Source: Rhodospirillaceae bacterium
GTDB lineage: Bacteria; Pseudomonadota; Alphaproteobacteria; SP197
NCBI GenBank assembly: GCA_002722885.1
Contig: PBNE01000013.1
Location: forward strand, 226,831-290,830
Reading direction: 5' to 3'
DNA length: 64,000 bases
Each line of letters opens with the position of its first letter. Position 1 is the stretch's first letter. Below the pieces are notes generated by a model. It ran no database searches, had not been told where the DNA came from, and saw nothing but the letters and a program-made list of their open reading frames with translations. The position numbers were made by a program, and so were the translations under genes. Positions 1 to 64,000 of this stretch are shown piece by piece.

Positions 1-551
1 CTCAATCCCAGGGCTGTTCTGATGGCCGCATCGACCTCTTCAGCGGTGGGGTTGGTCTTTTCGGCATCGCGAATGTGGATGAAGTGCAGCGTCGGCTGGC
101 CTGTACGGTCGAACACAAAGACCTTCGGGATGTGACGGACATTGTCGAAGGCTTGCCTGACGGCATCATCGCCCGCGACCAGCCAGAAGGCGGGATCGAA
201 GTTCTCGACAAACCCAGCCAGACGGACACCGCCGTCGTTGAAGCCACCCTGGAACTCAAAGGCATTGACCGCGACTATCTCAACGCCCTGCTCGTGTTAG
301 GTCTCGTAGATCTCGTTGAGATGCTCGAACTCCGTGTGCCAGGGCGGACACCAGCTCGCGAAGAAGGTCACCACGACGACCTTGTCGTCGAGGCGTTCGA
401 TCGTGACGGCCGGTCCGCTGATGGCGTCGAGCGACGCCAGAATGCTGCGGGTGTCGTCGCTCAGAACGATGGCATCACCGTCGGCGCGAGCAGGCAGTGC
501 AGCGAGCAGGACCAGAACCGCGGCAACAGCGTATCGGCAGAGAATCGTCAT
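1..551 (-). pseudogene. TlpA-like thioredoxin-fold protein, interrupted
   Basis: A secreted thioredoxin-fold protein: the start at 551 gives a hydrophobic signal sequence ending near LPARADG, followed by a TlpA-type core (VVVVTFFASWCPP). Two defects are visible. The active-site motif reads CPPW rather than CPPC, so the resolving cysteine is missing. A TAA stop follows NEIYET (stop at 297-299), yet the same frame then continues open to the window edge through HEQGVEIVAVNAFEF and HIPKVFVFDRTGQPTLHF, which is the expected second half of the fold. One base change therefore splits one gene. The 3' end lies at or just beyond position 1. TlpA proteins reduce disulfides in the periplasm, often for cytochrome c maturation; without the second cysteine this copy could not cycle normally even if the stop were a sequencing error. 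Confidence 0.75.
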
Positions 552-607
552 CACTGAGAGATAGGATGAGTCGGAAACAGCGTAAGCCCGCCCGCACGGC
601 AACCTGA

Positions 608-970
608 TCATTCGTAATAGGTCACGTCCTTGCCGACACCGCCGCTGTGCGGGGCATAGATATCAAAAAACACGACGGCCTCGTCGCCCAGGATTTCGCC
701 GCCATGGGGCACCCCAGCCGGGGCGAACCAGCTGTCGCCAGGACTGATCTCGCGGACCTCGTCGCCGACCGTCAGCCGCATGCGTCCACGAACCAGAACA
801 CTGCTCTGCTCATAGGGATGGCTGTGGAGACGATAGGCACTGCCGGGCTCGAACTTCGCCCAGATCAGCTGCTGGTGCTGGCCATCGGCAAGCACAACAT
901 CAGCGGAACCGTGCTCGGCATGGTACTCGGCTCTCGCTTCAGACTCATCGTTCGTGAAGATAAACCCCAT
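608..970 (-). CDS. Small single-domain cupin protein
   Basis: About 120 residues forming one cupin_2 barrel. The metal-site pattern is visible as RLHSHPYEQSSVLVRGRMRL (two His, later Glu/Gln region) and the second cupin motif as PGDSWFAPAGVPHGGE. The ATG at 970 is preferred over the upstream GTG because GAGGAG/GGAG lies just before it. It has no signal peptide and is cytosolic. It is transcribed away from the GST gene. Cupins this small bind a metal and either store, sense or convert small molecules, and the substrate cannot be read from sequence. Confidence 0.8.
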   Translation of the reverse strand: MGFIFTNDESEARAEYHAEHGSADVVLADGQHQQLIWAKFEPGSAYRLHSHPYEQSSVLVRGRMRLTVGDEVREISPGDSWFAPAGVPHGGEILGDEAVVFFDIYAPHSGGVGKDVTYYE

Positions 971-1049
971 GGTCTCCACTCCTCATTGTCGTTGGCTTCC
1001 AGATACCCCATCCTGACGCCGTGCGAAACGCCAGGGATCAGGAGCGCCG

Positions 1050-1718
1050 ATGACCCAGACCGCCTGTTACTTCATCAGCGGCAGCCCGTCGTGCTGGACC
1101 GTGATGCTGGCGCTTGCCGTGAAGGGCGTGCCCTATGACGCGATCCGGCTGAGTAACACCATGGGCGATCAGAAGGCCGAGGCGTTTCGCACCATCAACC
1201 CGCGCGGCACCGTACCGGTGCTGGTCGACGGCGATGTTACGGTCCGTGAAACCAACGCGGTGCTGGCCTATCTCAATGCCGCCTATCCCGAGAACCCATT
1301 GTTCGGAAGCAACCCGGCCGAAACGGCAGCGATCTGGCAGATCGTGCAGGAGGCTGAAAGCCGCTATCGGACACCGATCGGCAATATCACGCGCCCGATC
1401 TTCCGGGGGAAGACTTCCGAGAAGGCCGACGAGCTCAACGAGGCAATCGTGCCCGTCCGGACCGATCTCAAGGAGCTGGAAAGCGGGCTCGGGGAACGGG
1501 ATTGGCTGGTGGGGACACACCTGACGGCAGCCGATCTGGCGCTCTACCCCGCAGTGATGCAGCTTCTGCGTGGCGCGACCAAGGATGACGCCTCTCTGTT
1601 GGACCTTCGTGTCGCACCGCTCGCCGAATACTTTCCGGTTCTGGCCGGCTGGTGCAACAGGATCGAGGTGCTGCCGGGCTATGACAGCGCCTATCCGCCC
1701 CACTGGCGCGACGACTAG
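1050..1718 (+). CDS. Glutathione S-transferase family protein
   Basis: A 222-residue protein with a thioredoxin-like N-terminal domain (GSPSCWTVMLALAVKGVPYD, then INPRGTVPVLVDGD with the cis-Pro before Val, and the ETNAVLAYL region that binds the glutamyl moiety of glutathione). An all-helical C-terminal domain follows (LESGLGERDWLVGTHLTAAD, the typical N-capping box helix). Length fits a cytosolic GST. The Ser/Cys pair in GSPSCW sits where beta/omega-class enzymes have their catalytic residue. Likely role is glutathione-dependent detoxification. It stands alone, divergent from the cupin gene. Confidence 0.88.
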   Translation: MTQTACYFISGSPSCWTVMLALAVKGVPYDAIRLSNTMGDQKAEAFRTINPRGTVPVLVDGDVTVRETNAVLAYLNAAYPENPLFGSNPAETAAIWQIVQEAESRYRTPIGNITRPIFRGKTSEKADELNEAIVPVRTDLKELESGLGERDWLVGTHLTAADLALYPAVMQLLRGATKDDASLLDLRVAPLAEYFPVLAGWCNRIEVLPGYDSAYPPHWRDD

Positions 1719-1838
1719 CTGAATCTAACCTTCGTCAGTCTCGATCGACCAGGTGCGGAGCGCATCAAGCTCAGCAAGGTCGAAATCCGGCGAATTTACC
1801 AAATGTTTCACCTTTTCTTCATGTTCTTCTGAACGGCC
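1719..1838. other. Short spacer with frame-shifted tail of the Rieske gene
   Basis: No independent gene. Read on the minus strand, the sequence just beyond the annotated Rieske stop continues in the +1 frame as PVCEAVQKNMKKR and stops at 1808. That is the expected C-terminal tail of the oxygenase family. Confidence 0.5.
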
Positions 1839-2813
1839 TCACACACCGGGCTTGTCCTCATCATGGACAAGATTGTAGTTCCAGTGCGCGGCCTGCTCTA
1901 CATCCTCGTCGGAGGCACCTTCTGGGGCGAAGAAATCGACCTTTACCCGGATGTTGCCGGCGTCGACCATCTCGATGATGCGGAGGGTGGACACCGAACT
2001 CTCCATGCCCTGGACCGTCCAGTTCGGCCAGGCTCCGCAGGCCTTCCAGGGCGGCATGTTGGCTTCACCGCCCAACGACAGGGGCGTGTGGAAGGCGAAG
2101 TTGCTGTAGGAACGGGTGATGTAGTCTTCGGGATCAATCTTGTGGGTCCCGGTCATGTGCGGATGGACCACGGCGGTGTGATAGCTGTCCGCCGTGTTGT
2201 CCATGAAGACCTTCCAGTTGCACGCCTGCTCCCACCTCAAGGTCTTGTGGTAATGCCATGTTCTGAGGCCGATAGCCTCTGCGTCGGCGAGCGACATGAG
2301 TTCACCCAGGTCGTCCTCGAACGACGGGCCCTCGGCGACAAGATTGACGAAGGCCATCTCGCCCCAGACTCCGACCCGCACCGGTTTGAGGCTGTGACAC
2401 CATGGATCAAAGTTCTTCTCGAGTTCTCCCCGCACCGCGTTCAGCAACGTCCCGTCGATACCGTAACTCCAGGCATGGTAGGGGCAGACAAAACCACGGG
2501 GGACATGGCCGCTATCCTTGGCCACGGGATGACCGCGGTGCCCGCACATATTGCCGAACGCCTTCACCCCGCCATCAGTCTGGCGCACGACCAGAACGGG
2601 TGCCTCGGCCACATCGCAGGTCAGAAAGTCGCCGGCCGTCTTGAGCTCGTCGATCGGGCCGATCGGCTGCCAGGTACGGCGAATCACATGAGCCTTCTCG
2701 ACGGCGGCGATCTCTGGATCGGCATACCAGCTTCCGGGGAAGGACTTTGTGCGCTCTATGGCATCCTCGACCTCGGTCACAAGGTGGCGATGCAGAGCTT
2801 CGGGATAAGACAT
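1839..2813 (-). CDS. Rieske aromatic-ring-hydroxylating oxygenase alpha subunit, 3' frameshift
   Basis: A Rieske/non-haem-iron oxygenase large subunit. The [2Fe-2S] ligands appear as CGHRGH and CPYHAW around residues 90-115, and the mononuclear iron site as DNTADSYHTAVVHPH around residue 205, followed by the catalytic SRPBCC-type domain. The family couples reductase-delivered electrons and O2 to oxidation of ring or amine substrates; the substrate here is unknown and no reductase is adjacent. The frame ends abruptly at EDKPGV. Dropping one G in the CCGGG run near 1846-1850 restores the familial ending PVCEAVQ and moves the stop to 1808. The protein as written is therefore about ten residues short and may be a sequencing artefact or early decay. 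Divergent from the molybdoenzyme gene. Confidence 0.85.
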   Translation of the reverse strand: MSYPEALHRHLVTEVEDAIERTKSFPGSWYADPEIAAVEKAHVIRRTWQPIGPIDELKTAGDFLTCDVAEAPVLVVRQTDGGVKAFGNMCGHRGHPVAKDSGHVPRGFVCPYHAWSYGIDGTLLNAVRGELEKNFDPWCHSLKPVRVGVWGEMAFVNLVAEGPSFEDDLGELMSLADAEAIGLRTWHYHKTLRWEQACNWKVFMDNTADSYHTAVVHPHMTGTHKIDPEDYITRSYSNFAFHTPLSLGGEANMPPWKACGAWPNWTVQGMESSVSTLRIIEMVDAGNIRVKVDFFAPEGASDEDVEQAAHWNYNLVHDEDKPGV

Positions 2814-2948
2814 GCTACTCCTATCATTCGTGTCTGGATGACACTTTGTCGATCGCGAGCCATCCCACCTGCAGAGTCACGAAGCTGCGGGTTGGCGCTG
2901 AACCCGCCCACGTCCTAGGCTGGCGTCGGAACTGAAGGAAGCGTGACG

Positions 2949-4907
2949 ATGGCCGACATTCGTGAGATCAAGGGCTGCTGCCCGCTCGACTGCCAGGACA
3001 CCTGTGCCTGGATCGCCGAGGTTGAGGATGGCACCGTCAAGCGCGTGCGCGGTTCGAAAGACCACCCGATCACGCGCGGCGCCCTATGCGCCAAGGTCAA
3101 CGACTATCAGGAACGCACCTATGCGCTGGATCGGCTGCTGCATCCCTTGCGGCGTATCGGGCCAAAGGGCAACGGCCAGTTCGAGCGGATCAGCTGGGAC
3201 GAGGCGCTCGACACCATCGCCGGCCGTTTCAAGGCGATCATCGCCGAAGACGGTCCCGAAGCCCTAATGCCGCTGTTTTACCTCGGCTCCATGGGTGTGG
3301 TGCAGCGCCATGCGCTGATGCGGATCTTCCACGGCCTGGGCGGGACGCGCCTGCATGGTGAGCTCTGCGGCGCGTCCATGAGCGCGTTGTGGGCCGAAGG
3401 TCATCCGATCGGCTTTGACCCCGAAGAGATGGTCGACAGCAAACTGATCATCCTGTGGGGCATCAACATTCTGTCTACCTGCCACCATCACTGGCAGTTC
3501 ATCAAGGAAGCGCGGGAGCGCCACGGCACCCGCGTGGTGATGATCGATCCGCGCCGCAGCCGCACCGCGGAGCAATGCGACGAACATATCGCCATCAAGC
3601 CCGGAACCGATGCCATCCTCGCCGCCGGCATGGCCAACGTCATGCTGAGCGAGGGCCTGGTCGATCTCGACTATGCCCGGGCCGCAATGTCCGATCTCGA
3701 GACCTTCACGGGCGAGGTGCAGGCCTGGACGCCCGAACGTGTTGCCGAAGCCTGCGACATCGAAGCGGAGGTGGTGATCGAGCTCGCTCGGGAGTTCGCC
3801 ACGGCCAAACCAGCCGTGCTTCGTGCCGGCGTCGCACCGCAGCAGACGGTAAAGGGCGAAGCCTTTGTACGCTCTCTCTCTGCGCTGGCCATGCTGGGAG
3901 GTCACTGGAAGCTGCGCGGCGGCGGGCTGTTTTTCTTCGATGCGCCGGCCTTCGACGAATTTGCCGCGGGACGCGACGACCTCCTGCCCCGTGATAGCCG
4001 GAGCCTCGACCTCTCAGCTGTGGGACCGGCCCTCACTGACACAAATCCGGCGGTGAAGGGACTGATGGTCTGGTGCATGAATCCTGCCGTAATCCAGATC
4101 GATTCGGGACGGGTTCGGCAGGGCCTGGCGCGCGACGATCTGTTCACGGTGGTTCTCGATCACTTCGTGACCGACACCGCGCGTTACGCCGATGTCGTTC
4201 TCCCTGCCACGACCCAGCTTGAGCACTTCGATGTGCTCGGAGCCTGGGGGCATCATTACGTCACAGTCAACAATCTCGCTGTGTCACCTCAGGGCGAAGC
4301 CAAGTCCCATGGAGAGGTCATGCGCCTGCTGGCGCCGCGCTTGGGTCTCGATCATCCCGCGTTTTCCGAGAGCGACGAGGAGATCGCCGCCAGCGCCTTG
4401 CCCGACGGCGTCTCTCTCGAATCCCTGAAGAAGGACGGCTGGATCAAGCTCTCGCCGCCGCGCCCCGACCCGGCAACAAGCGATGTTCCGCTGCGCTTTG
4501 CCGGTGACAATCCGGAACCCCTGGATGGCGATGGCCTGCGTCTGCTGACACCGAAGTCCCACTACTTCCTCAATTCGAGCTTTGCTAACATGCGGCGCCA
4601 GCGCAAAGCCCAGGGCGAACCGGAGCTGGAGATGAACCCGGCCGATGCCGAGAGCCTCGGCCTCCACGACGGCGAGATCGTCGTGATGCGCAACGAGCGT
4701 GGCGAAGTGCGTGCCAAGCTTGCGGTGAGCGACATCATCCGGCCCGGTGCGGTGGTTCTGATCGGCAAGTGGTGGAGCCGACCGACAGAAACCGCGGCCC
4801 TTTCCAACATGCTCACGCCATCGAACTGGTCGGCCGGTGGCCAGCCCGCGTACAATGACACCTTCGTCACGGTTGAAGCGGCCGAGGCCGCCATCGCCGC
4901 CGAGTAG
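2949..4907 (+). CDS. Molybdopterin-dependent oxidoreductase (DMSO reductase family)
   Basis: About 652 residues, a single-subunit molybdopterin-guanine-dinucleotide enzyme. The N-terminal [4Fe-4S] ligands are in GCCPLDCQDTCAW and the later GALCAK. The Mo-bis-PGD domains follow (ISWDEALDTIA, LIILWGINIL, VMIDPRRSRTAE), and the C-terminal dinucleotide-binding barrel ends with RNERGEVRAKL. A probable metal-ligand cysteine lies in GELCGASM near residue 142. No signal peptide or twin-arginine motif is present, so it should be cytoplasmic. The ATG at 2949 is chosen because GGAAG precedes it at good spacing; a GTG lies two codons earlier. Family relatives act on formate, thiosulfate, N-oxides or other oxyanions, and the substrate is not evident. 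No Fe-S or membrane partner subunit is adjacent. Confidence 0.85.
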   Translation: MADIREIKGCCPLDCQDTCAWIAEVEDGTVKRVRGSKDHPITRGALCAKVNDYQERTYALDRLLHPLRRIGPKGNGQFERISWDEALDTIAGRFKAIIAEDGPEALMPLFYLGSMGVVQRHALMRIFHGLGGTRLHGELCGASMSALWAEGHPIGFDPEEMVDSKLIILWGINILSTCHHHWQFIKEARERHGTRVVMIDPRRSRTAEQCDEHIAIKPGTDAILAAGMANVMLSEGLVDLDYARAAMSDLETFTGEVQAWTPERVAEACDIEAEVVIELAREFATAKPAVLRAGVAPQQTVKGEAFVRSLSALAMLGGHWKLRGGGLFFFDAPAFDEFAAGRDDLLPRDSRSLDLSAVGPALTDTNPAVKGLMVWCMNPAVIQIDSGRVRQGLARDDLFTVVLDHFVTDTARYADVVLPATTQLEHFDVLGAWGHHYVTVNNLAVSPQGEAKSHGEVMRLLAPRLGLDHPAFSESDEEIAASALPDGVSLESLKKDGWIKLSPPRPDPATSDVPLRFAGDNPEPLDGDGLRLLTPKSHYFLNSSFANMRRQRKAQGEPELEMNPADAESLGLHDGEIVVMRNERGEVRAKLAVSDIIRPGAVVLIGKWWSRPTETAALSNMLTPSNWSAGGQPAYNDTFVTVEAAEAAIAAE

Positions 4908-4920
4908 TTCGAAACCGCCC

Positions 4921-5157
4921 ATGACAGACCGGTCAACGACCTACAGCTCGGCAGAGGCACGCCGGTTTCATGAGCGGACCACGCTCCGGAACTGGTCCGA
5001 CACGCCGAACCTGATGCACTACGCCTTCCTGCACATGGCCGAGTTTTTCCCGCACGCCGTTATCCATCGCAGCGGCCCGATCATGGAGGTCGGCCAGTTT
5101 CCGCGGGCCGACATCGCCGGCTTCGAGGTCGAGAGCAGTCAGGGTCCAGAATGTTGA
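4921..5157 (+). pseudogene. N-terminal fragment of a probable serine hydrolase (beta-lactamase-like)
   Basis: Starts 13 bp after the molybdoenzyme. The first 50 residues (RTTLRNWSDTPNLMHYAFLH, then AEFFPHAVIHR) resemble the N-terminus of 6-aminohexanoate-dimer-hydrolase-type serine hydrolases, which normally run to about 400 residues. Here the frame stops after roughly 78 codons, before any catalytic SxxK motif, and just before the chimeric tRNA. I infer truncation by the recombination event that also made the tRNA. The family assignment rests on a short stretch only. Confidence 0.5.
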
Positions 5158-5233
5158 CAAACTGTCGATACGTTCAGCTGTACACGCGCTGCAGAAGTTC
5201 GATACTGCCCAGATAGCGGACGACCGCTCAAGG

Positions 5234-5310
5234 TGGTGATCCCGACAGGATTCGAACCTGTGACCTACTGATTAGGAATCTCGTGCTCTATCCAGCTGAG
5301 CTACGGGCGC
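5234..5310 (-). tRNA. Chimeric tRNA-Arg(CCT)-like gene, probably non-functional
   Basis: A 77-nt tRNA-shaped sequence with encoded CCA, D-arm GCTC...GAGC, loop TTCCTAA giving anticodon CCT, and a perfect T-arm (ACAGG/CCTGT with TTCGAAT). The two halves do not match each other. The 5' acceptor strand is GCGCCCG but the 3' strand is CGGGATC (two mismatches), and the anticodon stem CGAGA faces TCAGT with only two pairs. Each half is a good arginine-tRNA half on its own, so this looks like two tRNA-Arg genes joined at the anticodon loop, the usual crossover site for tRNA-targeting integrases. Confidence 0.75.
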
Positions 5311-5370
5311 ACGCGTACCCAGCTATAGCAACGGGTGGACGGCGAGGTAGACCAAAGGAAGTTCCTCACA

Positions 5371-5937
5371 ATGACGGACGACTTCTTAACGATTAAGCAA
5401 GCACCTGAGACGCGCACCTATCCGATGCGCCTTGAGCTCACTGGCTACTTCAGTGAAGACGCGTTCGACTTCTTTCATCGATACAAGTTGACGTTCTACT
5501 CCGACCAGTTCGACTTCCAGTGCGTGAAGAGTCGGCGGGTTAAGGCCTACATCGACCTTCGCATGGCGCTCGAAGTTCTACTCAAGGCAGCCGTCTGTTT
5601 ACGCGGTTCAGGCGAACTCGCCGGCAGGCAACTTGTTCGAGAGATCCGGCGCTATCGACACAATATCGAGCGCTTCACTGAAGCGGCGCTGAGGGGCATC
5701 GAGCTAGATGCTCGGTTCATGGAGGCCAAAGGAACCCGGGCTGCCCAACTGCCACTAGGCCTCAAGAGTGAGATCCGAGGTCGGTACAGAGCAGCAGGCC
5801 AAACAGGTCCCAGGCTCAGCGGCGGCGCTAGGAATGATTGTATGGCGGGAGGTGCCTGCCTTGATCGCAGTGATGCATGTGCCGCAGTTGCCCGCTCGGC
5901 AACCGGCCTCCATCGGAATGCCGTTGGCCTCCGCTAG
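5371..5937 (+). pseudogene. Hypothetical (HEPN-like?) gene, truncated at its 3' end
   Basis: The start at 5371 follows AAAGGAAG. The first ~125 residues look like true coding sequence with ordinary composition (KAYIDLRMALEVLLKAAV, REIRRYRHNIERF), a helical pattern reminiscent of HEPN-type proteins, though I cannot assign it firmly. From about 5755 the frame runs antisense through the end of the flavin reductase gene, so the natural 3' part has been lost and replaced. It lies directly beside the chimeric tRNA and is more AT-rich than its neighbours, consistent with remnant island DNA. Confidence 0.45.
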
Positions 5938-7035
5938 GTCCAACAAGGAATCGGCCTTGCCATCCCAAGTGAGTGCCTTGTCACTGCGCGCAAAGGTGAT
6001 CGTAAAACCTTCCGTGGCCTCGTTGACTTCATCGACCTGCTTGGTCTGACCGATGCGCTTGATGCTTGCGGGCCCGAAGGCCTCGAAGTGGATCCGTTCA
6101 TCGGGGACGCCCCAGTCCAAGAGTCCCTCGTAAAGCGACTTCATCATCGGCGGCGGCCCACAGAAGAGGAAATCGTAGTTGTTGGACGGCAGCAGGTCCC
6201 TGAAGAGATCAACGCCGACCCTGCCGCCGTGCTGAAAATGCTCACCCTCGATATCGCCGTCCTCGGGATCGGAATAGCATACACGGAGTCTGGCGTTGGG
6301 ATGCTGCAGAGCGAGGCGCTTGAGGTGATCCTTCATGATGTGTTCACGGCCACAACGTACGCCATAGAAGAACCAAATCTCCTGTTCGGAGTTGCGTTCC
6401 AGCAGAGTATTGAGCATTGACAGAACCGGCGTGATACCGACGCCGCCACCGATCAACACGACAGGCTTGCGCTGCGCGGGGTCGAGGTAGAAGTGACCAG
6501 CCGGTGCCTTGACGTCGAGGATGTCTCCGACCCGCGCGTTGTCATGGAGCCAGTTCGACGAGGATTTTCTGATGTCGGCCCTGCTTTCGTCACGAGGTGG
6601 GGCCTGACGCTTAACTGAGATCCGATACTTTTCCTGGTGTGGTGCATCCGACAGGGAATAACACCGCACGACAGGGCTGGAAGACCCGGGAAGCTTTAGA
6701 TTGAAGGTCAGAAACTGCCCAGGAAGGTAAGGCGGGAGCGGGCGTTTGTCGTGCGGCGAAAGGTAAAAGGAGCAGATATCCCCGCCCTCCTCAACACGCT
6801 CCATCACCTCGAACTTCCGCCAGCCCGACCAGGAGAACTGTTCGCGCTCGCGCTCAAGCCTGCCACGCTCCAACAAATCGTCGATGCGCCGGTTTAGCAG
6901 CGATTGCTCCAACTCCGCGGTGCGCGCGGTGACCGACACCCCGTGAGCCTCTCGCAGCGCCAGCACAAGGACATAGGCGGCAATGGCACCAAAGATGGCT
7001 CCCGCCGCCAGATTGATCATCATGTTGGGTTCCAT
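5755..7035 (-). CDS. Membrane-anchored FAD/[2Fe-2S] NAD(P)H oxidoreductase
   Basis: About 426 residues. An N-terminal transmembrane helix (MINLAAGAIFGAIAAYVLVL) is followed by a short coiled linker. Next comes a ferredoxin-reductase FAD domain (residues ~95-190, with RCYSLSDAP for FAD), an NAD(P)-binding domain (VVLIGGGVGITPVLSML, later FLFCGPPPMM), and a C-terminal plant-type [2Fe-2S] ferredoxin domain (EAGCRAGNCGTC, then CLACCS). This layout matches NAD(P)H-oxidising reductases that feed a one-electron carrier. The ATG at 7035 is preceded by GAGAGGG; a GTG at 7050 is an alternative. It is the last gene of the cytochrome operon, starting right after the barrel gene, so it plausibly loads or unloads electrons on the cytoplasmic face. 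The physiological direction is unknown. Confidence 0.85.
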   Translation of the reverse strand: MEPNMMINLAAGAIFGAIAAYVLVLALREAHGVSVTARTAELEQSLLNRRIDDLLERGRLEREREQFSWSGWRKFEVMERVEEGGDICSFYLSPHDKRPLPPYLPGQFLTFNLKLPGSSSPVVRCYSLSDAPHQEKYRISVKRQAPPRDESRADIRKSSSNWLHDNARVGDILDVKAPAGHFYLDPAQRKPVVLIGGGVGITPVLSMLNTLLERNSEQEIWFFYGVRCGREHIMKDHLKRLALQHPNARLRVCYSDPEDGDIEGEHFQHGGRVGVDLFRDLLPSNNYDFLFCGPPPMMKSLYEGLLDWGVPDERIHFEAFGPASIKRIGQTKQVDEVNEATEGFTITFARSDKALTWDGKADSLLDLAEANGIPMEAGCRAGNCGTCITAIKAGTSRHTIIPSAAAEPGTCLACCSVPTSDLTLEA

Positions 7036-7049
7036 GAACCGCCCTCTCA

Positions 7050-8588
7050 CTAGAACTTCTTGCGAAGCTCGATGCGAAAACCCGAGATGTCGTCCGAGTT
7101 CTCAAGCCAACCGTGCATGGCGTCGAACCGAACGATCCAATCGAGCGCGATCGGCTCTTGGTATCTGAGACCGAGAGCAAACTGGTCACCCGGCGCAGAG
7201 CGCCCCGCAGCATCGTCAAAGGCGCGCAATGCCGCAGCCTCGACGACGAGCTGGCGGTCTAGATTGAAGAGATACTCTATGCCCAAGGCGCCGCCAAAGG
7301 TGTTGTTGGCAGTGTCGTCCAGCTTCGGGAAGCCGGTCAGATTGTCGGTATCGAAGTTGATCCCGGTGTTCTTGAGCAGTCCGGCGTTGCGCGCCAGAGG
7401 CTGCGGCTTATCAAACCCGACAAAGGCATTGAAATAGGGCACCAGAGTGAGCGGCTGGCTGGTGATCAGCGAGTTTTCCACCAGCAGCGCGAACCCGTCG
7501 GCGGTTTGCGCAACACCGCCCGGCGGATCCTGACCGAAGGTCCAAAATCCGCGGACGGAGTTGGAGAGCCACCCCCCGTAACGGCGCGTGAACGCAACCG
7601 TTGCACTGTTGTAGCCCAGATCTTCGAGCTGATCTTCGCCCACAAGGGCGCCGATACCGGCTTCCCAATAGCCTTCGTTGGCCTCCACGAACGTGGCGAT
7701 ACCAAAGATATCGAGATCGTCGTCGGCGAGGCCGCCGGCCGAATCGCGGATTGCCGGGGTCGTGACCTTGTCGAAACCGGCGAAGAAGGTCACATCGAAA
7801 TTCGTGATGTCGAGCTCGGGACTGTTGCGCGCCGGAAGGGCGAAGGCGCCCCCCACGAAGGCGTCGTCGACCCAAATTCCGTTCTGGAAGATCATCGGGA
7901 CGAGTCCGACCGCGAAAGGAAGATCGAAGTCCTGATACCGCCCGGAGAACCCTGAATAAAGCGCGCCGATGTCGCCTTCGAAAAACAGCGTTTGGGGCAC
8001 ACCGTTAAACTCGTTCACGAAGCCATCGCGGGAATCACCACCCGCGAACTCGTAGCGTGTGAAGTTGCCGTTCTGATCCAGCGGCCGGAAAAAAGCGTGG
8101 AGTCGCTCGGTCGCGGTGATGGCGACATCTATGTCGAGATTGATCTGGGTCGCTACCAGGCCCAATTCGGACGCACCATTGTCATTGTAGGCAACGGCGG
8201 TCCTTAGATCACCGTAGATCCTAAGGTTGGGCCGCACGAGATTGCGCTCACCAAGAAAGGCGTAGTCCTCGGAGAACGGCCCCTCCTGATAGAACGGCGT
8301 ACCCAATTCTAGGAGCGGACGGGGTGCCTCGATCGGAGACTTGCCGCCGTAGATATCGAGCTGCGCCTCGGCGTCGTAGCCATCGTCCTCGTAAGTCGGA
8401 TCGGGCTTGAAAACCGAGGCGTCGAATTCGGTGAACTCCGCGTCAACTGGGATTTCCGGGGGCGGCTGTTCGACGTGAGCATCCCCGGCAACGGCAAGTC
8501 CGGTGAGCGATAGCAAACTCGTCAGCAGGACCACGACAGCAAGACGCGCGCGACAGTCACGCGCTCCCTTGGTCTCGTATGAAGTCAT
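7050..8588 (-). CDS. Outer-membrane beta-barrel protein of the cytochrome operon
   Basis: About 512 residues with a classical signal peptide (LTSLLSLTGLAVAGDAH). An acidic, proline-rich N-terminal segment precedes a long run of alternating polar/aromatic strands (RPNLRIYGDLRTAVAYNDN, FALGLRYQEPI, DWIVRFDAMHGW), ending in FRIELRKKF with the C-terminal Phe typical of BAM substrates. It has no CxxCH. The ATG at 8588 overlaps the stop of the pentaheme gene (ATGA) and has GGAGG upstream, replacing the longer track start. Length allows roughly 18-26 strands, shorter than MtrB-type sheaths, so it may be a porin or a sheath for a cytochrome. Its place inside the operon between cytochromes and reductase suggests the second. 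Confidence 0.75.
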   Translation of the reverse strand: MTSYETKGARDCRARLAVVVLLTSLLSLTGLAVAGDAHVEQPPPEIPVDAEFTEFDASVFKPDPTYEDDGYDAEAQLDIYGGKSPIEAPRPLLELGTPFYQEGPFSEDYAFLGERNLVRPNLRIYGDLRTAVAYNDNGASELGLVATQINLDIDVAITATERLHAFFRPLDQNGNFTRYEFAGGDSRDGFVNEFNGVPQTLFFEGDIGALYSGFSGRYQDFDLPFAVGLVPMIFQNGIWVDDAFVGGAFALPARNSPELDITNFDVTFFAGFDKVTTPAIRDSAGGLADDDLDIFGIATFVEANEGYWEAGIGALVGEDQLEDLGYNSATVAFTRRYGGWLSNSVRGFWTFGQDPPGGVAQTADGFALLVENSLITSQPLTLVPYFNAFVGFDKPQPLARNAGLLKNTGINFDTDNLTGFPKLDDTANNTFGGALGIEYLFNLDRQLVVEAAALRAFDDAAGRSAPGDQFALGLRYQEPIALDWIVRFDAMHGWLENSDDISGFRIELRKKF

Positions 8589-10666
8589 TCCGTCACCTCC
8601 AACGTCACCGCATAGGGATGGACATCGATCATCCACTCGTTCATCGCCTGCTCCATCTCCGTCGTCGCCCCAACGAAGCGCATGAAGTAGATCGGCTCCG
8701 CACGACTGCGCAGACGCACGGCGAGGGTGTACTCGCCCGGCTTGCTCATGGCTTCGGCGGGAACAGTGTAGTCGGCATCGCGCCAGCCCAGCGGCGGGAT
8801 ACTGCGACCTTCCATGCGGATGAAGGGAGGATGGTTGAGCACAGTCGTTGGCACGTTCGCCGGCCGCAGGAAGGGAATCTGGTCGATATCAAAGTTGACC
8901 GGCAGATACATCTCCCGGTCCGTGCCCTTCACATTGGTCGTCAAAAACTTGGTCTGCAGATTGAACAGTTGATCGTCATGCGCGATCTCGCCTGCCGCGA
9001 CCTCGAGCGAGTGGAGGTCGGCCATGTCACCGTTGCCATCGACATAGCCGGACTCGAACACGGTGACGCCGTCAGGATCGATCAGCGCCACATTTAACCA
9101 GATTTCGGGCTGGGCGCCGAGCGAGCCGGAAGGCAGGTTGTGGCCCTCGTCGGTGTTGGTGACGCGATAGCTGAACGAGAAGGATTGACCAACCGCCGGG
9201 GGACTGTCGAAGTAGGGACCATCGATCCGTGAGCCGTTCTCCATGACCTGCACCCTGAGATCGCGCTTCTGATCGAGAAGCATCAGGTTCCAATCGATCA
9301 CTTCGCGCGCCTCGATACGGTCGTCGGAATAGGCCCAGGTGTCAGGCCATTCGTAACTGAATGCGAGCTGCAGGGTGTCAACCGCGTCGTCGAGCCGTTC
9401 GGCAAGCACCTCGGCATCGCCAGCGCCTGCGATCAGATCTTCGACCGTGAGCTCGAAGGCAGCAAAGGCCTGCTCCAGTCCCGACGGATCCTCGAGCTGC
9501 TCGATGCGGCCGTCGACGGCTTCTTCGGCATAGTCAAGCAGGTCGTAAAGGTCGTCCTCCGGCATGGTGTCGCCGGTATCGGCCGCCTCATAGACCAGAT
9601 CGACGACATCGGGCGCCGTGAACTCGAAGGTATCCTCATAAGCGAAAGCGACTTCCTCGTAGTCGTCGGTGCCCCAATTCGAGCGATAGTCGAAGTTTAA
9701 CCACTCCTCGATCGTCCAGGACTCGGCATCAGGATTGTGGGGAAAAATCCCAGGATGAGCGATCGGATAACCCGGACCGTAGAACGCGTGGTTATGGTGC
9801 GGCCGCGGTTCGCCAACCGGTTCGCCGTCGACGATCGCGGCATAGTCCATGTCGTAACCCGCAGCGATCCCTGGGATTTCGCCCATATGGCAGTCTTGGC
9901 ACTGCACGCCTGCGGCAGCAGCGGGGGAATCCCGGTACTGGTCCCAGACGACCTCGAGTTTGATACCGGGATCCACAGCAACTTGGTGGCACGAGACGCA
10001 GAACTCAGATTCGGTAATCTGCTCGAACTCGATGACGCCCTGGTGGATTGCCGATCCACGGCTTTCACCGTCGATGTCGACCTTCCAGTAGTCGGGGTCT
10101 TCCAGAACCTCGGCAATATTGCTGCCCTCGCCGCTACCGCGCATGGGCTCGTAGATCTCACCGGCTGTAATCGTACGCTCGCCATCGACCTTGCCGTATG
10201 CGCCAGCGACGCGGTGACAAGTGATGCAAGTGACACCTTCCCGCGAAATCTGACTGCGTTCCCAAAGCGGCGCCTCGCGCGGCTCGCCCATCTGCGTTCC
10301 GACCTGCTGATGGCAGCGCACGCAGAAGCTACCGATCGTACCCGAAGAGAGATCGTTGATAGTCTGCTCGAACTTGTGAAACATCGGCGAAATCGACGAA
10401 TAGGCGTGGTTAGACGAGGCCCATTCCCAATAGATGCGCTCGTGACAGGCGATACACTGGCTCGCGCTGGGATAGTTCTCTTCCAGAAACACCGCGGCGT
10501 GCGGATCCTCAATCGCCGCCATCTCGACCTCAGCCTCGTCGTCGACCTCCTCCTGGCCGAACGCACCGGCGCCAATCGTTAGCAACGCGGCCATCGCCAG
10601 AACCGTCAGCCAGAGCGTGGCCTGAGACCTGAAGATCTGGTCATGAGAAGATTGTGTGGACGTCAT
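8585..10666 (-). CDS. Pentaheme c-type cytochrome, c554-like N-terminal half
   Basis: A 693-residue exported protein (signal/anchor near LTVLAMAALLTIGAGAFG). Five CxxCH motifs fall within residues ~70-260: CIACH, CVRCH, CITCH, CVSCH and CQDCH. Several extra His residues (SNHAYSS, HHNHAFYGPGYP) could serve as distal ligands. The spacing resembles cytochrome c554/multiheme c families. The second half is heme-free: an acidic helical stretch (~330-430), then a beta-rich domain (VGQSFSFSYRVTNTDEGHNL) that looks like an immunoglobulin-type or docking domain. It overlaps the barrel gene by 4 bp and follows the decaheme gene after 6 bp. Likely a periplasmic or outer-surface electron carrier; partner and acceptor are unknown. 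Confidence 0.85.
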   Translation of the reverse strand: MTSTQSSHDQIFRSQATLWLTVLAMAALLTIGAGAFGQEEVDDEAEVEMAAIEDPHAAVFLEENYPSASQCIACHERIYWEWASSNHAYSSISPMFHKFEQTINDLSSGTIGSFCVRCHQQVGTQMGEPREAPLWERSQISREGVTCITCHRVAGAYGKVDGERTITAGEIYEPMRGSGEGSNIAEVLEDPDYWKVDIDGESRGSAIHQGVIEFEQITESEFCVSCHQVAVDPGIKLEVVWDQYRDSPAAAAGVQCQDCHMGEIPGIAAGYDMDYAAIVDGEPVGEPRPHHNHAFYGPGYPIAHPGIFPHNPDAESWTIEEWLNFDYRSNWGTDDYEEVAFAYEDTFEFTAPDVVDLVYEAADTGDTMPEDDLYDLLDYAEEAVDGRIEQLEDPSGLEQAFAAFELTVEDLIAGAGDAEVLAERLDDAVDTLQLAFSYEWPDTWAYSDDRIEAREVIDWNLMLLDQKRDLRVQVMENGSRIDGPYFDSPPAVGQSFSFSYRVTNTDEGHNLPSGSLGAQPEIWLNVALIDPDGVTVFESGYVDGNGDMADLHSLEVAAGEIAHDDQLFNLQTKFLTTNVKGTDREMYLPVNFDIDQIPFLRPANVPTTVLNHPPFIRMEGRSIPPLGWRDADYTVPAEAMSKPGEYTLAVRLRSRAEPIYFMRFVGATTEMEQAMNEWMIDVHPYAVTLEVTE

Positions 10667-10672
10667 GGTGCG

Positions 10673-12673
10673 TCACTCCATCGTTGCTTCAAGCTCCACC
10701 ATGCGGCGGAGGAAACCAGTTTCAAGATGATAATTGTGACAAAGCAAACAGCCTTCGTCGGCAGCGATCGCCTGGAGGCCGTCGTCACCTTCGCCGTGAC
10801 ACGATAGACATTGGGCGTTCCCGATCGAACGGAAGCTCGAAACCGGGCGGTTCGCGTCAAGGGTTTCGTATGCACCGGCGATGCCGCTTTCTTCCTTTAG
10901 ACGATGACAGACCGAACAGGAAGTGCCTTCGCCCAGAACATTCAGATGCGGGCCGTGGCTGTAGCGCACGTAAGGGCTCCAGGGTGTGTTGTCGCTTTCC
11001 CATCGGACCTCGACCGGCGTCGCAGGATCGGTCGGATTGCCGTTCGACACGCTCATGCTGTGACACCTGGCACACGAACCGGGTCCCTGTCCCGGGCTCA
11101 TGAGCGTGTCACGGACAAAGAGCGCGTGATCGACATCGCCACTGGCCTCCGCAGCCAGTGTCGGAGCGGCCGCGGCGAGATCGAGCCAGGCGGTCATCAC
11201 TGGATCCGCATGGCCCGACGCCATGTAGTCGACAGTCAGGCCGTCCACGTACCAACCGCCGCCGGGTGGCGGGTCCTGACGGACGTCAGCATTGGCCATC
11301 CACGCGCAGACCGCGGTGCGCACCGTATCGTCGTTCAGGCCGGCCAGCAGGGCGACACCGTCCACCGTTCCGTCGGTACGATCCTCGATCAGGCTCGCCA
11401 GCGGCTCGCTTCCACTGTCGGCAAGATCGAGATAAAGCCAGAGCAGGTCGTCGACCAAAGGTTCATCGGCCGGCAGGTCGTAGATATCGGGGTTCTCCGC
11501 ATCAAGCGCCCATTGCATCAGCGGCGTCATAGCTTCGCCGAACGCCACCGATTCGAAATCGCCGAAGGGGTCGCCTTCGGCCACGGCGGCGCGGGCGACG
11601 ATGAGAGAGCGGTAGAATTCAGGCGATCCGCGGTCGGGACATAGTTCGGCAAGGTACTCGTGATCGAGTGCTGCGAATTGTTCGGCCGAGAACTCGGGCA
11701 GCGCCAGCACCGGCAGCGAGCGGTCGTCGAGGTCGCCCGCATGGCAGGACGCGCAGGACTCTTCGAAACCACGCACCGGTACGAAATCCGTCGCACGGTC
11801 GACAACGTGGCAATCGACGCAACCTGTGGGATCGTCTGCCGCGGCCTGAAGGAAGTGCTTGCCCAGATGGGTGACGTGGTCGAACCGCAGCGCGGTTCGC
11901 TGGAGAGATGGATAAAGCTCACCGAAGGGCACGTGGTCGGTGAAGCTCTCCATCGCGACCAGATGGCACGTGCTGCATTGCGCGTCGGTCATCTCGACTA
12001 AGTTCGCATCCAGGCCGTCGTGTTCGGTATGGCAACTGATGCATTCCATCTGCGCAAGGTCGGGATTGCGCAGTGAGGACATCGCTACCGATTCAAAGTT
12101 ATGCGGATTGCGGACATCGCCCTCGAAAACATGGCAGTCGAGGCAGGCGGAGGTCATGTCCTGGCCGACGAAGATGCTGCCCAGCCAGTCGCCCAGATCA
12201 CCGTCGTGGGCGACGTGGCACGCACCGCAATCGTCGCCTACAAACAGCAGATGCGAGCTTGAGATCATACCCGGGCTGAGGCTGTTGGTGGCATGGCTCG
12301 CGTCGCTACCGGTTTCGATGATGGCACCCAGCAGGGCGATCATGGCGATCACCGCGAGAAAGGTAATTCGGGAGCGCTGATGACGCAGGGACCGCCGCGG
12401 CACGCAGGGTGGACGCCGCCGCGCACAGCGCCCCTCGGGATCCGGGCCCTCCGCGCACGGACCGCCGGCGGAGACCGGTCTGCGGCACTCCCAGCGATCC
12501 TTGCTTGCATTATGGAATGGCCGGCAAGCCGTAACGCCGCCGCAGCTTCCATCGCCGTTGGGTCCCATCGGACACGGCCGGCCCCAGATCGCCGCTCGCC
12601 CGCAACGCCACTTGCGGTTGGGCCGTTCGTAGGGGCTGCGATCAAACTTGAACCTGTCGGATGAGAGCTTCAC
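10673..12673 (-). CDS. Decaheme membrane-anchored cytochrome c with cytoplasmic Cys-rich head
   Basis: A 666-residue protein. Residues 1-95 are basic and cysteine-rich, with two copies of a four-Cys pattern (C24, C34, C44, C50 and C63, C73, C83, C90; spacing CX9CX9CX5-6C). A single membrane helix follows near 103-122 (ITFLAVIAMIALLGAI), then a periplasmic part with ten CxxCH motifs: six in the first ~190 residues (CGACH, CLDCH, CISCH, CSTCH, CVDCH, CASCH) and four near the C-terminus (CARCH, CSVCH, CLSCH, CLLCH). A heme-free helical segment separates the two groups. The topology (Cys-rich head inside, hemes outside) suggests a direct trans-membrane electron relay. Sits 5 bp after the cytochrome b gene and 6 bp before the pentaheme gene. 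Confidence 0.85.
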   Translation of the reverse strand: MKLSSDRFKFDRSPYERPNRKWRCGRAAIWGRPCPMGPNGDGSCGGVTACRPFHNASKDRWECRRPVSAGGPCAEGPDPEGRCARRRPPCVPRRSLRHQRSRITFLAVIAMIALLGAIIETGSDASHATNSLSPGMISSSHLLFVGDDCGACHVAHDGDLGDWLGSIFVGQDMTSACLDCHVFEGDVRNPHNFESVAMSSLRNPDLAQMECISCHTEHDGLDANLVEMTDAQCSTCHLVAMESFTDHVPFGELYPSLQRTALRFDHVTHLGKHFLQAAADDPTGCVDCHVVDRATDFVPVRGFEESCASCHAGDLDDRSLPVLALPEFSAEQFAALDHEYLAELCPDRGSPEFYRSLIVARAAVAEGDPFGDFESVAFGEAMTPLMQWALDAENPDIYDLPADEPLVDDLLWLYLDLADSGSEPLASLIEDRTDGTVDGVALLAGLNDDTVRTAVCAWMANADVRQDPPPGGGWYVDGLTVDYMASGHADPVMTAWLDLAAAAPTLAAEASGDVDHALFVRDTLMSPGQGPGSCARCHSMSVSNGNPTDPATPVEVRWESDNTPWSPYVRYSHGPHLNVLGEGTSCSVCHRLKEESGIAGAYETLDANRPVSSFRSIGNAQCLSCHGEGDDGLQAIAADEGCLLCHNYHLETGFLRRMVELEATME

Positions 12674-12678
12674 GGCGT

Positions 12679-13503
12679 TCAGACGAGATAAACGTGGACG
12701 AGGATGACGTGCCAGATCACAAGCACCAGAAAGGCGTAGGTGGCGGGCACATGGACCAAGAGCCAGACCTTGAGCAGCCGCTGCAGCGTGTAGGAGCGAT
12801 CAAGATCGATCTTGAGATAGGCCAGGGCTTGCAGCCTGGAGCAGTAGTCATGCTCCTCGCCCTGCAGATAGATACTGACGCTGTCGATGTGATGGCGAAG
12901 CCAGAAATTGGCGGTGTTGGCGACAAAGAGCGACGAAATCGCGAAGCGCGGCTTTCGGAAGTACCAGTGCAGGTTTTCGCGGTAGAGTCGCGGCAAAACC
13001 TCGCTGCCGGTCTTTTCGGCACATTCCATGATGATCTCTTCGGCCTGTCGCCGAAGCTCGTAGAGATCGCCGGGGATGCGCTCCCAGATGAACTCGTTCT
13101 GGATTTTCGTGAGCGCCGTTGAGAGCACGCGCTGGAGGATGTAACCCGCGATCCCCGATAACACGACCGCATAGAACAGCAGGGCCAACAACAGCTCGTA
13201 GCCGCTGGGCCAGAGCGTGCGGGCATGAAGCGCGTAGACGATGATCACGCCGATCCCGACGACGACGTGCACAACCAACCAGTAGCTGCTTCTGCCCAGG
13301 GGCAGCATCGAGAGCTTCTTGCGAATGTTGTAGAGCGCGAGAAACACGATGGAGGCGAGCAGCAGCCAGCCTGTTTCGATCTCGGGATGCCCGAGAACGA
13401 GAGCTTGGCTGTAATCATACCAGGCGACGGCCGCACACGAGCCGACAAGGAACATACCGAAACCGACACGAAACGCGAAACGCAAAGCGTTGCCGCGAAT
13501 CAT
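12679..13503 (-). CDS. b-type membrane cytochrome subunit
   Basis: A 274-residue membrane protein with about five helices: ~8-28, ~44-60, ~73-97, ~104-124 and ~243-272. Histidines placed inside or at the edge of helices (WLVVHVVVG, YALHARTLW, LLVHVPATY, VIWHVILVHVYLV) can ligate two b-hemes. A soluble loop (~130-235) sits between helices 4 and 5. The pattern resembles cytochrome b561/Cbc-type quinone-reactive subunits, though no family can be fixed by eye. Its ATG overlaps the stop of the cNMP/Fe-S gene by 4 bp. It probably exchanges electrons between the quinone pool, the cytoplasmic Fe-S protein and the multiheme cytochromes. Confidence 0.75.
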   Translation of the reverse strand: MIRGNALRFAFRVGFGMFLVGSCAAVAWYDYSQALVLGHPEIETGWLLLASIVFLALYNIRKKLSMLPLGRSSYWLVVHVVVGIGVIIVYALHARTLWPSGYELLLALLFYAVVLSGIAGYILQRVLSTALTKIQNEFIWERIPGDLYELRRQAEEIIMECAEKTGSEVLPRLYRENLHWYFRKPRFAISSLFVANTANFWLRHHIDSVSIYLQGEEHDYCSRLQALAYLKIDLDRSYTLQRLLKVWLLVHVPATYAFLVLVIWHVILVHVYLV

Positions 13504-15224
13504 CGTTCTTCCGCCATCTGCACAAGATCCGCAAAACTGCTTCGACGCAGAGCATCATGGGGACAGGCGCGCACACACGCGGGTCCGGCCGGCTGGTCGT
13601 AGCAGAAGTCGCACTTGGTGGCCTTCAAGAGCGGCACCCCCTGTTCGCTGTCGATGATCACCTCGTCGCGGTCATTGCGAATCTCGACCATGCGGATGTT
13701 GTCGTATGGACAAGCGTTGGCGCAGGTCTGGCAGCCGATGCATGTCGTGTCGTTGATCACGACCATGCCGCTTGCCTCGTCGCGATGGATGGCGCCGGTC
13801 GGGCAACCGATCATGCAGACCGGATCGGTACAATGCATGCAGGCGTTGGCTACCATCCAATGTGAATGATCCTTGCCGTGACGCACGAATCGTGGATTGC
13901 CATCGTGGGTCGAGGCACAGGCACGGACACAATCGTCACAGCGGACACAGCGATCCAGATCGATCACCATGGCGCGCGTACCATTGATGAAACGCTCACC
14001 GATCGCCCACTCGAGCAGCGAGTCATCGGCGAGCGGCCGTTCGAAAGCTGATTGTAGATCGTCGGACGGGGACTGGCGGAGATTGGGAAAAACGTGCCGT
14101 TCCATGACAAAATAGGGCACACGCAATACGTCGACATACCCAAGTGGCGTCAGCGACGCGCGCATGGCGACATCGTCGTCGCCCCTCCAAAGTCGGTAGA
14201 GTTCATCGAGACCAAAGACATCGCCAGCACGCAGATAGGTCAGCGCACGCTCGCCATTGCCGATGCGCCTGGTGACCTTGGCGAAGCCGCCGCGGATCAT
14301 CAGAAGGCCGTCGGGGTAATCGCCCTCGTTCACGATCTTCGCACCGACGCTTTCTGCGCCCCGGCGCTTGAAATCAACGTTCCAGTCGAACGATCCATAC
14401 GACTCAAACAGCGTGTCGGCAGCCACCGCATCAATCAGTTCCGACGACAGGCCGGAGAATAGGGCATCTTCTTGCAGATGAAGCTTCAGCGCGTTGTTGC
14501 GATAGGTTGAGTCGATGCGTTCGCGCCACCCCGGATCGTAGCGGCGTAGTTCGCGCAGACCCTGCCAACGGATTTCAAGCAGAAGCGCATCGACCTCCGC
14601 AACAACCGTCGCGGTCCGGGGACTACGCGCTACAGCAGCGATCTCACCAAAGATGCGCCCTTCGCCCAGGGACACCGTCGTCTGTGTCTGACGGACGTAG
14701 TCCATGTCGAGTCTTGTCTGTTGCTGCTCGACCGTCCGGACGCTGCGCTCTGACACATCATTCATGCGCCGCAATTCCATGATCTTGCCACGGTTCGTCC
14801 AGAGCTGAGACAAAGCAGACAAGAGGCTCTTTCGACGTGATGGCGCGCGCCCCAGCATCGACGGTGGCAAACCGGGTGTCAGCGCGACGCAGACCGAGCC
14901 TTCCACCACGAGGAATGCGGAATTGCCGTAGTCACCCTCACGCACGACGACGTCACCAGCCTGATAACGGATCAGTCTCGTATCGTTGGCGAGGATACCG
15001 TCCAGCGGAATCTGAACAGGGAAGCGATGGGCTTGGACGCCGTCAAACGCGGGCAGCGCGAGAATACGTTCAACGTCGTGGCTCGAGAGCTCCTCATCGA
15101 ACGGTTTATCCCAGCGTTGAGGCCGAGGAACGGCATCCATCGGCCAACCTGCCCGTCGCATACGCTCACGCCCCCGATCGAGTTGTGCCGAACTGTCACT
15201 TGTACTCGGTCGGCACGAGATCAC
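13500..15224 (-). CDS. Double cyclic-nucleotide-binding domain fused to a four-cluster ferredoxin
   Basis: Up to 574 residues, soluble, with no signal or membrane helix. The first two thirds contain two cNMP-binding (CAP_ED) domains: one around 60-230 (YQAGDVVVREGDYGNSAFLV, then GRIFGEIAAVARSPRTATVV with the phosphate-cassette Arg), and a second around 265-390 (VNEGDYPDGLLMIRGG). The C-terminal ~150 residues carry four ferredoxin cysteine motifs (CVRCDDCVRAC, CMHCTDPVCMIGC, CIGCQTCANAC, CDFCYDQPAGPACVRAC), enough for four [4Fe-4S] clusters as in HybA/DmsB-type subunits. The start is uncertain: a GTG at 15224 overlaps the tetraheme gene, while ATGs at 15161 and 15140 are alternatives. I infer a cytoplasmic electron-transfer subunit whose activity is gated by cAMP/cGMP or another nucleotide. 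Confidence 0.85.
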   Translation of the reverse strand: MISCRPSTSDSSAQLDRGRERMRRAGWPMDAVPRPQRWDKPFDEELSSHDVERILALPAFDGVQAHRFPVQIPLDGILANDTRLIRYQAGDVVVREGDYGNSAFLVVEGSVCVALTPGLPPSMLGRAPSRRKSLLSALSQLWTNRGKIMELRRMNDVSERSVRTVEQQQTRLDMDYVRQTQTTVSLGEGRIFGEIAAVARSPRTATVVAEVDALLLEIRWQGLRELRRYDPGWRERIDSTYRNNALKLHLQEDALFSGLSSELIDAVAADTLFESYGSFDWNVDFKRRGAESVGAKIVNEGDYPDGLLMIRGGFAKVTRRIGNGERALTYLRAGDVFGLDELYRLWRGDDDVAMRASLTPLGYVDVLRVPYFVMERHVFPNLRQSPSDDLQSAFERPLADDSLLEWAIGERFINGTRAMVIDLDRCVRCDDCVRACASTHDGNPRFVRHGKDHSHWMVANACMHCTDPVCMIGCPTGAIHRDEASGMVVINDTTCIGCQTCANACPYDNIRMVEIRNDRDEVIIDSEQGVPLLKATKCDFCYDQPAGPACVRACPHDALRRSSFADLVQMAEER

Positions 15225-16107
15225 TCACGGCAGCGGAGTGGTCCTGACCGGCGATCGCCAGAGCAAATGCTTCAGCATTCGCTTCAGTCGGATCGGCCAG
15301 CACGGCTGCGCCGACATCGATTCGTGACAGAGCCTCGGTAGCGCGCGCGATACGCACCTCCATCGCAGCGACGTAATCGGGATGAGAGGTCCGCGCCGAG
15401 CCCTCGGTCGCTGCGACAAGCGAGGCCGCCTGACCCACCAGATACCACTCAGCCGATTCGGCCGCGGTGAGTTCCTGATTAACGTCTCTGTCGGGCGGAT
15501 AGAAGCGGTGGCGCACCTGACCCTGGCTGTAGGCGATGTATTCGAAATCGCCATTCACGGGATGACCGGCATCCAGCATGATCTCCAGCGTCGCAACGTC
15601 GAGCGCATCGTTGTTGAGACCGTGGCAGGTGAAGCAGTTGCGCGTGGCGTCGTAGGTCATATGCGGCCAGATCATGCCTGCCGCAGCGGCATCGTTAATA
15701 CGCTGGGCTTCATGCTCCGCCGACTCCTGCTCGGCCGTAACGCCCTGACCACCGTAATTGTTGTGAATCTCGATCCAGTCCGACGCTGCACCGTGACAGC
15801 TTTCGCAGGACGGGCCCGCCACCGGATCGGGTTCACCGGAAGCATCTGTGAGCGCCGTGTAATGGCAGAGAATGCAAACTTCGCTCTTCTTGGGGTTCCG
15901 GTCGCCAACTTCCTTGACGATGTCGCGTGCGTCGCGGTTCCTGTGAAACTCGTCGAAGAGGGCAGCGTGTGGCGTGTCCTCCCAGACGGTGAATTCCGGC
16001 TTATGACACTTCTGACAAGCCTCTGGCCCTAGGAAATCCTGGGCCGATGCGGTCTGCATCAACGTGACCAATGCCAATGCCAGCAGTCCCCAACGAAGTA
16101 GCAGCAT
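15196..16107 (-). CDS. Tetraheme cytochrome c (c554-like)
   Basis: About 303 residues from the ATG at 16107, which has GAGGG upstream and opens directly into a signal peptide (MLLLRWGLLALALVTLMQTA, cleaved after ASA). Four CxxCH motifs (CQKCH, CILCH, CESCH, CFTCH) lie in the first ~160 residues with spacing like cytochrome c554/c-prime family proteins. The remainder is helical and heme-free. It is the first gene of the seven-gene operon. In nitrifiers c554 accepts electrons from hydroxylamine oxidoreductase; no such enzyme is here, so only the fold and the periplasmic electron-carrier role are claimed. Confidence 0.82.
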   Translation of the reverse strand: MLLLRWGLLALALVTLMQTASAQDFLGPEACQKCHKPEFTVWEDTPHAALFDEFHRNRDARDIVKEVGDRNPKKSEVCILCHYTALTDASGEPDPVAGPSCESCHGAASDWIEIHNNYGGQGVTAEQESAEHEAQRINDAAAAGMIWPHMTYDATRNCFTCHGLNNDALDVATLEIMLDAGHPVNGDFEYIAYSQGQVRHRFYPPDRDVNQELTAAESAEWYLVGQAASLVAATEGSARTSHPDYVAAMEVRIARATEALSRIDVGAAVLADPTEANAEAFALAIAGQDHSAAVSDLVPTEYK

Positions 16108-16261
16108 TTCGAAGATTCCCTCGACCATTTTAGCCGCGGTATCGACGACTATGCCCCGGCCAGTCACCCAAGCGGCTGGTAGCCCCAACCCACCTGAAAA
16201 CGAAACCGCAATTCTTGGAATCTATCGTTCAACAGCGATCAGGGCCTGTCAACAAACCAAA

Positions 16262-16326
16262 TGATCCTTCGCCCGCGAATTGGTCCATCCTGATGTTTGG
16301 GAAGGATGGCCAGATATGGCGAGGAT
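16262..16326 (+). mobile_element. IS end remnant (~63 bp), matching the copy at 30896
   Basis: The sequence from TGATCCTTCGCCCGCGAATT onwards is identical for 39 bp, and then nearly so (four mismatches in about 63 bp), to 30896-30958. The second copy leads into an IS3-type orfA. Here only the outer end survives and the match ends abruptly after GAGGA, so this is a solo IS end or scar upstream of the cytochrome operon. Confidence 0.7.
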
Positions 16327-16346
16327 CAATCGACTGTATCCCCTTG

Positions 16347-16535
16347 CTAGGTCCCAACCATGAGGTCGTTGCCCAGGCATTCGGTTCTCGAACGCAGCAG
16401 GAAGGACGCAGCCAAATTGTGCATGCTATCGGCTTGCTTCAGGGTTTCAGGGCAGTAGGGGTCGGCCTCCAGAAGCTGTTCTGCCATCACCTGCAGCAGA
16501 GTGGCCCGTTCGAGATCAGCATGTATGACGTCCAT
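16347..16535 (-). CDS. Small hypothetical protein (62 aa)
   Basis: The ATG at 16535 is preceded by AAAGGAG at ideal spacing, stronger evidence than for most short ORFs here. The product is acidic and helical (ATLLQVMAEQLLEADPYCPE) with no signal or membrane segment, and I recognise no family. It is transcribed toward the cytochrome operon with the IS-end scar between them. Confidence 0.5.
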   Translation of the reverse strand: MDVIHADLERATLLQVMAEQLLEADPYCPETLKQADSMHNLAASFLLRSRTECLGNDLMVGT

Positions 16536-16846
16536 CGTTGTACTCCTTTCAACGTTCTTTGTACGGAGCCGAGGCGAAATGCGATCACTGTCCTGCTACA
16601 ATTCCTGCGTCCAGCATCTGCCTGGCAAGCTGCGCTCTTAAGACGGTTTCGTCGATAGGCCAATTTGCCCGGGCCTTCGAAACCGGAGGGCCCCTTGTTC
16701 GCTGATCGTTGCCATGGACGGGGTCTCAAATGGGGCATTCGCCTAATTAAACGAATTAAACGTCTGATCTATTGTTTGTCGATCTTAAGAAGGAGGGGCC
16801 GATCATGGTCGGAACATCGGGCTCCATCCGCTATTCATCGATTGGC
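16536..16846. other. Gene-free AT-richer spacer
   Basis: About 310 bp with an AT-rich patch around 16740-16790 and a strong Shine-Dalgarno-like AAGGAGGGG near 16790. The plus ORF behind that site has the composition of a shadow frame, so no gene is called. Confidence 0.4.
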
Positions 16847-17155
16847 TCAGCCACCCCAAACATCATCGTATCGGGTCGTTCCGTCGCCTGCGGGGTAGTC
16901 GCGGTAAGTCGCGCGAGATGCATCGGCAACGTTACCGGCGTTGCGAAACGTCAGGCCGGTTACAAGGAATCCAACAGCAACAAGGACATGCCCCACGATC
17001 AGTTCGCCGTACCAAATCCAGGCGCCGGTTGCGGTGCAAAATATGGCGGTCCACATCATGGCGAGCGTACTCATGATCTGGAACCGCTGCGCCGGCGGCA
17101 GCGTGCGCAGGGGGTTGACCGAAGGATCCATTACAGATCGGTACAAGGAAAACAT
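16847..17155 (-). CDS. Small two-helix membrane protein (102 aa)
   Basis: The ATG at 17155 (preceded by GAAAGAG) is preferred to the GTG five codons upstream. Two hydrophobic helices are clear (MSTLAMMWTAIFCTATGAW and LIVGHVLVAVGFLVTGLTF) with short polar ends and a Tyr/Asp-rich tail. No family recognised. It lies 39 bp after the 52-residue ORF on the same strand, so the two may be co-transcribed. Confidence 0.55.
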   Translation of the reverse strand: MFSLYRSVMDPSVNPLRTLPPAQRFQIMSTLAMMWTAIFCTATGAWIWYGELIVGHVLVAVGFLVTGLTFRNAGNVADASRATYRDYPAGDGTTRYDDVWGG

Positions 17156-17194
17156 GGCAATCTCTTTCACGGATTGGTTGTCGGGTCTAGAACG

Positions 17195-17353
17195 CTATTT
17201 CTGTCCGCCGATCGAAGATCCCTGACGGATGCGCGCCATCTGGACCCGCAATGCGTCGATGCCGGGAAGAGGAACGACAGACAGTCCGGGGAGAAGCAGC
17301 ACACCCCGGGGCAGGGTGGGTTTGACGACCTGATTGTCGTTTGCAGTACGCAT
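17195..17353 (-). CDS. Small ORF of 52 codons, below the track cut-off
   Basis: Not in the ORF track. The ATG at 17353 has AAGGA at 7 nt spacing, and the frame reads MRTANDNQVVKPTLPRG followed by a hydrophobic leucine/proline-rich middle and a basic end, stopping at 17195. Its ribosome site and its position just upstream of the two-helix protein support it. Function unknown. Confidence 0.4.
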   Translation of the reverse strand: MRTANDNQVVKPTLPRGVLLLPGLSVVPLPGIDALRVQMARIRQGSSIGGQK

Positions 17354-17705
17354 AGGTTGTGTCCTTGCTTTGAATGTTTCCGTTTCTACGTGGCCAGAAG
17401 CTCGATAGATCAGTCAAAGCTGCCATGCGTGGAGCGCCCGACCCGGTTTTCCTGGTTGAGCCCTGGCGCCAACCGGAACCGGCGTTTCGACAAATGACCT
17501 CATTGTGTTGGGATTCGGAGGCACATCGTGTCTGTCCGACAGGTCAAATGCCGTCCGAAGCTCGCGTGTTGCACCCCAGGCGGCGCAACATCATCGCTTG
17601 AGAAGGCAGCACTGGACACCGTTCGCGGGAGTGACTGATGGTGCCCAGTACTGCCATAACCGCCCACACGGGCTGATCTATTTACGCGGACTCAGGACGA
17701 TCGGA
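17354..17705. other. 352 bp spacer with no supported gene
   Basis: Frames on both strands are short, lack ribosome sites and have shadow-like composition. It contains the 3' flank of the glutathione peroxidase gene and presumably the promoter of the small-ORF pair. Confidence 0.4.
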
Positions 17706-18275
17706 TCATTCGGCGTAGAGGATGTCTTCAATCGATTGCTGCAGGTCGCGAGATCCAGGGGTTGTCATACTGGAGAACCACCTCACGAAGTTGCCATCGC
17801 GGTCAATCAGGTACTTGAAGAAGTTCCACCGCGGTTGCCCGGCGAGGCCAGCCTGGTTTGCAATCCACGCGAACAGCGCATGAGCCTCGTCACCCTTGAC
17901 ATTTTGCTGCGTCAGCATCGGGAAATCGATTCCGTAGGTGACTTCGCAGAATGTTTTTGTCTCGTCGTTGCTGTCGTACTCTTGGCCGCCGAAATTGTCT
18001 GAAGGCACGCCCAGAACGACCAATCCGTCGACGCGGTAGCGTTCCCATAACATTTGGAGGCCTTCGTATTGTGGCGTGAAGCCGCACATAGAGGCTGTAT
18101 TGACCACCAACACCGTGTGGCCGATCAGATCATCGGCAGAAAGTTGGCCGCCGTCTAGGCTGGGCAAAGGTATCTCGGACCAGTTCACAGGAGAGGAGTT
18201 GGCAGTAGCGGTGCAGATTGTCATGGCGGCAGTCAGCGACGCAAAGCCGTAACGAATCCTTCGTGCCAGTACCAA
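17706..18275 (-). CDS. Exported glutathione peroxidase family protein
   Basis: Up to 189 residues. An N-terminal signal (YGFASLTAAMTICTATANS) is followed by the thiol-peroxidase fold: the peroxidatic Cys in VVNTASMCGFTPQYEGL, the second conserved block LGVPSDNFGGQE, and the WNFFKYLIDRDG segment carrying the catalytic Trp/Asn. The selenocysteine position is Cys, as usual in bacteria. Translation probably starts at the TTG at 18275, three bases after the chrR stop and behind GAGGG; ATG 18224 is an alternative that would lose half the signal. It is third in an rpoE-chrR operon, so it should be induced with the sigma factor and reduce periplasmic peroxides, including lipid peroxides. Confidence 0.85.
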   Translation of the reverse strand: MVLARRIRYGFASLTAAMTICTATANSSPVNWSEIPLPSLDGGQLSADDLIGHTVLVVNTASMCGFTPQYEGLQMLWERYRVDGLVVLGVPSDNFGGQEYDSNDETKTFCEVTYGIDFPMLTQQNVKGDEAHALFAWIANQAGLAGQPRWNFFKYLIDRDGNFVRWFSSMTTPGSRDLQQSIEDILYAE

Positions 18276-18278
18276 TCT

Positions 18279-18938
18279 TCAGACCCTCAAGAGCGGATCA
18301 ATGATACGGCCCAGGGGTCCCGTCAGCCTGAGGCGATCCGACGTCACCGCCAAGCAGATACAAGCCACCTGGTCGTCGGCCAGAGGCTGGTGATCAAGCT
18401 CTTGATCGGCGACCTGAATGTCCCCGCGCACATAGTTTCCGGTGATGTCGCTGAATCCACCTTCCAGAACAAGGGTCAGCTCGGTTCCTCTGTGACTGTG
18501 TTGCGGGACTCCGTGGCCCGGTGCGATACGCAGCATCCTGATCTTATGTCCGGGTTCCGCTGCAGGAAGAAAGGCCGTTTCAATCGCTCCACGACGATTC
18601 CAGGGAACGTCGCTGCCAAGCGAGGTCAGCCGGTCGCGCAAGGGTCGTGGAAAGGTTGCCAGCGCCGGCGGGACTGGGGGACGAGCGGGCCTCACTTCTG
18701 GCTCGCGCTCGTCTCGTTCGATCCGGGCCATCAGTGCTTCAAAATCGTCGCCGCGAGCTTGAGGTGGGTTTTCCCGATCTAGCATGGCGCCGCCAATGCG
18801 TTCGAGCGCTGAGACTTCGCGACGGCAGGCAGGGCACATGGCAAGGTGCGTGGCAATGATCAGGCTGAATGCGTCGCTCATGGCGCCCGTCGCATAGTCG
18901 AGCAGCAGCGTCTGATCGGGATGATGAGAGATGTTCAC
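18279..18938 (-). CDS. chrR: ChrR-family zinc-binding cupin anti-sigma factor
   Basis: A 219-residue two-domain anti-sigma factor. The N-terminal ASD binds zinc through H-x3-C-x2-C (ATHLAMCPACRRE, with an earlier His near SHHPDQT). The C-terminal cupin domain shows HSHRGTELTLVLEGGF and a second metal-site block (VADQELDHQPLADD). The start ATG overlaps the end of rpoE by 4 bp. In Rhodobacter ChrR holds RpoE inactive and releases it on singlet oxygen or organic peroxide; the same role is inferred here from sequence layout and gene pairing. Confidence 0.88.
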   Translation of the reverse strand: MNISHHPDQTLLLDYATGAMSDAFSLIIATHLAMCPACRREVSALERIGGAMLDRENPPQARGDDFEALMARIERDEREPEVRPARPPVPPALATFPRPLRDRLTSLGSDVPWNRRGAIETAFLPAAEPGHKIRMLRIAPGHGVPQHSHRGTELTLVLEGGFSDITGNYVRGDIQVADQELDHQPLADDQVACICLAVTSDRLRLTGPLGRIIDPLLRV

Positions 18939-19579
18939 TGCAAACCCTCCAAGGAGTGGCGCAACTTCTTCAGTGCCAGACGCAACCGCGATTTTACGGT
19001 GCCCAAAGGCAAGTCGAGCTGCATGGCGATTTCCGAATGAGACATATCCCTCTGGTACGCCATGGCAATCAGATCGGATTGCTCTACCGGCAAATACGAT
19101 AGGGCCTGGGCGAGAAGGAGAGATATTTGGCGATTGTTGGCATGGTCGTCGGGCAGCGGGCGATCGTCGACGTCCTCGATGACGGTGGCCGGATCGTCGA
19201 TGTCGACCTCAGGACGCGACCGGCGAGCCAGGTCGATACGTCTGTTACGAGCAATTGTGAAAATCCAGGTGGAGGCCGACGCCTTCGACGGATCGAATGT
19301 GGACGACCGCCGCCAGATCCTCGCAAACACGTCCTGAACAATATCGTCGGCCAGAGCCGTTGCGCTGCCTCGCTTTATGAGAAACGAACGGACGCGCGGC
19401 GAAAAATGCTCGAAGAGACGACGAAAGGCCGCGATATCTCTATCGCGACCAACGGCCATCAGATCGGCCTCATGGGATGATAATAAGGTAGTATTAAGTT
19501 CCGCGTGATCAGCCATGGGCTTCTCTAACCCTAGGAAATCAGGAGCGGCAAGCTCGTCGTCCGAAAGCTGTTGGAACAT
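18935..19579 (-). CDS. rpoE: RpoE-type ECF sigma factor, ChrR-associated
   Basis: 214 residues with sigma region 2 (FRRLFEHFSPRVRSFLIKRG, then DDIVQDVFARIWRRSSTFDP) and region 4 (LSYLPVEQSDLIAMAYQRDM, HSEIAMQLDLPLGTVKSRLR) joined by an acidic linker. The ATG at 19579 has GGGAGG upstream. Adjacency to chrR places it in the RpoE-ChrR ECF group that directs the photo-oxidative or singlet-oxygen response in alphaproteobacteria. A matching promoter-like site lies in its own upstream region, implying autoregulation, and the divergent lipid operon is a likely target. Confidence 0.9.
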   Translation of the reverse strand: MFQQLSDDELAAPDFLGLEKPMADHAELNTTLLSSHEADLMAVGRDRDIAAFRRLFEHFSPRVRSFLIKRGSATALADDIVQDVFARIWRRSSTFDPSKASASTWIFTIARNRRIDLARRSRPEVDIDDPATVIEDVDDRPLPDDHANNRQISLLLAQALSYLPVEQSDLIAMAYQRDMSHSEIAMQLDLPLGTVKSRLRLALKKLRHSLEGLQ

Positions 19580-19601
19580 GACACCTCCCGCGCACTTTTG
19601 T

Positions 19602-19631
19602 TATTTACGCAAGCCAACTGTTCCCGGATCA
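19602..19631 (-). promoter_or_regulatory. RpoE-type promoter for the rpoE-chrR operon
   Basis: Reading the minus strand: TGATCC at 19631-19626, an 18-base spacer, then TAAATA at 19607-19602. This closely matches the published RpoE consensus TGATCC-N18-TAAGA, about 25 bp before the rpoE ATG. Inferred autoregulatory promoter. Confidence 0.6.
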
Positions 19632-19642
19632 CAGCCTTCGGG

Positions 19643-19672
19643 TGATCCATTACAGTCTGCCGTGCGAAAAAG
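19643..19672 (+). promoter_or_regulatory. Possible weak RpoE-type promoter for the lipid operon
   Basis: Plus strand TGATCC at 19643-19648, an 18-base spacer, then AAAAAG. The -35 is perfect but the -10 lacks its leading T, so the call is tentative. It sits about 25 bp before the FAD gene start and faces away from the rpoE promoter. Confidence 0.4.
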
Positions 19673-19696
19673 GATCGTTATTCAAGAAGGTTCGTG

Positions 19697-21022
19697 ATGA
19701 AAATCGCTGTTGTAGGGGCGGGAGTTGCCGGTCTGGGGGCCGCTTGGGCCCTTTCCAGACGCCACGACGTGACATTGTTCGAGCAAGAAACGCGTGCAGG
19801 CGGTCACGCCAACACGCAACAAATTGAAATCTCCGGAAAGCCCGTTGCAGTGGATACGGGCTTTATCGTTTACAACACGCTCAACTATCCTCACCTGACC
19901 CGGCTCTTTGAAGCCCTTGATGTGCCGAGCAACGAAAGCGATATGTCGTTCTCCGTCTCGCTCGATGGTGGCCGCTGGGAGATCGCGGGACGTCCGTTGG
20001 GTTTGTTCGGCACGCGGTCGCAGATCGCGAGTTTGGCTCACTGGCGGCTCCTGGCCAACGTGGCTCGGTTCTTTCGGCATGCCGAAAGCGCGCTCAACGA
20101 TCCAATGACGTGCGATGAAACGCTCGGATCCTGGCTTGGCCGCCATGGCTATGACGCGGCGTTCGTGCAGCGTTTCCTGGCTCCGATGGCCGGTGCCATC
20201 TGGTCGTCTAGCCTCGACGGGATCATCGGCTATCCCGTGCGCTCATTCGTTGTATTTTTTCGGAACCATCAGCTTCTAAAGTTTTCGGGTCGCGTGCGCT
20301 GGCGCACCGTTTCCGGCGGCAGCAGCAGCTATGTGTCCCGCATTCTGGATGATTTTCGTGGAAATCTGCAGCTTGGCAGGCCGGTGATTGGCCTTCGTGC
20401 GGACGGGGCCCGACCACTCCTCGAACTGGCCGGTGGAGATATCACTGCGTTCGATGCGGTGGTTCTTGCCAGCCACGGTGATCAGTCAGCGCGCCTTCTC
20501 TTGGATGATCACGACGAAGAACGCACCGCGATTCTGCAATCGTTCCGCTACCAGTCCAATGAAGTCTGGCTTCACCGCGATTGTTCACTGATGCCACGAA
20601 GGCGCCGGTTGTGGTCGAGCTGGAACTACATCGGGGGCACCGACGGCACAGGGGATCACGCGATCGCCGTGAGTTACTGGATGAACCGGCTGCAGCGGCT
20701 TGATACCGACCAGGACCTGTTTGTCACGCTCAACCCGCCCCGTGCCCCAAGGGAGGATTTGGTTCACGCCCGACTTTTTTACGATCATCCGCAGTTCGAC
20801 CTGGCGACCCTGCGTGCCAAAGATGCCATGCATCGAATTCAGGGCCGTGGAGGTGTCTGGTTTTGCGGGAGCTACACGGGTTTTGGTTTCCATGAGGACG
20901 GTCTCCGATCGGGTCTCGACGTTGCGGCGGCGCTTGGAGCTCCGGCGCCGTGGTGGCGCGATGGTGGTTTGACAGAGGTCACCCCGACGAGGCCCGGCGA
21001 GCCGGAAGTCCTGGCGGCATGA
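19697..21022 (+). CDS. FAD-dependent oxidoreductase (amine oxidase/desaturase fold)
   Basis: 441 residues from the ATG at 19697 (AAGAAGG upstream; the track GTG is one codon earlier). An N-terminal Rossmann FAD site, KIAVVGAGVAGLGAAWALSR, continues with the second FAD motif TLFEQETRAGGHANT. The C-terminal FAD block is GVWFCGSYTGFGFHEDGLRS. The body matches the NAD(P)/FAD protein placed next to DUF1365 and CFA synthase in alphaproteobacteria, where members of this set are required for furan or methylated fatty acids. Predicted to act on acyl chains of membrane lipids. First gene of a five-gene operon with 4-bp overlaps. Confidence 0.85.
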   Translation: MKIAVVGAGVAGLGAAWALSRRHDVTLFEQETRAGGHANTQQIEISGKPVAVDTGFIVYNTLNYPHLTRLFEALDVPSNESDMSFSVSLDGGRWEIAGRPLGLFGTRSQIASLAHWRLLANVARFFRHAESALNDPMTCDETLGSWLGRHGYDAAFVQRFLAPMAGAIWSSSLDGIIGYPVRSFVVFFRNHQLLKFSGRVRWRTVSGGSSSYVSRILDDFRGNLQLGRPVIGLRADGARPLLELAGGDITAFDAVVLASHGDQSARLLLDDHDEERTAILQSFRYQSNEVWLHRDCSLMPRRRRLWSSWNYIGGTDGTGDHAIAVSYWMNRLQRLDTDQDLFVTLNPPRAPREDLVHARLFYDHPQFDLATLRAKDAMHRIQGRGGVWFCGSYTGFGFHEDGLRSGLDVAAALGAPAPWWRDGGLTEVTPTRPGEPEVLAA

Positions 21023-21804
21023 TGCGAACCTGGCACAGTTGCGTCTACATCGGGCAGGTGATGCACCATCGTCTGACGCCCAAGCGTCACAGGTTTGTGT
21101 ATGACGCGTTCACGATGCTCTTCGATCTCGATGAACTCGAGGCGCTCGACCAACGATTCAGGCTCTTCGGATACAATCGTCGCGCACCTGTGGCGTTCCA
21201 CGACGTCGATCATGGGCCCTGCGATGGTTCGGACCTCAGGGTCTGGGCCCAAACGGAGATACGTCGTGCCGGTCTTGTGGTGCCGAACGGGCCTATCCGG
21301 CTGCTTTGTTTGCCGCGTGTTTTCGGGTTCGCCTTCAACCCCCTGACAATCTGGTTCTGTCACGATCGGGCAGAGCGCCTGACTACGATCATCTATGAGG
21401 TCAGGAACACCTTCGGAGAACGGCAAAGCTATCTCCTTCCCGTCTGCAGTCAGGATGGGATTGTCCGTCAATCTTGCGCCAAGGCGTTTCATGTTTCGCC
21501 ATTCCTGCCGGTTGCTGGCAGCTACAGCTTCCGGTTGGCAAGGCCCGACGACCGCCTGATGGTGCAGGTGCGCCATATGCTAGAAGGCGAGGTGCGGTTG
21601 GTCGCTGTACAGACAGGTGAGCGCCGGCATCTCGAGGATGGCGCGTTGAGCCTTGCCTTGCGACGCTTTCCCTTTATGACCTTCAAGATTGTCGCCGCGA
21701 TCCATGTCGAGGCTGCGCGCCTGTGGCTCAAACGCTTGCCGGTCTTTCGTCATCGGCCAGCCAAAACACCATCAGTCATGGCGGGAGGCGGTGCTCCGCG
21801 ATGA
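21019..21804 (+). CDS. DUF1365 family protein
   Basis: About 261 residues starting at the ATG at 21019, which overlaps the upstream stop (ATGA), not at the distant track start. Family blocks are clear: HHRLTPKRHRFVYDAFTMLF near the start, RLLCLPRVFGFAFNPLTIWF in the middle (a strongly conserved DUF1365 segment), FHVSPFLPVAGSYSFR and LRRFPFMTFKIVAAIHVEA at the end. No catalytic role is established for the family. Constant neighbourhood with the FAD oxidoreductase and CFA synthase points to fatty-acyl modification. Cytosolic or peripherally membrane-bound. Confidence 0.88.
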   Translation: MMRTWHSCVYIGQVMHHRLTPKRHRFVYDAFTMLFDLDELEALDQRFRLFGYNRRAPVAFHDVDHGPCDGSDLRVWAQTEIRRAGLVVPNGPIRLLCLPRVFGFAFNPLTIWFCHDRAERLTTIIYEVRNTFGERQSYLLPVCSQDGIVRQSCAKAFHVSPFLPVAGSYSFRLARPDDRLMVQVRHMLEGEVRLVAVQTGERRHLEDGALSLALRRFPFMTFKIVAAIHVEAARLWLKRLPVFRHRPAKTPSVMAGGGAPR

Positions 21805-22493
21805 GGCCCGCTTCGCGACGATCTTTCCTGGCTGGGACGGTCGGGCTGGCCTTGATCCCCGGAAAGCTATTGGCCTTGTCGGGCAGCCGCCTCGAGTTCG
21901 AGGTCCATCGTGATAGCAAACCGATCGGCATGCATGCCGTTAACTTTCATAGTGGAGGCGACGACCTCGTCGTCGACATCGAGATCGACCTCGAGGTCGT
22001 TTGCGCCTGGGTGACGGTCTACCGGTATTCATATCGGAACCGTGAGGTTTGGAGGCGTGGGCAGCTCGTGCGCCTGGATTCCGAAACTCATGATGATGGG
22101 ACCGATTACCGTGTCTCCATTAGGCGGAAAGCCGAGACGCTGATGATCGAGGTCGACGGCCAGTTTCAGACCGTGCCAGGTCATTTGCTCACGACGGGTT
22201 ACTGGCACCCCTTGACCATCGAGCAGGATACACTGATCGACACACAGCGTGGCGGCCTGCTCGATGTCGAACACCGGCTCGGGGGCAATGAAACGGTGAC
22301 CTTCGACGGGATAATGTCACAGGCGCGGCGATTCGAGGTGTCGGGCGACCTGACCATGACGACTTGGTATGCCAATGACGGCCTCTGGAGCGGTCTGGCG
22401 TTCGACGCAAAGGGTTCATCCATCAACTATCGGCTCCGCAGTCGTCCCGACCCCGCGACATGGCAGTCGATCGTCGCGCAAACAGGGGGTTGA
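21801..22493 (+). CDS. Tat-exported DUF6134-like protein
   Basis: 230 residues from the ATG overlapping the DUF1365 stop. The N-terminus carries a twin-arginine-like signal (MRPASRRSFLAGTVGLALIP), then a beta-rich domain (LEFEVHRDSKPIGMHAVNFH, with TTGYWHPLTIEQDTLIDTQ near the middle) ending in SINYRLRSRPDP. This matches the DUF6134 type of periplasmic proteins found in the same cluster elsewhere. The exact role is unknown; lipid binding or transport is only a guess from the all-beta fold. Confidence 0.7.
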   Translation: MRPASRRSFLAGTVGLALIPGKLLALSGSRLEFEVHRDSKPIGMHAVNFHSGGDDLVVDIEIDLEVVCAWVTVYRYSYRNREVWRRGQLVRLDSETHDDGTDYRVSIRRKAETLMIEVDGQFQTVPGHLLTTGYWHPLTIEQDTLIDTQRGGLLDVEHRLGGNETVTFDGIMSQARRFEVSGDLTMTTWYANDGLWSGLAFDAKGSSINYRLRSRPDPATWQSIVAQTGG

Positions 22494-22497
22494 TGTC

Positions 22498-23265
22498 GTG
22501 CCGATCGGCGACGCGGGCAGCGGTTGCATCTGGATCACCGGCGCCAGCAGCGGCATTGGGCGGACTTTGGCCCTCAGACTTGCCAGCCGAGGACATGTGG
22601 TGGCAGCAAGCGCCCGGAACGCTGATGCACTCGACGATCTCAGGGCATTGCCGCTTGCCGGCCGTATCGTGCCATTCCCGCTCGATGTCACCGATGCCGC
22701 CGAGGTCCATCAGACGATTGTCGCTATCGAAGAAGCTTGCGGCCCCATTCATACTGCGGTCCTGAATGCGGGCACCTACCAGGCAATGGGGGTAGCGCGG
22801 TTCGATGCTGCCGAAGCCAAACGGCAGATCGATGTGAATCTTGTCGGGATCATCAATGCTCTCGATCCCCTCCTCAGGTCCATGCGCGGGCGCAGGTGCG
22901 GCCACATTGCGATGGTGGGATCCCTGACCAGCCGGTTCGGTCTTCCCCAGGCGGGGGTTTACGGCGCAACCAAGGCAGCATTGATCAATCTTGGCGAAGC
23001 GCTCCGTGTCGAATGTAAGACCTCAAGAGTCACGATCCAGGTGATCAGTCCAGGATTCGTTAAGACGCCATTGACCGACCGGAACCAGTTTCCGATGCCG
23101 TTTCTGGTGCCGGTGGAGCGTGCCGCCGAGATCATCGAGAAGGGATTGGCGACAAGAAGGTTCGAGATTGCCTTCCCCTGGCAGATGACACTTGCAACAG
23201 GATTACTGCGTTGTCTGCCCCGCGGTCTTGCCTTTGCGATCACCGGACAGATGCTGCGCCCATGA
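22498..23265 (+). CDS. Short-chain dehydrogenase/reductase (lipid cluster)
   Basis: 255 residues from the GTG at 22498, which follows AGGGGG and lies 4 bp after the previous stop; the longer track ORF runs through the previous gene. Cofactor motif CIWITGASSGIGRTLALRLA, NAG at VLNAGTYQAMG, active-site Ser in MVGSLTSRFG and YxxxK as VYGATKAALIN. The C-terminal hydrophobic tail (TLATGLLRCLPRGLAFAI) suggests membrane association. Likely NAD(P)-dependent reductase or dehydrogenase on an acyl or oxylipin intermediate of the operon. Confidence 0.88.
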   Translation: MPIGDAGSGCIWITGASSGIGRTLALRLASRGHVVAASARNADALDDLRALPLAGRIVPFPLDVTDAAEVHQTIVAIEEACGPIHTAVLNAGTYQAMGVARFDAAEAKRQIDVNLVGIINALDPLLRSMRGRRCGHIAMVGSLTSRFGLPQAGVYGATKAALINLGEALRVECKTSRVTIQVISPGFVKTPLTDRNQFPMPFLVPVERAAEIIEKGLATRRFEIAFPWQMTLATGLLRCLPRGLAFAITGQMLRP

Positions 23266-23723
23266 CTTCGTTGGAAACGCTGCAGACCTATGCCAAGTTT
23301 TTCGAGAACCTGTCTCTTTCATCGCTCGAACATCTCGATGACCTAGTCACCGAGGACGTTCGCTTTCGTGATCCATTACACGAGTTGCGCGGACGAAGTG
23401 CCGTGAAGCAGTTGCTTGCTGCTATGTTGCGGTCGATGCCGGATGTCCGCTTCCACATCGACGACTTGGCGCTCGGCCAACGTGGCGGCTTCCTTTCATG
23501 GACGATGCGAGCCAGCTTCAGAAGGCGCGACTTTGAGTTCGAGGGTGTGAGCGCCGTGCTCTTTTCGGCCTCCGGTCTCGTTTCATCCCATGTTGATCAA
23601 TGGGACGCCGCATCAAACGTTCACGCCAAAATCCCAGTGCTGGGCGCTCTTATACGATCCGTCAATCGCCACATTGCCAAGGCTTCCTATGGAAGTTCTA
23701 TCGATCGTGGCCGGGCGAACTAA
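23262..23723 (+). CDS. SnoaL/NTF2-like fold protein
   Basis: 153 residues, start overlapping the SDR stop (ATGA). The NTF2-like cone is recognisable: an N-terminal helix (LETLQTYAKFFENLS), LDDLVTEDVRFRDPLHELRG with the buried acidic/aromatic pair, SMPDVRFHIDDLAL and the terminal strands WTMRASFRRRDFEFEGVSAV with SSHVDQWD. Such proteins act as small isomerases, cyclases or lyases or as binding partners. Last gene of the plus-strand operon. Confidence 0.8.
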   Translation: MTSLETLQTYAKFFENLSLSSLEHLDDLVTEDVRFRDPLHELRGRSAVKQLLAAMLRSMPDVRFHIDDLALGQRGGFLSWTMRASFRRRDFEFEGVSAVLFSASGLVSSHVDQWDAASNVHAKIPVLGALIRSVNRHIAKASYGSSIDRGRAN

Positions 23724-23726
23724 TTT

Positions 23727-23747
23727 GCGTTGTCGATGTCACAACGC
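23727..23747. terminator. Convergent hairpin between the two lipid operons
   Basis: A perfect 7-bp stem GCGTTGT/ACAACGC with a 7-nt loop lies between the SnoaL and DUF3833 stops. Only a weak U-rich tail (CTACTTTT) follows on the plus strand, so terminator function is tentative. Confidence 0.4.
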
Positions 23748-23752
23748 CGTAC

Positions 23753-24211
23753 CTACTTTTCTGATGCAATTACCGTGTTTGATTGTGGCCGGATAAAGTC
23801 CAAAATCACCTCGCCCACACGAAAGCCGAACTTTCGTATGTCTGCCCTTGCAAGCATCACATCCTGATCGACTTGCACCACCCAGTCATTGAAGCACACC
23901 TTCACCTTACGGCTGCCAACGGACGCGAACATTTCATAATTCCAGTGGAGGATCGCACCTCGCAATTCTCCACAAGCTTCGCCCAGAACATCCTCGGCCG
24001 ATCCGCGCAACTCTCCATCCGCCTCACAGATTGTCCAGACCCGACTGTCGCGCTCGCCATCGTCAAAGAGAAACGATTCGTCGAGAACGAGTTTGGCTTC
24101 ATCCTTGCGGCCGACAATGTCGGCTCGGAAGCGCCGTCGCACGCGGCCTTTCCCGTCCACGACCATGCCCCAAGCCTGGATAGGCCCTTCAAAGAAGCGC
24201 GCCAGTTCCAA
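23753..24211 (-). CDS. DUF3833 family protein
   Basis: 152 residues matching the DUF3833 pattern: FFEGPIQAWGMVVDGKGRVR, then LDESFLFDDGERDSRVWTI and a C-terminal FGFRVGEVILDFIR. An in-frame TAA two codons upstream forces a TTG start at 24211, with no good ribosome site, so translational coupling to the CFA gene 26 bp upstream is likely. Other members often have a lipoprotein signal, and this one starts directly at the domain. It is part of the alphaproteobacterial lipid-modification set; function undetermined. Confidence 0.8.
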   Translation of the reverse strand: MELARFFEGPIQAWGMVVDGKGRVRRRFRADIVGRKDEAKLVLDESFLFDDGERDSRVWTICEADGELRGSAEDVLGEACGELRGAILHWNYEMFASVGSRKVKVCFNDWVVQVDQDVMLARADIRKFGFRVGEVILDFIRPQSNTVIASEK

Positions 24212-24237
24212 GTTTTATGGAAACGCCAGCGCTCGAG

Positions 24238-25449
24238 TCATGGCATGTCAAACGCGTAGAGGCCCACGTCGATCCTGCCGATCTCGAAGCCCACTTCGCA
24301 GTAGACCAGATAGTAGTCCCACATGCGCCTCAATCGCTCGTCGAAGCTCGACGATTTAATCTCGGGCCAAGCTCTGTCGAAGGCCGAACGCCAGCGACGC
24401 AAGGTTTCGGCATAGTCGACTCCAAACCGGTGGACCTCACCAGCGCGCAGGCCCGCATCGCTCAGTTCCTGCTCGATCCGTTCCGGCGAGGGCAGCATGC
24501 CGCCAGGGAAAACATGCGCCTGTATAAAGTCGGCACGTCGGCGATAGGTCTCGAAATGGCTTTTGTCGATCGTGATGACCTGGAGAACTGCACGTCCGGC
24601 GGCGTTCAGGCGTTCACGAAGGGCTGCACCATAGGTAGACCAGTACTGCTCTCCAACCGCCTCCATCATTTCGATCGAAACAATCCGGTCATAGCGGCCG
24701 TCGATATCCCGATAGTCGATCAGTCGGACGACAATTCGATCGTCAAGCCCAGCAGCAGCAACGCGGTTACCAGCCTCCTGATACTGCGCTTCCGAAATCG
24801 TTATTGCGGTGATGCGACAACCGATCGCTTGCGCCGCCCAGATTGCGAAGCCTCCCCAGCCGCAACCGATCTCGAGCACGTGATGGTGGGGCTCAATGCC
24901 GGCCATTTCCGCAATTCGCTCGTACTTGGCCTGTTGTGCGTGTTCCAGGCTGCGATCAAAGTCACCTTCGAACAGGGCAGACGAGTAGGTCATTGTGGGG
25001 TCGAGCCAAGCCCGGTAGAACTCGTTGGACAGGTCGTAATGACGCCTGATGTTGCGTCGGGAGCCGATGCGCGTGTTGGGCCTGAGCCGATGAATCAGAG
25101 TCGCGATGTGGTTCGTCAACCCGCCCTTCATGGCCGACACCAGCGGTCCTTCGTTGGCGAGGGCCCACTGCATGAGCCGCTTGAGATCGGGTGTGTCGCA
25201 CTCGCCGGCCATGTACGCCTCACTGAAGCCCAAAACGCCGCCGAGCCAGAGGCGCCAGAGCATGCGCGGCGACTGGATATCGACACGGGCGTCGGGTCCC
25301 AAAGCTTCGCCTTGGAAGCTCAGCGCTGGAAGCCCGGCGAATGTTATCTGTATAGAACCTTTGGTCGCGCGCCGGGCGATCCGTGCGGCCATGGACCGCC
25401 AGGCAAAGGCCAGCGGGTGCGGTGAGACTGTTTCAGGCGATAGGGTCAT
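24238..25449 (-). CDS. Cyclopropane-fatty-acid-synthase-like SAM methyltransferase
   Basis: 403 residues. A divergent N-terminal lipid-binding region is followed by the class I SAM fold: VLEIGCGWGGFAIWAAQAIG for SAM, ITISEAQYQEAGNRV, and IVSIEMMEAVGEQYW with the catalytic Glu/Tyr region. The end, YYLVYCEVGFEIGRIDVGLY, is a CFA-synthase signature. It transfers a methyl to unsaturated phospholipid acyl chains. In Rhodobacter, RpoE-controlled homologues in this gene context are needed for methylated and furan fatty acids. The start at 25449 lies inside a preceding 48-codon frame (ATG at 25579) that overlaps a truncated transporter stop, so a longer original form cannot be excluded. Confidence 0.88.
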   Translation of the reverse strand: MTLSPETVSPHPLAFAWRSMAARIARRATKGSIQITFAGLPALSFQGEALGPDARVDIQSPRMLWRLWLGGVLGFSEAYMAGECDTPDLKRLMQWALANEGPLVSAMKGGLTNHIATLIHRLRPNTRIGSRRNIRRHYDLSNEFYRAWLDPTMTYSSALFEGDFDRSLEHAQQAKYERIAEMAGIEPHHHVLEIGCGWGGFAIWAAQAIGCRITAITISEAQYQEAGNRVAAAGLDDRIVVRLIDYRDIDGRYDRIVSIEMMEAVGEQYWSTYGAALRERLNAAGRAVLQVITIDKSHFETYRRRADFIQAHVFPGGMLPSPERIEQELSDAGLRAGEVHRFGVDYAETLRRWRSAFDRAWPEIKSSSFDERLRRMWDYYLVYCEVGFEIGRIDVGLYAFDMP

Positions 25450-25575
25450 GAGCGCGTTTACGCAGGACCTCAGTTGGTGGATGAGTCAGGCGTTTCGGTT
25501 TTTCCGGAGTTCGCGCAGGTATGCTTGCCATCGCAAAAGGGCGCTCATGCCACACGCCACCGACCTGTGATTCGG

Positions 25576-25707
25576 TCATGACGGACTCCGTGTGACGAGG
25601 CTTGAACGGATGTTATCGTGGAATGCTCTCGTGACGGGGTACCGCTGCATCAGGGCAAGTGCGCCTAGCTTGAGCACCATGGGCAGGCCACCATAGAGCA
25701 GGGCAAG
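25576..25707 (-). pseudogene. C-terminal remnant of an MFS-type transporter
   Basis: Minus-strand frame LLYGGLPMVLKLGALALMQR then YPVTRAFHDNIRSSL, ending in TGA that overlaps an ATG (ATGA) leading toward the CFA gene. This looks like the last helix and tail of a major-facilitator protein, a transporter type often found upstream of CFA synthase in this cluster. Upstream it meets a TAA within three codons. Everything before the last helix is gone, marking a deletion edge near 25.7 kb. Confidence 0.45.
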
Positions 25708-25747
25708 TTAACGTGACAATGCCTCCTATTGGTGTCCGAGTGTTTGG

Positions 25748-26761
25748 TTACGGCGCAACATGTTGGACGAAGAACGTGATGCTGTCTGCGACTGCCTGAA
25801 CTCTGGTCTCCCTAGAGCCCCCAGTTGTCGAACCGAGACTGCGGCAATCATTCCAGATGCCGGAAATGATATCCGCGTATGAACCCGACCACGTCTTCTT
25901 GTTGTACGTCCACGTACCATCCTTGCGAATAGTGTTCTGCGGACCGGTGTCGCAATTGATGAATGTTCCCGATTCCTCGTCATATTCAACATCATGATCC
26001 AAAGCAAATCCGTGAAAGGAGTTCTCTAAAACATAAGTCTCGAAGCCTCCGATCTGTTCCTTATAACGAAAACAGTCATCATTGGACTGATAGTCCTCGC
26101 CGCTGGCCAGATACATGAGCACTGGTGCGCCCGTCATTTGATTGTTCTCAAGGATTATGTCGCAAGCGCCATACATGGAAAGGTGAGAATTCCAGGCGCC
26201 GTTTAGCATTGGCTGATAGGCAGTGTAGGCCATATGATAGGCGACCATACCGCCATAGCTGAACCCTTGTATGTTGATGTTTTTGTGATCGAACCTAGGG
26301 TCTTTAACCAGTTCATTGAATAGCATGATGTTATCGAGGACCCTGGCGCTGAACGACAGGCGTTTGGGATGCTGCATTTGCCTAGCGCCGTAGCTGTCAT
26401 TCATCACAACGGCAAAGCCTGCGGATAAATATGCCGGAAGGGCAACATCCAACCATTTTCCGTACTCATCAGGAGAACTGAGCCCGTGTTGTATCACGAT
26501 AACTGGTAGCGGTTGCTCTGCTTCTTCGGGAAGCCACAACCTAACATCGTGCATTACAGAAGGTTTGGTAACGTAACTTCCTGAGAATATCTGTGCAAAG
26601 CTATCGGTCGTGTAGGACTTATAAGTCAGAAATGTGGACTCTATTGAGGCGGCAGAGCACGCATTCAACAACAACATTCCCATGATCGAGCCAATCAATC
26701 TTCGCAGCACTTTTTTTCCTAGATTGTTGTGTACTGAATCTGAATATTTGTCTGATCCCAA
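25748..26761 (-). CDS. Lipoprotein alpha/beta hydrolase (dienelactone-hydrolase-like)
   Basis: 337 residues, distinctly more AT-rich than its surroundings. A lipoprotein-type signal (IGSIMGMLLLNACSAAS, lipobox LNAC) is followed by an alpha/beta hydrolase core: oxyanion region VIVIQHGLSSPDEYGKW, nucleophile elbow NIQGFSYGGMVAYH, acid region MYLASGEDYQSNDD and catalytic His in NSFHGFALDHD. The Ser-Asp-His triad is complete. Likely a secreted esterase or dienelactone-hydrolase-type enzyme. Composition and the integrase stub upstream indicate horizontal acquisition. Confidence 0.8.
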   Translation of the reverse strand: MGSDKYSDSVHNNLGKKVLRRLIGSIMGMLLLNACSAASIESTFLTYKSYTTDSFAQIFSGSYVTKPSVMHDVRLWLPEEAEQPLPVIVIQHGLSSPDEYGKWLDVALPAYLSAGFAVVMNDSYGARQMQHPKRLSFSARVLDNIMLFNELVKDPRFDHKNINIQGFSYGGMVAYHMAYTAYQPMLNGAWNSHLSMYGACDIILENNQMTGAPVLMYLASGEDYQSNDDCFRYKEQIGGFETYVLENSFHGFALDHDVEYDEESGTFINCDTGPQNTIRKDGTWTYNKKTWSGSYADIISGIWNDCRSLGSTTGGSRETRVQAVADSITFFVQHVAP

Positions 26762-26840
26762 GCCAGATCACGGCAGTGAATATCAGTTTTTGTCTAACGT
26801 CTTAACAAGACAAACCAGAAAATTATAGCGGATCACATGA

Positions 26841-27038
26841 TTATGAGAAAATATGGTCTACTCGGATCTGGGAAATGTCCGCCTTCCGTCGATCCTTGGT
26901 TTTGAGTGATTTTTTGACGTGTTCTCCCTTGTAGCAGTCCGAGAGGTCTTTCGGCACACGGGCACGGACGTGGTACATCCGCGTCCCGTTCTTCTCTTTC
27001 CGCTCCCATAGACAAGGATGTTTCGCCACGTCCTTCAT
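26841..27038 (-). pseudogene. N-terminal stub of a tyrosine integrase (DUF6538 type)
   Basis: A 65-codon frame reading KNGTRMYHVRARVPKDLSD and HVKKSLKTKDRRKADI, the arm-binding N-terminus of phage/island integrases that begin with a YFRRRVPxDL-like block. The core-binding and catalytic domains are missing. It marks decayed mobile DNA next to the AT-rich hydrolase. Confidence 0.6.
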
Positions 27039-27540
27039 GCGCCCGTGTTTACCACATATGTGGTCCGGCGCGGCTGATTGTGGTGCACGTTCGTTCCGCA
27101 GCTGGCTCCGCGCGCAAGTCGCCGAAAACTGAAATCGCTAGCAATCTGTCAAAACCGGACATTGTTCGATGGGGCAGTGCTTCCGAAACGAAATTGAGCT
27201 CAGACGTCGACAACTCATCAGGTTCCGCGATCAGCCATCTGAATTGCCTGTTCCTGGATTACATCTCCCTGTTTTCTTGCGTTGGGAAATCGAATTATAA
27301 GGCCCGGAAGCCGTGCGTTGCCGGGCTGAGTGAAATGGGATCTGGGCTGCGTTTCTCAGGATTCCATGTTGTTTCCCTGTTGATCAGGGCAATCATGCTG
27401 GAGACCTTTTCGTTCACGACTGCCTGCACCACCATTTCTATCTCATTGATGCAGACTGGGAGTTTCTTCCCGCGGCCGCCGGATGTCTCTACAACGAGCC
27501 TGTCGCCCCTGCGTACCCTTTGGGCACTCAGCGCGGACAG
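27039..27540. other. 502 bp region without a supported gene
   Basis: Contains CATATGTGG-type repeats near 27050 and mixed composition. The minus strand is open from the luciferase-like stop down to 27295 in the same frame (GDRLVVETSGGRGKKLP and more) but lacks a convincing start, so I do not call it. Probably island debris. Confidence 0.4.
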
Positions 27541-28593
27541 TCAGGCGCTCTGAAACTCGGGCATGATTTCTTTCGCAAGGAGTTCCATGGAGCGCGCCAC
27601 CTTGTCGTGGGGCTGGCCCAGATGCACGTAAAGGCTCAGGTGATCGACGCCCATGTCATGGTAGGATCGCATCTTCTCGCGGACGGTGTCAGGGCTTCCG
27701 ATCAGGCAGTTGTCGAACATCTGCTGGGGTGTCAGCTCGTCGGGCACGGGGTCGTAGCGCATTCTGCCGTTGATCATGATTTCACTATCGTCGAGCATGC
27801 GCACCAGACCACGATGGACGTCGATCACGTGCGGCATGATCTCCCACGCTTCCTCATCGGTCGGGGCTACATAGGCGACCCGGTTGACGGCGAACGAGGC
27901 CTCCTCGCGCCAGCCTCCGACCGCTGCCACCGCGTCCTCGAACGCCACCAGCCGTTCCCGCACATATTCGGTGTCTTCACGGAACGCGCTTGTCATCACG
28001 CGCAGCGGATTGCCCGCTTCCCGGCAATAGTCCACCTGCAACGCGATCGAACGCGGGGTCACCCCGGCCAGGTAGAAGGGCGGCTGCTGCGTCAGCGGCG
28101 GTGGGACGATGACGGTGTTGTCGAAGTTGAAGAACCGGCCTTCGTGGACGAGCGACGTCTGCGACTTCCACAGCTTGCTCATCACCATCAGGTGCTCGTG
28201 ATAGAACTCCCGCGAGTCCTCCTCGCTTTGCAGAAGCCCCATCTGGCGGAACTCGTAGGCCGACGCACCCCGGCCGAGCACAACCTCGAACCGCTTGTTG
28301 TACATGACGTCCAACTGGGCCATTTCAGCGACCAGTTTGATCGGGTGATGGTTACGCACAATCATCACCGCCACGCCGGCCTTGATGTTCGACGTCCTTT
28401 CGAAAATCGCCGTCGCCATCTGAAGTGGACCGGGGATCGCGATGTAATCGATGGCGTAGTGCTCGGCCAGCCAGACATTGTCGAAGCCCAGTGCATCGGC
28501 GAGGACCGCCTCCGCAAGCATTTCATCATAGAGCTGCTTTGCGCTCTTGGAGTGGTCCATCCAGTGTCCCGGAATAAAGGCTCCGAACTCCAT
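27541..28593 (-). CDS. LLM-class flavin-dependent oxidoreductase
   Basis: 350 residues of bacterial-luciferase-like TIM barrel: MEFGAFIPGHWMDHSKSAKQ, DNVWLAEHYAIDYIAIPGPL, TSNIKAGVAVMIVRNHHPIK, then FEVVLGRGASAYEFRQMGL and a C-terminal DVHRGLVRMLDD / YHDMGVDHLSLYVHLGQPH. These use reduced FMN or F420 to oxygenate small molecules. The ATG has a purine-rich GGGGGGAG upstream. It is divergent from a second family member, with which it shares the 255-bp promoter region. Substrate unknown. Confidence 0.88.
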   Translation of the reverse strand: MEFGAFIPGHWMDHSKSAKQLYDEMLAEAVLADALGFDNVWLAEHYAIDYIAIPGPLQMATAIFERTSNIKAGVAVMIVRNHHPIKLVAEMAQLDVMYNKRFEVVLGRGASAYEFRQMGLLQSEEDSREFYHEHLMVMSKLWKSQTSLVHEGRFFNFDNTVIVPPPLTQQPPFYLAGVTPRSIALQVDYCREAGNPLRVMTSAFREDTEYVRERLVAFEDAVAAVGGWREEASFAVNRVAYVAPTDEEAWEIMPHVIDVHRGLVRMLDDSEIMINGRMRYDPVPDELTPQQMFDNCLIGSPDTVREKMRSYHDMGVDHLSLYVHLGQPHDKVARSMELLAKEIMPEFQSA

Positions 28594-28848
28594 CTCTCCC
28601 GCACTCCCCCCTGCTTACCAAGCATACAATCATTCCAGAAGACGCCACAACATTGCGCGACGTCCGTGTGTCATCCACCCGCTTCGGGCGGGGCAAGAGC
28701 CGTGTGGCACGGATTGCTGTGCCTCGTTTAAACTTCATACCGAACCAAGTTGAAATCGCTTCGAGCAATCCTTGAGGCAACTGTTTAGGCTTGGCCTTTT
28801 TCGTCTTAAAGGGATCACGGCACTGACCTGGATCCAGGAGCAACTGAT

Positions 28849-29931
28849 ATGGAACTCGGCCTTTTCTCTCTGATGCCGCAGCGCGACGTCAGCAAACCCG
28901 TCAGCGAGATCTATGATGAGACCATCGACCTGATCGGGCTCGCCGAAGCCATCGGCTTCGACACGGCCTGGCTGACCGAGCACCATTTCAGCAATTACTG
29001 CTCGTGTCCGTCGCCTCTGATGCTGGCCAGCAATCTGGCCGCGCGCACCAGTACCATCAAACTCGGTATGGCGGTTCTGGTGCTGCCGCTCTATCACCCG
29101 CTGCGGCTGCTCGAGGAAATCGGCATGGTCGACCAGCTCTCGAACGGACGTCTGGTGGTCGGATTCGGCTCCGGATACCAGGTTGAGGAGTTCGAACGAT
29201 TCGGCCTTGATCTCAAGGAAAACTGGGACATCACCTACGAGATGATGGACATCATCGAGATGGGGATGGCCGAGGGGCGGGTCGCCTATGACGGCACGTA
29301 TTTCCAGATCCCCGAGACCCCGATCGGCACACCGGTTCTGCAACGCCCCCGCCCGGCGGTGTTTCTTGCGGGCGGCATGCCGGAGTATCTCCAGCGCGGA
29401 GGCCGGGCCGGCTACACGCCGCTGGTCACGGTGGGCAGCGGTGACACCGCGGCCCTGATGGGTGTCAGGGATCACGTCGAAAGCAATTACATCGAAGGCG
29501 GCCACACAGGCCCCCTGCCCTTTGCCGTGAACCGCACGATCTATGTCACCGACGACAAGGACGATGCTCGCGAGGCTGCCGAACGGGCGCGCTACACCGC
29601 GCGCATCGCCACGGCGTTCAAGAAACAATACGTCAGGTTCAACGGCCTCGAAGCCATCCCCGAGCCCTACGAGGGCGAGGCAAGCCTGGACACGATGCTG
29701 GAGAACCTTCCCATCGGCGACCCAGAAAGCTGTGCTGAAAAGATGGTGAAGGACATCAAGGCGACCGGAGCCAGCCATTTCAGCATGTTCATCCAGTTCG
29801 GCGGCCTGGATCACGCACGCGCGCGCCGCTCGCTCGAACGCATTGGATCCGAGGTCCTGCCGCTGGTCGACAAAGCCCTCGGCGGCATCAAGGCGTTCTG
29901 CCCGGACTCCGTGTCCGCGGCTGCGGAGTGA
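28849..29931 (+). CDS. LLM-class flavin-dependent oxidoreductase, second copy
   Basis: 360 residues; ATG after CAGGAG. The same barrel motifs (MELGLFSLMPQRDVSKPV, DTAWLTEHHFSNYCSCPSPL, STIKLGMAVLVLPLYHPLRL, RLVVGFGSGYQVEEFERFG) and GASHFSMFIQFGGLDHARAR at the end. It is clearly a distant paralogue of the divergent gene. Followed 81 bp later by an SDR on the same strand, suggesting a small oxidative catabolic unit. No flavin reductase is adjacent. Confidence 0.88.
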   Translation: MELGLFSLMPQRDVSKPVSEIYDETIDLIGLAEAIGFDTAWLTEHHFSNYCSCPSPLMLASNLAARTSTIKLGMAVLVLPLYHPLRLLEEIGMVDQLSNGRLVVGFGSGYQVEEFERFGLDLKENWDITYEMMDIIEMGMAEGRVAYDGTYFQIPETPIGTPVLQRPRPAVFLAGGMPEYLQRGGRAGYTPLVTVGSGDTAALMGVRDHVESNYIEGGHTGPLPFAVNRTIYVTDDKDDAREAAERARYTARIATAFKKQYVRFNGLEAIPEPYEGEASLDTMLENLPIGDPESCAEKMVKDIKATGASHFSMFIQFGGLDHARARRSLERIGSEVLPLVDKALGGIKAFCPDSVSAAAE

Positions 29932-30012
29932 CCGGTCTGCCTGCACCCTGACAGGTGCTGGCAATCCCTTAACAAGCGACCACCACCATTTTTCCAGCAC
30001 AAGAGGATCAAG

Positions 30013-30753
30013 ATGAATGAGAATCAGCCCCTAGCGGGTCAGGTCGCCGCCGTTACCGGAGGCGCCCAGGGTATCGGACGGGCGATCGCTGATCGTCTTG
30101 TGGCTGACGGCGCCAAAGTCTGGCTTCTGGATTTTGACGGCGAGGCTGCGGCCCGCGCCGCGGATGAACTCGGCAATCGCGGCGGCTCCCAGGCGACCGA
30201 CGTGACGGACGAGGCAAGCCTGATCGCCGCGCGCGATGCGATCCTGGCCACCGACGGCCGCATCGACATCCTGGTCAACAACGCAGGACTCTATCCCACG
30301 AGCACCATACGCGATCTCACGGTTGCCGACTGGGACCGGGTGTTTGACGTCAACTGCAAAGGCGTGTTCCTGGGCAGCCGCGTCTTCATGGACCCGATGA
30401 TCGCGGCAGGCTACGGCCATATCGTCTCGATCGTCACCGTCGACGCCTATGTGGCTAAGCCCAACATGCCGCACTACGGCGCCTCGAAGGCCGCGGTTCT
30501 CAGTCTGGTCCGCACCTTCTCCCAGGAACTCGCACCCCACGGCATCATGGTCAACGGTGTCAGTCCCGGCGCGATCGCAACTGAGCGCGCCAAGAGCGAG
30601 GGCTGGCTCACCAAACACATTCCCAACATCCCGGTCGGCCGCGCGGGCGAGCCGTCCGACATCGCCGAGGTGGTGGCCTTCCTCGCCTCACCGGCCAATC
30701 GCTTCATCACCGGCGAGACAGTGATCGCCAGCGGCGGCATGGTGATGGCCTAG
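30013..30753 (+). CDS. Short-chain dehydrogenase/reductase
   Basis: 246 residues, classical SDR: AAVTGGAQGIGRAIADRLVA for the cofactor, NNAGLYPTST, catalytic Ser near VSIVTVDAY, YGASKAAVLSLVR for YxxxK, and PGAIATERAKSEG. The Asp after the glycine motif (LLDFDGEAAA) favours NAD+. ATG follows AAGAGG. Likely partner of the preceding flavin oxidoreductase. Confidence 0.9.
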   Translation: MNENQPLAGQVAAVTGGAQGIGRAIADRLVADGAKVWLLDFDGEAAARAADELGNRGGSQATDVTDEASLIAARDAILATDGRIDILVNNAGLYPTSTIRDLTVADWDRVFDVNCKGVFLGSRVFMDPMIAAGYGHIVSIVTVDAYVAKPNMPHYGASKAAVLSLVRTFSQELAPHGIMVNGVSPGAIATERAKSEGWLTKHIPNIPVGRAGEPSDIAEVVAFLASPANRFITGETVIASGGMVMA

Positions 30754-30767
30754 CCCGAAGCACGACG

Positions 30768-30840
30768 ATGGAACTGCACGCCAAGAAAGTTCTGGTCATT
30801 GGCAGAACCCGAGGACTTGGGGGGCGCCGTTCATCACCAA
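30768..30840 (+). pseudogene. Start of a second SDR, truncated
   Basis: Fifteen bases after the SDR stop, an ATG opens MELHAKKVLVIGRTRGLGGR, the beginning of an SDR Rossmann fold with GGT-RGLG slightly altered. The frame loses similarity within about 25 codons as it runs into the IS junction. Minimal remnant. Confidence 0.5.
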
Positions 30841-30895
30841 ACACATCCTGCCCGCGGTGACGATGCCCAGCAGACACACGTCACGTCGACGATTC

Positions 30896-31102
30896 TGATC
30901 CTTCGCCCGCGAATTGGTCCATCCTGATGTTTGGTAAGGATGTCCAGATATTGTGAGGAAACGTTACAAGCAGAGGAGGCCGTGGGTCTGCTGAGGCTGT
31001 CCGATGTTCTGCACAGCCAGGGCATGACGATGTCGGATGCAATCCGTCAGATCGGGGTCAGCGAGGTCACCTTTTACCGCTGGCGCAAGGAGTACGGCGG
31101 TC
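30896..31102 (+). mobile_element. IS3-family end plus frameshifted orfA fragment
   Basis: Begins with the same ~63-bp end as 16262-16326, then enters an orfA-type transposase: EEAVGLLRLSDVLHSQGMTM then SDAIRQIGVSEVTFYRWRKEYGG, the helix-turn-helix of IS3/IS911 OrfA. A one-base loss near AAGCAGAGG disrupts the natural start GTGAGGAAACG. Similarity stops after YGG, so the leucine zipper and all of orfB are missing. Confidence 0.75.
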
Positions 31103-31234
31103 AGCTCCGTCGGCCGTCGCATCGACGGAACCTGCAGGCAGACCGGCGGCTGTTGCAGCATCCTGCACAGTCGTCTCGATGACGGTCGGATCTGCCAGAT
31201 CAACAGCCTCTCCAGCAATTTCGCCAGCGGTGCC

Positions 31235-31715
31235 CAAATTCTTTGGTCTGGATGTCATCGGAGTCCGGCGGACAGGCACACCGCACGCCGACGTCGACGA
31301 AATGCACAGGCCTGAAGATCTCCATACGCTTCTCCCGCGCGCTGATTTCATCGTGCTGACCGCCCCGCCCAACCCGGCCACCGAGCGTCTGTTTGGCGCG
31401 CAGGGGTTTGCACTGATGAAACCTGGTGTGGGATTTGTCCTCTACAGCCGGTCCAAACTGGTCGACTACGAAGCTCTATGTCGTGCGCTCGAAGCCGGCC
31501 GCATCAGCGCAATCGTCGATGTCTTTGATGAGGAACCCCTGCCTGCTTCGTCGCCCCTGTGGCAGACGCCCAACCTGCTGATCACGCCTCATGCGTCATC
31601 CAACGATCCCGCGCACCACGCTCCACGCAGCCTCGATCTCCTATTTGAAAACCTCGGGCGGATGTTTCAGGGTAAGGAGCTCAACAACATCGTCGATCTG
31701 GAGCAGCTTTATTGA
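31235..31715 (+). pseudogene. 2-hydroxyacid dehydrogenase, C-terminal portion
   Basis: The reading FGLDVIGVRRTGTPHADVDE starts in the middle of a D-2-hydroxyacid dehydrogenase NAD-binding domain. It continues LPRADFIVLTAPPNPATERL, DVFDEEPLPASSPLWQTPNL, LLITPHASSNDP (catalytic His). The catalytic N-terminal half is absent, removed by the rearranged IS junction. The remaining ~160 codons are open but cannot form an active enzyme. Confidence 0.75.
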
Positions 31716-32077
31716 GGTGGTGAAGGACGAGAGAGCACGAAGGTGCCCGCGCCGATCAGGGCGATGGCCTGGACGATCAGCACGGTTGTCCCGACCTCCA
31801 GGGCGACGGACAGGGCAAACACCGCAACCATCGAAAGTGCGCTGACGATTTTGACCCGTTCGCTGATCGCGCCGTGCTTCCGCCAGTCATCGATGATCGG
31901 GCCGAAGGTTTGGTGTGTCAGCAGCCAGGTGTGCAGCCGGTCCGATGAACGGGCAAAGGCAAACGCGGCCACCAGCAGGAAGGGTGTGGTGGGGAGCAAC
32001 GGTAGCGCCACGCCCAGCGCGGCCAGCGCCAGCGCCAGGAAACCAACGGTAAGCCACAGAGCTCGCGCGGGGGTCAT
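31709..32077 (-). CDS. DUF454 (YbaN-like) inner membrane protein
   Basis: 122 residues with DUF454 features: two N-terminal helices around ALGVALPLLPTTPFLLVAAF, the conserved FARSSDRLHTWLLTHQTFGP and a C-terminal pair of helices. Function of the family is unknown. Convergent with the dehydrogenase remnant (7 bp overlap). Confidence 0.85.
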   Translation of the reverse strand: MTPARALWLTVGFLALALAALGVALPLLPTTPFLLVAAFAFARSSDRLHTWLLTHQTFGPIIDDWRKHGAISERVKIVSALSMVAVFALSVALEVGTTVLIVQAIALIGAGTFVLSRPSPPQ

Positions 32078-32457
32078 CGACGGTCAGCCCCGGAGAAGGC
32101 GGCGATGGCTTCGAGATTCTTCTTTGGGTCGGTCGTCACGCCGAGAAACCGGCCGTTGGGAAGCACAGTTCCGGCGGAATGATCAGCGAAGACGATCGAG
32201 ACGCCTTTGGACTCCAGGGCCTCGCGGTGCTCCTCATAGAACGGCGAGCGGGCCAGGGCGCCAAGGTTCATGGCCCCGATGTCGTGGCGGAACCCGGGCA
32301 GGGTCAGTTCCTGTGTGCGAATGGCCCCGCCGGGTTGATCGTTGCGCTCTAGCACGAGCACCTGCAAACCGACCTTTGAGAGCGTCAGCGCCGCGCCCGG
32401 AGCGTTGATACCCGCGCCGATGATGATGAAATCGGGATCGCCTCTGCCGTGCGTCAT
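32074..32457 (-). pseudogene. N-terminal part of an FAD-dependent oxidoreductase
   Basis: The ATG at 32457 has GGAGGG upstream. DFIIIGAGINAPGAALTLSK is a full FAD-binding motif followed by VLERNDQPGGAIRTQEL, as in phytoene-desaturase-like oxidoreductases of ~520 residues. The frame ends after about 127 codons at the DUF454 start, so three quarters of the protein is missing. Confidence 0.7.
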
Positions 32458-32572
32458 GGTCCCTCCGTACAACCGCCCGCGACCGTCCATGCGTGTGATC
32501 ATGCGCACAGTCCGATCGCCTTGAAAGGCAATTCGGGCACCGAGTCTCGTGTTGGGGCGCCCTGGGAGTGAC

Positions 32573-32611
32573 CGCCGTCACAGGCCTTCCCGGTCTTGTG
32601 ACGGCGTTTTT
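32573..32611 (+). terminator. Strong hairpin with U-tail
   Basis: A perfect 10-bp stem CGCCGTCACA / TGTGACGGCG with a 14-nt loop is followed on the plus strand by TTTTTCGTTTT. Intrinsic-terminator geometry on the plus strand. On the minus strand it follows the agmatine deiminase stop but lacks a U-tail there, so its working direction is puzzling. Confidence 0.6.
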
Positions 32612-32615
32612 CGTT

Positions 32616-33749
32616 TTACATGCCGATTGTCGACATCGCGGGCTGGTCGTTGGTGTGGCAGTGCACACCGCCGCCTGACGCCCAGGAACTCAGCATCTCC
32701 ACGACATAGACATCACGGCCGGGGAAGTACTCCTCGATCCGCGCCTTGGCTGCGGCATCCGTTTCCGGGTTGTCGAAGCCGACGGTGATGACAAAGCCGT
32801 TGCCGACCAGCCAGTTCATGTAGTTGGTGTCGAAGGTGTGGCCCTGGTATCGCGAAGTGCCTTCGATCGGTTCGCGGATCACGGTAAGACCGGCCGCCTC
32901 GATCGTGGCGGCGGCGTTGTCCAGAATCTCAGCATTGCGGTCGTTTGCACCGGCACACTGGGCTTGGCCTATGCAGTCGGCGACAACAACAGTGGTCTCG
33001 TTGATGAAACGCGCGATGCCGTCGATGTGACCGTTGGTCAGGTCGCCTTCGGGCACGCCTTCGATGAAAACCACCTTGGAAACACCGAAGTGGCGCTTCA
33101 GGTCGGCCTCAGCTTCTTCCATCGTGTAATTGCGGTTACGGCGGGGGTCGCCGATGACGCTCCAGTTCAGCAGCACGGTGTTGACGCCGTTGAATTCGAG
33201 GTTGCCGCGTTCGTGCACAATATCGATGTGGTCAACAGGCAGACCTACGGCCTCGGCGACTTCGTTCGGAACCCGGTTGTCGGCGGCGTAGGGAATGTTC
33301 GGGCCAAAGGCACCGCCCCAGGCGTCGAACTCCCAGTTCTGGACGCGCATTTCGCCGTCGGCCACAACATAGACAGGACCGTTATCGCGCATCCAGGCGC
33401 TGTCGCTCTCGATGTGATGCCAGATGATGTTGGGGTCATCGGGATCACCGCCGGCCCGCCCGATGGCGCGGCGGGCGTCGCTTTGGATGCTGCCGGACGC
33501 AAACAGGATGTTGAGCTTCTGGTAGCGCGCGATGATCACGGAGATTTCCGCGAATGCTCCTTCGTGCTGCTTCTCATAGCGCCCAGGCCACTGCAGCCAG
33601 GTCGCTTCCTGAGGCTCCCACTCGGCGGGAACACGGATGGTGGCGGCATCGGTTGATGCGCTGGCAAGGGCGGGACTCATAAGGGCTCCACAAAGCAGGG
33701 CGGCGGATCGGCTGAACTGCCGCCGGGACAGAGGCAATGACTTGGACAT
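32616..33749 (-). CDS. Exported agmatine deiminase / peptidylarginine-deiminase family enzyme
   Basis: 377 residues from the ATG at 33749 (GAGGA upstream), giving a twin-arginine signal (SRRQFSRSAALLCGALMSP). Family motifs: EPQEATWLQWPG, WMRDNGPVYVV (substrate Asp), NGHIDGIARFINE (catalytic His/Asp), and GGGVHCHTNDQPA with the nucleophilic Cys near residue 364. The enzyme hydrolyses the guanidine of agmatine, or free or peptidyl arginine, to release ammonia. Tat export is unusual for agmatine deiminase and hints at extracytoplasmic guanidine scavenging. Last in a six-gene minus-strand run. Confidence 0.88.
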   Translation of the reverse strand: MSKSLPLSRRQFSRSAALLCGALMSPALASASTDAATIRVPAEWEPQEATWLQWPGRYEKQHEGAFAEISVIIARYQKLNILFASGSIQSDARRAIGRAGGDPDDPNIIWHHIESDSAWMRDNGPVYVVADGEMRVQNWEFDAWGGAFGPNIPYAADNRVPNEVAEAVGLPVDHIDIVHERGNLEFNGVNTVLLNWSVIGDPRRNRNYTMEEAEADLKRHFGVSKVVFIEGVPEGDLTNGHIDGIARFINETTVVVADCIGQAQCAGANDRNAEILDNAAATIEAAGLTVIREPIEGTSRYQGHTFDTNYMNWLVGNGFVITVGFDNPETDAAAKARIEEYFPGRDVYVVEMLSSWASGGGVHCHTNDQPAMSTIGM

Positions 33750-33882
33750 GGCCTGTTTCCTCGGTTGGTGTTGACCTTCATTCATCGAGAGAATTGATGA
33801 GTATTGGGCCGGTTCCCAACAAGATGAGTGCGCCAGGGCTGACTTTCCAACGCGAAGTCTATGGCCTATGGATTAATACGGC

Positions 33883-34765
33883 TCATGGATGACGACGGGA
33901 CGTCCGCTCTAATGCGGCGGCCTCGAGAGCACAGTCTTCCATGGTGATGTGGTGCATCAGGCGGCGGTGCCCGTGGTAGTCGTTAACCGCGCAGTGCCAT
34001 GTGGAGCGGTTGTCCCAGAGGGCCAGGGTGCCGGGTTCCCAGTGCAGTCGGAAGACGTTCTCCGGTCGGGTTTCGACCTCGCGCAGATAGCGCAGCAAGG
34101 GTGCTGATTCGTCCTCGGTCCAGCCTTCGAATCGCAGGGCGAAGTGATCGTTCACATAGAGTGCCCTGCGGCCGGAGACGGGATGGCGGATGACGACGGT
34201 GTGGATCGCTTCCTGGGTTGCGGCTGCTGCATTCTTGTAACGGGCTTCGTTCTCGTCGCGATCGGCCGCGATGGCGGCGGCACCGAAGATGTGACTGCTG
34301 GAATGGACGGGCTGCATCGTTTCAAGCGTGGCCTTCAGGCCGTCCGACAGGCTGTCATACGCTGCATACATGCCGGCAAACAGGGTGTCGCCGCCCAGCG
34401 GCGGCACTTCAAGCGCATAGATGGCTGAGCCCAGCGCGGGCTCGATGTCGTAGGACTGGTCGGTGTGCCATTCGTCACCGGTGTTTTTTGCGGTGCTCCG
34501 GCTCCTTCAGCACCTCGGCAATTTCGGGATAGCCGTCGACCGCCTTGAAGAACCGGTTGATGTTGATCGATGTCAGTGCTCGGGCAAGGTTGATGTGCTG
34601 TTCCGGCGTCAGGGACTGGTTGCGGAACACAAGCACGCCATGCTCGGCCAGCGCGTTGTTAAGCGCGTCGGCGATGTTGCTGCCGAGGCCTTCTGAAAGG
34701 TCGGGTCCTTCGATCTCGGCGCCGACACTGGGGCCACATGGCCTGATTTAAAAGGGTTGATTCAT
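33883..34765 (-). pseudogene. TauD/TfdA-family dioxygenase, nonsense plus frameshift
   Basis: The reconstructed gene starts at the ATG at 34765 (GGAGACATC before it): MNQPF, then TAA at 34750-34748, then IRPCGPSVGAEIEGPDL in the same frame. It continues to KEPEHRKK, where a run of six A (six T at 34484-34489 on the plus strand) shifts frame. Removing one A gives NTGDEWHTDQSYDIEPALGS with the HxD iron ligands, joining the 33883-34407 ORF to its end (distal His in NRSTWHCAVND). Two independent lesions. The intact family oxidises small acids with Fe(II) and 2-oxoglutarate. Confidence 0.82.
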
Positions 34766-34782
34766 GATGTCTCCGCAGACAG

Positions 34783-35964
34783 TCAGGCCAGCAGGGCCTC
34801 GGCGACCTGCTTGGCGAAGTGGTGGGTGATGCGATCCCAGTGCGGCGAGAAGCGACCGCCGTCGAAGGCTGGTGACCGGCGGCTCTGTTGCAACTCTTCG
34901 ACCAGCCAGATGTCCTCGTCGTTGAGTGTTCGGTAGGACTCGACGCACTCGGTTCTCTCGGTCTCGAACTCGGGCATCAGCGCATCGTGCGGCATGTAGA
35001 ACTTGATGCGTTCCCGTGAACGACCGGGCCCGTCCGGCATGAGATGGAAGCAGGTCATGCGGTCGTTGGAAAAGACCAGAAGGAGGTTCGGGAAGAGGGC
35101 TAGATAAGTCAGCGTGCCGGCAGCTTCCTGCGAGAGGCCGGGCCAACCCGGCATGTTGCCGCCGTATCCGGCCCGAGCCTCGGCAACAGGCGCGCGGCCG
35201 ACGCAGATGTTCCCGATGGTCTCATGATTGTAGGTCGCCATCGGTGTTGAGGCTTCAAGCGCCTTGTGGACCCACTTCACATGGTAGGAATCAATGAAGT
35301 TCTCAACAATGAGCTTCCAGTTCGCATCGATCACATAGTCGATGTTGTCGGTGTTGTGGCCTTCCCGGACAGCACCGTAGGGCGCGGCAGCGGCATCGAG
35401 GTGGCGAGTGTGTTCGGCGAAGTCGGGTGCCTTGCCGTCAATGTTGATCATGATGGCGTCGCCCCATATGGCGGAGCGAATCTCCTTCAGGGCAGGCGGA
35501 TCGGCCTCGTGTGGTAAACCCTCGGCATCGCCGGGGCCCATGAAGTGTGGTCGCCGCAGCAGCTTTCCAGTCTTGTCGAACGTCCAGCAATGATAGGGGC
35601 AGGCAATGACACGTTTGTTCTTTGCAGGCTCGCGCACCAGACGCATGCCACGGTGAGGGCAGATGTTATGGAACACCCGCACGGCCTCGTCGTCACCACG
35701 GACCAGCAGGATCGACAGATCGCCGAACCACACCGGTGCCACATCGCCGGGATCGGGAATGTCGGAGGCAAAGCCGATACAGAACCAGGTGCGGGTGAAC
35801 AGAAGCTCCCGCTCGAGGTCATAAAAGGCATCTGATGTGAAGGCGCTGTTGGGTAACCCACGGGCATTGGGTGTGTTGCTCAAGACTTGCTTGAGAGCCG
35901 TGATATCGGCGTTACAGAGACAGGTACGTGTTGCGCTCACGGAGATTGCTGTGTCTGGTGTCAT
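34783..35964 (-). CDS. Rieske-type ring-hydroxylating oxygenase alpha subunit
   Basis: About 393 residues. Rieske ligands CPHRGM and CPYHCW near residues 95-120; mononuclear iron motif ENFIDSYHVKWVHKA near 200; C-terminal catalytic domain to the end. It resembles the amine/betaine-demethylating branch (glycine betaine or carnitine-like oxygenases) as much as aromatic dioxygenases. The ATG at 35964 leaves 20 bp after the CocE stop; a start at 36015 would overlap it. It sits with CocE hydrolase and a TauD remnant in one operon; no reductase nearby. Confidence 0.85.
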   Translation of the reverse strand: MTPDTAISVSATRTCLCNADITALKQVLSNTPNARGLPNSAFTSDAFYDLERELLFTRTWFCIGFASDIPDPGDVAPVWFGDLSILLVRGDDEAVRVFHNICPHRGMRLVREPAKNKRVIACPYHCWTFDKTGKLLRRPHFMGPGDAEGLPHEADPPALKEIRSAIWGDAIMINIDGKAPDFAEHTRHLDAAAAPYGAVREGHNTDNIDYVIDANWKLIVENFIDSYHVKWVHKALEASTPMATYNHETIGNICVGRAPVAEARAGYGGNMPGWPGLSQEAAGTLTYLALFPNLLLVFSNDRMTCFHLMPDGPGRSRERIKFYMPHDALMPEFETERTECVESYRTLNDEDIWLVEELQQSRRSPAFDGGRFSPHWDRITHHFAKQVAEALLA

Positions 35965-35984
35965 TGGACAAAAACTTCTGCGGT

Positions 35985-37736
35985 TCACGTCTCGTGGATC
36001 GGCAACATGATGCATGACGGTCGGTCAGCATCATGGAATAGAGTCTGAGTCGCGACAACCGGTGTCTTGCCCTGTCCCATGGGCTCGCCAGTGTTCAGGT
36101 TGCGGTCGTAGCGGTTGAAGTTGCTTGAAGAGATTTCGACACGCAGGCGATGGCGCGGCTTCAGGACGTAGCTGGTCGACCAGACATCAATCTCCAGCTC
36201 GTAGACCACGTCCGGCTCCATCAGTTCCGAGCGATCAAGCCCGTTGCGGTAGCGGCAGCGCAAAATACCGTCCTGAACGAGATTGGCGCGACCGTCTTCG
36301 AAGACATCAACCAGCGCGACTGTGACATCGGTGTCGACCGCGCTGCTCGCGAAGTGCAAATGGGCGGTGATCGGTCCGGTCAGGTTGAGCCCGTCCGGAA
36401 AGGGCTCTGAGGTGTAGACCAGCACATCGGCGCGTGCCTCGATCGGCTGACGATCACCCATGCCACCGGCAAGGGCCCAGCAGTCGAGCTCCAGCGTTTC
36501 CGTGATGGGATCGGTGGGATCGTAGTCGAAGCTATCGGCCGCCTCGTCGTTTTTTGGGGCCTGCCACGACAGTGCGCCGCCCCCTGCCGCGGTGTTGGCC
36601 TTGCCGCCGCTGCGCAGATAGACCGGCGTCATGGTCGTGCCCGCCGGAGGCCAGGCCTCGGCGTCGCACCACGTGTCATTGCCCAACGTGTAGTAGCGGA
36701 TCGGACCCTCAGCACCGAAACCGTTGTCCAGACCCATCAGGTAGCGGTCGAAGAAGGCGACATAGGCGTCCCAGCGCGCCGCCCCGGTGCCATCGGCCAT
36801 GGGTAGGATGCCTGCGCGATGGTTGAGGTCAGGTGTGTTCTCATGGTCGCCGGGACCGATCAGCAGGTGCTGGTTGCCGCTTTGGGCATTGTTGGCGGCC
36901 ATGTGGCGCCAGTCGGCGATGGTCGGGCCGAGATAGTTGTCGTACCAGCCGCCCCAGTGCAGAACCGGAATGGTGATACTGTCGTATCCTTCCAGCAGGG
37001 AGTGTTCCTCCCAGAATGTCGAGGGCAGCGGGTTGTTCATGAGCTCATCGAAGTAACTCGATGGGGCGCCTGCAGCTTGGGCCATGTCGGCCATGGGCAG
37101 ATGCCAGTAGTCGAGTCCGGAGAGGTCTTGATAAGTCTGATCGGTCATGGAGATGGCCCAGGTGCCGACCGTGTTCAACTGCAGACAGCCGTGGCGCATC
37201 GTGGCCTTGTAGCGATCGAGGCTGATGTCGCCTGGTGCCACGCAAACAAGAGCTGGATGACCTGACACGGCACCGGCGTAGCTGGTGAAGCCGAAGTAGC
37301 TTTCGCCCCACATGCCGACCTTGCCGTCGGACCAGTCCTGCCCCGCGATCCAGTCGATCGTGTCATAGGCGTCGGGCACTTCGTTGGCCGCGAGATTGGG
37401 TTCAAACTCGCCTTCAGACGCCCACTTTCCGCGCACATCCTGGACAACAGCGGCGTAGCCCTGGCGAACCCAGTGATCAGCTATCACCGGCATGAAGCAA
37501 TAGGGTTCCGTCTTGCCGTAGGGCATCCGTGTCAGAACGGTGGGAAAAGTGCCGTCGCCCGAGGGAAGATAGACATCCGTGGCAAGCAGCGTGCCGTCAC
37601 GCATGGCGACCATCTGGTCCGACATCACCGGTCCGGTGGCGGCACGGTCGGTCAGGTTCGACGGGATCCGGTCGTAGGCTGCTACATCGTGCTTACCCTT
37701 TTGTGCAGCAAGGCCGCCGGCTTGTTCGCCATCCAT
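35985..37736 (-). CDS. CocE/NonD-family alpha/beta hydrolase
   Basis: 583 residues from the ATG at 37736 (AGGAGG upstream). The X-Pro dipeptidyl-peptidase/cocaine-esterase fold is shown by MRDGTLLATDVYLPSGDGTF, GYAAVVQDVRGKWASEGEFE, nucleophile elbow GMWGESYFGFTSYAGA, LLIGPGDHENTP (His region) and a C-terminal jelly-roll (VTVALVDVFEDGRANLVQDG). No signal peptide. Hydrolyses esters or amides; lies between a C69 peptidase and a Rieske oxygenase, suggesting hydrolysis of an ester or amide before oxidation. Confidence 0.88.
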   Translation of the reverse strand: MDGEQAGGLAAQKGKHDVAAYDRIPSNLTDRAATGPVMSDQMVAMRDGTLLATDVYLPSGDGTFPTVLTRMPYGKTEPYCFMPVIADHWVRQGYAAVVQDVRGKWASEGEFEPNLAANEVPDAYDTIDWIAGQDWSDGKVGMWGESYFGFTSYAGAVSGHPALVCVAPGDISLDRYKATMRHGCLQLNTVGTWAISMTDQTYQDLSGLDYWHLPMADMAQAAGAPSSYFDELMNNPLPSTFWEEHSLLEGYDSITIPVLHWGGWYDNYLGPTIADWRHMAANNAQSGNQHLLIGPGDHENTPDLNHRAGILPMADGTGAARWDAYVAFFDRYLMGLDNGFGAEGPIRYYTLGNDTWCDAEAWPPAGTTMTPVYLRSGGKANTAAGGGALSWQAPKNDEAADSFDYDPTDPITETLELDCWALAGGMGDRQPIEARADVLVYTSEPFPDGLNLTGPITAHLHFASSAVDTDVTVALVDVFEDGRANLVQDGILRCRYRNGLDRSELMEPDVVYELEIDVWSTSYVLKPRHRLRVEISSSNFNRYDRNLNTGEPMGQGKTPVVATQTLFHDADRPSCIMLPIHET

Positions 37737-37752
37737 GGAATTTTTCCTCCTG

Positions 37753-39192
37753 TTACCAGATCTGTTTCGGTGAATGTGGCTCCATCGCATTGGAAATGCC
37801 GTGCAGCGCACGGGTCCGTGCCTCGAGACCGGTCGAGAGTGTTTCCGCTAGAGTTAGCGCTGCCCGCAGTTCGGTCCCCGTGAAGTAGGTCAGATAACGG
37901 GCGGCAAGGTCGTCCTCGCCGGCCTCGAGCAGGATCGCGGCAGTGCGCAGGGTGGCATCCAGCTCGGTCATGAGGCGTTGCTCTGTGGCTTCCCAGATCT
38001 CGGTGACTTCGGGCAGATAGCGCTCGTGGTGCTGAGAAACGAGACAGAGCAGGCGCTTGAAGACCGCTGTGGCCGAACGGGTTGATTCGATGCCTTGCGG
38101 GACCTGGGACAGGGCGTCCGTGTTGCCTTCCGCCGCGTGTCGCATGTCGATGAAACGCGCGTCCTCACCGGAGGTGAGGTAGCGGTGCTGGCGATACTCC
38201 TCGGGCACGTCGGTCACGCCGATGAATACGGGAACGAAGGGTGCGGCGATGGACCCGATCTGGGTGTGCCAGAGATAACGCAGGGCGGCGTGTCGCGGGT
38301 GGTGCAGTGGCACAACCTGGCCGTAGCCGGCGGTGTCGCCCGTGAGCTGCTCGGTGCGGATCGCCCACATCATGTCGGTAAGTCCGATCTTCTCCGGCCG
38401 CACTGCGCGGCGGCGCATCTCGTCCTCTATCCAGGCGACGCCGTCCCAGCGCATCTTGCCGTCACCGTAGATCGCATTGGCGTTGAACGGCTCACCGCTC
38501 TCCGGTGACCACCAATCCTGCTCGACGCCCACCTCCACGAAGTTCGGCGCATAGAGAAATCCAGGATCGCCGGGCCGGTCGACCGGCACATCGCCGATGT
38601 ATCCGGGGCGGGAGGCACGGATGTCGTCAGGCCCGACCCTTTCGGCGCACCACAGGCCGCGGCCGCCCGCATACTCGATCACAACCCAGGCTTCGTCCGG
38701 GTCAGCGATGAAGTGGGAGTTGCCGCCGTAGGTCGAGTAGCCGTAGCGCCCGATCAGGTCACCGATGATCTCGACACCCTCTCGCGCCGTGCGGGCGCGT
38801 TCAACCACTATGCGGGCAAGGTCGCTGTAGTTGGGACCCTTCTGATCCCGAGGTGTCATATCCTTCAGCTCCTGGCGCGAGGGCGACCAGATGTCGCGCA
38901 CCGCGACGCCGTGTTCGTTGAGACCGCCGTTGGTCAGGGGTGCGGGAACACCGAGGTAGTAGCTGTAGCTGGTGCGGATGTGCCGTGCCGTCTCCGGCAC
39001 CTGCGGAATCTCGCTGAGAATGCCCGGCATGTCGGCCTGGGGGGTGACACCGACCGTGATCGTGGCGCCGTCGTCGTGGCTGCGTCGCGGAATGATTTCG
39101 AGCCAGTGGCTTGAAGGTTCATCGCCGTAGCCAGCGATATGGGCAATGCCGTTGGCGGTGTGGTTCTTTCCGACGTAGATGGCGTAGCTCAT
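37753..39192 (-). CDS. C69-family dipeptidase with N-terminal Ser in place of Cys
   Basis: 479 residues from the ATG at 39192 (GAGGA upstream). Peptidase U34/C69 pattern: SYAIYVGKNHTANG, TNGGLNEHGVAVRDIWSPSR, GGNSHFIADPDEAWVVIEYA. Family members start with a catalytic Cys at the processed N-terminus (CTTILVGK-like). Here the aligned residue right after Met is Ser, so the N-terminal nucleophile would be Ser2. The rest of the fold looks intact and there is no other early Cys. It may be a Ser-type Ntn-hydrolase or an inactive homologue. Confidence 0.8.
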   Translation of the reverse strand: MSYAIYVGKNHTANGIAHIAGYGDEPSSHWLEIIPRRSHDDGATITVGVTPQADMPGILSEIPQVPETARHIRTSYSYYLGVPAPLTNGGLNEHGVAVRDIWSPSRQELKDMTPRDQKGPNYSDLARIVVERARTAREGVEIIGDLIGRYGYSTYGGNSHFIADPDEAWVVIEYAGGRGLWCAERVGPDDIRASRPGYIGDVPVDRPGDPGFLYAPNFVEVGVEQDWWSPESGEPFNANAIYGDGKMRWDGVAWIEDEMRRRAVRPEKIGLTDMMWAIRTEQLTGDTAGYGQVVPLHHPRHAALRYLWHTQIGSIAAPFVPVFIGVTDVPEEYRQHRYLTSGEDARFIDMRHAAEGNTDALSQVPQGIESTRSATAVFKRLLCLVSQHHERYLPEVTEIWEATEQRLMTELDATLRTAAILLEAGEDDLAARYLTYFTGTELRAALTLAETLSTGLEARTRALHGISNAMEPHSPKQIW

Positions 39193-39203
39193 GGCTGGTA
39201 TCC

Positions 39204-40354
39204 TCAGTCGTTGTCGTCGGATGTGTCGGTGATGCGCGACTGAGCTTTTGTGAGCGACCATACGAAGTCGAGCTGCAGCATGCGGTCCCGGCTGTTCACG
39301 CCGGTCGACGGCAGGGCGTACCAGGCCGGATCGGGTGCGCCGACATGGCCGACTTCACGGCCGTCTTCGGTGACATCGAACACCGACAGCCGCACAACGT
39401 CCGGCGAGGACAGGGGATGGTCGGCCAGGCCGGCGCCGAACTCGAACTCGGCCGCCTCGTTGACCGGCGACGCAATGGTGGCCCGGCCGTGGCAGGTTAT
39501 GCAGGAGGTGGTGCGTTGGAAGCTCGTCTCGAGCTCGGAGTTGGCCAGCAGGATCGGCACGCCATAGCTGTCGGTGTAGTCGATCTGGGTGCCGCGCAAG
39601 CGGTAGTTCTCGAAGGCCGTGCCACCAATACCCATGAGCCAGGTGGGGGCCTCGTTACAGTCATAGGGCGCCTGGGAACAGGCCGTGCTGTCGCTTGACG
39701 GGATCAGCCAACCCTCGTCGTGGGGACCGCGGCGGTAGGCGTTGTCGACATGTTCGAAGGTCGCCCACAGCCAGTTGGGCATGACCTTTGACGACATATG
39801 GAGGGACGTGAGCCCGTAGAGGTACCCCGTGCCGTCGTCGTCGCTGAAAATCGCCCACTTGTAGCGGTCCTTGACGGCTTCGGTGATGGCACGCCAGATC
39901 GCGTTGACCTCGACCGACTGGACGGGGAAGTCGACCTTCTCGTCGGCGTAGAAGAACGCAAGCTGGCCCTCGATGTTGTAGAGCTCGTTCATGCAGATGT
40001 AGTCGAACGTGGCCTGGTTCATCCGCACCTCTTAGTGCTGATGGCCGACGTCACCGGGCGGCAGGGGTTCTGCATCGCGGATCAGCTGCCGCTGGACCGG
40101 AATGCCGGTGCCGAGCACGCGGACCTTAACGATCGCCTGCTCGTCCCAGGGGCAGGGCGTCGCACCGTTGTCGAGGTAGACATCCTCCTGAATCACCCAG
40201 GACTCAAAGACCATCGGACTCTCATCACCGGGAAACCTGTCGGGATCGGCGGCCCGGGTTTCCAGATCTGCCGGTCTTCCTGTGCCTTTGCATGGCCCGA
40301 GAATACCAGCGACGCGGCCAGAGTATCAATCAGGGCGGCGGTCTTGAGGTGCAT
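39204..40354 (-). pseudogene. Large monoheme cytochrome-c-like protein, two lesions
   Basis: The ATG at 40354 opens a signal peptide (ALIDTLAASLVFSGHAKA). The frame shifts at GGG 40230-40232: one base restored gives TGFPGDESPMVFESWVIQED. It continues to PPGDVGHQH then TAA at 40034-40032, and the same frame goes straight on as EVRMNQATFDYICMNELYN to the end at 39204. A single CITCH heme motif lies in the second part (ETSFQRTTSCITCHGRA), which is meaningless without the signal peptide, so the pieces belong to one gene. First of the minus-strand catabolic run. Confidence 0.78.
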
Positions 40355-40612
40355 GGTGCTGGCTCCGTTCTTGGTGAGAGGGGCGTGCGTGCGACATCTT
40401 AGGATCAACGCCATGAAAAGAAGTAATCGTGTCGGTGCCAATCTCCGGCACCAGATATTGGGGTGTTTGCGATTGACCGCTAATCGCGGTCAGTTCATCG
40501 CGAATCGTGTGTTGTAGCAAGCACGGGATCGCTTCGCGGTGCGCGCTTAACACTCGACTCCGACCCTCCGGGAAGGCTATTCCTCGCCCGCATCAGGCGT
40601 GGGAGAGAAGCC
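40355..40612. other. Divergent intergenic region
   Basis: 258 bp separating the minus-strand hydrolase/oxygenase run from the plus-strand dehydrogenase pair. It holds no ORF with a ribosome site and presumably carries both promoters. Confidence 0.4.
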
Positions 40613-43024
40613 ATGCAAGATCGGGCAAAGGTTGTCATCATCGGCGGCGGTGTCGTGGGCTGTTCCATTCTGTTTCATCTGGCCAAGTACGGCTGGAAGG
40701 ACAGTCTGCTGCTGGAACGTGACGAGCTGACGTCGGGTTCGTCCTGGCACGCTGCGGGCCAGATCCACACGATCTCGTCGGACCCCAATATCTCCCGTCT
40801 GCAGGGTTACACGATCAATCTCTACGAGGAGCTTGAAGAGCTCTCGGGCCAGTCTGTCGGGCTGCACAACACAGGCGGCTTCTATCTCGCCTCCAACGAG
40901 GTTTGGCACGACTACCTTAAGCGGGAGCGTTCCAAGGCGCGCTACATGGGGCTGGATCAGGAGTTCATCAGTGTCGAGGAGGCCGCGCGCCGCCATCCGC
41001 TGATCGACGCCAGCCGTTACATCGCTGCCCTTTGGGATCCGCTCGATGGCGACATCGATCCCTCCGGTGTGACCTACGCCTATGCCAAGGCGGCCAAGGC
41101 GCTGGGGGCGGCCTACCAGACCCACACGCCGGTGCTTGAGACCCACCATCGTTCCGACGGCACCTGGGATGTGGTGACCGAGAAGGGTAACGTGCACGCC
41201 GAATACATCGTAAATGCCGGTGGCCTTTGGGCGCGTGAGGTCGGCCACATGGCCGGGCTGCATCTGCCGGTCCAGCCTATGGAACATCACTACCTCATCA
41301 CCGAGGACATTCCCGAAATCGTCGAGCGCGAGATACGCCTGCCGGCGGGTATCGACTACGAAGGCAACATGTACTTCCGCCAGGAGCGTAACGGCATGCT
41401 GCTGGGGACTTATGAGCCGTCGTCGACTCCGTGGAAGGTGGGCGGAACGCCGATGGACTTCGGGCATGAGCTGCTGCCACCCGATATCGACCGCATCGCC
41501 GAACGGCTCGAGCTGGGCTTCGAGCGGATTCCCGCCCTGGGCCGCGCCGGGATCAAGAACATGATCAACGGTCCCTTCACTTTCGGTCCCGACGGCAACC
41601 CCATGATCGGTCCCGTGCCGGGCAAGAGGAACTACTGGGTGGCCGTGGGCGTGATGGCGGGTTTCTGCCAGGCCGGCGGCGTGGGCCTGTGCATGGCCGA
41701 GTGGATGATCGACGGCGAGCCCTCGATCGATGTCTGGGCGATGGATGTGGCCCGCTTCGGCGACTTCGCGACCCCGGACTGGGGAACGGTGAAGAGTTCC
41801 GAGAACTACGAACGCCGTTTCGTGATGACCTTCCCCAACGAGACCCTGCCCAAGGGCCGGCGCCAGATGACCACCGCCCTCTACGACCGGCTCACAGCCA
41901 AGGGTGCCGTCTGGGGTCAGGCGTTCGGGCTGGAGAATGTGCTGTGGTTTGCCGACGGGCCCGAGGATGCCCATGAAGACCCGACCTTCCGCCGCAGCCG
42001 GGCCCATGACTATGTCGCGCGTGAGGTCGAAGCGGTGCGCAACGCGGTGGGCGCGGTCGAGGTCGCGAATTTCGCCAAGCACGAATTCAAGGGACCGGGT
42101 GCGCGGACGTTCCTGGATCACGTTCTGGCCGGCCGCATTCCGAAGCCCGGTCGCCTGGTGCTGACCCCGATGCTGACGCCCAAGGGCAAGCTCTATGGCG
42201 ACCTCACGGTGGCCTGTCTGGCCGACGACCACTTCGTCCTGTTCGGCTCCGGTGCAATGCAGGGGGCGCACCGACGCTGGTTCGAGGCGCGTCTTCCGGA
42301 GACCGGCGTGGCCTATCGCAACCGCTCGAACGATATGCACGGGATCGCTCTTTCGGGGCCGAACTCGCGCGATCTTCTGGCGAAGATCACCCGCGAGCAT
42401 GTCTCTGCCGAAGCGTTGAAGTTCCGCGACACCCGTCTGATGTTTGTAGGTGGCGTGCCGGTACACCTCAACCGGGTCTCGTTCTCTGGCGAGCTGGGTT
42501 ACGAAATCTACACGGAGCCGCAGTATCTGCTGCGCCTCAGCGAGGCGATTGAAGACGCCGGCGCCGATCTCGGCCTGCGCTGGTATGGCGCCCGGGCTCT
42601 GATGAGCTTGCGTCTTGAAAAGAACTGGGGTGCCTGGACGCTCGATTTCCGGCCCGACTTCACTGCGGCCGAAAGCGGGCTCGATATCTTCATCGACTGG
42701 TCCAAGGACTTTGTCGGCAAGGAGGCCGCGCTCGCCGAAAAGGAAGAAGGCCCCTCCAAGAAGCTGATCACCATGGTGGTCGAAACCGACGATATCGACG
42801 TGTCCAACGACGAAGCCATCCTGAAGGATGGCGAGGCTGTGGGGCATGTCTCTTCAGGCGGCTATGCCCACCACGTCGGCAAATCTGTGGCTCTGGGGTA
42901 CGTCCCGACCGATCTTGCCAACGCCGGCGCGAAGGTCGAGGTCGAAATCAACGGCACGATGTATGCGGCCGAAATCCTGGGCGAGCCGCTTTACGATTCC
43001 AACGGCGGCAGAATGCGGTCGTAG
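40613..43024 (+). CDS. Dimethylglycine/sarcosine-dehydrogenase-like FAD-GcvT fusion
   Basis: 803 residues with GGGAGAG before the ATG. The N-terminal DAO-type FAD domain (VVIIGGGVVGCSILFHLAKY, ERDELTSGSSWHAAG with the His used for covalent flavin in relatives) runs to about residue 390. A linker and a GcvT/folate-binding domain follow (residues ~420-800, HGIALSGPNSRDLLAK, FSGELGYEIYTEPQYL, LRLEKNWGAWTLDFRPDFTA). This architecture oxidatively demethylates N-methyl amino acids and passes the one-carbon unit to tetrahydrofolate. The substrate could be dimethylglycine, sarcosine or a related methylamine. A Rossmann-fold dehydrogenase follows 30 bp later. Confidence 0.88.
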   Translation: MQDRAKVVIIGGGVVGCSILFHLAKYGWKDSLLLERDELTSGSSWHAAGQIHTISSDPNISRLQGYTINLYEELEELSGQSVGLHNTGGFYLASNEVWHDYLKRERSKARYMGLDQEFISVEEAARRHPLIDASRYIAALWDPLDGDIDPSGVTYAYAKAAKALGAAYQTHTPVLETHHRSDGTWDVVTEKGNVHAEYIVNAGGLWAREVGHMAGLHLPVQPMEHHYLITEDIPEIVEREIRLPAGIDYEGNMYFRQERNGMLLGTYEPSSTPWKVGGTPMDFGHELLPPDIDRIAERLELGFERIPALGRAGIKNMINGPFTFGPDGNPMIGPVPGKRNYWVAVGVMAGFCQAGGVGLCMAEWMIDGEPSIDVWAMDVARFGDFATPDWGTVKSSENYERRFVMTFPNETLPKGRRQMTTALYDRLTAKGAVWGQAFGLENVLWFADGPEDAHEDPTFRRSRAHDYVAREVEAVRNAVGAVEVANFAKHEFKGPGARTFLDHVLAGRIPKPGRLVLTPMLTPKGKLYGDLTVACLADDHFVLFGSGAMQGAHRRWFEARLPETGVAYRNRSNDMHGIALSGPNSRDLLAKITREHVSAEALKFRDTRLMFVGGVPVHLNRVSFSGELGYEIYTEPQYLLRLSEAIEDAGADLGLRWYGARALMSLRLEKNWGAWTLDFRPDFTAAESGLDIFIDWSKDFVGKEAALAEKEEGPSKKLITMVVETDDIDVSNDEAILKDGEAVGHVSSGGYAHHVGKSVALGYVPTDLANAGAKVEVEINGTMYAAEILGEPLYDSNGGRMRS

Positions 43025-43054
43025 GTCTTTGTTTCAGCTCAGGGAGTTCTAGAT

Positions 43055-44146
43055 ATGGCGGGAACCGCACTTGTCGTCGGCGCCGGCGACATGGGGATGC
43101 GCATGGCCGAAGGCCTGCTCACACAAGGGAGGCTCGACCGGCTGGTGCTGACCAATGTCAACGCCGCCCGCCAGCGTGATCATGTTGCCATGCTCAATTC
43201 GGCCTACCTCTGCCGAATCGAGCTGGTTGAACTCGACGGCCGCGATCATGCGGCGGTCAGGAGCGTGATTGCAGAGACCGACCCTGATCTCATCATCCAG
43301 GCGGCTAGCCTGTTCGGACCGTGGTCGGTGATCGGCAGTGATCATCCCGTGATCAAGCACCTTTCGGCCGCTGGGATCGGCATTCAGCTTCCGAACCAGC
43401 TCCCGGTGCTGACCAATGTGATGCGCGCGGTGAAGGATCTGGGGCTGGCCTGCCCGGTGGCCAACATCTCGGCGCCTGACGTGACAGGCCCCGTTCTAGC
43501 AGCGCAGGATCTGGCGCCGACGGTTGGCCTGGGCAATGTCTCTATGCACCTGCTGCGTGCCCGTTCGGCCTGGCGGGCGCGGCGCGAGGCCGCAGGCGAC
43601 GAACTGAGCGAGCTGCCGCTGATGCGGCTGATCGGTCACCACTGCCATGTCTATGGCGTTGTCCAGGCCCGCTTTCCTGAGAACGCCGATGAGTCGACAC
43701 GCGTCTATCTAGGCGAAAACGGCGAGCGCGACGATCATCTGGCCTATGAAGGGGCGCCCTTCGCAGCCGGTCCGATCTACAACGTCCTGACGGGGATCTC
43801 CTCGCTGCCGACATTGTCGGCATTACTTCCGGACGGCCCGAGAACGCGCTTTTCAGCGCCGTCGCCGCTCGGCCTGCCGGGCGGATATCCGCTGGTTATC
43901 GAGGCGGGGTTCCTGGACTTCGACCTGCCGCCGGGTGTCAGCAGGGATGACGCCATCGTGTTCAACACCGCCATGGGCAGACTCGACGGCATCGAGAGGA
44001 TCGATGCTGATGGCACCGCACATTTCACGGAAACGGCCCGTGGTCATGCCGCCAAGGTCGATCCGCGTCTGGCCGAGCCGCTCGACCCCCGAGACCTCGA
44101 GGCACGAACCAGGCTGCTGCTTGAGATCGTCGACGCCGCCCGTTGA
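43055..44146 (+). CDS. Saccharopine-dehydrogenase-like NAD(P)-binding protein
   Basis: 363 residues, ATG behind CAGGGAG. An N-terminal Rossmann fold (TALVVGAGDMGMRMAEGLLT) is followed by RIELVELDGRDHAAVRSVI and DPDLIIQAASLFGPW, like saccharopine/homospermidine-type or opine-like dehydrogenases. A C-terminal domain ends in ARTRLLLEIVDA. No metal or heme motif. Co-transcribed with the DMGDH-like gene, so it may reduce or oxidise an amino-acid or polyamine conjugate. Function inferred only at fold level. Confidence 0.7.
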   Translation: MAGTALVVGAGDMGMRMAEGLLTQGRLDRLVLTNVNAARQRDHVAMLNSAYLCRIELVELDGRDHAAVRSVIAETDPDLIIQAASLFGPWSVIGSDHPVIKHLSAAGIGIQLPNQLPVLTNVMRAVKDLGLACPVANISAPDVTGPVLAAQDLAPTVGLGNVSMHLLRARSAWRARREAAGDELSELPLMRLIGHHCHVYGVVQARFPENADESTRVYLGENGERDDHLAYEGAPFAAGPIYNVLTGISSLPTLSALLPDGPRTRFSAPSPLGLPGGYPLVIEAGFLDFDLPPGVSRDDAIVFNTAMGRLDGIERIDADGTAHFTETARGHAAKVDPRLAEPLDPRDLEARTRLLLEIVDAAR

Positions 44147-44155
44147 TCGCGCGGG

Positions 44156-45157
44156 TCAGAGCTGCTCGAGGCCCTTGCCGGTGGTTTCGATGTGGCAGAG
44201 TCAGGTGATGAGTGCACCGAGCAATGAGGTGCCAACGAGTATCCAGAGCAGGAGTTGCTCGCCGATGTCAGCGAGCAGGATCGGGAACAGGAATATGATG
44301 GTGACGGCGCCGATCTTGGCGAAGGAGGCGGCGAATCCGGCACCTTCGCCACGGACGGTTGTGGGGAAGAATTCACCGGCCAACAGATAGGTCTGGGCGT
44401 TGGGGCCCATGTTGGTCATGAAGTTGAAAAGCATGAATCCCGCGAAGATCAGGATGGTCGCCATGGTTCGGCGAGCCCGACTGACAGTGAGGCGATGAAC
44501 AACACTGCGGCGCAACCGATGAAGCCGATGACCTGAAGCCGGATTCGCCCGAGGCGGTCAGCCAGCGGGACCGCGGCGAGGATGTCGACGATCAGCAGGA
44601 TATCGAGGAAGGCCGGCCCTTGGTGGCGAGAACCTCGTTGCCGATCAGGTCGGCAAGCATGTTGGCGTGCTCCTTATTGTGGCCGAAGGATGTGGCGAGA
44701 ACGAGTGGTGTGAAGATACCGATACCGTATGTTCCGAGGTCCTGCAGAAACCAGGGATGGCTGCGAGAATGGTAGCGCGACGATGACGTCTGTTGAAGAG
44801 GTCGCTGAAGCGTGAGCCGTCGCTATGACCGCGGAGTTGCGGATCGATCCCGTCGCGGACGAGTGTGATCTTTGTCGGATAAGGCGGTGACCGCTCCAGA
44901 AGTCGGAGGGCCGCCGTCTCGGCCGCATCCGTGCGTCCCTGTGCCAGGAGCCAGGGCGCACTTCCGGTGATGCGAAACCGGCCGATCAGGGGAAGGGCGC
45001 CACGGGTCATGAAGACGACCATGCCTTCGAAGAACTTGCCGGCAGCCGCGAGCGGCCAGATGCGCCACTGCATGCGGGTCATCGGTGCGCCGTCGACCCC
45101 GGTGCCATCGGCCCATCGTGGCGTCTCGTCGATGTAACCCTGAACGGTGCGCGTCAC
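44156..45157 (-). pseudogene. MFS sugar/organic-acid transporter, heavily degraded
   Basis: Pieces of one major-facilitator protein in order: N-terminal QWRIWPLAAAGKFFEGMVVF, the central loop APWLLAQGRTDAAETAALRL, then (other frame) helix 7 DLGTYGIGIFTPLVLATSF, and a C-terminal half FAGFMLFNFMTNMGPNAQTY / AGEFFPTTVRGEGAGFAASF. There are several frameshifts, an internal deletion of roughly helices 2-6, and a TGA where relatives have Trp (GALIT stop LCHIETTGKGLEQL). Related to the sugar-porter or metabolite/H+ symporter group. It follows the enolase-superfamily gene and was probably its substrate importer. Confidence 0.82.
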
Positions 45158-45164
45158 GAAAACC

Positions 45165-46331
45165 TCAGGCCGTCATGGCGTCGATGTCGTCGAGACCAAG
45201 TTCGATGCCGAATCCCGGCGCTTCGGAGGGGACAAGCCAGCCGTTCTTCGGGACCGCCATTCCGGGCGTCGGTCGCCAGCCTTCCTCGAGTGGCACATCA
45301 CGCCCGGAATCGACCAGAAACTCCCCCCAGGTGCAGGCGATCATGCCTTGCGTGGCATGCTGGCCGAAGGCGTCGTTCATGCCGCCATGGAGCGAGACCT
45401 GAAGGCCTGCGCCATCGGCAATGTGACCGATCTTCTGGCAGGCCGTCAGCCCGCCGACCCAGCGAATGTCGGGCTGGAAGATATCCACCAGCCGCTTGGC
45501 GCCGGCTTCACCGAAGCTGAGGTGGCTGTACCAGCGTTCCCCTGTGGCGAGGGATTGCCAGGGCACCCGGCGGCGCATCTCCTCGAATCCCTCCATGTCC
45601 TCGGGAAACAGAAAGTCCTCGAGCCACTTGAGATGGTAGGGCCGCAGCCGTTCGGCGAGCCGGACCATAAAATCAACCTCGCTGACCGCCCAGCAGTCGA
45701 GCATCAGCTCCTTGTGGTCGCCGAGTTTGTCACGCGCCCTGGCAACGGTTGCTTCGATCTCCATGATCGCCTCGATGCCTCGGGCTTCGGCGAAAGGAGC
45801 CGTCACCTTCAGCGCCTGAAAGCCGCATTCCAGGATCCAGTCGATGTCATAGCCGGTGCCGTAGCAGAAGATGCGGTCACGCACCGGCCCGCCCATCAGC
45901 TCGTAGACCGGGCGCCGTAGCAGCTTGCCCTTGAGGTCCCAGAGCGCGAGGTCGATCGCACTGATCGCACGCCCGGCAATCCCGCCACCACCGTGAATGC
46001 CGGTCTGGCGCACCATGAGATCCCACATACGTTCGGTTGCGAGCGCGTTGTTGCCGACCAGGAGTGGCGCGAACATGTCGTTGATCACGGGCACGACGGG
46101 TGCGGCGAGGTCAGTCATACCCATGCCCCAGGTGCCGTCGTCGGCAAAGGCAAGGCAGACCAGCGGCGGCCAGGGCAGATCGTGATAGCTGCCGTGGCCG
46201 GTGAACTCGCGGTGACGCCCGAAGGCGTTACCGCTGTCGGAGATATCCGGAGCCTTGCCGCGCTGTGATGTGGCGCGATCTAAGGCGCATCCCGGCTTGA
46301 GCGGTGCTGCAACAATACGGTCGATGTTCAT
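45165..46331 (-). CDS. Enolase-superfamily dehydratase (mandelate racemase / rhamnonate dehydratase-like)
   Basis: 388 residues from the ATG at 46331 (GGAAGG upstream). It has an N-terminal capping domain and a TIM barrel with the superfamily acid residues: FQALKVTAPFAEARG, ELMLDCWAVSEVDF, KWLEDFLFPEDMEGFEEM, LATGERWYSHL, RLVDIFQPDIRWVGG, and the barrel His in SLHGGMNDAFGQH. The LDCW/WLED/TGE/QPD pattern is closest to L-rhamnonate or other acid-sugar dehydratases. Mg2+-dependent proton abstraction and dehydration of a sugar acid is inferred; the substrate is not readable. Its presumed transporter downstream is a pseudogene. Confidence 0.85.
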   Translation of the reverse strand: MNIDRIVAAPLKPGCALDRATSQRGKAPDISDSGNAFGRHREFTGHGSYHDLPWPPLVCLAFADDGTWGMGMTDLAAPVVPVINDMFAPLLVGNNALATERMWDLMVRQTGIHGGGGIAGRAISAIDLALWDLKGKLLRRPVYELMGGPVRDRIFCYGTGYDIDWILECGFQALKVTAPFAEARGIEAIMEIEATVARARDKLGDHKELMLDCWAVSEVDFMVRLAERLRPYHLKWLEDFLFPEDMEGFEEMRRRVPWQSLATGERWYSHLSFGEAGAKRLVDIFQPDIRWVGGLTACQKIGHIADGAGLQVSLHGGMNDAFGQHATQGMIACTWGEFLVDSGRDVPLEEGWRPTPGMAVPKNGWLVPSEAPGFGIELGLDDIDAMTA

Positions 46332-46437
46332 GGTGCCTTCCGTCCGCAACGGGTCATCGTCAGGACCATAAACGGCATGCGCGGGACCGCAACCGGCCGT
46401 CGTTGCGGCAGATCAGATGATAGGTCAGACTGTGAAC

Positions 46438-47541
46438 ATGTCCGGAAAGCGCATCACGTACTCGTTGAGCCGCTGGGCACTCGCCACATGGTTCGCAGTG
46501 GTCCTCGCCCTTCCGTCGCAGGCCGATTACGACTGGGGCCTGCCAGATTGGCTCGATCCGCCGCCCGTTCCCGCCGACAATCCCGTGACCGAAGAAAAGG
46601 TTGCCTTGGGCCAGCGCCTGTTCTTTGAACTCGACCTTTCTGGCCCTCGCTACATGTCGTGTGCCACGTGTCATGAGCCGGCCATGGGCTTCTCGGATGG
46701 CCGGGAAACCCCGGTGGGCGTGACAGGAGAGTTTCATTCGCGCAACTCCATGGGCCTGTTGAACGTCGCCTATCAGGGCGTGCTGACTTGGGCTGACCCC
46801 GAGCTGGAGACGCTGGAGGAGCAGGTCCGAGTCCCGCTTTTCGGCATCAACCCGATCGAGATGAACGTGGCGGGAAACGAGGAAAGTGTTCTCAACAACC
46901 TGCACTGCGATCCCGTCTATCCCGTGATGTTCGCCGCGGCGTTCCCCGAAGCAGACGGGGTGATCAACTACGATCTCGTGGCCAAGGCGCTGGCGACCTA
47001 TGTCCGTGTGATGGTGTCGGCAACATCGCCCTACGACATGTATCGGTATGGCGGTGATGAGACGGCGGTTTCCGAGTTGGCCAAGCGAGGCGAAGAGCTT
47101 TTCATGAGTGATCGTCTCAACTGCAGCACCTGCCACACCGGCATTCACTTCACCGACGCGTCGCCGACACCGAGTTACCACAACACCGGGCTCTACAATG
47201 TCGACGGGGCAGGGGGTTTGCCCGAAGGCAACCAAGGCCTGTTCGAGCATTCCGGGGATGCCGCCGACATCGGCCGGTTCCGCACGCCGAGCCTGCGTAA
47301 TGTCGCACTCACTGCGCCCTACATGCATGACGGTTCGCTGCCGGACCTGGACGCGGTGATTGATCACTATGCGGCAGGCGGTGAGGCTGCCAGGCTGGGT
47401 GACGCATCACCCCTGGTTTCTGAACACATCACCGGATTCGAGCTCACAGACGACGAGCGGACCGGCCTGATCGCCTTTCTTGAATCGCTCACCGACGAGC
47501 AGTTCCTCGCCGACGCGCGTTTCCAGACCCCGTTCCAGTAA
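46438..47541 (+). CDS. Diheme cytochrome c peroxidase / MauG family protein
   Basis: 367 residues from the ATG at 46438 with a signal peptide (ALATWFAVVLALPSQAD). Two heme motifs, CATCHEPAMGFSDGR and CSTCHTGIHFTDAS, sit in the two domains of a CcpA/MauG fold, with TPSLRNVALTAPYMHDGSLP as the familial C-terminal block. These use H2O2 or act as oxidants maturing a partner enzyme; which one cannot be told. Downstream of no clear substrate enzyme. Confidence 0.88.
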   Translation: MSGKRITYSLSRWALATWFAVVLALPSQADYDWGLPDWLDPPPVPADNPVTEEKVALGQRLFFELDLSGPRYMSCATCHEPAMGFSDGRETPVGVTGEFHSRNSMGLLNVAYQGVLTWADPELETLEEQVRVPLFGINPIEMNVAGNEESVLNNLHCDPVYPVMFAAAFPEADGVINYDLVAKALATYVRVMVSATSPYDMYRYGGDETAVSELAKRGEELFMSDRLNCSTCHTGIHFTDASPTPSYHNTGLYNVDGAGGLPEGNQGLFEHSGDAADIGRFRTPSLRNVALTAPYMHDGSLPDLDAVIDHYAAGGEAARLGDASPLVSEHITGFELTDDERTGLIAFLESLTDEQFLADARFQTPFQ

Positions 47542-47563
47542 GACCAGGCGGGGCCATCGAATC

Positions 47564-47833
47564 ATGCAACGGCTGGGACTTGGCGCCATGATTGCCCTAG
47601 GCTGCGGTCTCTCGGAGACCGTCAACCAGTCGATGGCGCGGGCCGCGCTGTCGGACAGCTATGGGCCACAGGCGGGTCTGCTGGCGCAACTGATCGGTAT
47701 CGCCGGCTCGACCGGCGCCAAGGTTCTGGTTGAGGGTGTGGATACAGCGGAACAGGCTGCTCGTGTCACCCAGGCCTCACTGGGCCAGGGCTATTTCTGG
47801 CACCGCCCGTTACCGGTCTCGGACCTGCCCTGA
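47564..47833 (+). pseudogene. C-terminal EAL-domain remnant
   Basis: An ORF reading GLLAQLIGIAGSTGAKVLVE GVDT and then QGYFWHRPLPVSDLP, the last two helices and strand of a c-di-GMP phosphodiesterase EAL domain (AEGVET and GYxxxRPL blocks). The EAL motif itself and the barrel are missing. It lies 23 bp after the peroxidase stop and overlaps the cupin gene tail. Non-functional fragment. Confidence 0.55.
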
Positions 47834-48335
47834 CGTTGCGTCGTCCGGCTGCTTCTGGCTGCCAGCCGTAGACCGACCCCTTTTCCCAGCTCGCCACGAA
47901 CTCCTCGATGGATGTGGTCCAGGTCTCGGTCATGTCCTCGTTGAAGTACTCGAAAATGATGCCGTCCGGCGCATGGAGTGAATAGATGACGGTTCCGCCA
48001 TTCTCGCCGCCCCATTCGTCGTGCGGCAGGGCGTCGACCGGTGCGATCGCATAGTCCCCCGCCTTACGAACAATGCGTTTGGTTGTGCCGCCGGGCTGGA
48101 ATTCATCGAGATGCTGCTCGCCTTCAAGCACCAGGGTCATGGTCGAGGCACGATGACGATGACGCCGGCAGTGCCCCTGATTCACGTAACGCAGCATCAT
48201 ATCGAGCCGTTGGCTTGGGAGGTCGTAGCCCAGAAGGCTGTAGTCGAACTCGACATGGAAGGCCGTGCAACTAGGATCGGTGACCCGGCGCCATTCCACC
48301 TTCTTCGGATCGTACTGACTGAACACAGCGGTCAT
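47766..48335 (-). CDS. Cupin protein
   Basis: 189 residues: a cupin barrel with RRHRHRASTMTLVLEGEQHL (metal His pair and Glu) and GDYAIAPVDALPHDEWGGEN (second motif). A long C-terminal tail after residue 160 is of low complexity and overlaps the EAL remnant, so the natural end may have been altered. Cytosolic; ligand unknown. Confidence 0.72.
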   Translation of the reverse strand: MTAVFSQYDPKKVEWRRVTDPSCTAFHVEFDYSLLGYDLPSQRLDMMLRYVNQGHCRRHRHRASTMTLVLEGEQHLDEFQPGGTTKRIVRKAGDYAIAPVDALPHDEWGGENGGTVIYSLHAPDGIIFEYFNEDMTETWTTSIEEFVASWEKGSVYGWQPEAAGRRNVRAGPRPVTGGARNSPGPVRPG

Positions 48336-48471
48336 GACTTACCCTCCGAAGGAATATTCCAGCATTCAAAGTAGGGCGGCGCAACGCGTTTCATCAAGCG
48401 TTCGGTTGTGGGTTTCGTGGCGCAGGATGCGATGTGGCATCATCGCACCAGGGGTTGCGGGAGAGGGTTTG

Positions 48472-50014
48472 ATGCATTTGCAACGCAAGATCGGTGTGCT
48501 GGGTCTCACGATGATCGGCGTCGGTGGAGTGATCGGGTCGGGCTGGCTGTTCGCGCTGATGAACGCGGCGCAGCAGGCCGGTCCCGCCGCAATCCTTTCC
48601 TGGGCGATCTGCGGCGCCGCGATTCTGCTGATCGCACTCACCTATGCCGAGGTTTGTGCCCGGCTGCCGGTGGCCTGGGACGGCTGCCGTACTTCACGCA
48701 TGGTCGCTTGGTGGCCGCTGCGATGGGCTGGACCGCATGGATTGGCTAGCTGACGAATGCGCCCATCGAAACGGCCGTGATGCTTCAACACCTGTCGGGT
48801 CCGCTGCCGTGGCTTGAGGACGCCACCGCGGGTCATGGCTTGAGTTATGCCGAAATCGCTTTTGCGATCGGACTTCTGTCTCTGATGGCCGTGATCAACG
48901 CTTTCGGCGTCGCGTTTTTCGCCCCGCTCAACAGCAGCCTGACGATCTTCAAGGTCCTGGTGCCGGTGGTGGTCGGAACGATCATCATGATCGACCGGTT
49001 CGAAGGCGCGAACTTCTCAGCGCAGCCGTCGTTCATACCTTACGGCTAGCAGGGTGTTTTGAGCGCCATCGCGACCGGTCGTGTACGCTTCGCTCTGATC
49101 GGATTCCGTCATGTCGTCGATATGGCCGGCGAGGTCAGCAATCCCAAAAGAACAATTCCTGCTGCCTTTGCACTTTCGGTGGTGATCTATGTCGTGCTGC
49201 AGGTCGCCTTCATTGGTGGCCTCGGCGATGAGACGCTGTCGAAGGGTTGGGCGGCACTTTCCAGCAACCACGGGTTGGGTCCGCTGGGGGCTCTGGCCGT
49301 CGCTCTGGGCATGGTCTGGCTTTCGGCTGTCATTCTGGCGAGAGCGGTAATTTCGCCGTTCGGCGGCGCTTTGATCTCGACCGGTTCCAACGCGCGTTTG
49401 ACCCTGGGACTGGCGCACAACGGTTTCTTCCCGGATCTGCTGGCCAAGCTCTCGGACAAACGGGGGCCGCTTTCGGCCCTGGTTCTCAGCCTCGTTATCG
49501 GAGCGATTATGTTCGTGACCTTGCCGTTCAGCGAACTGGTCGCGCTCAACGGCGCAGCGCTGGTGTTCTCGCTGGCGGTGGGGCCGGTGACCCTTTTGAG
49601 CCTGCGGCGTCAGATCGGTGATGAGTTCGAGGGATTTCGCCTGCCGATGGTATGGACGCTGTGTGCTGTCGCCTTCGCGGTTTCGACCCTGATCATCTAC
49701 TGGTCGGGCTGGGACACGGTGTGGCGGCTGGGCCTTGCACTGATCGTCGGTGCGTTGCTCTTTGCCTTGCGCCAGAAGGGTGGTCGCCAGGGGCCGCTGG
49801 ACGCCCGCACCGCACTATGGCTGGGCCTTACATCGTGAGCATCTTCCTGCTGTCATGGCAGGGCAGCTTCGGCGGGACCGGCCTGATCCCGTTCGGCTGG
49901 GACATGGTGTTGGGCGTCATCCTGAGCGTGGCTTGCCTGTGGCTCGCAATGAAGGATTCCCTCGATGTCGAGCATGCGGCCGAACACCGCAGCCACGCGT
50001 TGGAGATCGACTGA
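48472..50014 (+). pseudogene. Amino-acid permease (APC family), at least four lesions
   Basis: An APC transporter can be followed end to end: LQRKIGVLGLTMIGVGGVIG (helix 1), a frameshift near 48675 (ARLPVA to GLGRLPYFTHG), WTAWIG then TAG where Tyr is expected (48750), LTNAPIETAVMLQHLSGPLP, FIPYG then TAG where Trp is expected (49047-49049), QGVLSAIATGRVRFALIGFR. A long open stretch to 49838 follows and a final shift before the helix IVSIFLLSWQGSFGG ending at 50014. The intact protein would be about 510 residues. Clearly an inactivated amino-acid or polyamine importer. Confidence 0.85.
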
Positions 50015-50049
50015 GCGCGCAGGATGGCGAAGCGATGCCGGCGAGCGCT

Positions 50050-50838
50050 TCAGGTCGCGTAGGTGTTCTCGCCGTGACGGACGCTGTTGCCGGCGAGATA
50101 ACCCTCGATGGCATGGCGCATGGCACCGAGATCACCACGGCCGAAATGGCCGGGATAGACGGCGGTCGCGGGCAGCGCCAGAAGACGCGTCATCGAGTCC
50201 CTGAAGGCAGGGCGGTCGGCGTCGTCGGTTCGCTCCTCGACCTCGCCGTCGTAGACATAGTCACCGTCCCACACGAGCGTTTCGCCGGCAAAAAGCACGC
50301 CGGTTGCCTCTTCGAAAAGTGCACAGGCCCCTGTTGTCACGCCGGGCAGGTGATGCACACGGAACTGACGGTCGTCGAGGTCGATGACGTCGCCGTCAGC
50401 CAGCAGGCGGGTCGGTTCCGAGGCTGGCATGACGTAGTCGTCGAGGCTGAAGCCTTCCCAGGGCGCGGCATCAAAAGCGCCTTGGAAGTACCATTCGGCA
50501 GCCGTGTTGTAGCGGTTGGGCTGGCGGATCCGGTGCGCGTCGTTGGCGTGAATCAGCCGCTCGTCGAACTGGTGCAGACCGCCGGCGTGGTCGTAGTAAC
50601 CCAGTGACGCGAAGGCCATGATCGGCTTGGAGGTCACCGTTTCGAGGAACTGCCGCAGCGGCGCGACGCCGACGCCGGTCTCTACCAGCAGAGCCTTCTC
50701 GCTGCCCTCGACCAGCCACATGCTGCCGCCGCCGTACTCGTGAACGTGGGTTTCGCGCACGCGACGGACCCCATTGTCATCGGCATCCTCGATCGCGAAC
50801 CAGTCGGTCCTGACGGGCAGGGGATCGGGCGTACTCAT
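50050..50838 (-). CDS. Metallo-beta-lactamase-fold protein lacking the HxH ligands
   Basis: 262 residues from the ATG at 50838, whose A overlaps the GGT stop (ATGA). MBL fold: GGGSMWLVEGSEKALLVETG, then ASLGYYDHAGGLHQFDERLI, PGVTTGACALFEEATGVLFA, YPGHFGRGDLGAMRHAIEGY. The usual HxHxDH is SLGYYDH here: the first two His ligands are absent, the DH is kept, and later His (HHLPG region, PGHFG) remain. Likely metal-poor or changed in activity. Co-transcribed with gamma-glutamyltransferase. Confidence 0.8.
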   Translation of the reverse strand: MSTPDPLPVRTDWFAIEDADDNGVRRVRETHVHEYGGGSMWLVEGSEKALLVETGVGVAPLRQFLETVTSKPIMAFASLGYYDHAGGLHQFDERLIHANDAHRIRQPNRYNTAAEWYFQGAFDAAPWEGFSLDDYVMPASEPTRLLADGDVIDLDDRQFRVHHLPGVTTGACALFEEATGVLFAGETLVWDGDYVYDGEVEERTDDADRPAFRDSMTRLLALPATAVYPGHFGRGDLGAMRHAIEGYLAGNSVRHGENTYAT

Positions 50839-52637
50839 CGGGCCACCGCATAGCACTGGCGCCGCGGGCTGGCGCTGGTCCGGATCATCGGGCCGACCTT
50901 CGAGGCCATGGTCATGGAGTTGTATTGACCCCATTGCGGATAGATCTGCAGCTTGTGGCCACGACGGTCGAGCTCGGCCAGGGTTTCCCTCGGGAAGTGA
51001 GCCTCGACAGCCAGGCTGCCGGGATCCCATTCACGCGGGTAGAAGCTGCTGGGCAGATGATCTGTGTAGAAGCTGGGTGCGTCGAGTGCTTCCTGCAGGT
51101 TCATCCCGTGATGGACGTGGCGCAGGAAGGCATGCAGTGCCCATTGGTCCTGCTGATCGCCGCCGGGCGTGCCGAACACAAGATAGGGGTCATCCTTGTG
51201 AAGCGCCAGGGTTGGCGTGAGCGTGGTACGCGGACGTTTGCCAGGCTGCAGGCCGTTGGGGTGGTCATCATCGAGCCAGAACATCTGACCGCGGACGCTG
51301 ACCGGAAAGCCCAGCCCGGGAACGGCCGGTGAGCCCGACAGCCAGCCGCCCGAAGGGGTGGCGGAGATCATGTTGCCCCAACAGTCGATGATGTCGAAAT
51401 GACAGGTATCACCGTAACTCTCGGCCTGAAACTGAGTCATCGTCTGCCACGGCGGCGGCCCGCTCTCGTTGTCGACCGTCATCTGGTTGTGCGCCATGTT
51501 GGTCGAGCCGAGGCTGCGCAACCTGATCTCACCGCCGTAGCCGTCGACCGTGCCCGCGGCGAAATCCATGCTGGCTTCCGCACCGACCTGTTTGCGTCGT
51601 TCGGCGTTGTAGTCTTCCGACAACAGGCGATCGAGTGGGACGTCGACGAAGTTCGGATCGCCATAAAAGGCTTCGCGGTCCGCCAGTGCAAGCTTGCAGC
51701 ACTCCTGGACCGTGTGAACGAAGTCTGCGCCGTTGGGGTCCATGGCGGCGATATCGAATCCCTTGAGCAGGGCGAGCTGCTGCAGGAACACCGGAGCCTG
51801 TGACCAGGGGCCGGCCTTGCACACGGTGTAGTCGCCATAGTCCAGGGTGATCGGCTCCTCGACCGGCGCTTGCCAGCCGGCGAGATCGTCGCCGGTGAGG
51901 TAACCGGCGTGGAGTTCACCCGTGGTGTCCATGACCGGCTGGCGCATGAAGTCGTCGATCGCCTCGGCCACAAAGCCCTCGTACCAGGCCTTCCGCGCCG
52001 CCTCTACCTGGGCCTCGCGGTCGCCACCGGCGGCTTCGGCTTCACGCACGACACGTTCGTAAGTGTCGGCCTGCATGGGCAGGCGGTAGAGGCTTCCGGC
52101 TTCCGGCGCTTCACCACTGGGAAGATAGGCTTCCGCCGAGGTCGGCCAGTACTCGGTCATGAAGGCGCTGCCCCGGCGCAGCACATCGGCCACGGTCGGA
52201 GTGAGCAGGAAACCCTCCCTTGCGGTCTGGATCGCCGGTTCCAGCACATCGCGGACCGTGAGGCTGCCGTAATCGTGCAACACGCGCATCCATGCGCCGA
52301 AGGTGCCGGGCACGACGACCGGCAGATGCCCAATGCCGGGCATGACATCGAGGCCCATGTCGCGCAGCGCCCCTGCGCTGATGGCGGACGGGGCGGTGCC
52401 CTGGCCGCAGACCACCTCGACCTTCTGGTTCCTCTGGCTCCAGAGCACGATGGGAACGTCCCCACCGGGGCCGTTCTGGTCCGGTTCCACGACATTCAGC
52501 ACACAGCCCGCCGCAACCGCGGCATCAAAGGCGTTGCCACCCTTCTCCAGCATCGCCATGCCAGCCGCGCTGGCCTGCCAGTGTGTCGAAGCGACAGCGC
52601 CGAAGGTGCCAACGAGTTCGGGACGCGAGTGGAGCAT
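50835..52637 (-). CDS. ggt: Gamma-glutamyltransferase family protein
   Basis: 600 residues from the ATG at 52637. Ntn-hydrolase precursor: GGNAFDAAVAAGCVLNVVEP, PGGDVPIVLW, large subunit to about 390, and the autocleavage-Thr region YGDTCHFDIIDCWGNMISAT, then LFGTPGG-like FGTPGGDQQDQWALHAFL at the end. No signal peptide, so it is cytosolic and more like Ggt/acylase relatives acting on gamma-glutamyl intermediates than periplasmic glutathione GGT. Together with agmatinase and deiminase genes nearby it suggests gamma-glutamyl amine metabolism (inference). Confidence 0.85.
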   Translation of the reverse strand: MLHSRPELVGTFGAVASTHWQASAAGMAMLEKGGNAFDAAVAAGCVLNVVEPDQNGPGGDVPIVLWSQRNQKVEVVCGQGTAPSAISAGALRDMGLDVMPGIGHLPVVVPGTFGAWMRVLHDYGSLTVRDVLEPAIQTAREGFLLTPTVADVLRRGSAFMTEYWPTSAEAYLPSGEAPEAGSLYRLPMQADTYERVVREAEAAGGDREAQVEAARKAWYEGFVAEAIDDFMRQPVMDTTGELHAGYLTGDDLAGWQAPVEEPITLDYGDYTVCKAGPWSQAPVFLQQLALLKGFDIAAMDPNGADFVHTVQECCKLALADREAFYGDPNFVDVPLDRLLSEDYNAERRKQVGAEASMDFAAGTVDGYGGEIRLRSLGSTNMAHNQMTVDNESGPPPWQTMTQFQAESYGDTCHFDIIDCWGNMISATPSGGWLSGSPAVPGLGFPVSVRGQMFWLDDDHPNGLQPGKRPRTTLTPTLALHKDDPYLVFGTPGGDQQDQWALHAFLRHVHHGMNLQEALDAPSFYTDHLPSSFYPREWDPGSLAVEAHFPRETLAELDRRGHKLQIYPQWGQYNSMTMASKVGPMIRTSASPRRQCYAVAR

Positions 52638-52764
52638 GAAACCCTCCCTGAGCATTACGACTTGCCACTATAGAAGAGTCACAGCGACACGCCATAACTC
52701 CAATCCGGTGGCAGCGACCGGCGGCGCGTTTGGCATGAATCTCAGGCTGGAGAGGACTGCCTGT

Positions 52765-53661
52765 TCAGTCCGAAGCGCCTTCGGGTGCGTCCTGCAGAAT
52801 GATGGGTCTGATGGCGTCGTGACGGGCCATGAGTGCCTCGCCGCCGGTCCGGTCCATGTCGCGTTCACGGGCAGAATCGGCCAGCGTCAGCGGGTGACCC
52901 TCCTCGACAAAACCAAGGTAAGGCGCGGCGAAATCGTAGCCGATGAGCTGCAATACCTCGGGACGGATGCCACGTGCTTTTTCGGGCGGGATCGAAAGGT
53001 ACTGGTTCTCCTCCTGGCGCAGCCAGCCGAGGTTGTAGTGCAGCGCCATGCCGCGGCGGGCGCCGTTGGAGTGGTTGCCGCCGCCGCCGTGCAGGAAGTT
53101 CGAGGTGTAGATCAGCACCGATCCCGCCGGCATCACCGCGTTGATGATTTCGTCGTCCCGCGGCTCGCGGCTGTGGCTCCAGCGATGGCTGCCGGGCACG
53201 ATCCGTGTACCGCCGTTTTCCTCAGTGAAGTCCTCGCACGCCCAGATTGTCCCAATGGTGGTGACGATCGCCGGGAAGCGCACCGGATAGATCTGGCCGT
53301 CGCGGTGCATGACCTGTTTCGCCTCACCCGGCTGCAGCTCGATGAGTGTGCCGACGTGCAGGTGGTAGCGGGCGCAGTGGGGCAACAGCATGGCATCGCA
53401 CACGGCCATGACCGTGGGGTTCATGGCGAGGTCCTGGCACGCCTCGGATTTCGCGATCAGGTTGTTGATGCGTTTGGTCTTGCGCCCGGCGAAGTCGGTT
53501 TCGCCCAGCTTCACGGCGTCGAGATAGGGATCGAAGTCGGCATTCATCCGCGCCAGTGTTTCGGGATCAGCGAGTTCGTGCACGATGGCGTAGCCGTGCT
53601 CCTCGAGCCCCTCGACGATGGTTTCGGGTTGGGCGTCGCGCTCAAACTCGGGGCCGGGCAT
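52765..53661 (-). CDS. Phytanoyl-CoA-dioxygenase-family Fe(II)/2OG oxygenase
   Basis: 298 residues: VEGLEEHGYAIVHELADPET (N-terminal PhyH helix), KQVMHRDGQIYPVRFPAIVT with HxD iron ligands, ENGGTRIVPGSHRWSHSRE, and distal His in SNFLHGGGGNHSNGARRG. Complete facial triad. Small-molecule hydroxylase, substrate unknown. Divergent from the membrane-protein gene. Confidence 0.87.
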   Translation of the reverse strand: MPGPEFERDAQPETIVEGLEEHGYAIVHELADPETLARMNADFDPYLDAVKLGETDFAGRKTKRINNLIAKSEACQDLAMNPTVMAVCDAMLLPHCARYHLHVGTLIELQPGEAKQVMHRDGQIYPVRFPAIVTTIGTIWACEDFTEENGGTRIVPGSHRWSHSREPRDDEIINAVMPAGSVLIYTSNFLHGGGGNHSNGARRGMALHYNLGWLRQEENQYLSIPPEKARGIRPEVLQLIGYDFAAPYLGFVEEGHPLTLADSARERDMDRTGGEALMARHDAIRPIILQDAPEGASD

Positions 53662-53746
53662 GTCGTGCTCCTGCTTGTCAGATTCGTTACCATTTCACCA
53701 GCGGGACGATTCCGGTGCAAGATCGTGCCGGTACGAGGTGATCGCC

Positions 53747-54487
53747 ATGATTGTTCTTACACTCGGCGTCGCATTGCTGTTTGCGGCGATCCACATGTTC
53801 ATCGGCCGGATGTCCGGACTGCACGGTGCGGAGCGCAGCGGCTGGCTGTCGTTCAGCGGTGGCGTGGCGATCACCTATGTTTTCCTGCATGTTTTGCCGG
53901 GCCTCACGATCCACAACGAGATTCTGGCCGAGGGCAACGAAGCGGTGGCTTTCATGGCCGACCACATCGTTTATTTTCTGGCGATGATCGGGCTGATCAC
54001 CTTCTACGGCCTGGACCGCACCGTGGTGATCTCACGACAGGCCCAACGCGCCGCAGGGGCCGCCGATGTGCCCCACAACACGGTTTTCTGGATTCATATC
54101 GGCGCGTTTGCGATCTACAACTTCCTGATCGGTTATCTGCTGCTGAACCGGGAAGACCATTCGCTCTTTGCGCTGGGACTCTACGCCTTTGCCATGGGTG
54201 TTCATTTCCTGACCGGCGATTACGGCATGTGGGACCACCACAAGCATCTCTATCAGAGCAAGGTGCGTTGGATCGTCTCGGCCGCGTTGCTGGCGGGCTG
54301 GAGCACCGGTGCCATGGTGGAGCTGCACGATCCCACCATCAGCATCATTTTTGGCTTTCTGGCCGGCGGCGTGATCATGAACGTGATCAAGGAGGAGCTG
54401 CCGGAGGATCGTGAAAGCCGGTTCGGACCGTTCGCCCTGGGTGCGGCGTTCTATACGGTCATTGTTCTTTCTGAAGGCCTGATCTGA
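53747..54487 (+). CDS. Multi-helix integral membrane protein
   Basis: 246 residues from the ATG at 53747 (GAGGTGATCGCC before it). About seven to eight helices: VLTLGVALLFAAIHMFIGRM, GGVAITYVFLHVLPGL, MADHIVYFLAMIGLITFYGL, VFWIHIGAFAIYNFLIGYLL, LFALGLYAFAMGVHFLTGDY, SIIFGFLAGGVIMNVI. His/Asp residues (AIHMF, FLHVL, MADHIV, WDHHKH) recall ZIP-like metal sites but no family is certain. Its 3' end overlaps the convergent HutD gene by 29 bp. Confidence 0.65.
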   Translation: MIVLTLGVALLFAAIHMFIGRMSGLHGAERSGWLSFSGGVAITYVFLHVLPGLTIHNEILAEGNEAVAFMADHIVYFLAMIGLITFYGLDRTVVISRQAQRAAGAADVPHNTVFWIHIGAFAIYNFLIGYLLLNREDHSLFALGLYAFAMGVHFLTGDYGMWDHHKHLYQSKVRWIVSAALLAGWSTGAMVELHDPTISIIFGFLAGGVIMNVIKEELPEDRESRFGPFALGAAFYTVIVLSEGLI

Positions 54488-55058
54488 TCGCGGTGCGGTA
54501 GATCGTTGTGTCCGGTGCCTGGTCGACGGCGTGGCCCTGCCAGGCTTCGCTGTCGGCGCGAAGAGTTTCACCGGCCACGAGGGTGGTGTCGAGGCTGTAA
54601 CCTGTAGCGTCACAGGCGCCCTCCAGGACATGGAAGAAGATCACGCATTCTGTATGCACGAGGTCAAGCGAGCCTTCGCCGCCCCGGAGCACGTTGACCT
54701 TGGCGGTGACCATATCCTGGGCCGTCATGACATTGAAGTCGGTCAGCGGGCCGCCAAGCAGGGTGACATGGGTTGTCCAGCCACCGTCGAAGGTGACTGG
54801 ATCAAACGGGCGTTCGAGGGTGGCATGACCGTGCACGCCGAAGTCGAGTGTCATGCCCGGACACTTCAGAACCATGATGATGCGCTTGCAGCCGGCGAAG
54901 TTTGAGAACACACCGTTGCTGTCGACGCTGGTCTGGCTGATGCGCCAGACCAGCGTGCCGTCGTCACGGTAGGCGTTGGTCACCTCGCGGGTCCCGCCCA
55001 ATCCGTTCTTCCAGGGCGCCTCGTCATGGTCTTCGTGGCGGATCACGGTCGCGCGCAT
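54459..55058 (-). CDS. HutD/Ves-family protein
   Basis: 199 residues from the ATG at 55058 (GGAG upstream; a start two codons earlier is possible). HutD pattern: HEDHDEAPWKNGLGGTREV, WRISQTSVDSNGVFSNFAGC, RIIMVLKCPGMTLDF, and FDGGWTTHVTLLGGPLTDFN. A bicupin-like fold associated with histidine utilisation regulation in Pseudomonas; no hut genes are nearby, so it is probably a small-molecule-binding protein here. Confidence 0.85.
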   Translation of the reverse strand: MRATVIRHEDHDEAPWKNGLGGTREVTNAYRDDGTLVWRISQTSVDSNGVFSNFAGCKRIIMVLKCPGMTLDFGVHGHATLERPFDPVTFDGGWTTHVTLLGGPLTDFNVMTAQDMVTAKVNVLRGGEGSLDLVHTECVIFFHVLEGACDATGYSLDTTLVAGETLRADSEAWQGHAVDQAPDTTIYRTAIRSGLQKEQ

Positions 55059-55145
55059 CGGCAATCTCCGGTTGTGGTGTTTTCTTGCATGGCTCCGGGG
55101 ATCGCGTCACCATGCCTGATCTCGGGCAACGAAATCAGGGGCAGC

Positions 55146-55787
55146 ATGGCCGACGAGCCGATCGATCTCAGCAAGGATGAATTTGTCGCGGGCGCCTATG
55201 GCCTGAAGACCGCCGATGACGCCGAGGCGTTCTACACGCTGTGGGCCGACGACTACGAAGGCCACATGGTGGGGGAGCTGGGATACTGCTCGCCACGGCT
55301 GGTGGCCGAGAGGCTGACAAAACACCTGAAGAACACCGACGCCGAGATCCTGGATGTGGGCTGTGGTACGGGACTGACCAGTGATCATCTGCATGAGCAG
55401 GGATTCGGGAACGTCGACGGCGTCGATCTGACCGAGGAGATGCTCGACAAGGCAGGCGGCCGCAACATCTACCGCAATCTGATCCAGGCCGATCTCACCA
55501 AACCCCTGGCGCTGCCCGACGCTTGCTACGACGGCATGGTGTCGTCGGGCACCTTCACCTGCGGCCATGTCGGGCCCGAGCCGTTCGACGAGCTGGTGCG
55601 TCTGCTGCGGCCCGGAGGTCTGATGTCGTTCTCGATCCACGTTGACATCTGGGAGCCCCAAGGTTTCATGGCGACGCTGGATAGGCTGGTGGATCAGGGC
55701 AAGCTGGTCCAGATCGAGTGCGAGCTCGACAAGTTTTTCGAACCGTTGGAACCCTCCGGCTGGTTCTTTGTCTTCGAGCGGTTGTGA
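55146..55787 (+). CDS. Class I SAM-dependent methyltransferase
   Basis: 213 residues from the ATG at 55146 (AGGGGCAGC before it). SAM site TDAEILDVGCGTGLTSDHLH, second block GVDLTEEMLDKAGG, post-I DLTKPLALPDACYDGMVSSG, motif III RPGGLMSFSIHVDIWEPQG. Twelve bases later agmatinase begins on the same strand, so the pair is an operon. Likely small-molecule methylation; acceptor unknown. Confidence 0.88.
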   Translation: MADEPIDLSKDEFVAGAYGLKTADDAEAFYTLWADDYEGHMVGELGYCSPRLVAERLTKHLKNTDAEILDVGCGTGLTSDHLHEQGFGNVDGVDLTEEMLDKAGGRNIYRNLIQADLTKPLALPDACYDGMVSSGTFTCGHVGPEPFDELVRLLRPGGLMSFSIHVDIWEPQGFMATLDRLVDQGKLVQIECELDKFFEPLEPSGWFFVFERL

Positions 55788-55799
55788 GGAGAGAACACG

Positions 55800-56780
55800 A
55801 TGCGGGTCAACATGCAGGGCAAGCCGGGGCGCTACAACGCGCCGTACTCGGGCGTGCCGACCTTTCTGCGCCAGGACTATTGCGACGACATCGAAACCAT
55901 GGATGCCGATATCGCGATCCTGGGCGTGCCAACCGATGAAGGGTCGCCGTTCATGGCCGGCTCACGCTTTGCGCCGCGCAGCATCCGCGAGCACAGCCTG
56001 CGCTTCAGCCCTGAGGGCTACTACAACGTTCTGACCGACAAGAACTACCTGCTGTGGGAGACCGCTAACCGCCGGATGGTCGATGTCGGTGATACCGATG
56101 TGCTGGGCACGAGTATCGAACAGACCTTTGAGAACATCACCCATGATGTCGAGGCGATCCTGGACCGCGGCGCGATGCCGGTGATCATCGGCGGGGATCA
56201 CGCGATCACCTATCCTATCGTGCGCGCCTTCAAGGAACCGATCCATGTGCTGCATTTCGATGCGCACATGGACTACCAGCCCTTTGTGCACGACTTGCGG
56301 TTCACCAATGGCCATGCCTTCCGGCACATCAAGCCGATGATGCATGTGATGTCGCTGACCCAGATCGGCATCCGAAGCCTGCGCAGTGCGATGCAGGAGT
56401 TCATCGACGCCCGTGCCGAAGGCAGCCGGATCGTCACCATGGATGAGATCTACAGCCGCGGGCCCGCCGGTTTCGTATTCGATACGCTGCCCAAGGGCGA
56501 AAAGGTCTATGTCTCCATCGACGTCGATGTCTTTGATATGCCGCTCATTCCCGGCTGTGTGTCGGCCGAGCCCGGCGGCATGACCTATCAGGAGCTGCGC
56601 GACATCCTGAATGCCATCGCCCAGCACATGGAGATCGTGGGCTTCGACTTTGTCGAGGTCAACCCGCAGCTTGATGTCGGCACCGGCATCACAAGCTACA
56701 TCGGCGCCCACACCATCCTGGAGTTCTTGGGAGCGATCTGCGAGCAGCCCTGGTGGCACAAGCGCACGGGGCGCGGCTGA
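55800..56780 (+). CDS. Agmatinase / ureohydrolase family enzyme
   Basis: 326 residues. The ureohydrolase Mn-binding blocks are all present: VIIGGDHAITYPIVRAFKE, VLHFDAHMDYQ, TNGHAFRHI, VYVSIDVDVFDMPLIPG, plus GFDFVEVNPQLDVGTG. N-terminal GVPTDEGSPFMAGSRFAPRS is typical of agmatinase/guanidinobutyrase. Hydrolyses a guanidino compound to urea. With the Tat-exported agmatine deiminase upstream in the window, two different agmatine/guanidine routes are encoded within 25 kb. Confidence 0.9.
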   Translation: MRVNMQGKPGRYNAPYSGVPTFLRQDYCDDIETMDADIAILGVPTDEGSPFMAGSRFAPRSIREHSLRFSPEGYYNVLTDKNYLLWETANRRMVDVGDTDVLGTSIEQTFENITHDVEAILDRGAMPVIIGGDHAITYPIVRAFKEPIHVLHFDAHMDYQPFVHDLRFTNGHAFRHIKPMMHVMSLTQIGIRSLRSAMQEFIDARAEGSRIVTMDEIYSRGPAGFVFDTLPKGEKVYVSIDVDVFDMPLIPGCVSAEPGGMTYQELRDILNAIAQHMEIVGFDFVEVNPQLDVGTGITSYIGAHTILEFLGAICEQPWWHKRTGRG

Positions 56781-56786
56781 CCTGAG

Positions 56787-57626
56787 CTAACTCCGGATCG
56801 TTGCGCGGCGCATGCGGCGGCGGAAACCCTGTCCGCCCTTGATCGCGGCAAGGTCATCTTCGAGCGCGATGTGCATGGTGCAGCGGTTGTCCCAGATCAC
56901 CACATCACCGGGTGACCAGCGATAACGGCAGGTGAAGATGTCCTGAGTGGCGTGGCGCTCGAGGTGGTCGAGGATCATGGTGCTCTCCTCGTCGGTCATG
57001 CCCTCGATGCGGTGGCAGTAGCTCGGGCAGATCAGCAGCGATTCCTGGCCGGCCTCGGGATGGATGCGGACGAAGGGGTGCGCAGTGATCTGCTGCTCTG
57101 AGCCTTCCTTGTGCTGCATCTTCATGCCCTTGAAGTTCTGTGAATGGCGCGTCGGCTTGCCGGAATCGTGGATTGCGCGCAGCTCACGCAGGGTTTTTTT
57201 CATGCCGTCCGAGAGCATCTCCCAGGCCAGAGTCATGTTGGCAAAGAGCGTGTCGCCGCCTACGGGAGGAACCTCCAGGGCATACAACACGGCCCCGGCC
57301 GGCGGCTGCTCACGAAAGGTCATATCGGCGTGCCAGCGATGGCCGAAGTTGATGACCTCGTCGGGTTCCTTGACGATCTCGATCAGCTCGGGATGGCCTT
57401 CGATGCCGTGGACGAAGGGGTAGTCCTCAAGCTCGCCGAAGCGTCGTGCGAAGGCAACGTGTTCGTCCGGCGTCAGTTCCTGTTCGGGAAAGAACAGAAC
57501 GTGATGTTCGAGATAAGCGTCATGAATTGTCGCCCAGCCAGCGTTGTCGAGCGGCTGTGCCAGATCGACGCCGAGAACCTCGGCACCGATCGCCGTGGCA
57601 TAGGGACGTATCTGCGGACCAGACAT
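56787..57626 (-). CDS. TauD/TfdA-family Fe(II)/2OG dioxygenase
   Basis: 279 residues with intact ligands: FGHRWHADMTFREQPPAGA (HxD), PVGGDTLFANMTLAWEMLSD, and the distal His and Arg in VIWDNRCTMHIALEDD. Complete in contrast to the broken paralogue at 34 kb. Substrates in the family range from taurine to aryloxyacids and quaternary amines. Convergent with agmatinase; upstream is a small membrane protein gene on the same strand. Confidence 0.88.
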   Translation of the reverse strand: MSGPQIRPYATAIGAEVLGVDLAQPLDNAGWATIHDAYLEHHVLFFPEQELTPDEHVAFARRFGELEDYPFVHGIEGHPELIEIVKEPDEVINFGHRWHADMTFREQPPAGAVLYALEVPPVGGDTLFANMTLAWEMLSDGMKKTLRELRAIHDSGKPTRHSQNFKGMKMQHKEGSEQQITAHPFVRIHPEAGQESLLICPSYCHRIEGMTDEESTMILDHLERHATQDIFTCRYRWSPGDVVIWDNRCTMHIALEDDLAAIKGGQGFRRRMRRATIRS

Positions 57627-57685
57627 GCTGTGGTCTCCTGATATCGGAGGACCATGCTACCCGAGATAGCGTCGACGAAAAGCCC

Positions 57686-57991
57686 TCAGGCGGTCTGTGT
57701 TTCGGCGTCTTCGGTCGTCACGGCCTTGGCGCGCCACGGCCGTGCTGCCAGCACCAGCACCACACCGAGGACTGCCGGGACGATCCAGGCCGGCCACTGC
57801 AGGACCGGCAGGACGACATTCAGCCAGAGATCGGGATCGATCTGCTTTTCGACAAGGGCGCCGAAGCCCACCAGGCTGTTGGGATCGATCGACGCCCAGA
57901 TCTGGCCGGTCGTGTCGCCGCCCGCAAACACCAGGGGTCCTGCTGCTCCCAGCAACAACAATCCCCCCAGAACAAGCATGGTTCTGTTCAT
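57686..57991 (-). CDS. Small membrane protein
   Basis: 101 residues from the ATG at 57991 (GGAGAAGACC before it). N-terminal helix TMLVLGGLLLLGAAGPLVFA (possible signal), a short loop with WASIDPNSLVGFGALVEKQI, and a C-terminal helix WPAWIVPAVLGVVLVLAARP. No family recognised; one or two membrane passes. Confidence 0.65.
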   Translation of the reverse strand: MNRTMLVLGGLLLLGAAGPLVFAGGDTTGQIWASIDPNSLVGFGALVEKQIDPDLWLNVVLPVLQWPAWIVPAVLGVVLVLAARPWRAKAVTTEDAETQTA

Positions 57992-58170
57992 GGTCTTCTC
58001 CGTCACACCTACCCCAAAGATGGGCATCCGCGCCTGTGTCGCAAGCTTTGATGCCGAAGCCGTGATCGCGGCGCGAGGGCTTGTCTAATGACGCTGTGCT
58101 TGTAAGATCGCGGTGGGACAAGAGCAGGAGAGATCTGATAGCGCTCCTCGATCAACGCAATCCAGAGACC

Positions 58171-59019
58171 ATGGGTGAGGTTCAGGCCTCCCGGCCGGTC
58201 TCGCCCGAGCAGGTGGGCAAGGACGCCATTGATGCTTATCAGCGGGACGGGGTGATCTGTCTGCGCGGCGCCGTGTCGGACGATTGGCTAGCGGTCATCG
58301 AGCAGGGCGTGGACTATTTCCTCGGCGTCGGCGTCGACGACGGCGACCCGGCCAATGTCGTTGTCAAGCTCGACGGCGATACCGGCGGGTTCCACTACGG
58401 CACGGCGTTGTGGCAGAGTAACCCGTATCTGCGCCAGATCATCTTCGAAACGACCCTGCCCGATCTCTTCGGCAGCGTGCTCGAGACGCGATCCCTGAAC
58501 TTCTATTACGACTTCCTGATCATCAAGGACGCCGGGTGCCGCAGCGCGGTGACGCCGTGGCATCACGACCAATCCTACTACGTCATGCGGGGGCGCAAGA
58601 TCATCAACTGCTGGATTGCGCTCGATTCCATCCCCAAGGAGACGGCATTGCGCTTCGCCAGGGCCTCTCACAAGAGAGACGATCTGGCACGCGCCATTCA
58701 TTTCGATCCCAACCAGGATTACCCGGGTCTTTTGACCGAGCGTCCTCTGCCGCCCGATTTCGACAACGACCCCGACGCAGACATCATCACCTGTGCCATG
58801 GAGCCAGGCGATGCTCTGGTGTTCAACTGCCGCACCTTCCACACCGCACCGGGCAATCATCTGGATCGCCGTCGCGGGGCGCTTTCGCTCAACTTCATCG
58901 GTGATGATGTGACCTACTTCGACATGGCCCAGCTGCCGGACCCGCCGATCCGCGGTGAAGGATTGGTCGACGGGGGCTCCATCACCTGCGAGAGCTTTCC
59001 ACTGTTGCGGGAGTGGTAA
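58171..59019 (+). CDS. Phytanoyl-CoA-dioxygenase-family oxygenase
   Basis: 282 residues from the ATG at 58171; the track start at 58081 is a TTG without support. PhyH blocks: AIDAYQRDGVICLRGAVSDD, FYYDFLIIKDAG, VTPWHHDQSYYVMRGRKI with the HxD, and the distal His in FNCRTFHTAPGNHLDRRRG. Functional triad complete. Different from the PhyH at 52.8 kb. Substrate unknown. Confidence 0.87.
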   Translation: MGEVQASRPVSPEQVGKDAIDAYQRDGVICLRGAVSDDWLAVIEQGVDYFLGVGVDDGDPANVVVKLDGDTGGFHYGTALWQSNPYLRQIIFETTLPDLFGSVLETRSLNFYYDFLIIKDAGCRSAVTPWHHDQSYYVMRGRKIINCWIALDSIPKETALRFARASHKRDDLARAIHFDPNQDYPGLLTERPLPPDFDNDPDADIITCAMEPGDALVFNCRTFHTAPGNHLDRRRGALSLNFIGDDVTYFDMAQLPDPPIRGEGLVDGGSITCESFPLLREW

Positions 59020-59022
59020 GCC

Positions 59023-59985
59023 TCAGTGACTGAGGTCGAAGGTCATCCAGCCTTGAACAATCGCGGCGCCATCGCTGGCGCGGGTGCATGAGATTTCTAG
59101 GTCGGCGAGCCTTTGGCCGTTCTCCTCACGGAGCGCGGTGATGCGGCCGTCATAAGTCAGGACATCGCCGGGCCAGAAGACTTCCCGAAACCGGCCTCGG
59201 AAGCTGCGTGCGTTCTCTTCACCCAGCCAGCGGCAGGCATAGCTGGCAAGGGCGCTGCCCTGCTGCATGCCGTACCCGAAGGGGCTGGGAAAACCATGCT
59301 GGCGGGCATAGGCGTGATCGTAGTGAAGTGGGTTGTCCTCACCGCAGGCGGCGAGATAGCGGCCAAGATCGAGCATGGTCAGCGTGCCGGCCTCGACAGG
59401 CCCCGGTCCCATACCAATGGAAAGATCCGACCACGTTGCGGTGGGCATGGCAGCGAAGGGATCGGCGGGCTGCTGGCTCTGGTAGTCGGGCTCGTAGGGT
59501 GGCGGCAGTGTGCCGGACGGTCCGTCGCCGCCGTCGTCGGACGCCGAAGTCGTGACGGTGGTGCAGCGCGCGTTGGCGACATGGTTGCCGCTCCGGTCGC
59601 GGAACTCGGTGAGCATGACAAGAAAGGTGAGCCCGCCGCCGCGTGTGCCCTGTTTTTCCGTCACCGACTCAAGGCAGGCACGACCGGTGAGGCTGTCGCC
59701 GGCGCGCGGCAGGGGCACGAAGAACTCATAGGATTCCTCGGCCAGGAGGGGAACCGAGAGATCATGGTCGATCTCTTCGAACAGTGTGCCGCGGGGGCGC
59801 TCGAGCGAATAGCCCCACTCGACATTCGCGATAGTCAGCAGGGTTGGCAGCATCGGCGGTGCCTCGGCCTCGAGATAGCAGGGCCAGGGTGCGTGGACTG
59901 CCTTGGCGAACTTGCGCAGGGCGCCGAGCTCGACGGGAAAGGTGAAGTCGGGGCCGAAACGGCCGATTAGATCGGGATTGATCAT
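59023..59985 (-). CDS. MaoC/FAS1-like (hot-dog) acyl-CoA dehydratase
   Basis: 320 residues, two hot-dog domains: the N-terminal FAS1-like dehydratase half (RFGPDFTFPVELGALRKFAK, DHDLSVPLLAEESYEFFVPL) and the C-terminal MaoC half with CGEDNPLHYDHAYARQHGFP as the hydratase motif (Asp/His pair). Converts enoyl-CoA to 3-hydroxyacyl-CoA or the reverse. Two bases after the acyl-CoA synthetase stop, so they work on the same CoA ester pool. Confidence 0.85.
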   Translation of the reverse strand: MINPDLIGRFGPDFTFPVELGALRKFAKAVHAPWPCYLEAEAPPMLPTLLTIANVEWGYSLERPRGTLFEEIDHDLSVPLLAEESYEFFVPLPRAGDSLTGRACLESVTEKQGTRGGGLTFLVMLTEFRDRSGNHVANARCTTVTTSASDDGGDGPSGTLPPPYEPDYQSQQPADPFAAMPTATWSDLSIGMGPGPVEAGTLTMLDLGRYLAACGEDNPLHYDHAYARQHGFPSPFGYGMQQGSALASYACRWLGEENARSFRGRFREVFWPGDVLTYDGRITALREENGQRLADLEISCTRASDGAAIVQGWMTFDLSH

Positions 59986-59987
59986 GG

Positions 59988-62102
59988 TCAGGGAGACTCC
60001 TCTGTTTCGCCTAGAACGACCAGTGCATCGACGGCAACGACGCTGTCGTCGCGGCTCAAAAGCACGGGATTGATATCAAGCTCCTGCACCGTGTCGGCGT
60101 GGGCAAGAGCAAAGCGCTCCACGGCACGGATTGCGTCCAGCAGATTGGCTGTTGCGTTCACCGTGAGATCGAGTCCAAGCCCCTCGACGACCGCGCTGAC
60201 CTCTCGGTCGCTGGCCGGCAGCAGCACCAGGCCGTACTGACGGGCCTCTTCGACATCCACGCCACCCAAGCCGATGACCAGCGCCAGACCCAGCTCCGGA
60301 TGCCGCTTGAGTCCGATGATTACCTCGGCGACGGGATCCTGCGTCATGGGTTCAACCAACACACGTTCCAGGCCATGACCGGGCGCGTGATGCTCAAGGT
60401 GGCGACGCATGGCGGCGATGGCCTCGTCGACGGCGTCACGGCCGGTGAGGTTCAGGCAGACGCCTCCCACCTTGCTCTTGTGGAGCAGTGTGGTGCTCAG
60501 GACCTTCAGGACGACGGGGAAGCCGATCGCCTCGGCGGCCTCGGCGGCCTGATCGACAGGCCCAGCCCAACTCCCGGCAACAGGGAGACCATGTGCTGCC
60601 ATCAGGGTCTTGCCCTCATGTTCGTCCAGGGCGCGGTTGCCACGAGGCGCGGTAATTGGGTGAATGGGTGAACCCGGCTCCGTGATGGCCTTGCGTGTGG
60701 CGCCATAGGCGACGGCCGCGCCCAGGGCGTCGAGGCATTCGGTGAAGCCGGTGAGCGGTGCGACGCCACCATCGAGCAGTTTCTGCCGGAGGTGGGGTTC
60801 GAGGCCTTCGGGGATGAGGGGTGAGGCGATGACCGGCATGTCGATCCAGTCCTTCAGAAGGAGCAGCGCATCGATGGTCGGCAGCCACGGCAGGTCACCG
60901 CCAGTGCTCCGACGCGGGATGTCGAGCATGAAGACGAAGCTGTCTGCGATACCCCGACTTGCGGTCTCGATACACCAGGCGATGGACTCGGGGTCATCGA
61001 GAGACACCTTGCGGTCGGTGCGCCAGGGCAGGTTGATGTCGAAAGGATTGGAAATCGTGACGTAGTCTTCCAGTGCCGGAGTGAGTTCGCGCACGGCGTT
61101 TTCGGGGATGGGTGGCAACGCCAGACCGCGCTCGGGAGCCTGATCGGCCAGCAGGGTTCCGGCGGCGCCGGAATAGGTCGCCACGACAACCCGATTGCCC
61201 CGAGGAACACAGCAGACAGCGAGCAGCTTGGTAGTCTCCACAAGCTGTTTGGGTGAATGGACCTGGATCAGGCAGAAGCGACGGATCAGGGCATCCCAGA
61301 AATCGTTGGGGACGGCGAGATTGCCGGTGTGGCTCAGCGATCGCTCGGCCGAGGCTGTCGTGCCGCCGCCGCGCAAAAGCACAACGGGGATGTTCTGTGC
61401 CATGGCTTTGGCCAGCGCCTCGGAGAGTGCCGCGCCGTCGGCAAGACCCTCGGCGTAGATGCCTACGGAGCGTACACGCGGGTCCTCCAGCACGGCATCG
61501 AGCACGTCGGCTGTGTCGATCACAGCCTGGTTGCCGACACTGACGGCGTAGCCCAAGGGAAAGGCGCGCTCGCCTCCCAACACGCCATAGAGGAACGCAC
61601 CGCTCTGGGAAATCAGGGCGACACCGTTCTCGTCGATGGGCTCGGAGGGTGTGTATTCGCCCCACATGGCGGCATTGTCGAAGGCGTTGATCAGGCCCAT
61701 GCAGTTGGGGCCGATCAGCGCCATGTCGCCGGCGGCCTCTGCCAGGGTGTTCTGGGCTTTGAGGCCCTCACCGCCGAGTTCACCAAAGCCCGTGGCATGG
61801 CAGACCACACCGCCGGCGCCCCGCTCAGAAAGGGCTGTGACCGCCTCGAGGGTGCGCTGGTTCGACATGGCAACAAAGGCGGCGTCTGGTGCGTCGTCGA
61901 GCGCATCGGCCGACGGCACGCACGGAACCCCTGCGATCTCATCGTGGCGCGGGTTGATCACCGACATGCGTCCCTCAAAACCGTTGTCGCGGCACAGGCC
62001 AATGACCCGCTCGAGATGGCCGCCGCCGACAAAGGTGATGTGCCGGGGTTTGAGCACCCGGCGCAAGTTGGCACGGCGACGTTGTTTCAGAGTCGTGGTC
62101 AT
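59988..62102 (-). CDS. NDP-forming acyl-CoA synthetase (acetate-CoA ligase, ACD type)
   Basis: 704 residues from the ATG at 62102 (GAGGAAG upstream). Domains in order: CoA-binding Rossmann (residues ~15-140), succinyl-CoA-ligase-like domains (VALISQSGAFLYGVLGGERA, phospho-His in SLSHTGNLAVPNDFW), then a C-terminal ATP-grasp domain (FPVVLKVLSTTLLHKSKVGG). This fused alpha-beta arrangement makes acyl-CoA from acid, CoA and ATP (or the reverse). Upstream is a degraded LysR-type regulator whose frame ends on its ATG. Confidence 0.87.
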   Translation of the reverse strand: MTTTLKQRRRANLRRVLKPRHITFVGGGHLERVIGLCRDNGFEGRMSVINPRHDEIAGVPCVPSADALDDAPDAAFVAMSNQRTLEAVTALSERGAGGVVCHATGFGELGGEGLKAQNTLAEAAGDMALIGPNCMGLINAFDNAAMWGEYTPSEPIDENGVALISQSGAFLYGVLGGERAFPLGYAVSVGNQAVIDTADVLDAVLEDPRVRSVGIYAEGLADGAALSEALAKAMAQNIPVVLLRGGGTTASAERSLSHTGNLAVPNDFWDALIRRFCLIQVHSPKQLVETTKLLAVCCVPRGNRVVVATYSGAAGTLLADQAPERGLALPPIPENAVRELTPALEDYVTISNPFDINLPWRTDRKVSLDDPESIAWCIETASRGIADSFVFMLDIPRRSTGGDLPWLPTIDALLLLKDWIDMPVIASPLIPEGLEPHLRQKLLDGGVAPLTGFTECLDALGAAVAYGATRKAITEPGSPIHPITAPRGNRALDEHEGKTLMAAHGLPVAGSWAGPVDQAAEAAEAIGFPVVLKVLSTTLLHKSKVGGVCLNLTGRDAVDEAIAAMRRHLEHHAPGHGLERVLVEPMTQDPVAEVIIGLKRHPELGLALVIGLGGVDVEEARQYGLVLLPASDREVSAVVEGLGLDLTVNATANLLDAIRAVERFALAHADTVQELDINPVLLSRDDSVVAVDALVVLGETEESP

Positions 62103-62330
62103 GGCGTGGCTTCCTCGATCAGCCAGTCGTGGGCCGCCTTGAGGGCGGGCCGCGCAGGGCACGGCGCGGATAGATCATGTAATAGACTCGTTGCAGTGCA
62201 ACGGCGAGGTCGAAGGGCTGGACTAGCCGACTGGCGACCAGATCGTCTTCGATGAAGCGCAGGTGGCCGAGTGCCACGCCCTGGCCGGTGTGTCTGATGA
62301 CATGCCGGCTCTCTTTGTGCGGACAGAAGC
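62103..62330 (-). pseudogene. C-terminal remnant of a LysR-type regulator
   Basis: Minus strand reads RHTGQGVALGHLRFIEDDLV, ASRLVQPFDLAV, YYMIYPRRALR: the end of a LysR effector domain. A one-base shift near 62150 is needed to reach KAAHDWLIEEATP, whose TGA overlaps the synthetase ATG. The DNA-binding half is absent. The intact regulator presumably controlled the synthetase/dehydratase pair. Confidence 0.6.
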
Positions 62331-62469
62331 GGAAAAGTCGTGTGTCAGGGCGAAATAGTGACGATGGGCGCTAGGCGCGGACGCAAGGTTTTGACATGAT
62401 TCAAATCTAGGGATGAGAGGCAAGGGGCGTGAATGGCATCACGGACCCCTTTCGACGGGAGTTTGGACC

Positions 62470-63537
62470 ATGGCTAGGCAGGAAATGAGCGTGTCGCGGC
62501 GCACCATGTTGGCCATGGGCGCGGGCGGTCTTGCCCTGTCCGCACTTCCCGGTCTTGCCGGCGCCCAGGAGATGACCTTCTTCCGCATTGCGACCGGCGG
62601 CACGGCGGGGACCTACTATCCCGTCGGCGCGTTGATCGCGAATGTGATTTCGAACCCACCGGGTTCGCGTCCCTGTGACGAAGGCGGAAGCTGCGGCGTT
62701 CCGGGCCTGGTGGCTGCGGCACAGTCGTCCGAGGGCTCGGTTGCCAATGTCGAGGCCATTTCGGCCGGCCATGTCGAGTCGGGTTTCTGTCAGTCCGATG
62801 TCGTGTTCTGGGCCTATAACGGGTCAGGCATCTTTCAGGGGTCGGAACCGCGTCGCAACCTGCGGCTGATCGGTAGCCTCTATCCCGAGGTGGTGCAGAT
62901 CGTGGTCCGCCATAACTCCGGGATCGCCTCGATCCCCGATATGGCCGGCAAACGCATTTCGCTCGATGTCGAAGGGTCTGGCACCCTGGTCGATGCCCGT
63001 ATCATTCTGGAATCCTATGGTCTGACTGACGATGATCTGATGGCCGAGTACATCCAGCATGTTTCGGCCGTGACCAAGTTTCGCGAAGGCGAACTCGACG
63101 GTTTCTTTATCATTGCGGGATATCCGACCAACTCTGTCTTCGATCTTATTGAAGAGGGGCTGGCTGATCTTCTGCCGATCCCCGATCAGGATGCTCTGGG
63201 TCTTCTGACGGATAATCCGTTCTTCTCGCTGTCGGTGGTGCCGGAAGGAACTTATCCCGGAACACTCTATGTCCCGACACTGGCGATCGGTGCGCAGTGG
63301 ATTGTGACGCCGGAGCTGCCCGACGAGCTGGTCTATGGTATCACCCAGTCGCTGTGGCACGACAACAGCCGTGCCCTGCTGGATTCAGGTCACCCCGCCG
63401 CGCAACAGCTCAAGCTGTCGAACGCCCTGCTCGGTGCGTCGATCCCGCTTCATCCCGGGGCACGGGCCTATTACGAGGAGGTCGGCCTCGACCTCTCTCA
63501 TGTGCCGCTGCCGGACGATGACGAGGGTGCCGTCTAG
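62470..63537 (+). CDS. TAXI-family TRAP transporter solute-binding protein
   Basis: 355 residues from the ATG at 62470. A twin-arginine-type signal (SRRTMLAMGAGGLALSALPG) is followed by the TAXI core: FFRIATGGTAGTYYPVGALI, CDEGGSCGVPGLVAAAQSSE, SGFCQSDVVFWAYNGSGIFQ, MAGKRISLDVEGSGTLVDAR. It binds small acids for a TRAP membrane pair, but no DctQ/DctM gene is in the window, so it is an orphan here. Confidence 0.9.
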   Translation: MARQEMSVSRRTMLAMGAGGLALSALPGLAGAQEMTFFRIATGGTAGTYYPVGALIANVISNPPGSRPCDEGGSCGVPGLVAAAQSSEGSVANVEAISAGHVESGFCQSDVVFWAYNGSGIFQGSEPRRNLRLIGSLYPEVVQIVVRHNSGIASIPDMAGKRISLDVEGSGTLVDARIILESYGLTDDDLMAEYIQHVSAVTKFREGELDGFFIIAGYPTNSVFDLIEEGLADLLPIPDQDALGLLTDNPFFSLSVVPEGTYPGTLYVPTLAIGAQWIVTPELPDELVYGITQSLWHDNSRALLDSGHPAAQQLKLSNALLGASIPLHPGARAYYEEVGLDLSHVPLPDDDEGAV

Positions 63538-63543
63538 GCTCTC

Positions 63544-64000
63544 TCAGTATCCACGGTTGAGATCAGCGACATTCGTAAACGATTCGCCCGCCTTCATGCG
63601 TAGGTAATTGTCGGCGATCTGTGGGGCGCAGGTGCGCGCAATCGTGAAGGCCGCGATATGCGGGAAGGTCATGATCTTCGGGTGATGCCACAAGGGGTGA
63701 TCATCGGGCATTGGTTCGGTGCGCTGAACATCGAGCGACGCGCCTGCGAGATGGCCGCTGTCGATGGCTGCGATCAGGTCGCTATCGACGATGTGATGAC
63801 CACGGGCCGCGTTGACGATAAAGGCGCCGCGCTTCATCCAGCCGAAGCTCCGGGCCTTCAGGATGTCCCGCGTTTCCGGCGTGAGAGGCAGCAGGCAGAT
63901 CACGACATCACAGGGCGCTAGGAATTCCTCCAACTGATCGCTGCCGTGGAAACAGGTGACGTCCTCGATGGTCTTCTGCGTCCGGCTCCAGCCACGCACC
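63544..64000 (-). CDS. 2-hydroxyacid dehydrogenase (glyoxylate/hydroxypyruvate-reductase-like), partial
   Basis: The window cuts off the 5' part. The visible 150 residues are the NAD-binding domain and C-terminus of a GhrA-type enzyme: FLAPCDVVICLLPLTPETRD, RGAFIVNAARGHHIVDSDLI, catalytic Arg in NAARG, Glu in RTEPMPDDHPLWHHP and His in MTFPHIAAFT. Reduces glyoxylate/hydroxypyruvate-type acids. Convergent with the TAXI gene. Confidence 0.85.
   Translation of the reverse strand, partial: VRGWSRTQKTIEDVTCFHGSDQLEEFLAPCDVVICLLPLTPETRDILKARSFGWMKRGAFIVNAARGHHIVDSDLIAAIDSGHLAGASLDVQRTEPMPDDHPLWHHPKIMTFPHIAAFTIARTCAPQIADNYLRMKAGESFTNVADLNRGY

Follow-up and report, generated by a model that had tools for sequence, protein, structure and literature searches.

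A two-parent tRNA-Arg(CCT) hybrid just inside the edge of a genomic island in a Rhodospirillaceae bacterium

How does a tRNA gene come to consist of two halves that do not pair with one another? We address this question for a tRNA-Arg(CCT)-like sequence in the window, the whole 64,000-nucleotide stretch of a Rhodospirillaceae bacterium that we analysed, where the sequence lies close to a hydrolase-like gene and a multihaem cytochrome operon (Table 1). An earlier note, made from the letters alone, had read it as the 5' and 3' halves of different tRNA genes joined at the anticodon loop, and the joint as one boundary of a possible island.

Table 1 Features of the window around the hybrid tRNA and the island.
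Feature	Positions	Strand	Basis
Hybrid tRNA-Arg(CCT), very probable pseudogene, CCA encoded	5234..5310	-	Rfam RF00005 43 bits, 5 broken pairs; no ARAGORN call
5' part (tRNA positions 1-30), CACGAG type	5281..5310	-	With breakpoint stretch, 41 nt identical to G012 spare tRNA-Arg(CCT)
Breakpoint interval GATTCCTAATC, anticodon loop and two stem pairs, common to both parents	5270..5280	-	Mosaic analysis
3' part (tRNA positions 42-77), Minwuia type	5234..5269	-	With breakpoint stretch, 47 nt identical to Minwuia L104-L108
Genomic island, 23.6 kb, replacing ~5.2 kb of G002-like chromosome	5145..28732	.	Synteny with G002:C14; atypical composition
Hydrolase-like gene, 5' remnant cut after ~75 residues, chromosomal side of left edge	4922..5144	+	G002 and G005 homology
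Chromosomal side of right edge, G002 synteny resumes, 83% identity	28733..29944	+	blastn to L077
Spacer between island edge and tRNA, 89 bp	5145..5233	.	No significant match
Orphan open reading frame beside tRNA 5' end	5371..5805	+	No homologue
Multihaem cytochrome operon of island	5755..16188	-	Pfam; homologous block in G010:C205

Structure and parentage of the hybrid

The reverse complement of window positions 5234-5310, GCGCCCGTAGCTCAGCTGGATAGAGCACGAGATTCCTAATCAGTAGGTCACAGGTTCGAATCCTGTCGGGATCACCA, aligns end to end with RF00005 (gathering score 29) and ends in an encoded CCA (5236-5234, - strand). Nearly all other tRNAs of the same genome score 50-77 bits on this model, and an ARAGORN run did not call a tRNA at this position. 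The mispairing of the halves that the earlier note described was confirmed with Infernal: the acceptor pairs 2-71 and 3-70 and the three outer anticodon-stem pairs are broken (2/7 and 3/5, together 5/12), while the D and T arms are intact. Counted at fixed coordinates in 39 distinct tRNA-Arg(CCT) sequences, none of these 12 pairs was broken in 37 and one in a further sequence; the sole outlier besides the hybrid, L213, is an artefact of a shifted register in this count. Because its halves stem from different lineages, the stems fail to pair, and the gene is, judging from this structure, very probably non-functional.

Positions 1-41 of the hybrid equal an intact tRNA-Arg(CCT) at G012:C6:16190, in a genome of the same family, and positions 31-77 equal one that is found intact in Minwuia assemblies. 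The two parents differ at 16 sites, where the hybrid reads AAAAAABBBBBBBBBB (six G012-type bases, A, followed by ten Minwuia-type bases, B), and no site matches neither parent. For six A and ten B, the chance of such an order is 2/C(16,6) = 2.5e-4, a figure that leaves out that every base has an exact parental match. The hybrid that the note had proposed is therefore a perfect two-parent mosaic whose order is not due to chance, and the A-then-B pattern places the exchange in GATTCCTAATC (window 5270-5280). Mosaic, closest parents and breakpoint interval are all observed directly. That none of the 77 bases carries a private change points to a joint of no great age, although both parental genes evolve slowly. 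Decay of a single Minwuia-type gene through six mutations in its 5' part is an extremely improbable origin: the Minwuia tRNA is indeed the closest single relative, with six differences, but all six lie in the 5' part and equal the G012-type base, with none elsewhere, a pattern that refutes such decay for practical purposes. An identical, well-scoring and vertically inherited tRNA, named in the earlier note as contrary evidence, was sought and not found.

Both halves have a narrow distribution. The CACGAG-type 5' half is rare: across 385 genomes of the class, just two others, both distant, were found to share it, and within the family no further holder besides G012 came to light. The 3' parent is also present in an uncultured alphaproteobacterium and in a record named Kordiimonadales IMCC3096, where the upstream flank of the tRNA is nearly the same as that in Minwuia L107; in the GTDB r220 species set, a 38-nt string of the 3' half has exact matches in five contigs only. 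Nine viral contigs that carry 30 nt of the 3' half were rejected as its source, since those read encode a tRNA-Arg(TCT) with a different anticodon arm. A 38-nt pattern with the CCT loop had no match in the sampled viruses or plasmids.

Within the 3.7-Mb genome, GATTCCTAATC occurs only twice, in the hybrid and in an intact tRNA-Arg(CCT) on contig C2. The latter, an elsewhere-encoded copy of the kind that the earlier note suggested looking for, is the native gene, with the CACAGG anticodon stem usual in its genus; because it is intact, the hybrid can be regarded as a dispensable pseudogene. A reciprocal hybrid, for which the note had also suggested a search of the rest of the genome, was not found there. 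The displaced 3' half was absent genome-wide with up to 3 mismatches allowed, including at the right island edge.

The island and its edges

DNA homology to the intact hydrolase-like genes of G002 and G005 stops at 5144 in both comparisons. In G002 the gene is complete (405 aa), and the genes that resume here at 28733 come ~5.2 kb further on. Between these directly observed edges GC is lower and tetranucleotide usage atypical, so that, relative to G002, the interval, being a lineage-specific block of atypical composition with defined edges, is a genomic island. The note's truncated hydrolase gene and its island that includes the cytochrome operon are both borne out by this comparison.

The joint of chromosome and island differs, however, from the tRNA crossover, with which the note had equated it. 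Because the relative's homology ends at 5144, 90 bp past the tRNA 3' end, the island encloses the hybrid entirely. That the DNA on the 5' side is itself an integrative element, bounded from the chromosome by the crossover, thus seems quite improbable. The island does start next to the tRNA, and 5' tRNA fragments occur in 159 of the 3919 islands in Islander (PMC4383910), but chromosomal homology stops outside the tRNA, the synteny comparison revealed no tRNA-Arg(CCT) at this locus in relatives, and the island lacks an integrase. None was detected among the island proteins scanned, nor did the island contain a relative of the integrases adjoining other tRNA-Arg(CCT) genes, the only match being a weak one 81 kb away on the contig. 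Repeats linking the two island edges amounted to chance 8-mers, and a direct repeat of the tRNA end, another proposed mark, did not flank the island. From its place 90 bp inside the left edge, therefore, the hybrid probably came in with the island, or arose at the island edge in the same event by which the hydrolase gene lost its end.

It is very unlikely that the contig is a chimera fusing two organisms at the tRNA through an assembly or binning artefact. The assembly is a draft of 23 contigs with a contamination estimate of 8.7%, but the usual assembly word lengths exceed the 11 bp common to both parents, composition is alike on both sides of the contig (tetranucleotide r = 0.998), and G002 synteny picks up past the island on the same contig.

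The DNA immediately around the tRNA offered few clues. The spacer had no significant match in 22 relatives or in Minwuia genomes or phages, and was rejected as Minwuia DNA or DNA of a relative. Its reading as the end of an integrase gene was likewise rejected: the open frame VRVQNVDKLSIRSAVHALQKFDTAQIADDRSRW stops inside the tRNA, but neither phages, plasmids and 385 class genomes nor the integrases adjoining other tRNA-Arg(CCT) genes gave a match. For the orphan frame, searches of 289 class genomes, viral contigs, plasmids, Pfam and PHROGs yielded no homologue, and its reading as a phage gene was discarded; with no homologue for comparison, the note's view of it as a truncated foreign gene is not supported.

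The cytochrome operon is homologous to the G010:C205 block at 69% DNA identity, and no tRNA adjoins that block. One gene of the operon (13503-15224, - strand) encodes a protein in which a four-cluster ferredoxin-like domain is linked to three stretches that bind cyclic nucleotides; it could act as an electron carrier gated by redox state or by a ligand. A repeat of 64 nt, whose two window copies are 94% alike, lies just outside the operon (16262-16325) and ~2 kb beyond the right island edge (30896-30959); a third copy (83%) is found at the end of G010:C205, likewise after the homologous cytochrome operon. The island also carries apparent ECF sigma/ChrR and cyclopropane-fatty-acid synthase genes, recognised by eye from translations. 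A dienelactone-hydrolase-like lipoprotein gene of the island is surrounded by DNA of strongly atypical composition (25170-27170; 52% GC, tetranucleotide z = -9.6), which was perhaps acquired separately.

Attachment-site use and the origin of the joint

The earlier note had considered the crossover sequence typical of tyrosine integrases, and the use of this site at viral loci agrees. The anticodon loop of tRNA genes, a common target of tyrosine integrases, is used by 2083 of the 3919 islands in Islander (PMC4383910). Among 53 IMG/VR loci that bear the GATTCCTAATC motif, 18 have no more of the tRNA than its 3' half, which begins with the motif, and it is because of these that we regard GATTCCTAATC as a well-used attachment site; such tRNA-less loci are as expected of an attP or a displaced end. 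At 12 IMG/VR loci, the opposite strand carries a frame of 380-445 codons that terminates at a distance of 16-81 nt from the tRNA end; in several cases its C-terminus is integrase-like. In Minwuia L104 a profile-confirmed integrase directly adjoins the 3' parent tRNA, and in L108 the tRNA adjoins a gene end related to that integrase; the displaced end of an element was found in neither locus. As for the hybrid, its joint lies inside a tRNA gene at a subsite of integrases, and the other marks of an integrative island, namely an integrase gene, a displaced fragment and a regenerated functional tRNA, were not found.

We consider it probable that the hybrid is a decayed attachment junction. A site-specific exchange of the tyrosine-integrase kind, in the anticodon loop at GATTCCTAATC, would have joined a 5' half from a CACGAG-type tRNA of the source family to a Minwuia-type 3' half such as an attP would carry; exactly such a hybrid would be left by the integration, into a CACGAG-type tRNA, of an element that had adapted to Minwuia-like hosts. 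Loss of the gene would have been tolerated, given the intact native tRNA-Arg(CCT) elsewhere. The joint may have been made before or during the arrival of the island, and the element, with its integrase and the displaced half, may later have been deleted, so that the junction would have ended up, stripped of integrase and partner site, 90 bp inside the left edge. Because element, integrase and displaced half are all gone, we infer the integrase as the agent, as we do the timing and the later loss. Such a junction is favoured by the perfect mosaic with its breakpoint within the 11 bp common to two parents that exist as intact genes, by the 18 viral loci, by the integrases that adjoin tRNA-Arg(CCT) genes, including the 3' parent in L104, by the island edges and by the intact native tRNA. 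Against it stand the layout, as an element would normally lie 3' of the tRNA, yet the chromosomal hydrolase begins just 89 bp away on that side; the lack of integrase, displaced half, direct repeat and reciprocal hybrid alike; and the lack of the exact 3' half with CCT loop in the sampled viruses and plasmids.

A less likely, though possible, alternative needs no integrase. Recombination by short homology, or in the course of transformation, would have given the same hybrid from two tRNA-Arg(CCT) genes, of which one may have come with the incoming DNA and the other with a separate element. No integrase or element is left nearby, the island swapped DNA without visible terminal repeats, and the 11-bp common stretch suffices for microhomology joining; illegitimate or short-homology recombination could have made the exchange. 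The breakpoint falls, however, exactly at the anticodon-loop core of many integrative elements at tRNA-Arg(CCT), an argument tempered by the longer stretches that the parents share in the 5' part too.

Elsewhere in the same genome (G000:C14:74210-74278; locus L031, 14211-14279), we observed a degenerate copy of tRNA-Pro(CGG) with a diverged 5' part, whose 3' part nearly equals an intact tRNA-Pro(CGG) 2.4 kb downstream. This is possibly a second attachment scar.

The G012 element and known systems

The closest 5' parent of the hybrid is the spare tRNA of a 17.4-kb integrase element (G012:C6:14235-31639; loci L128 and L129) that splits the native tRNA-Arg(CCT) of its host genome. Nucleotides 1-39 lie at C6:31639-31601 and nucleotides 23-77 at C6:14289-14235; the core is 17 nt long, GAGCACAGGATTCCTAA. 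A Phage_integrase gene lies immediately within the former junction, and the empty site is present in G015:C50. The native tRNA is rebuilt at neither junction. Between the element ends lies the complete spare (C6:16190-16266), whose anticodon stem differs from the native one, and the pattern used revealed no other intact CCT tRNA in G012. The element encodes an Eco29kI-like restriction enzyme, a cytosine methylase and a D5/DUF5906 protein, with no structural phage gene among the proteins scanned. It thus combines two features of tRNA-dependent lysogeny, a tRNA split without rebuilding and a spare carried along, and is likely an alphaproteobacterial case of tRNA-dependent integration, in which the cell's reliance on the spare is putative. 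The changed stem alters core bases, so that, we would guess, the spare could escape the same integrase. A rather doubtful extension is that elements of this family bring along a tRNA-Arg(CCT) with an altered anticodon stem, which would let them split the host gene without cell death and would make the spare a poor target. The hybrid would then be one such spare, hit in turn by an element of another lineage, and thus the relic of an attack by one element on the rescue gene of another.

The hybrid resembles the tyrosine-integrase junctions of Islander (PMC4383910) in its anticodon-loop joint of two half tRNAs beside foreign DNA and in its core, which is also used by many prophages of tRNA-Arg(CCT). 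Unlike them, it rebuilds no working tRNA, lies inside the island and not at its exact edge, and has lost the element, the integrase and the displaced fragment. tRNA-dependent lysogeny, reported in actinobacteriophages (Guerrero-Bustamante and Hatfull 2024, PMC10865867), likewise involves a short anticodon-region core and an unreconstructed tRNA that another gene supplies, and the 5' parent is the spare of just such an element; in the window, however, a tRNA half stands on either side of the joint, no element remains, and the working tRNA of the genome is the native gene. In Sinorhizobium meliloti, prophage-borne tRNAs are described as substitutes for host tRNAs (PMC11476347). The replacement of a tRNA gene by one that resembles those of unrelated Alphaproteobacteria is common to both cases, but here the result is a broken hybrid and not a substitute.

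The hybrid is thus best read as a gene-transfer scar of a largely known kind with an unusual, cross-lineage and inactivating outcome. From its joint, both partners of an exchange between lineages in the anticodon loop can be read to the base, and the joint shows that exchanges of this kind can inactivate the very tRNA in which they take place. Analysis of the hybrid also fixed the edges of a 23.6-kb island with a multihaem cytochrome operon. The more interesting by-product is the G012 element. Whether tRNA-dependent lysogeny extends beyond actinobacterial hosts was left as an open question (PMC10865867), and this element, to which the S. meliloti findings (PMC11476347) are related, is a likely alphaproteobacterial case that bears on it.
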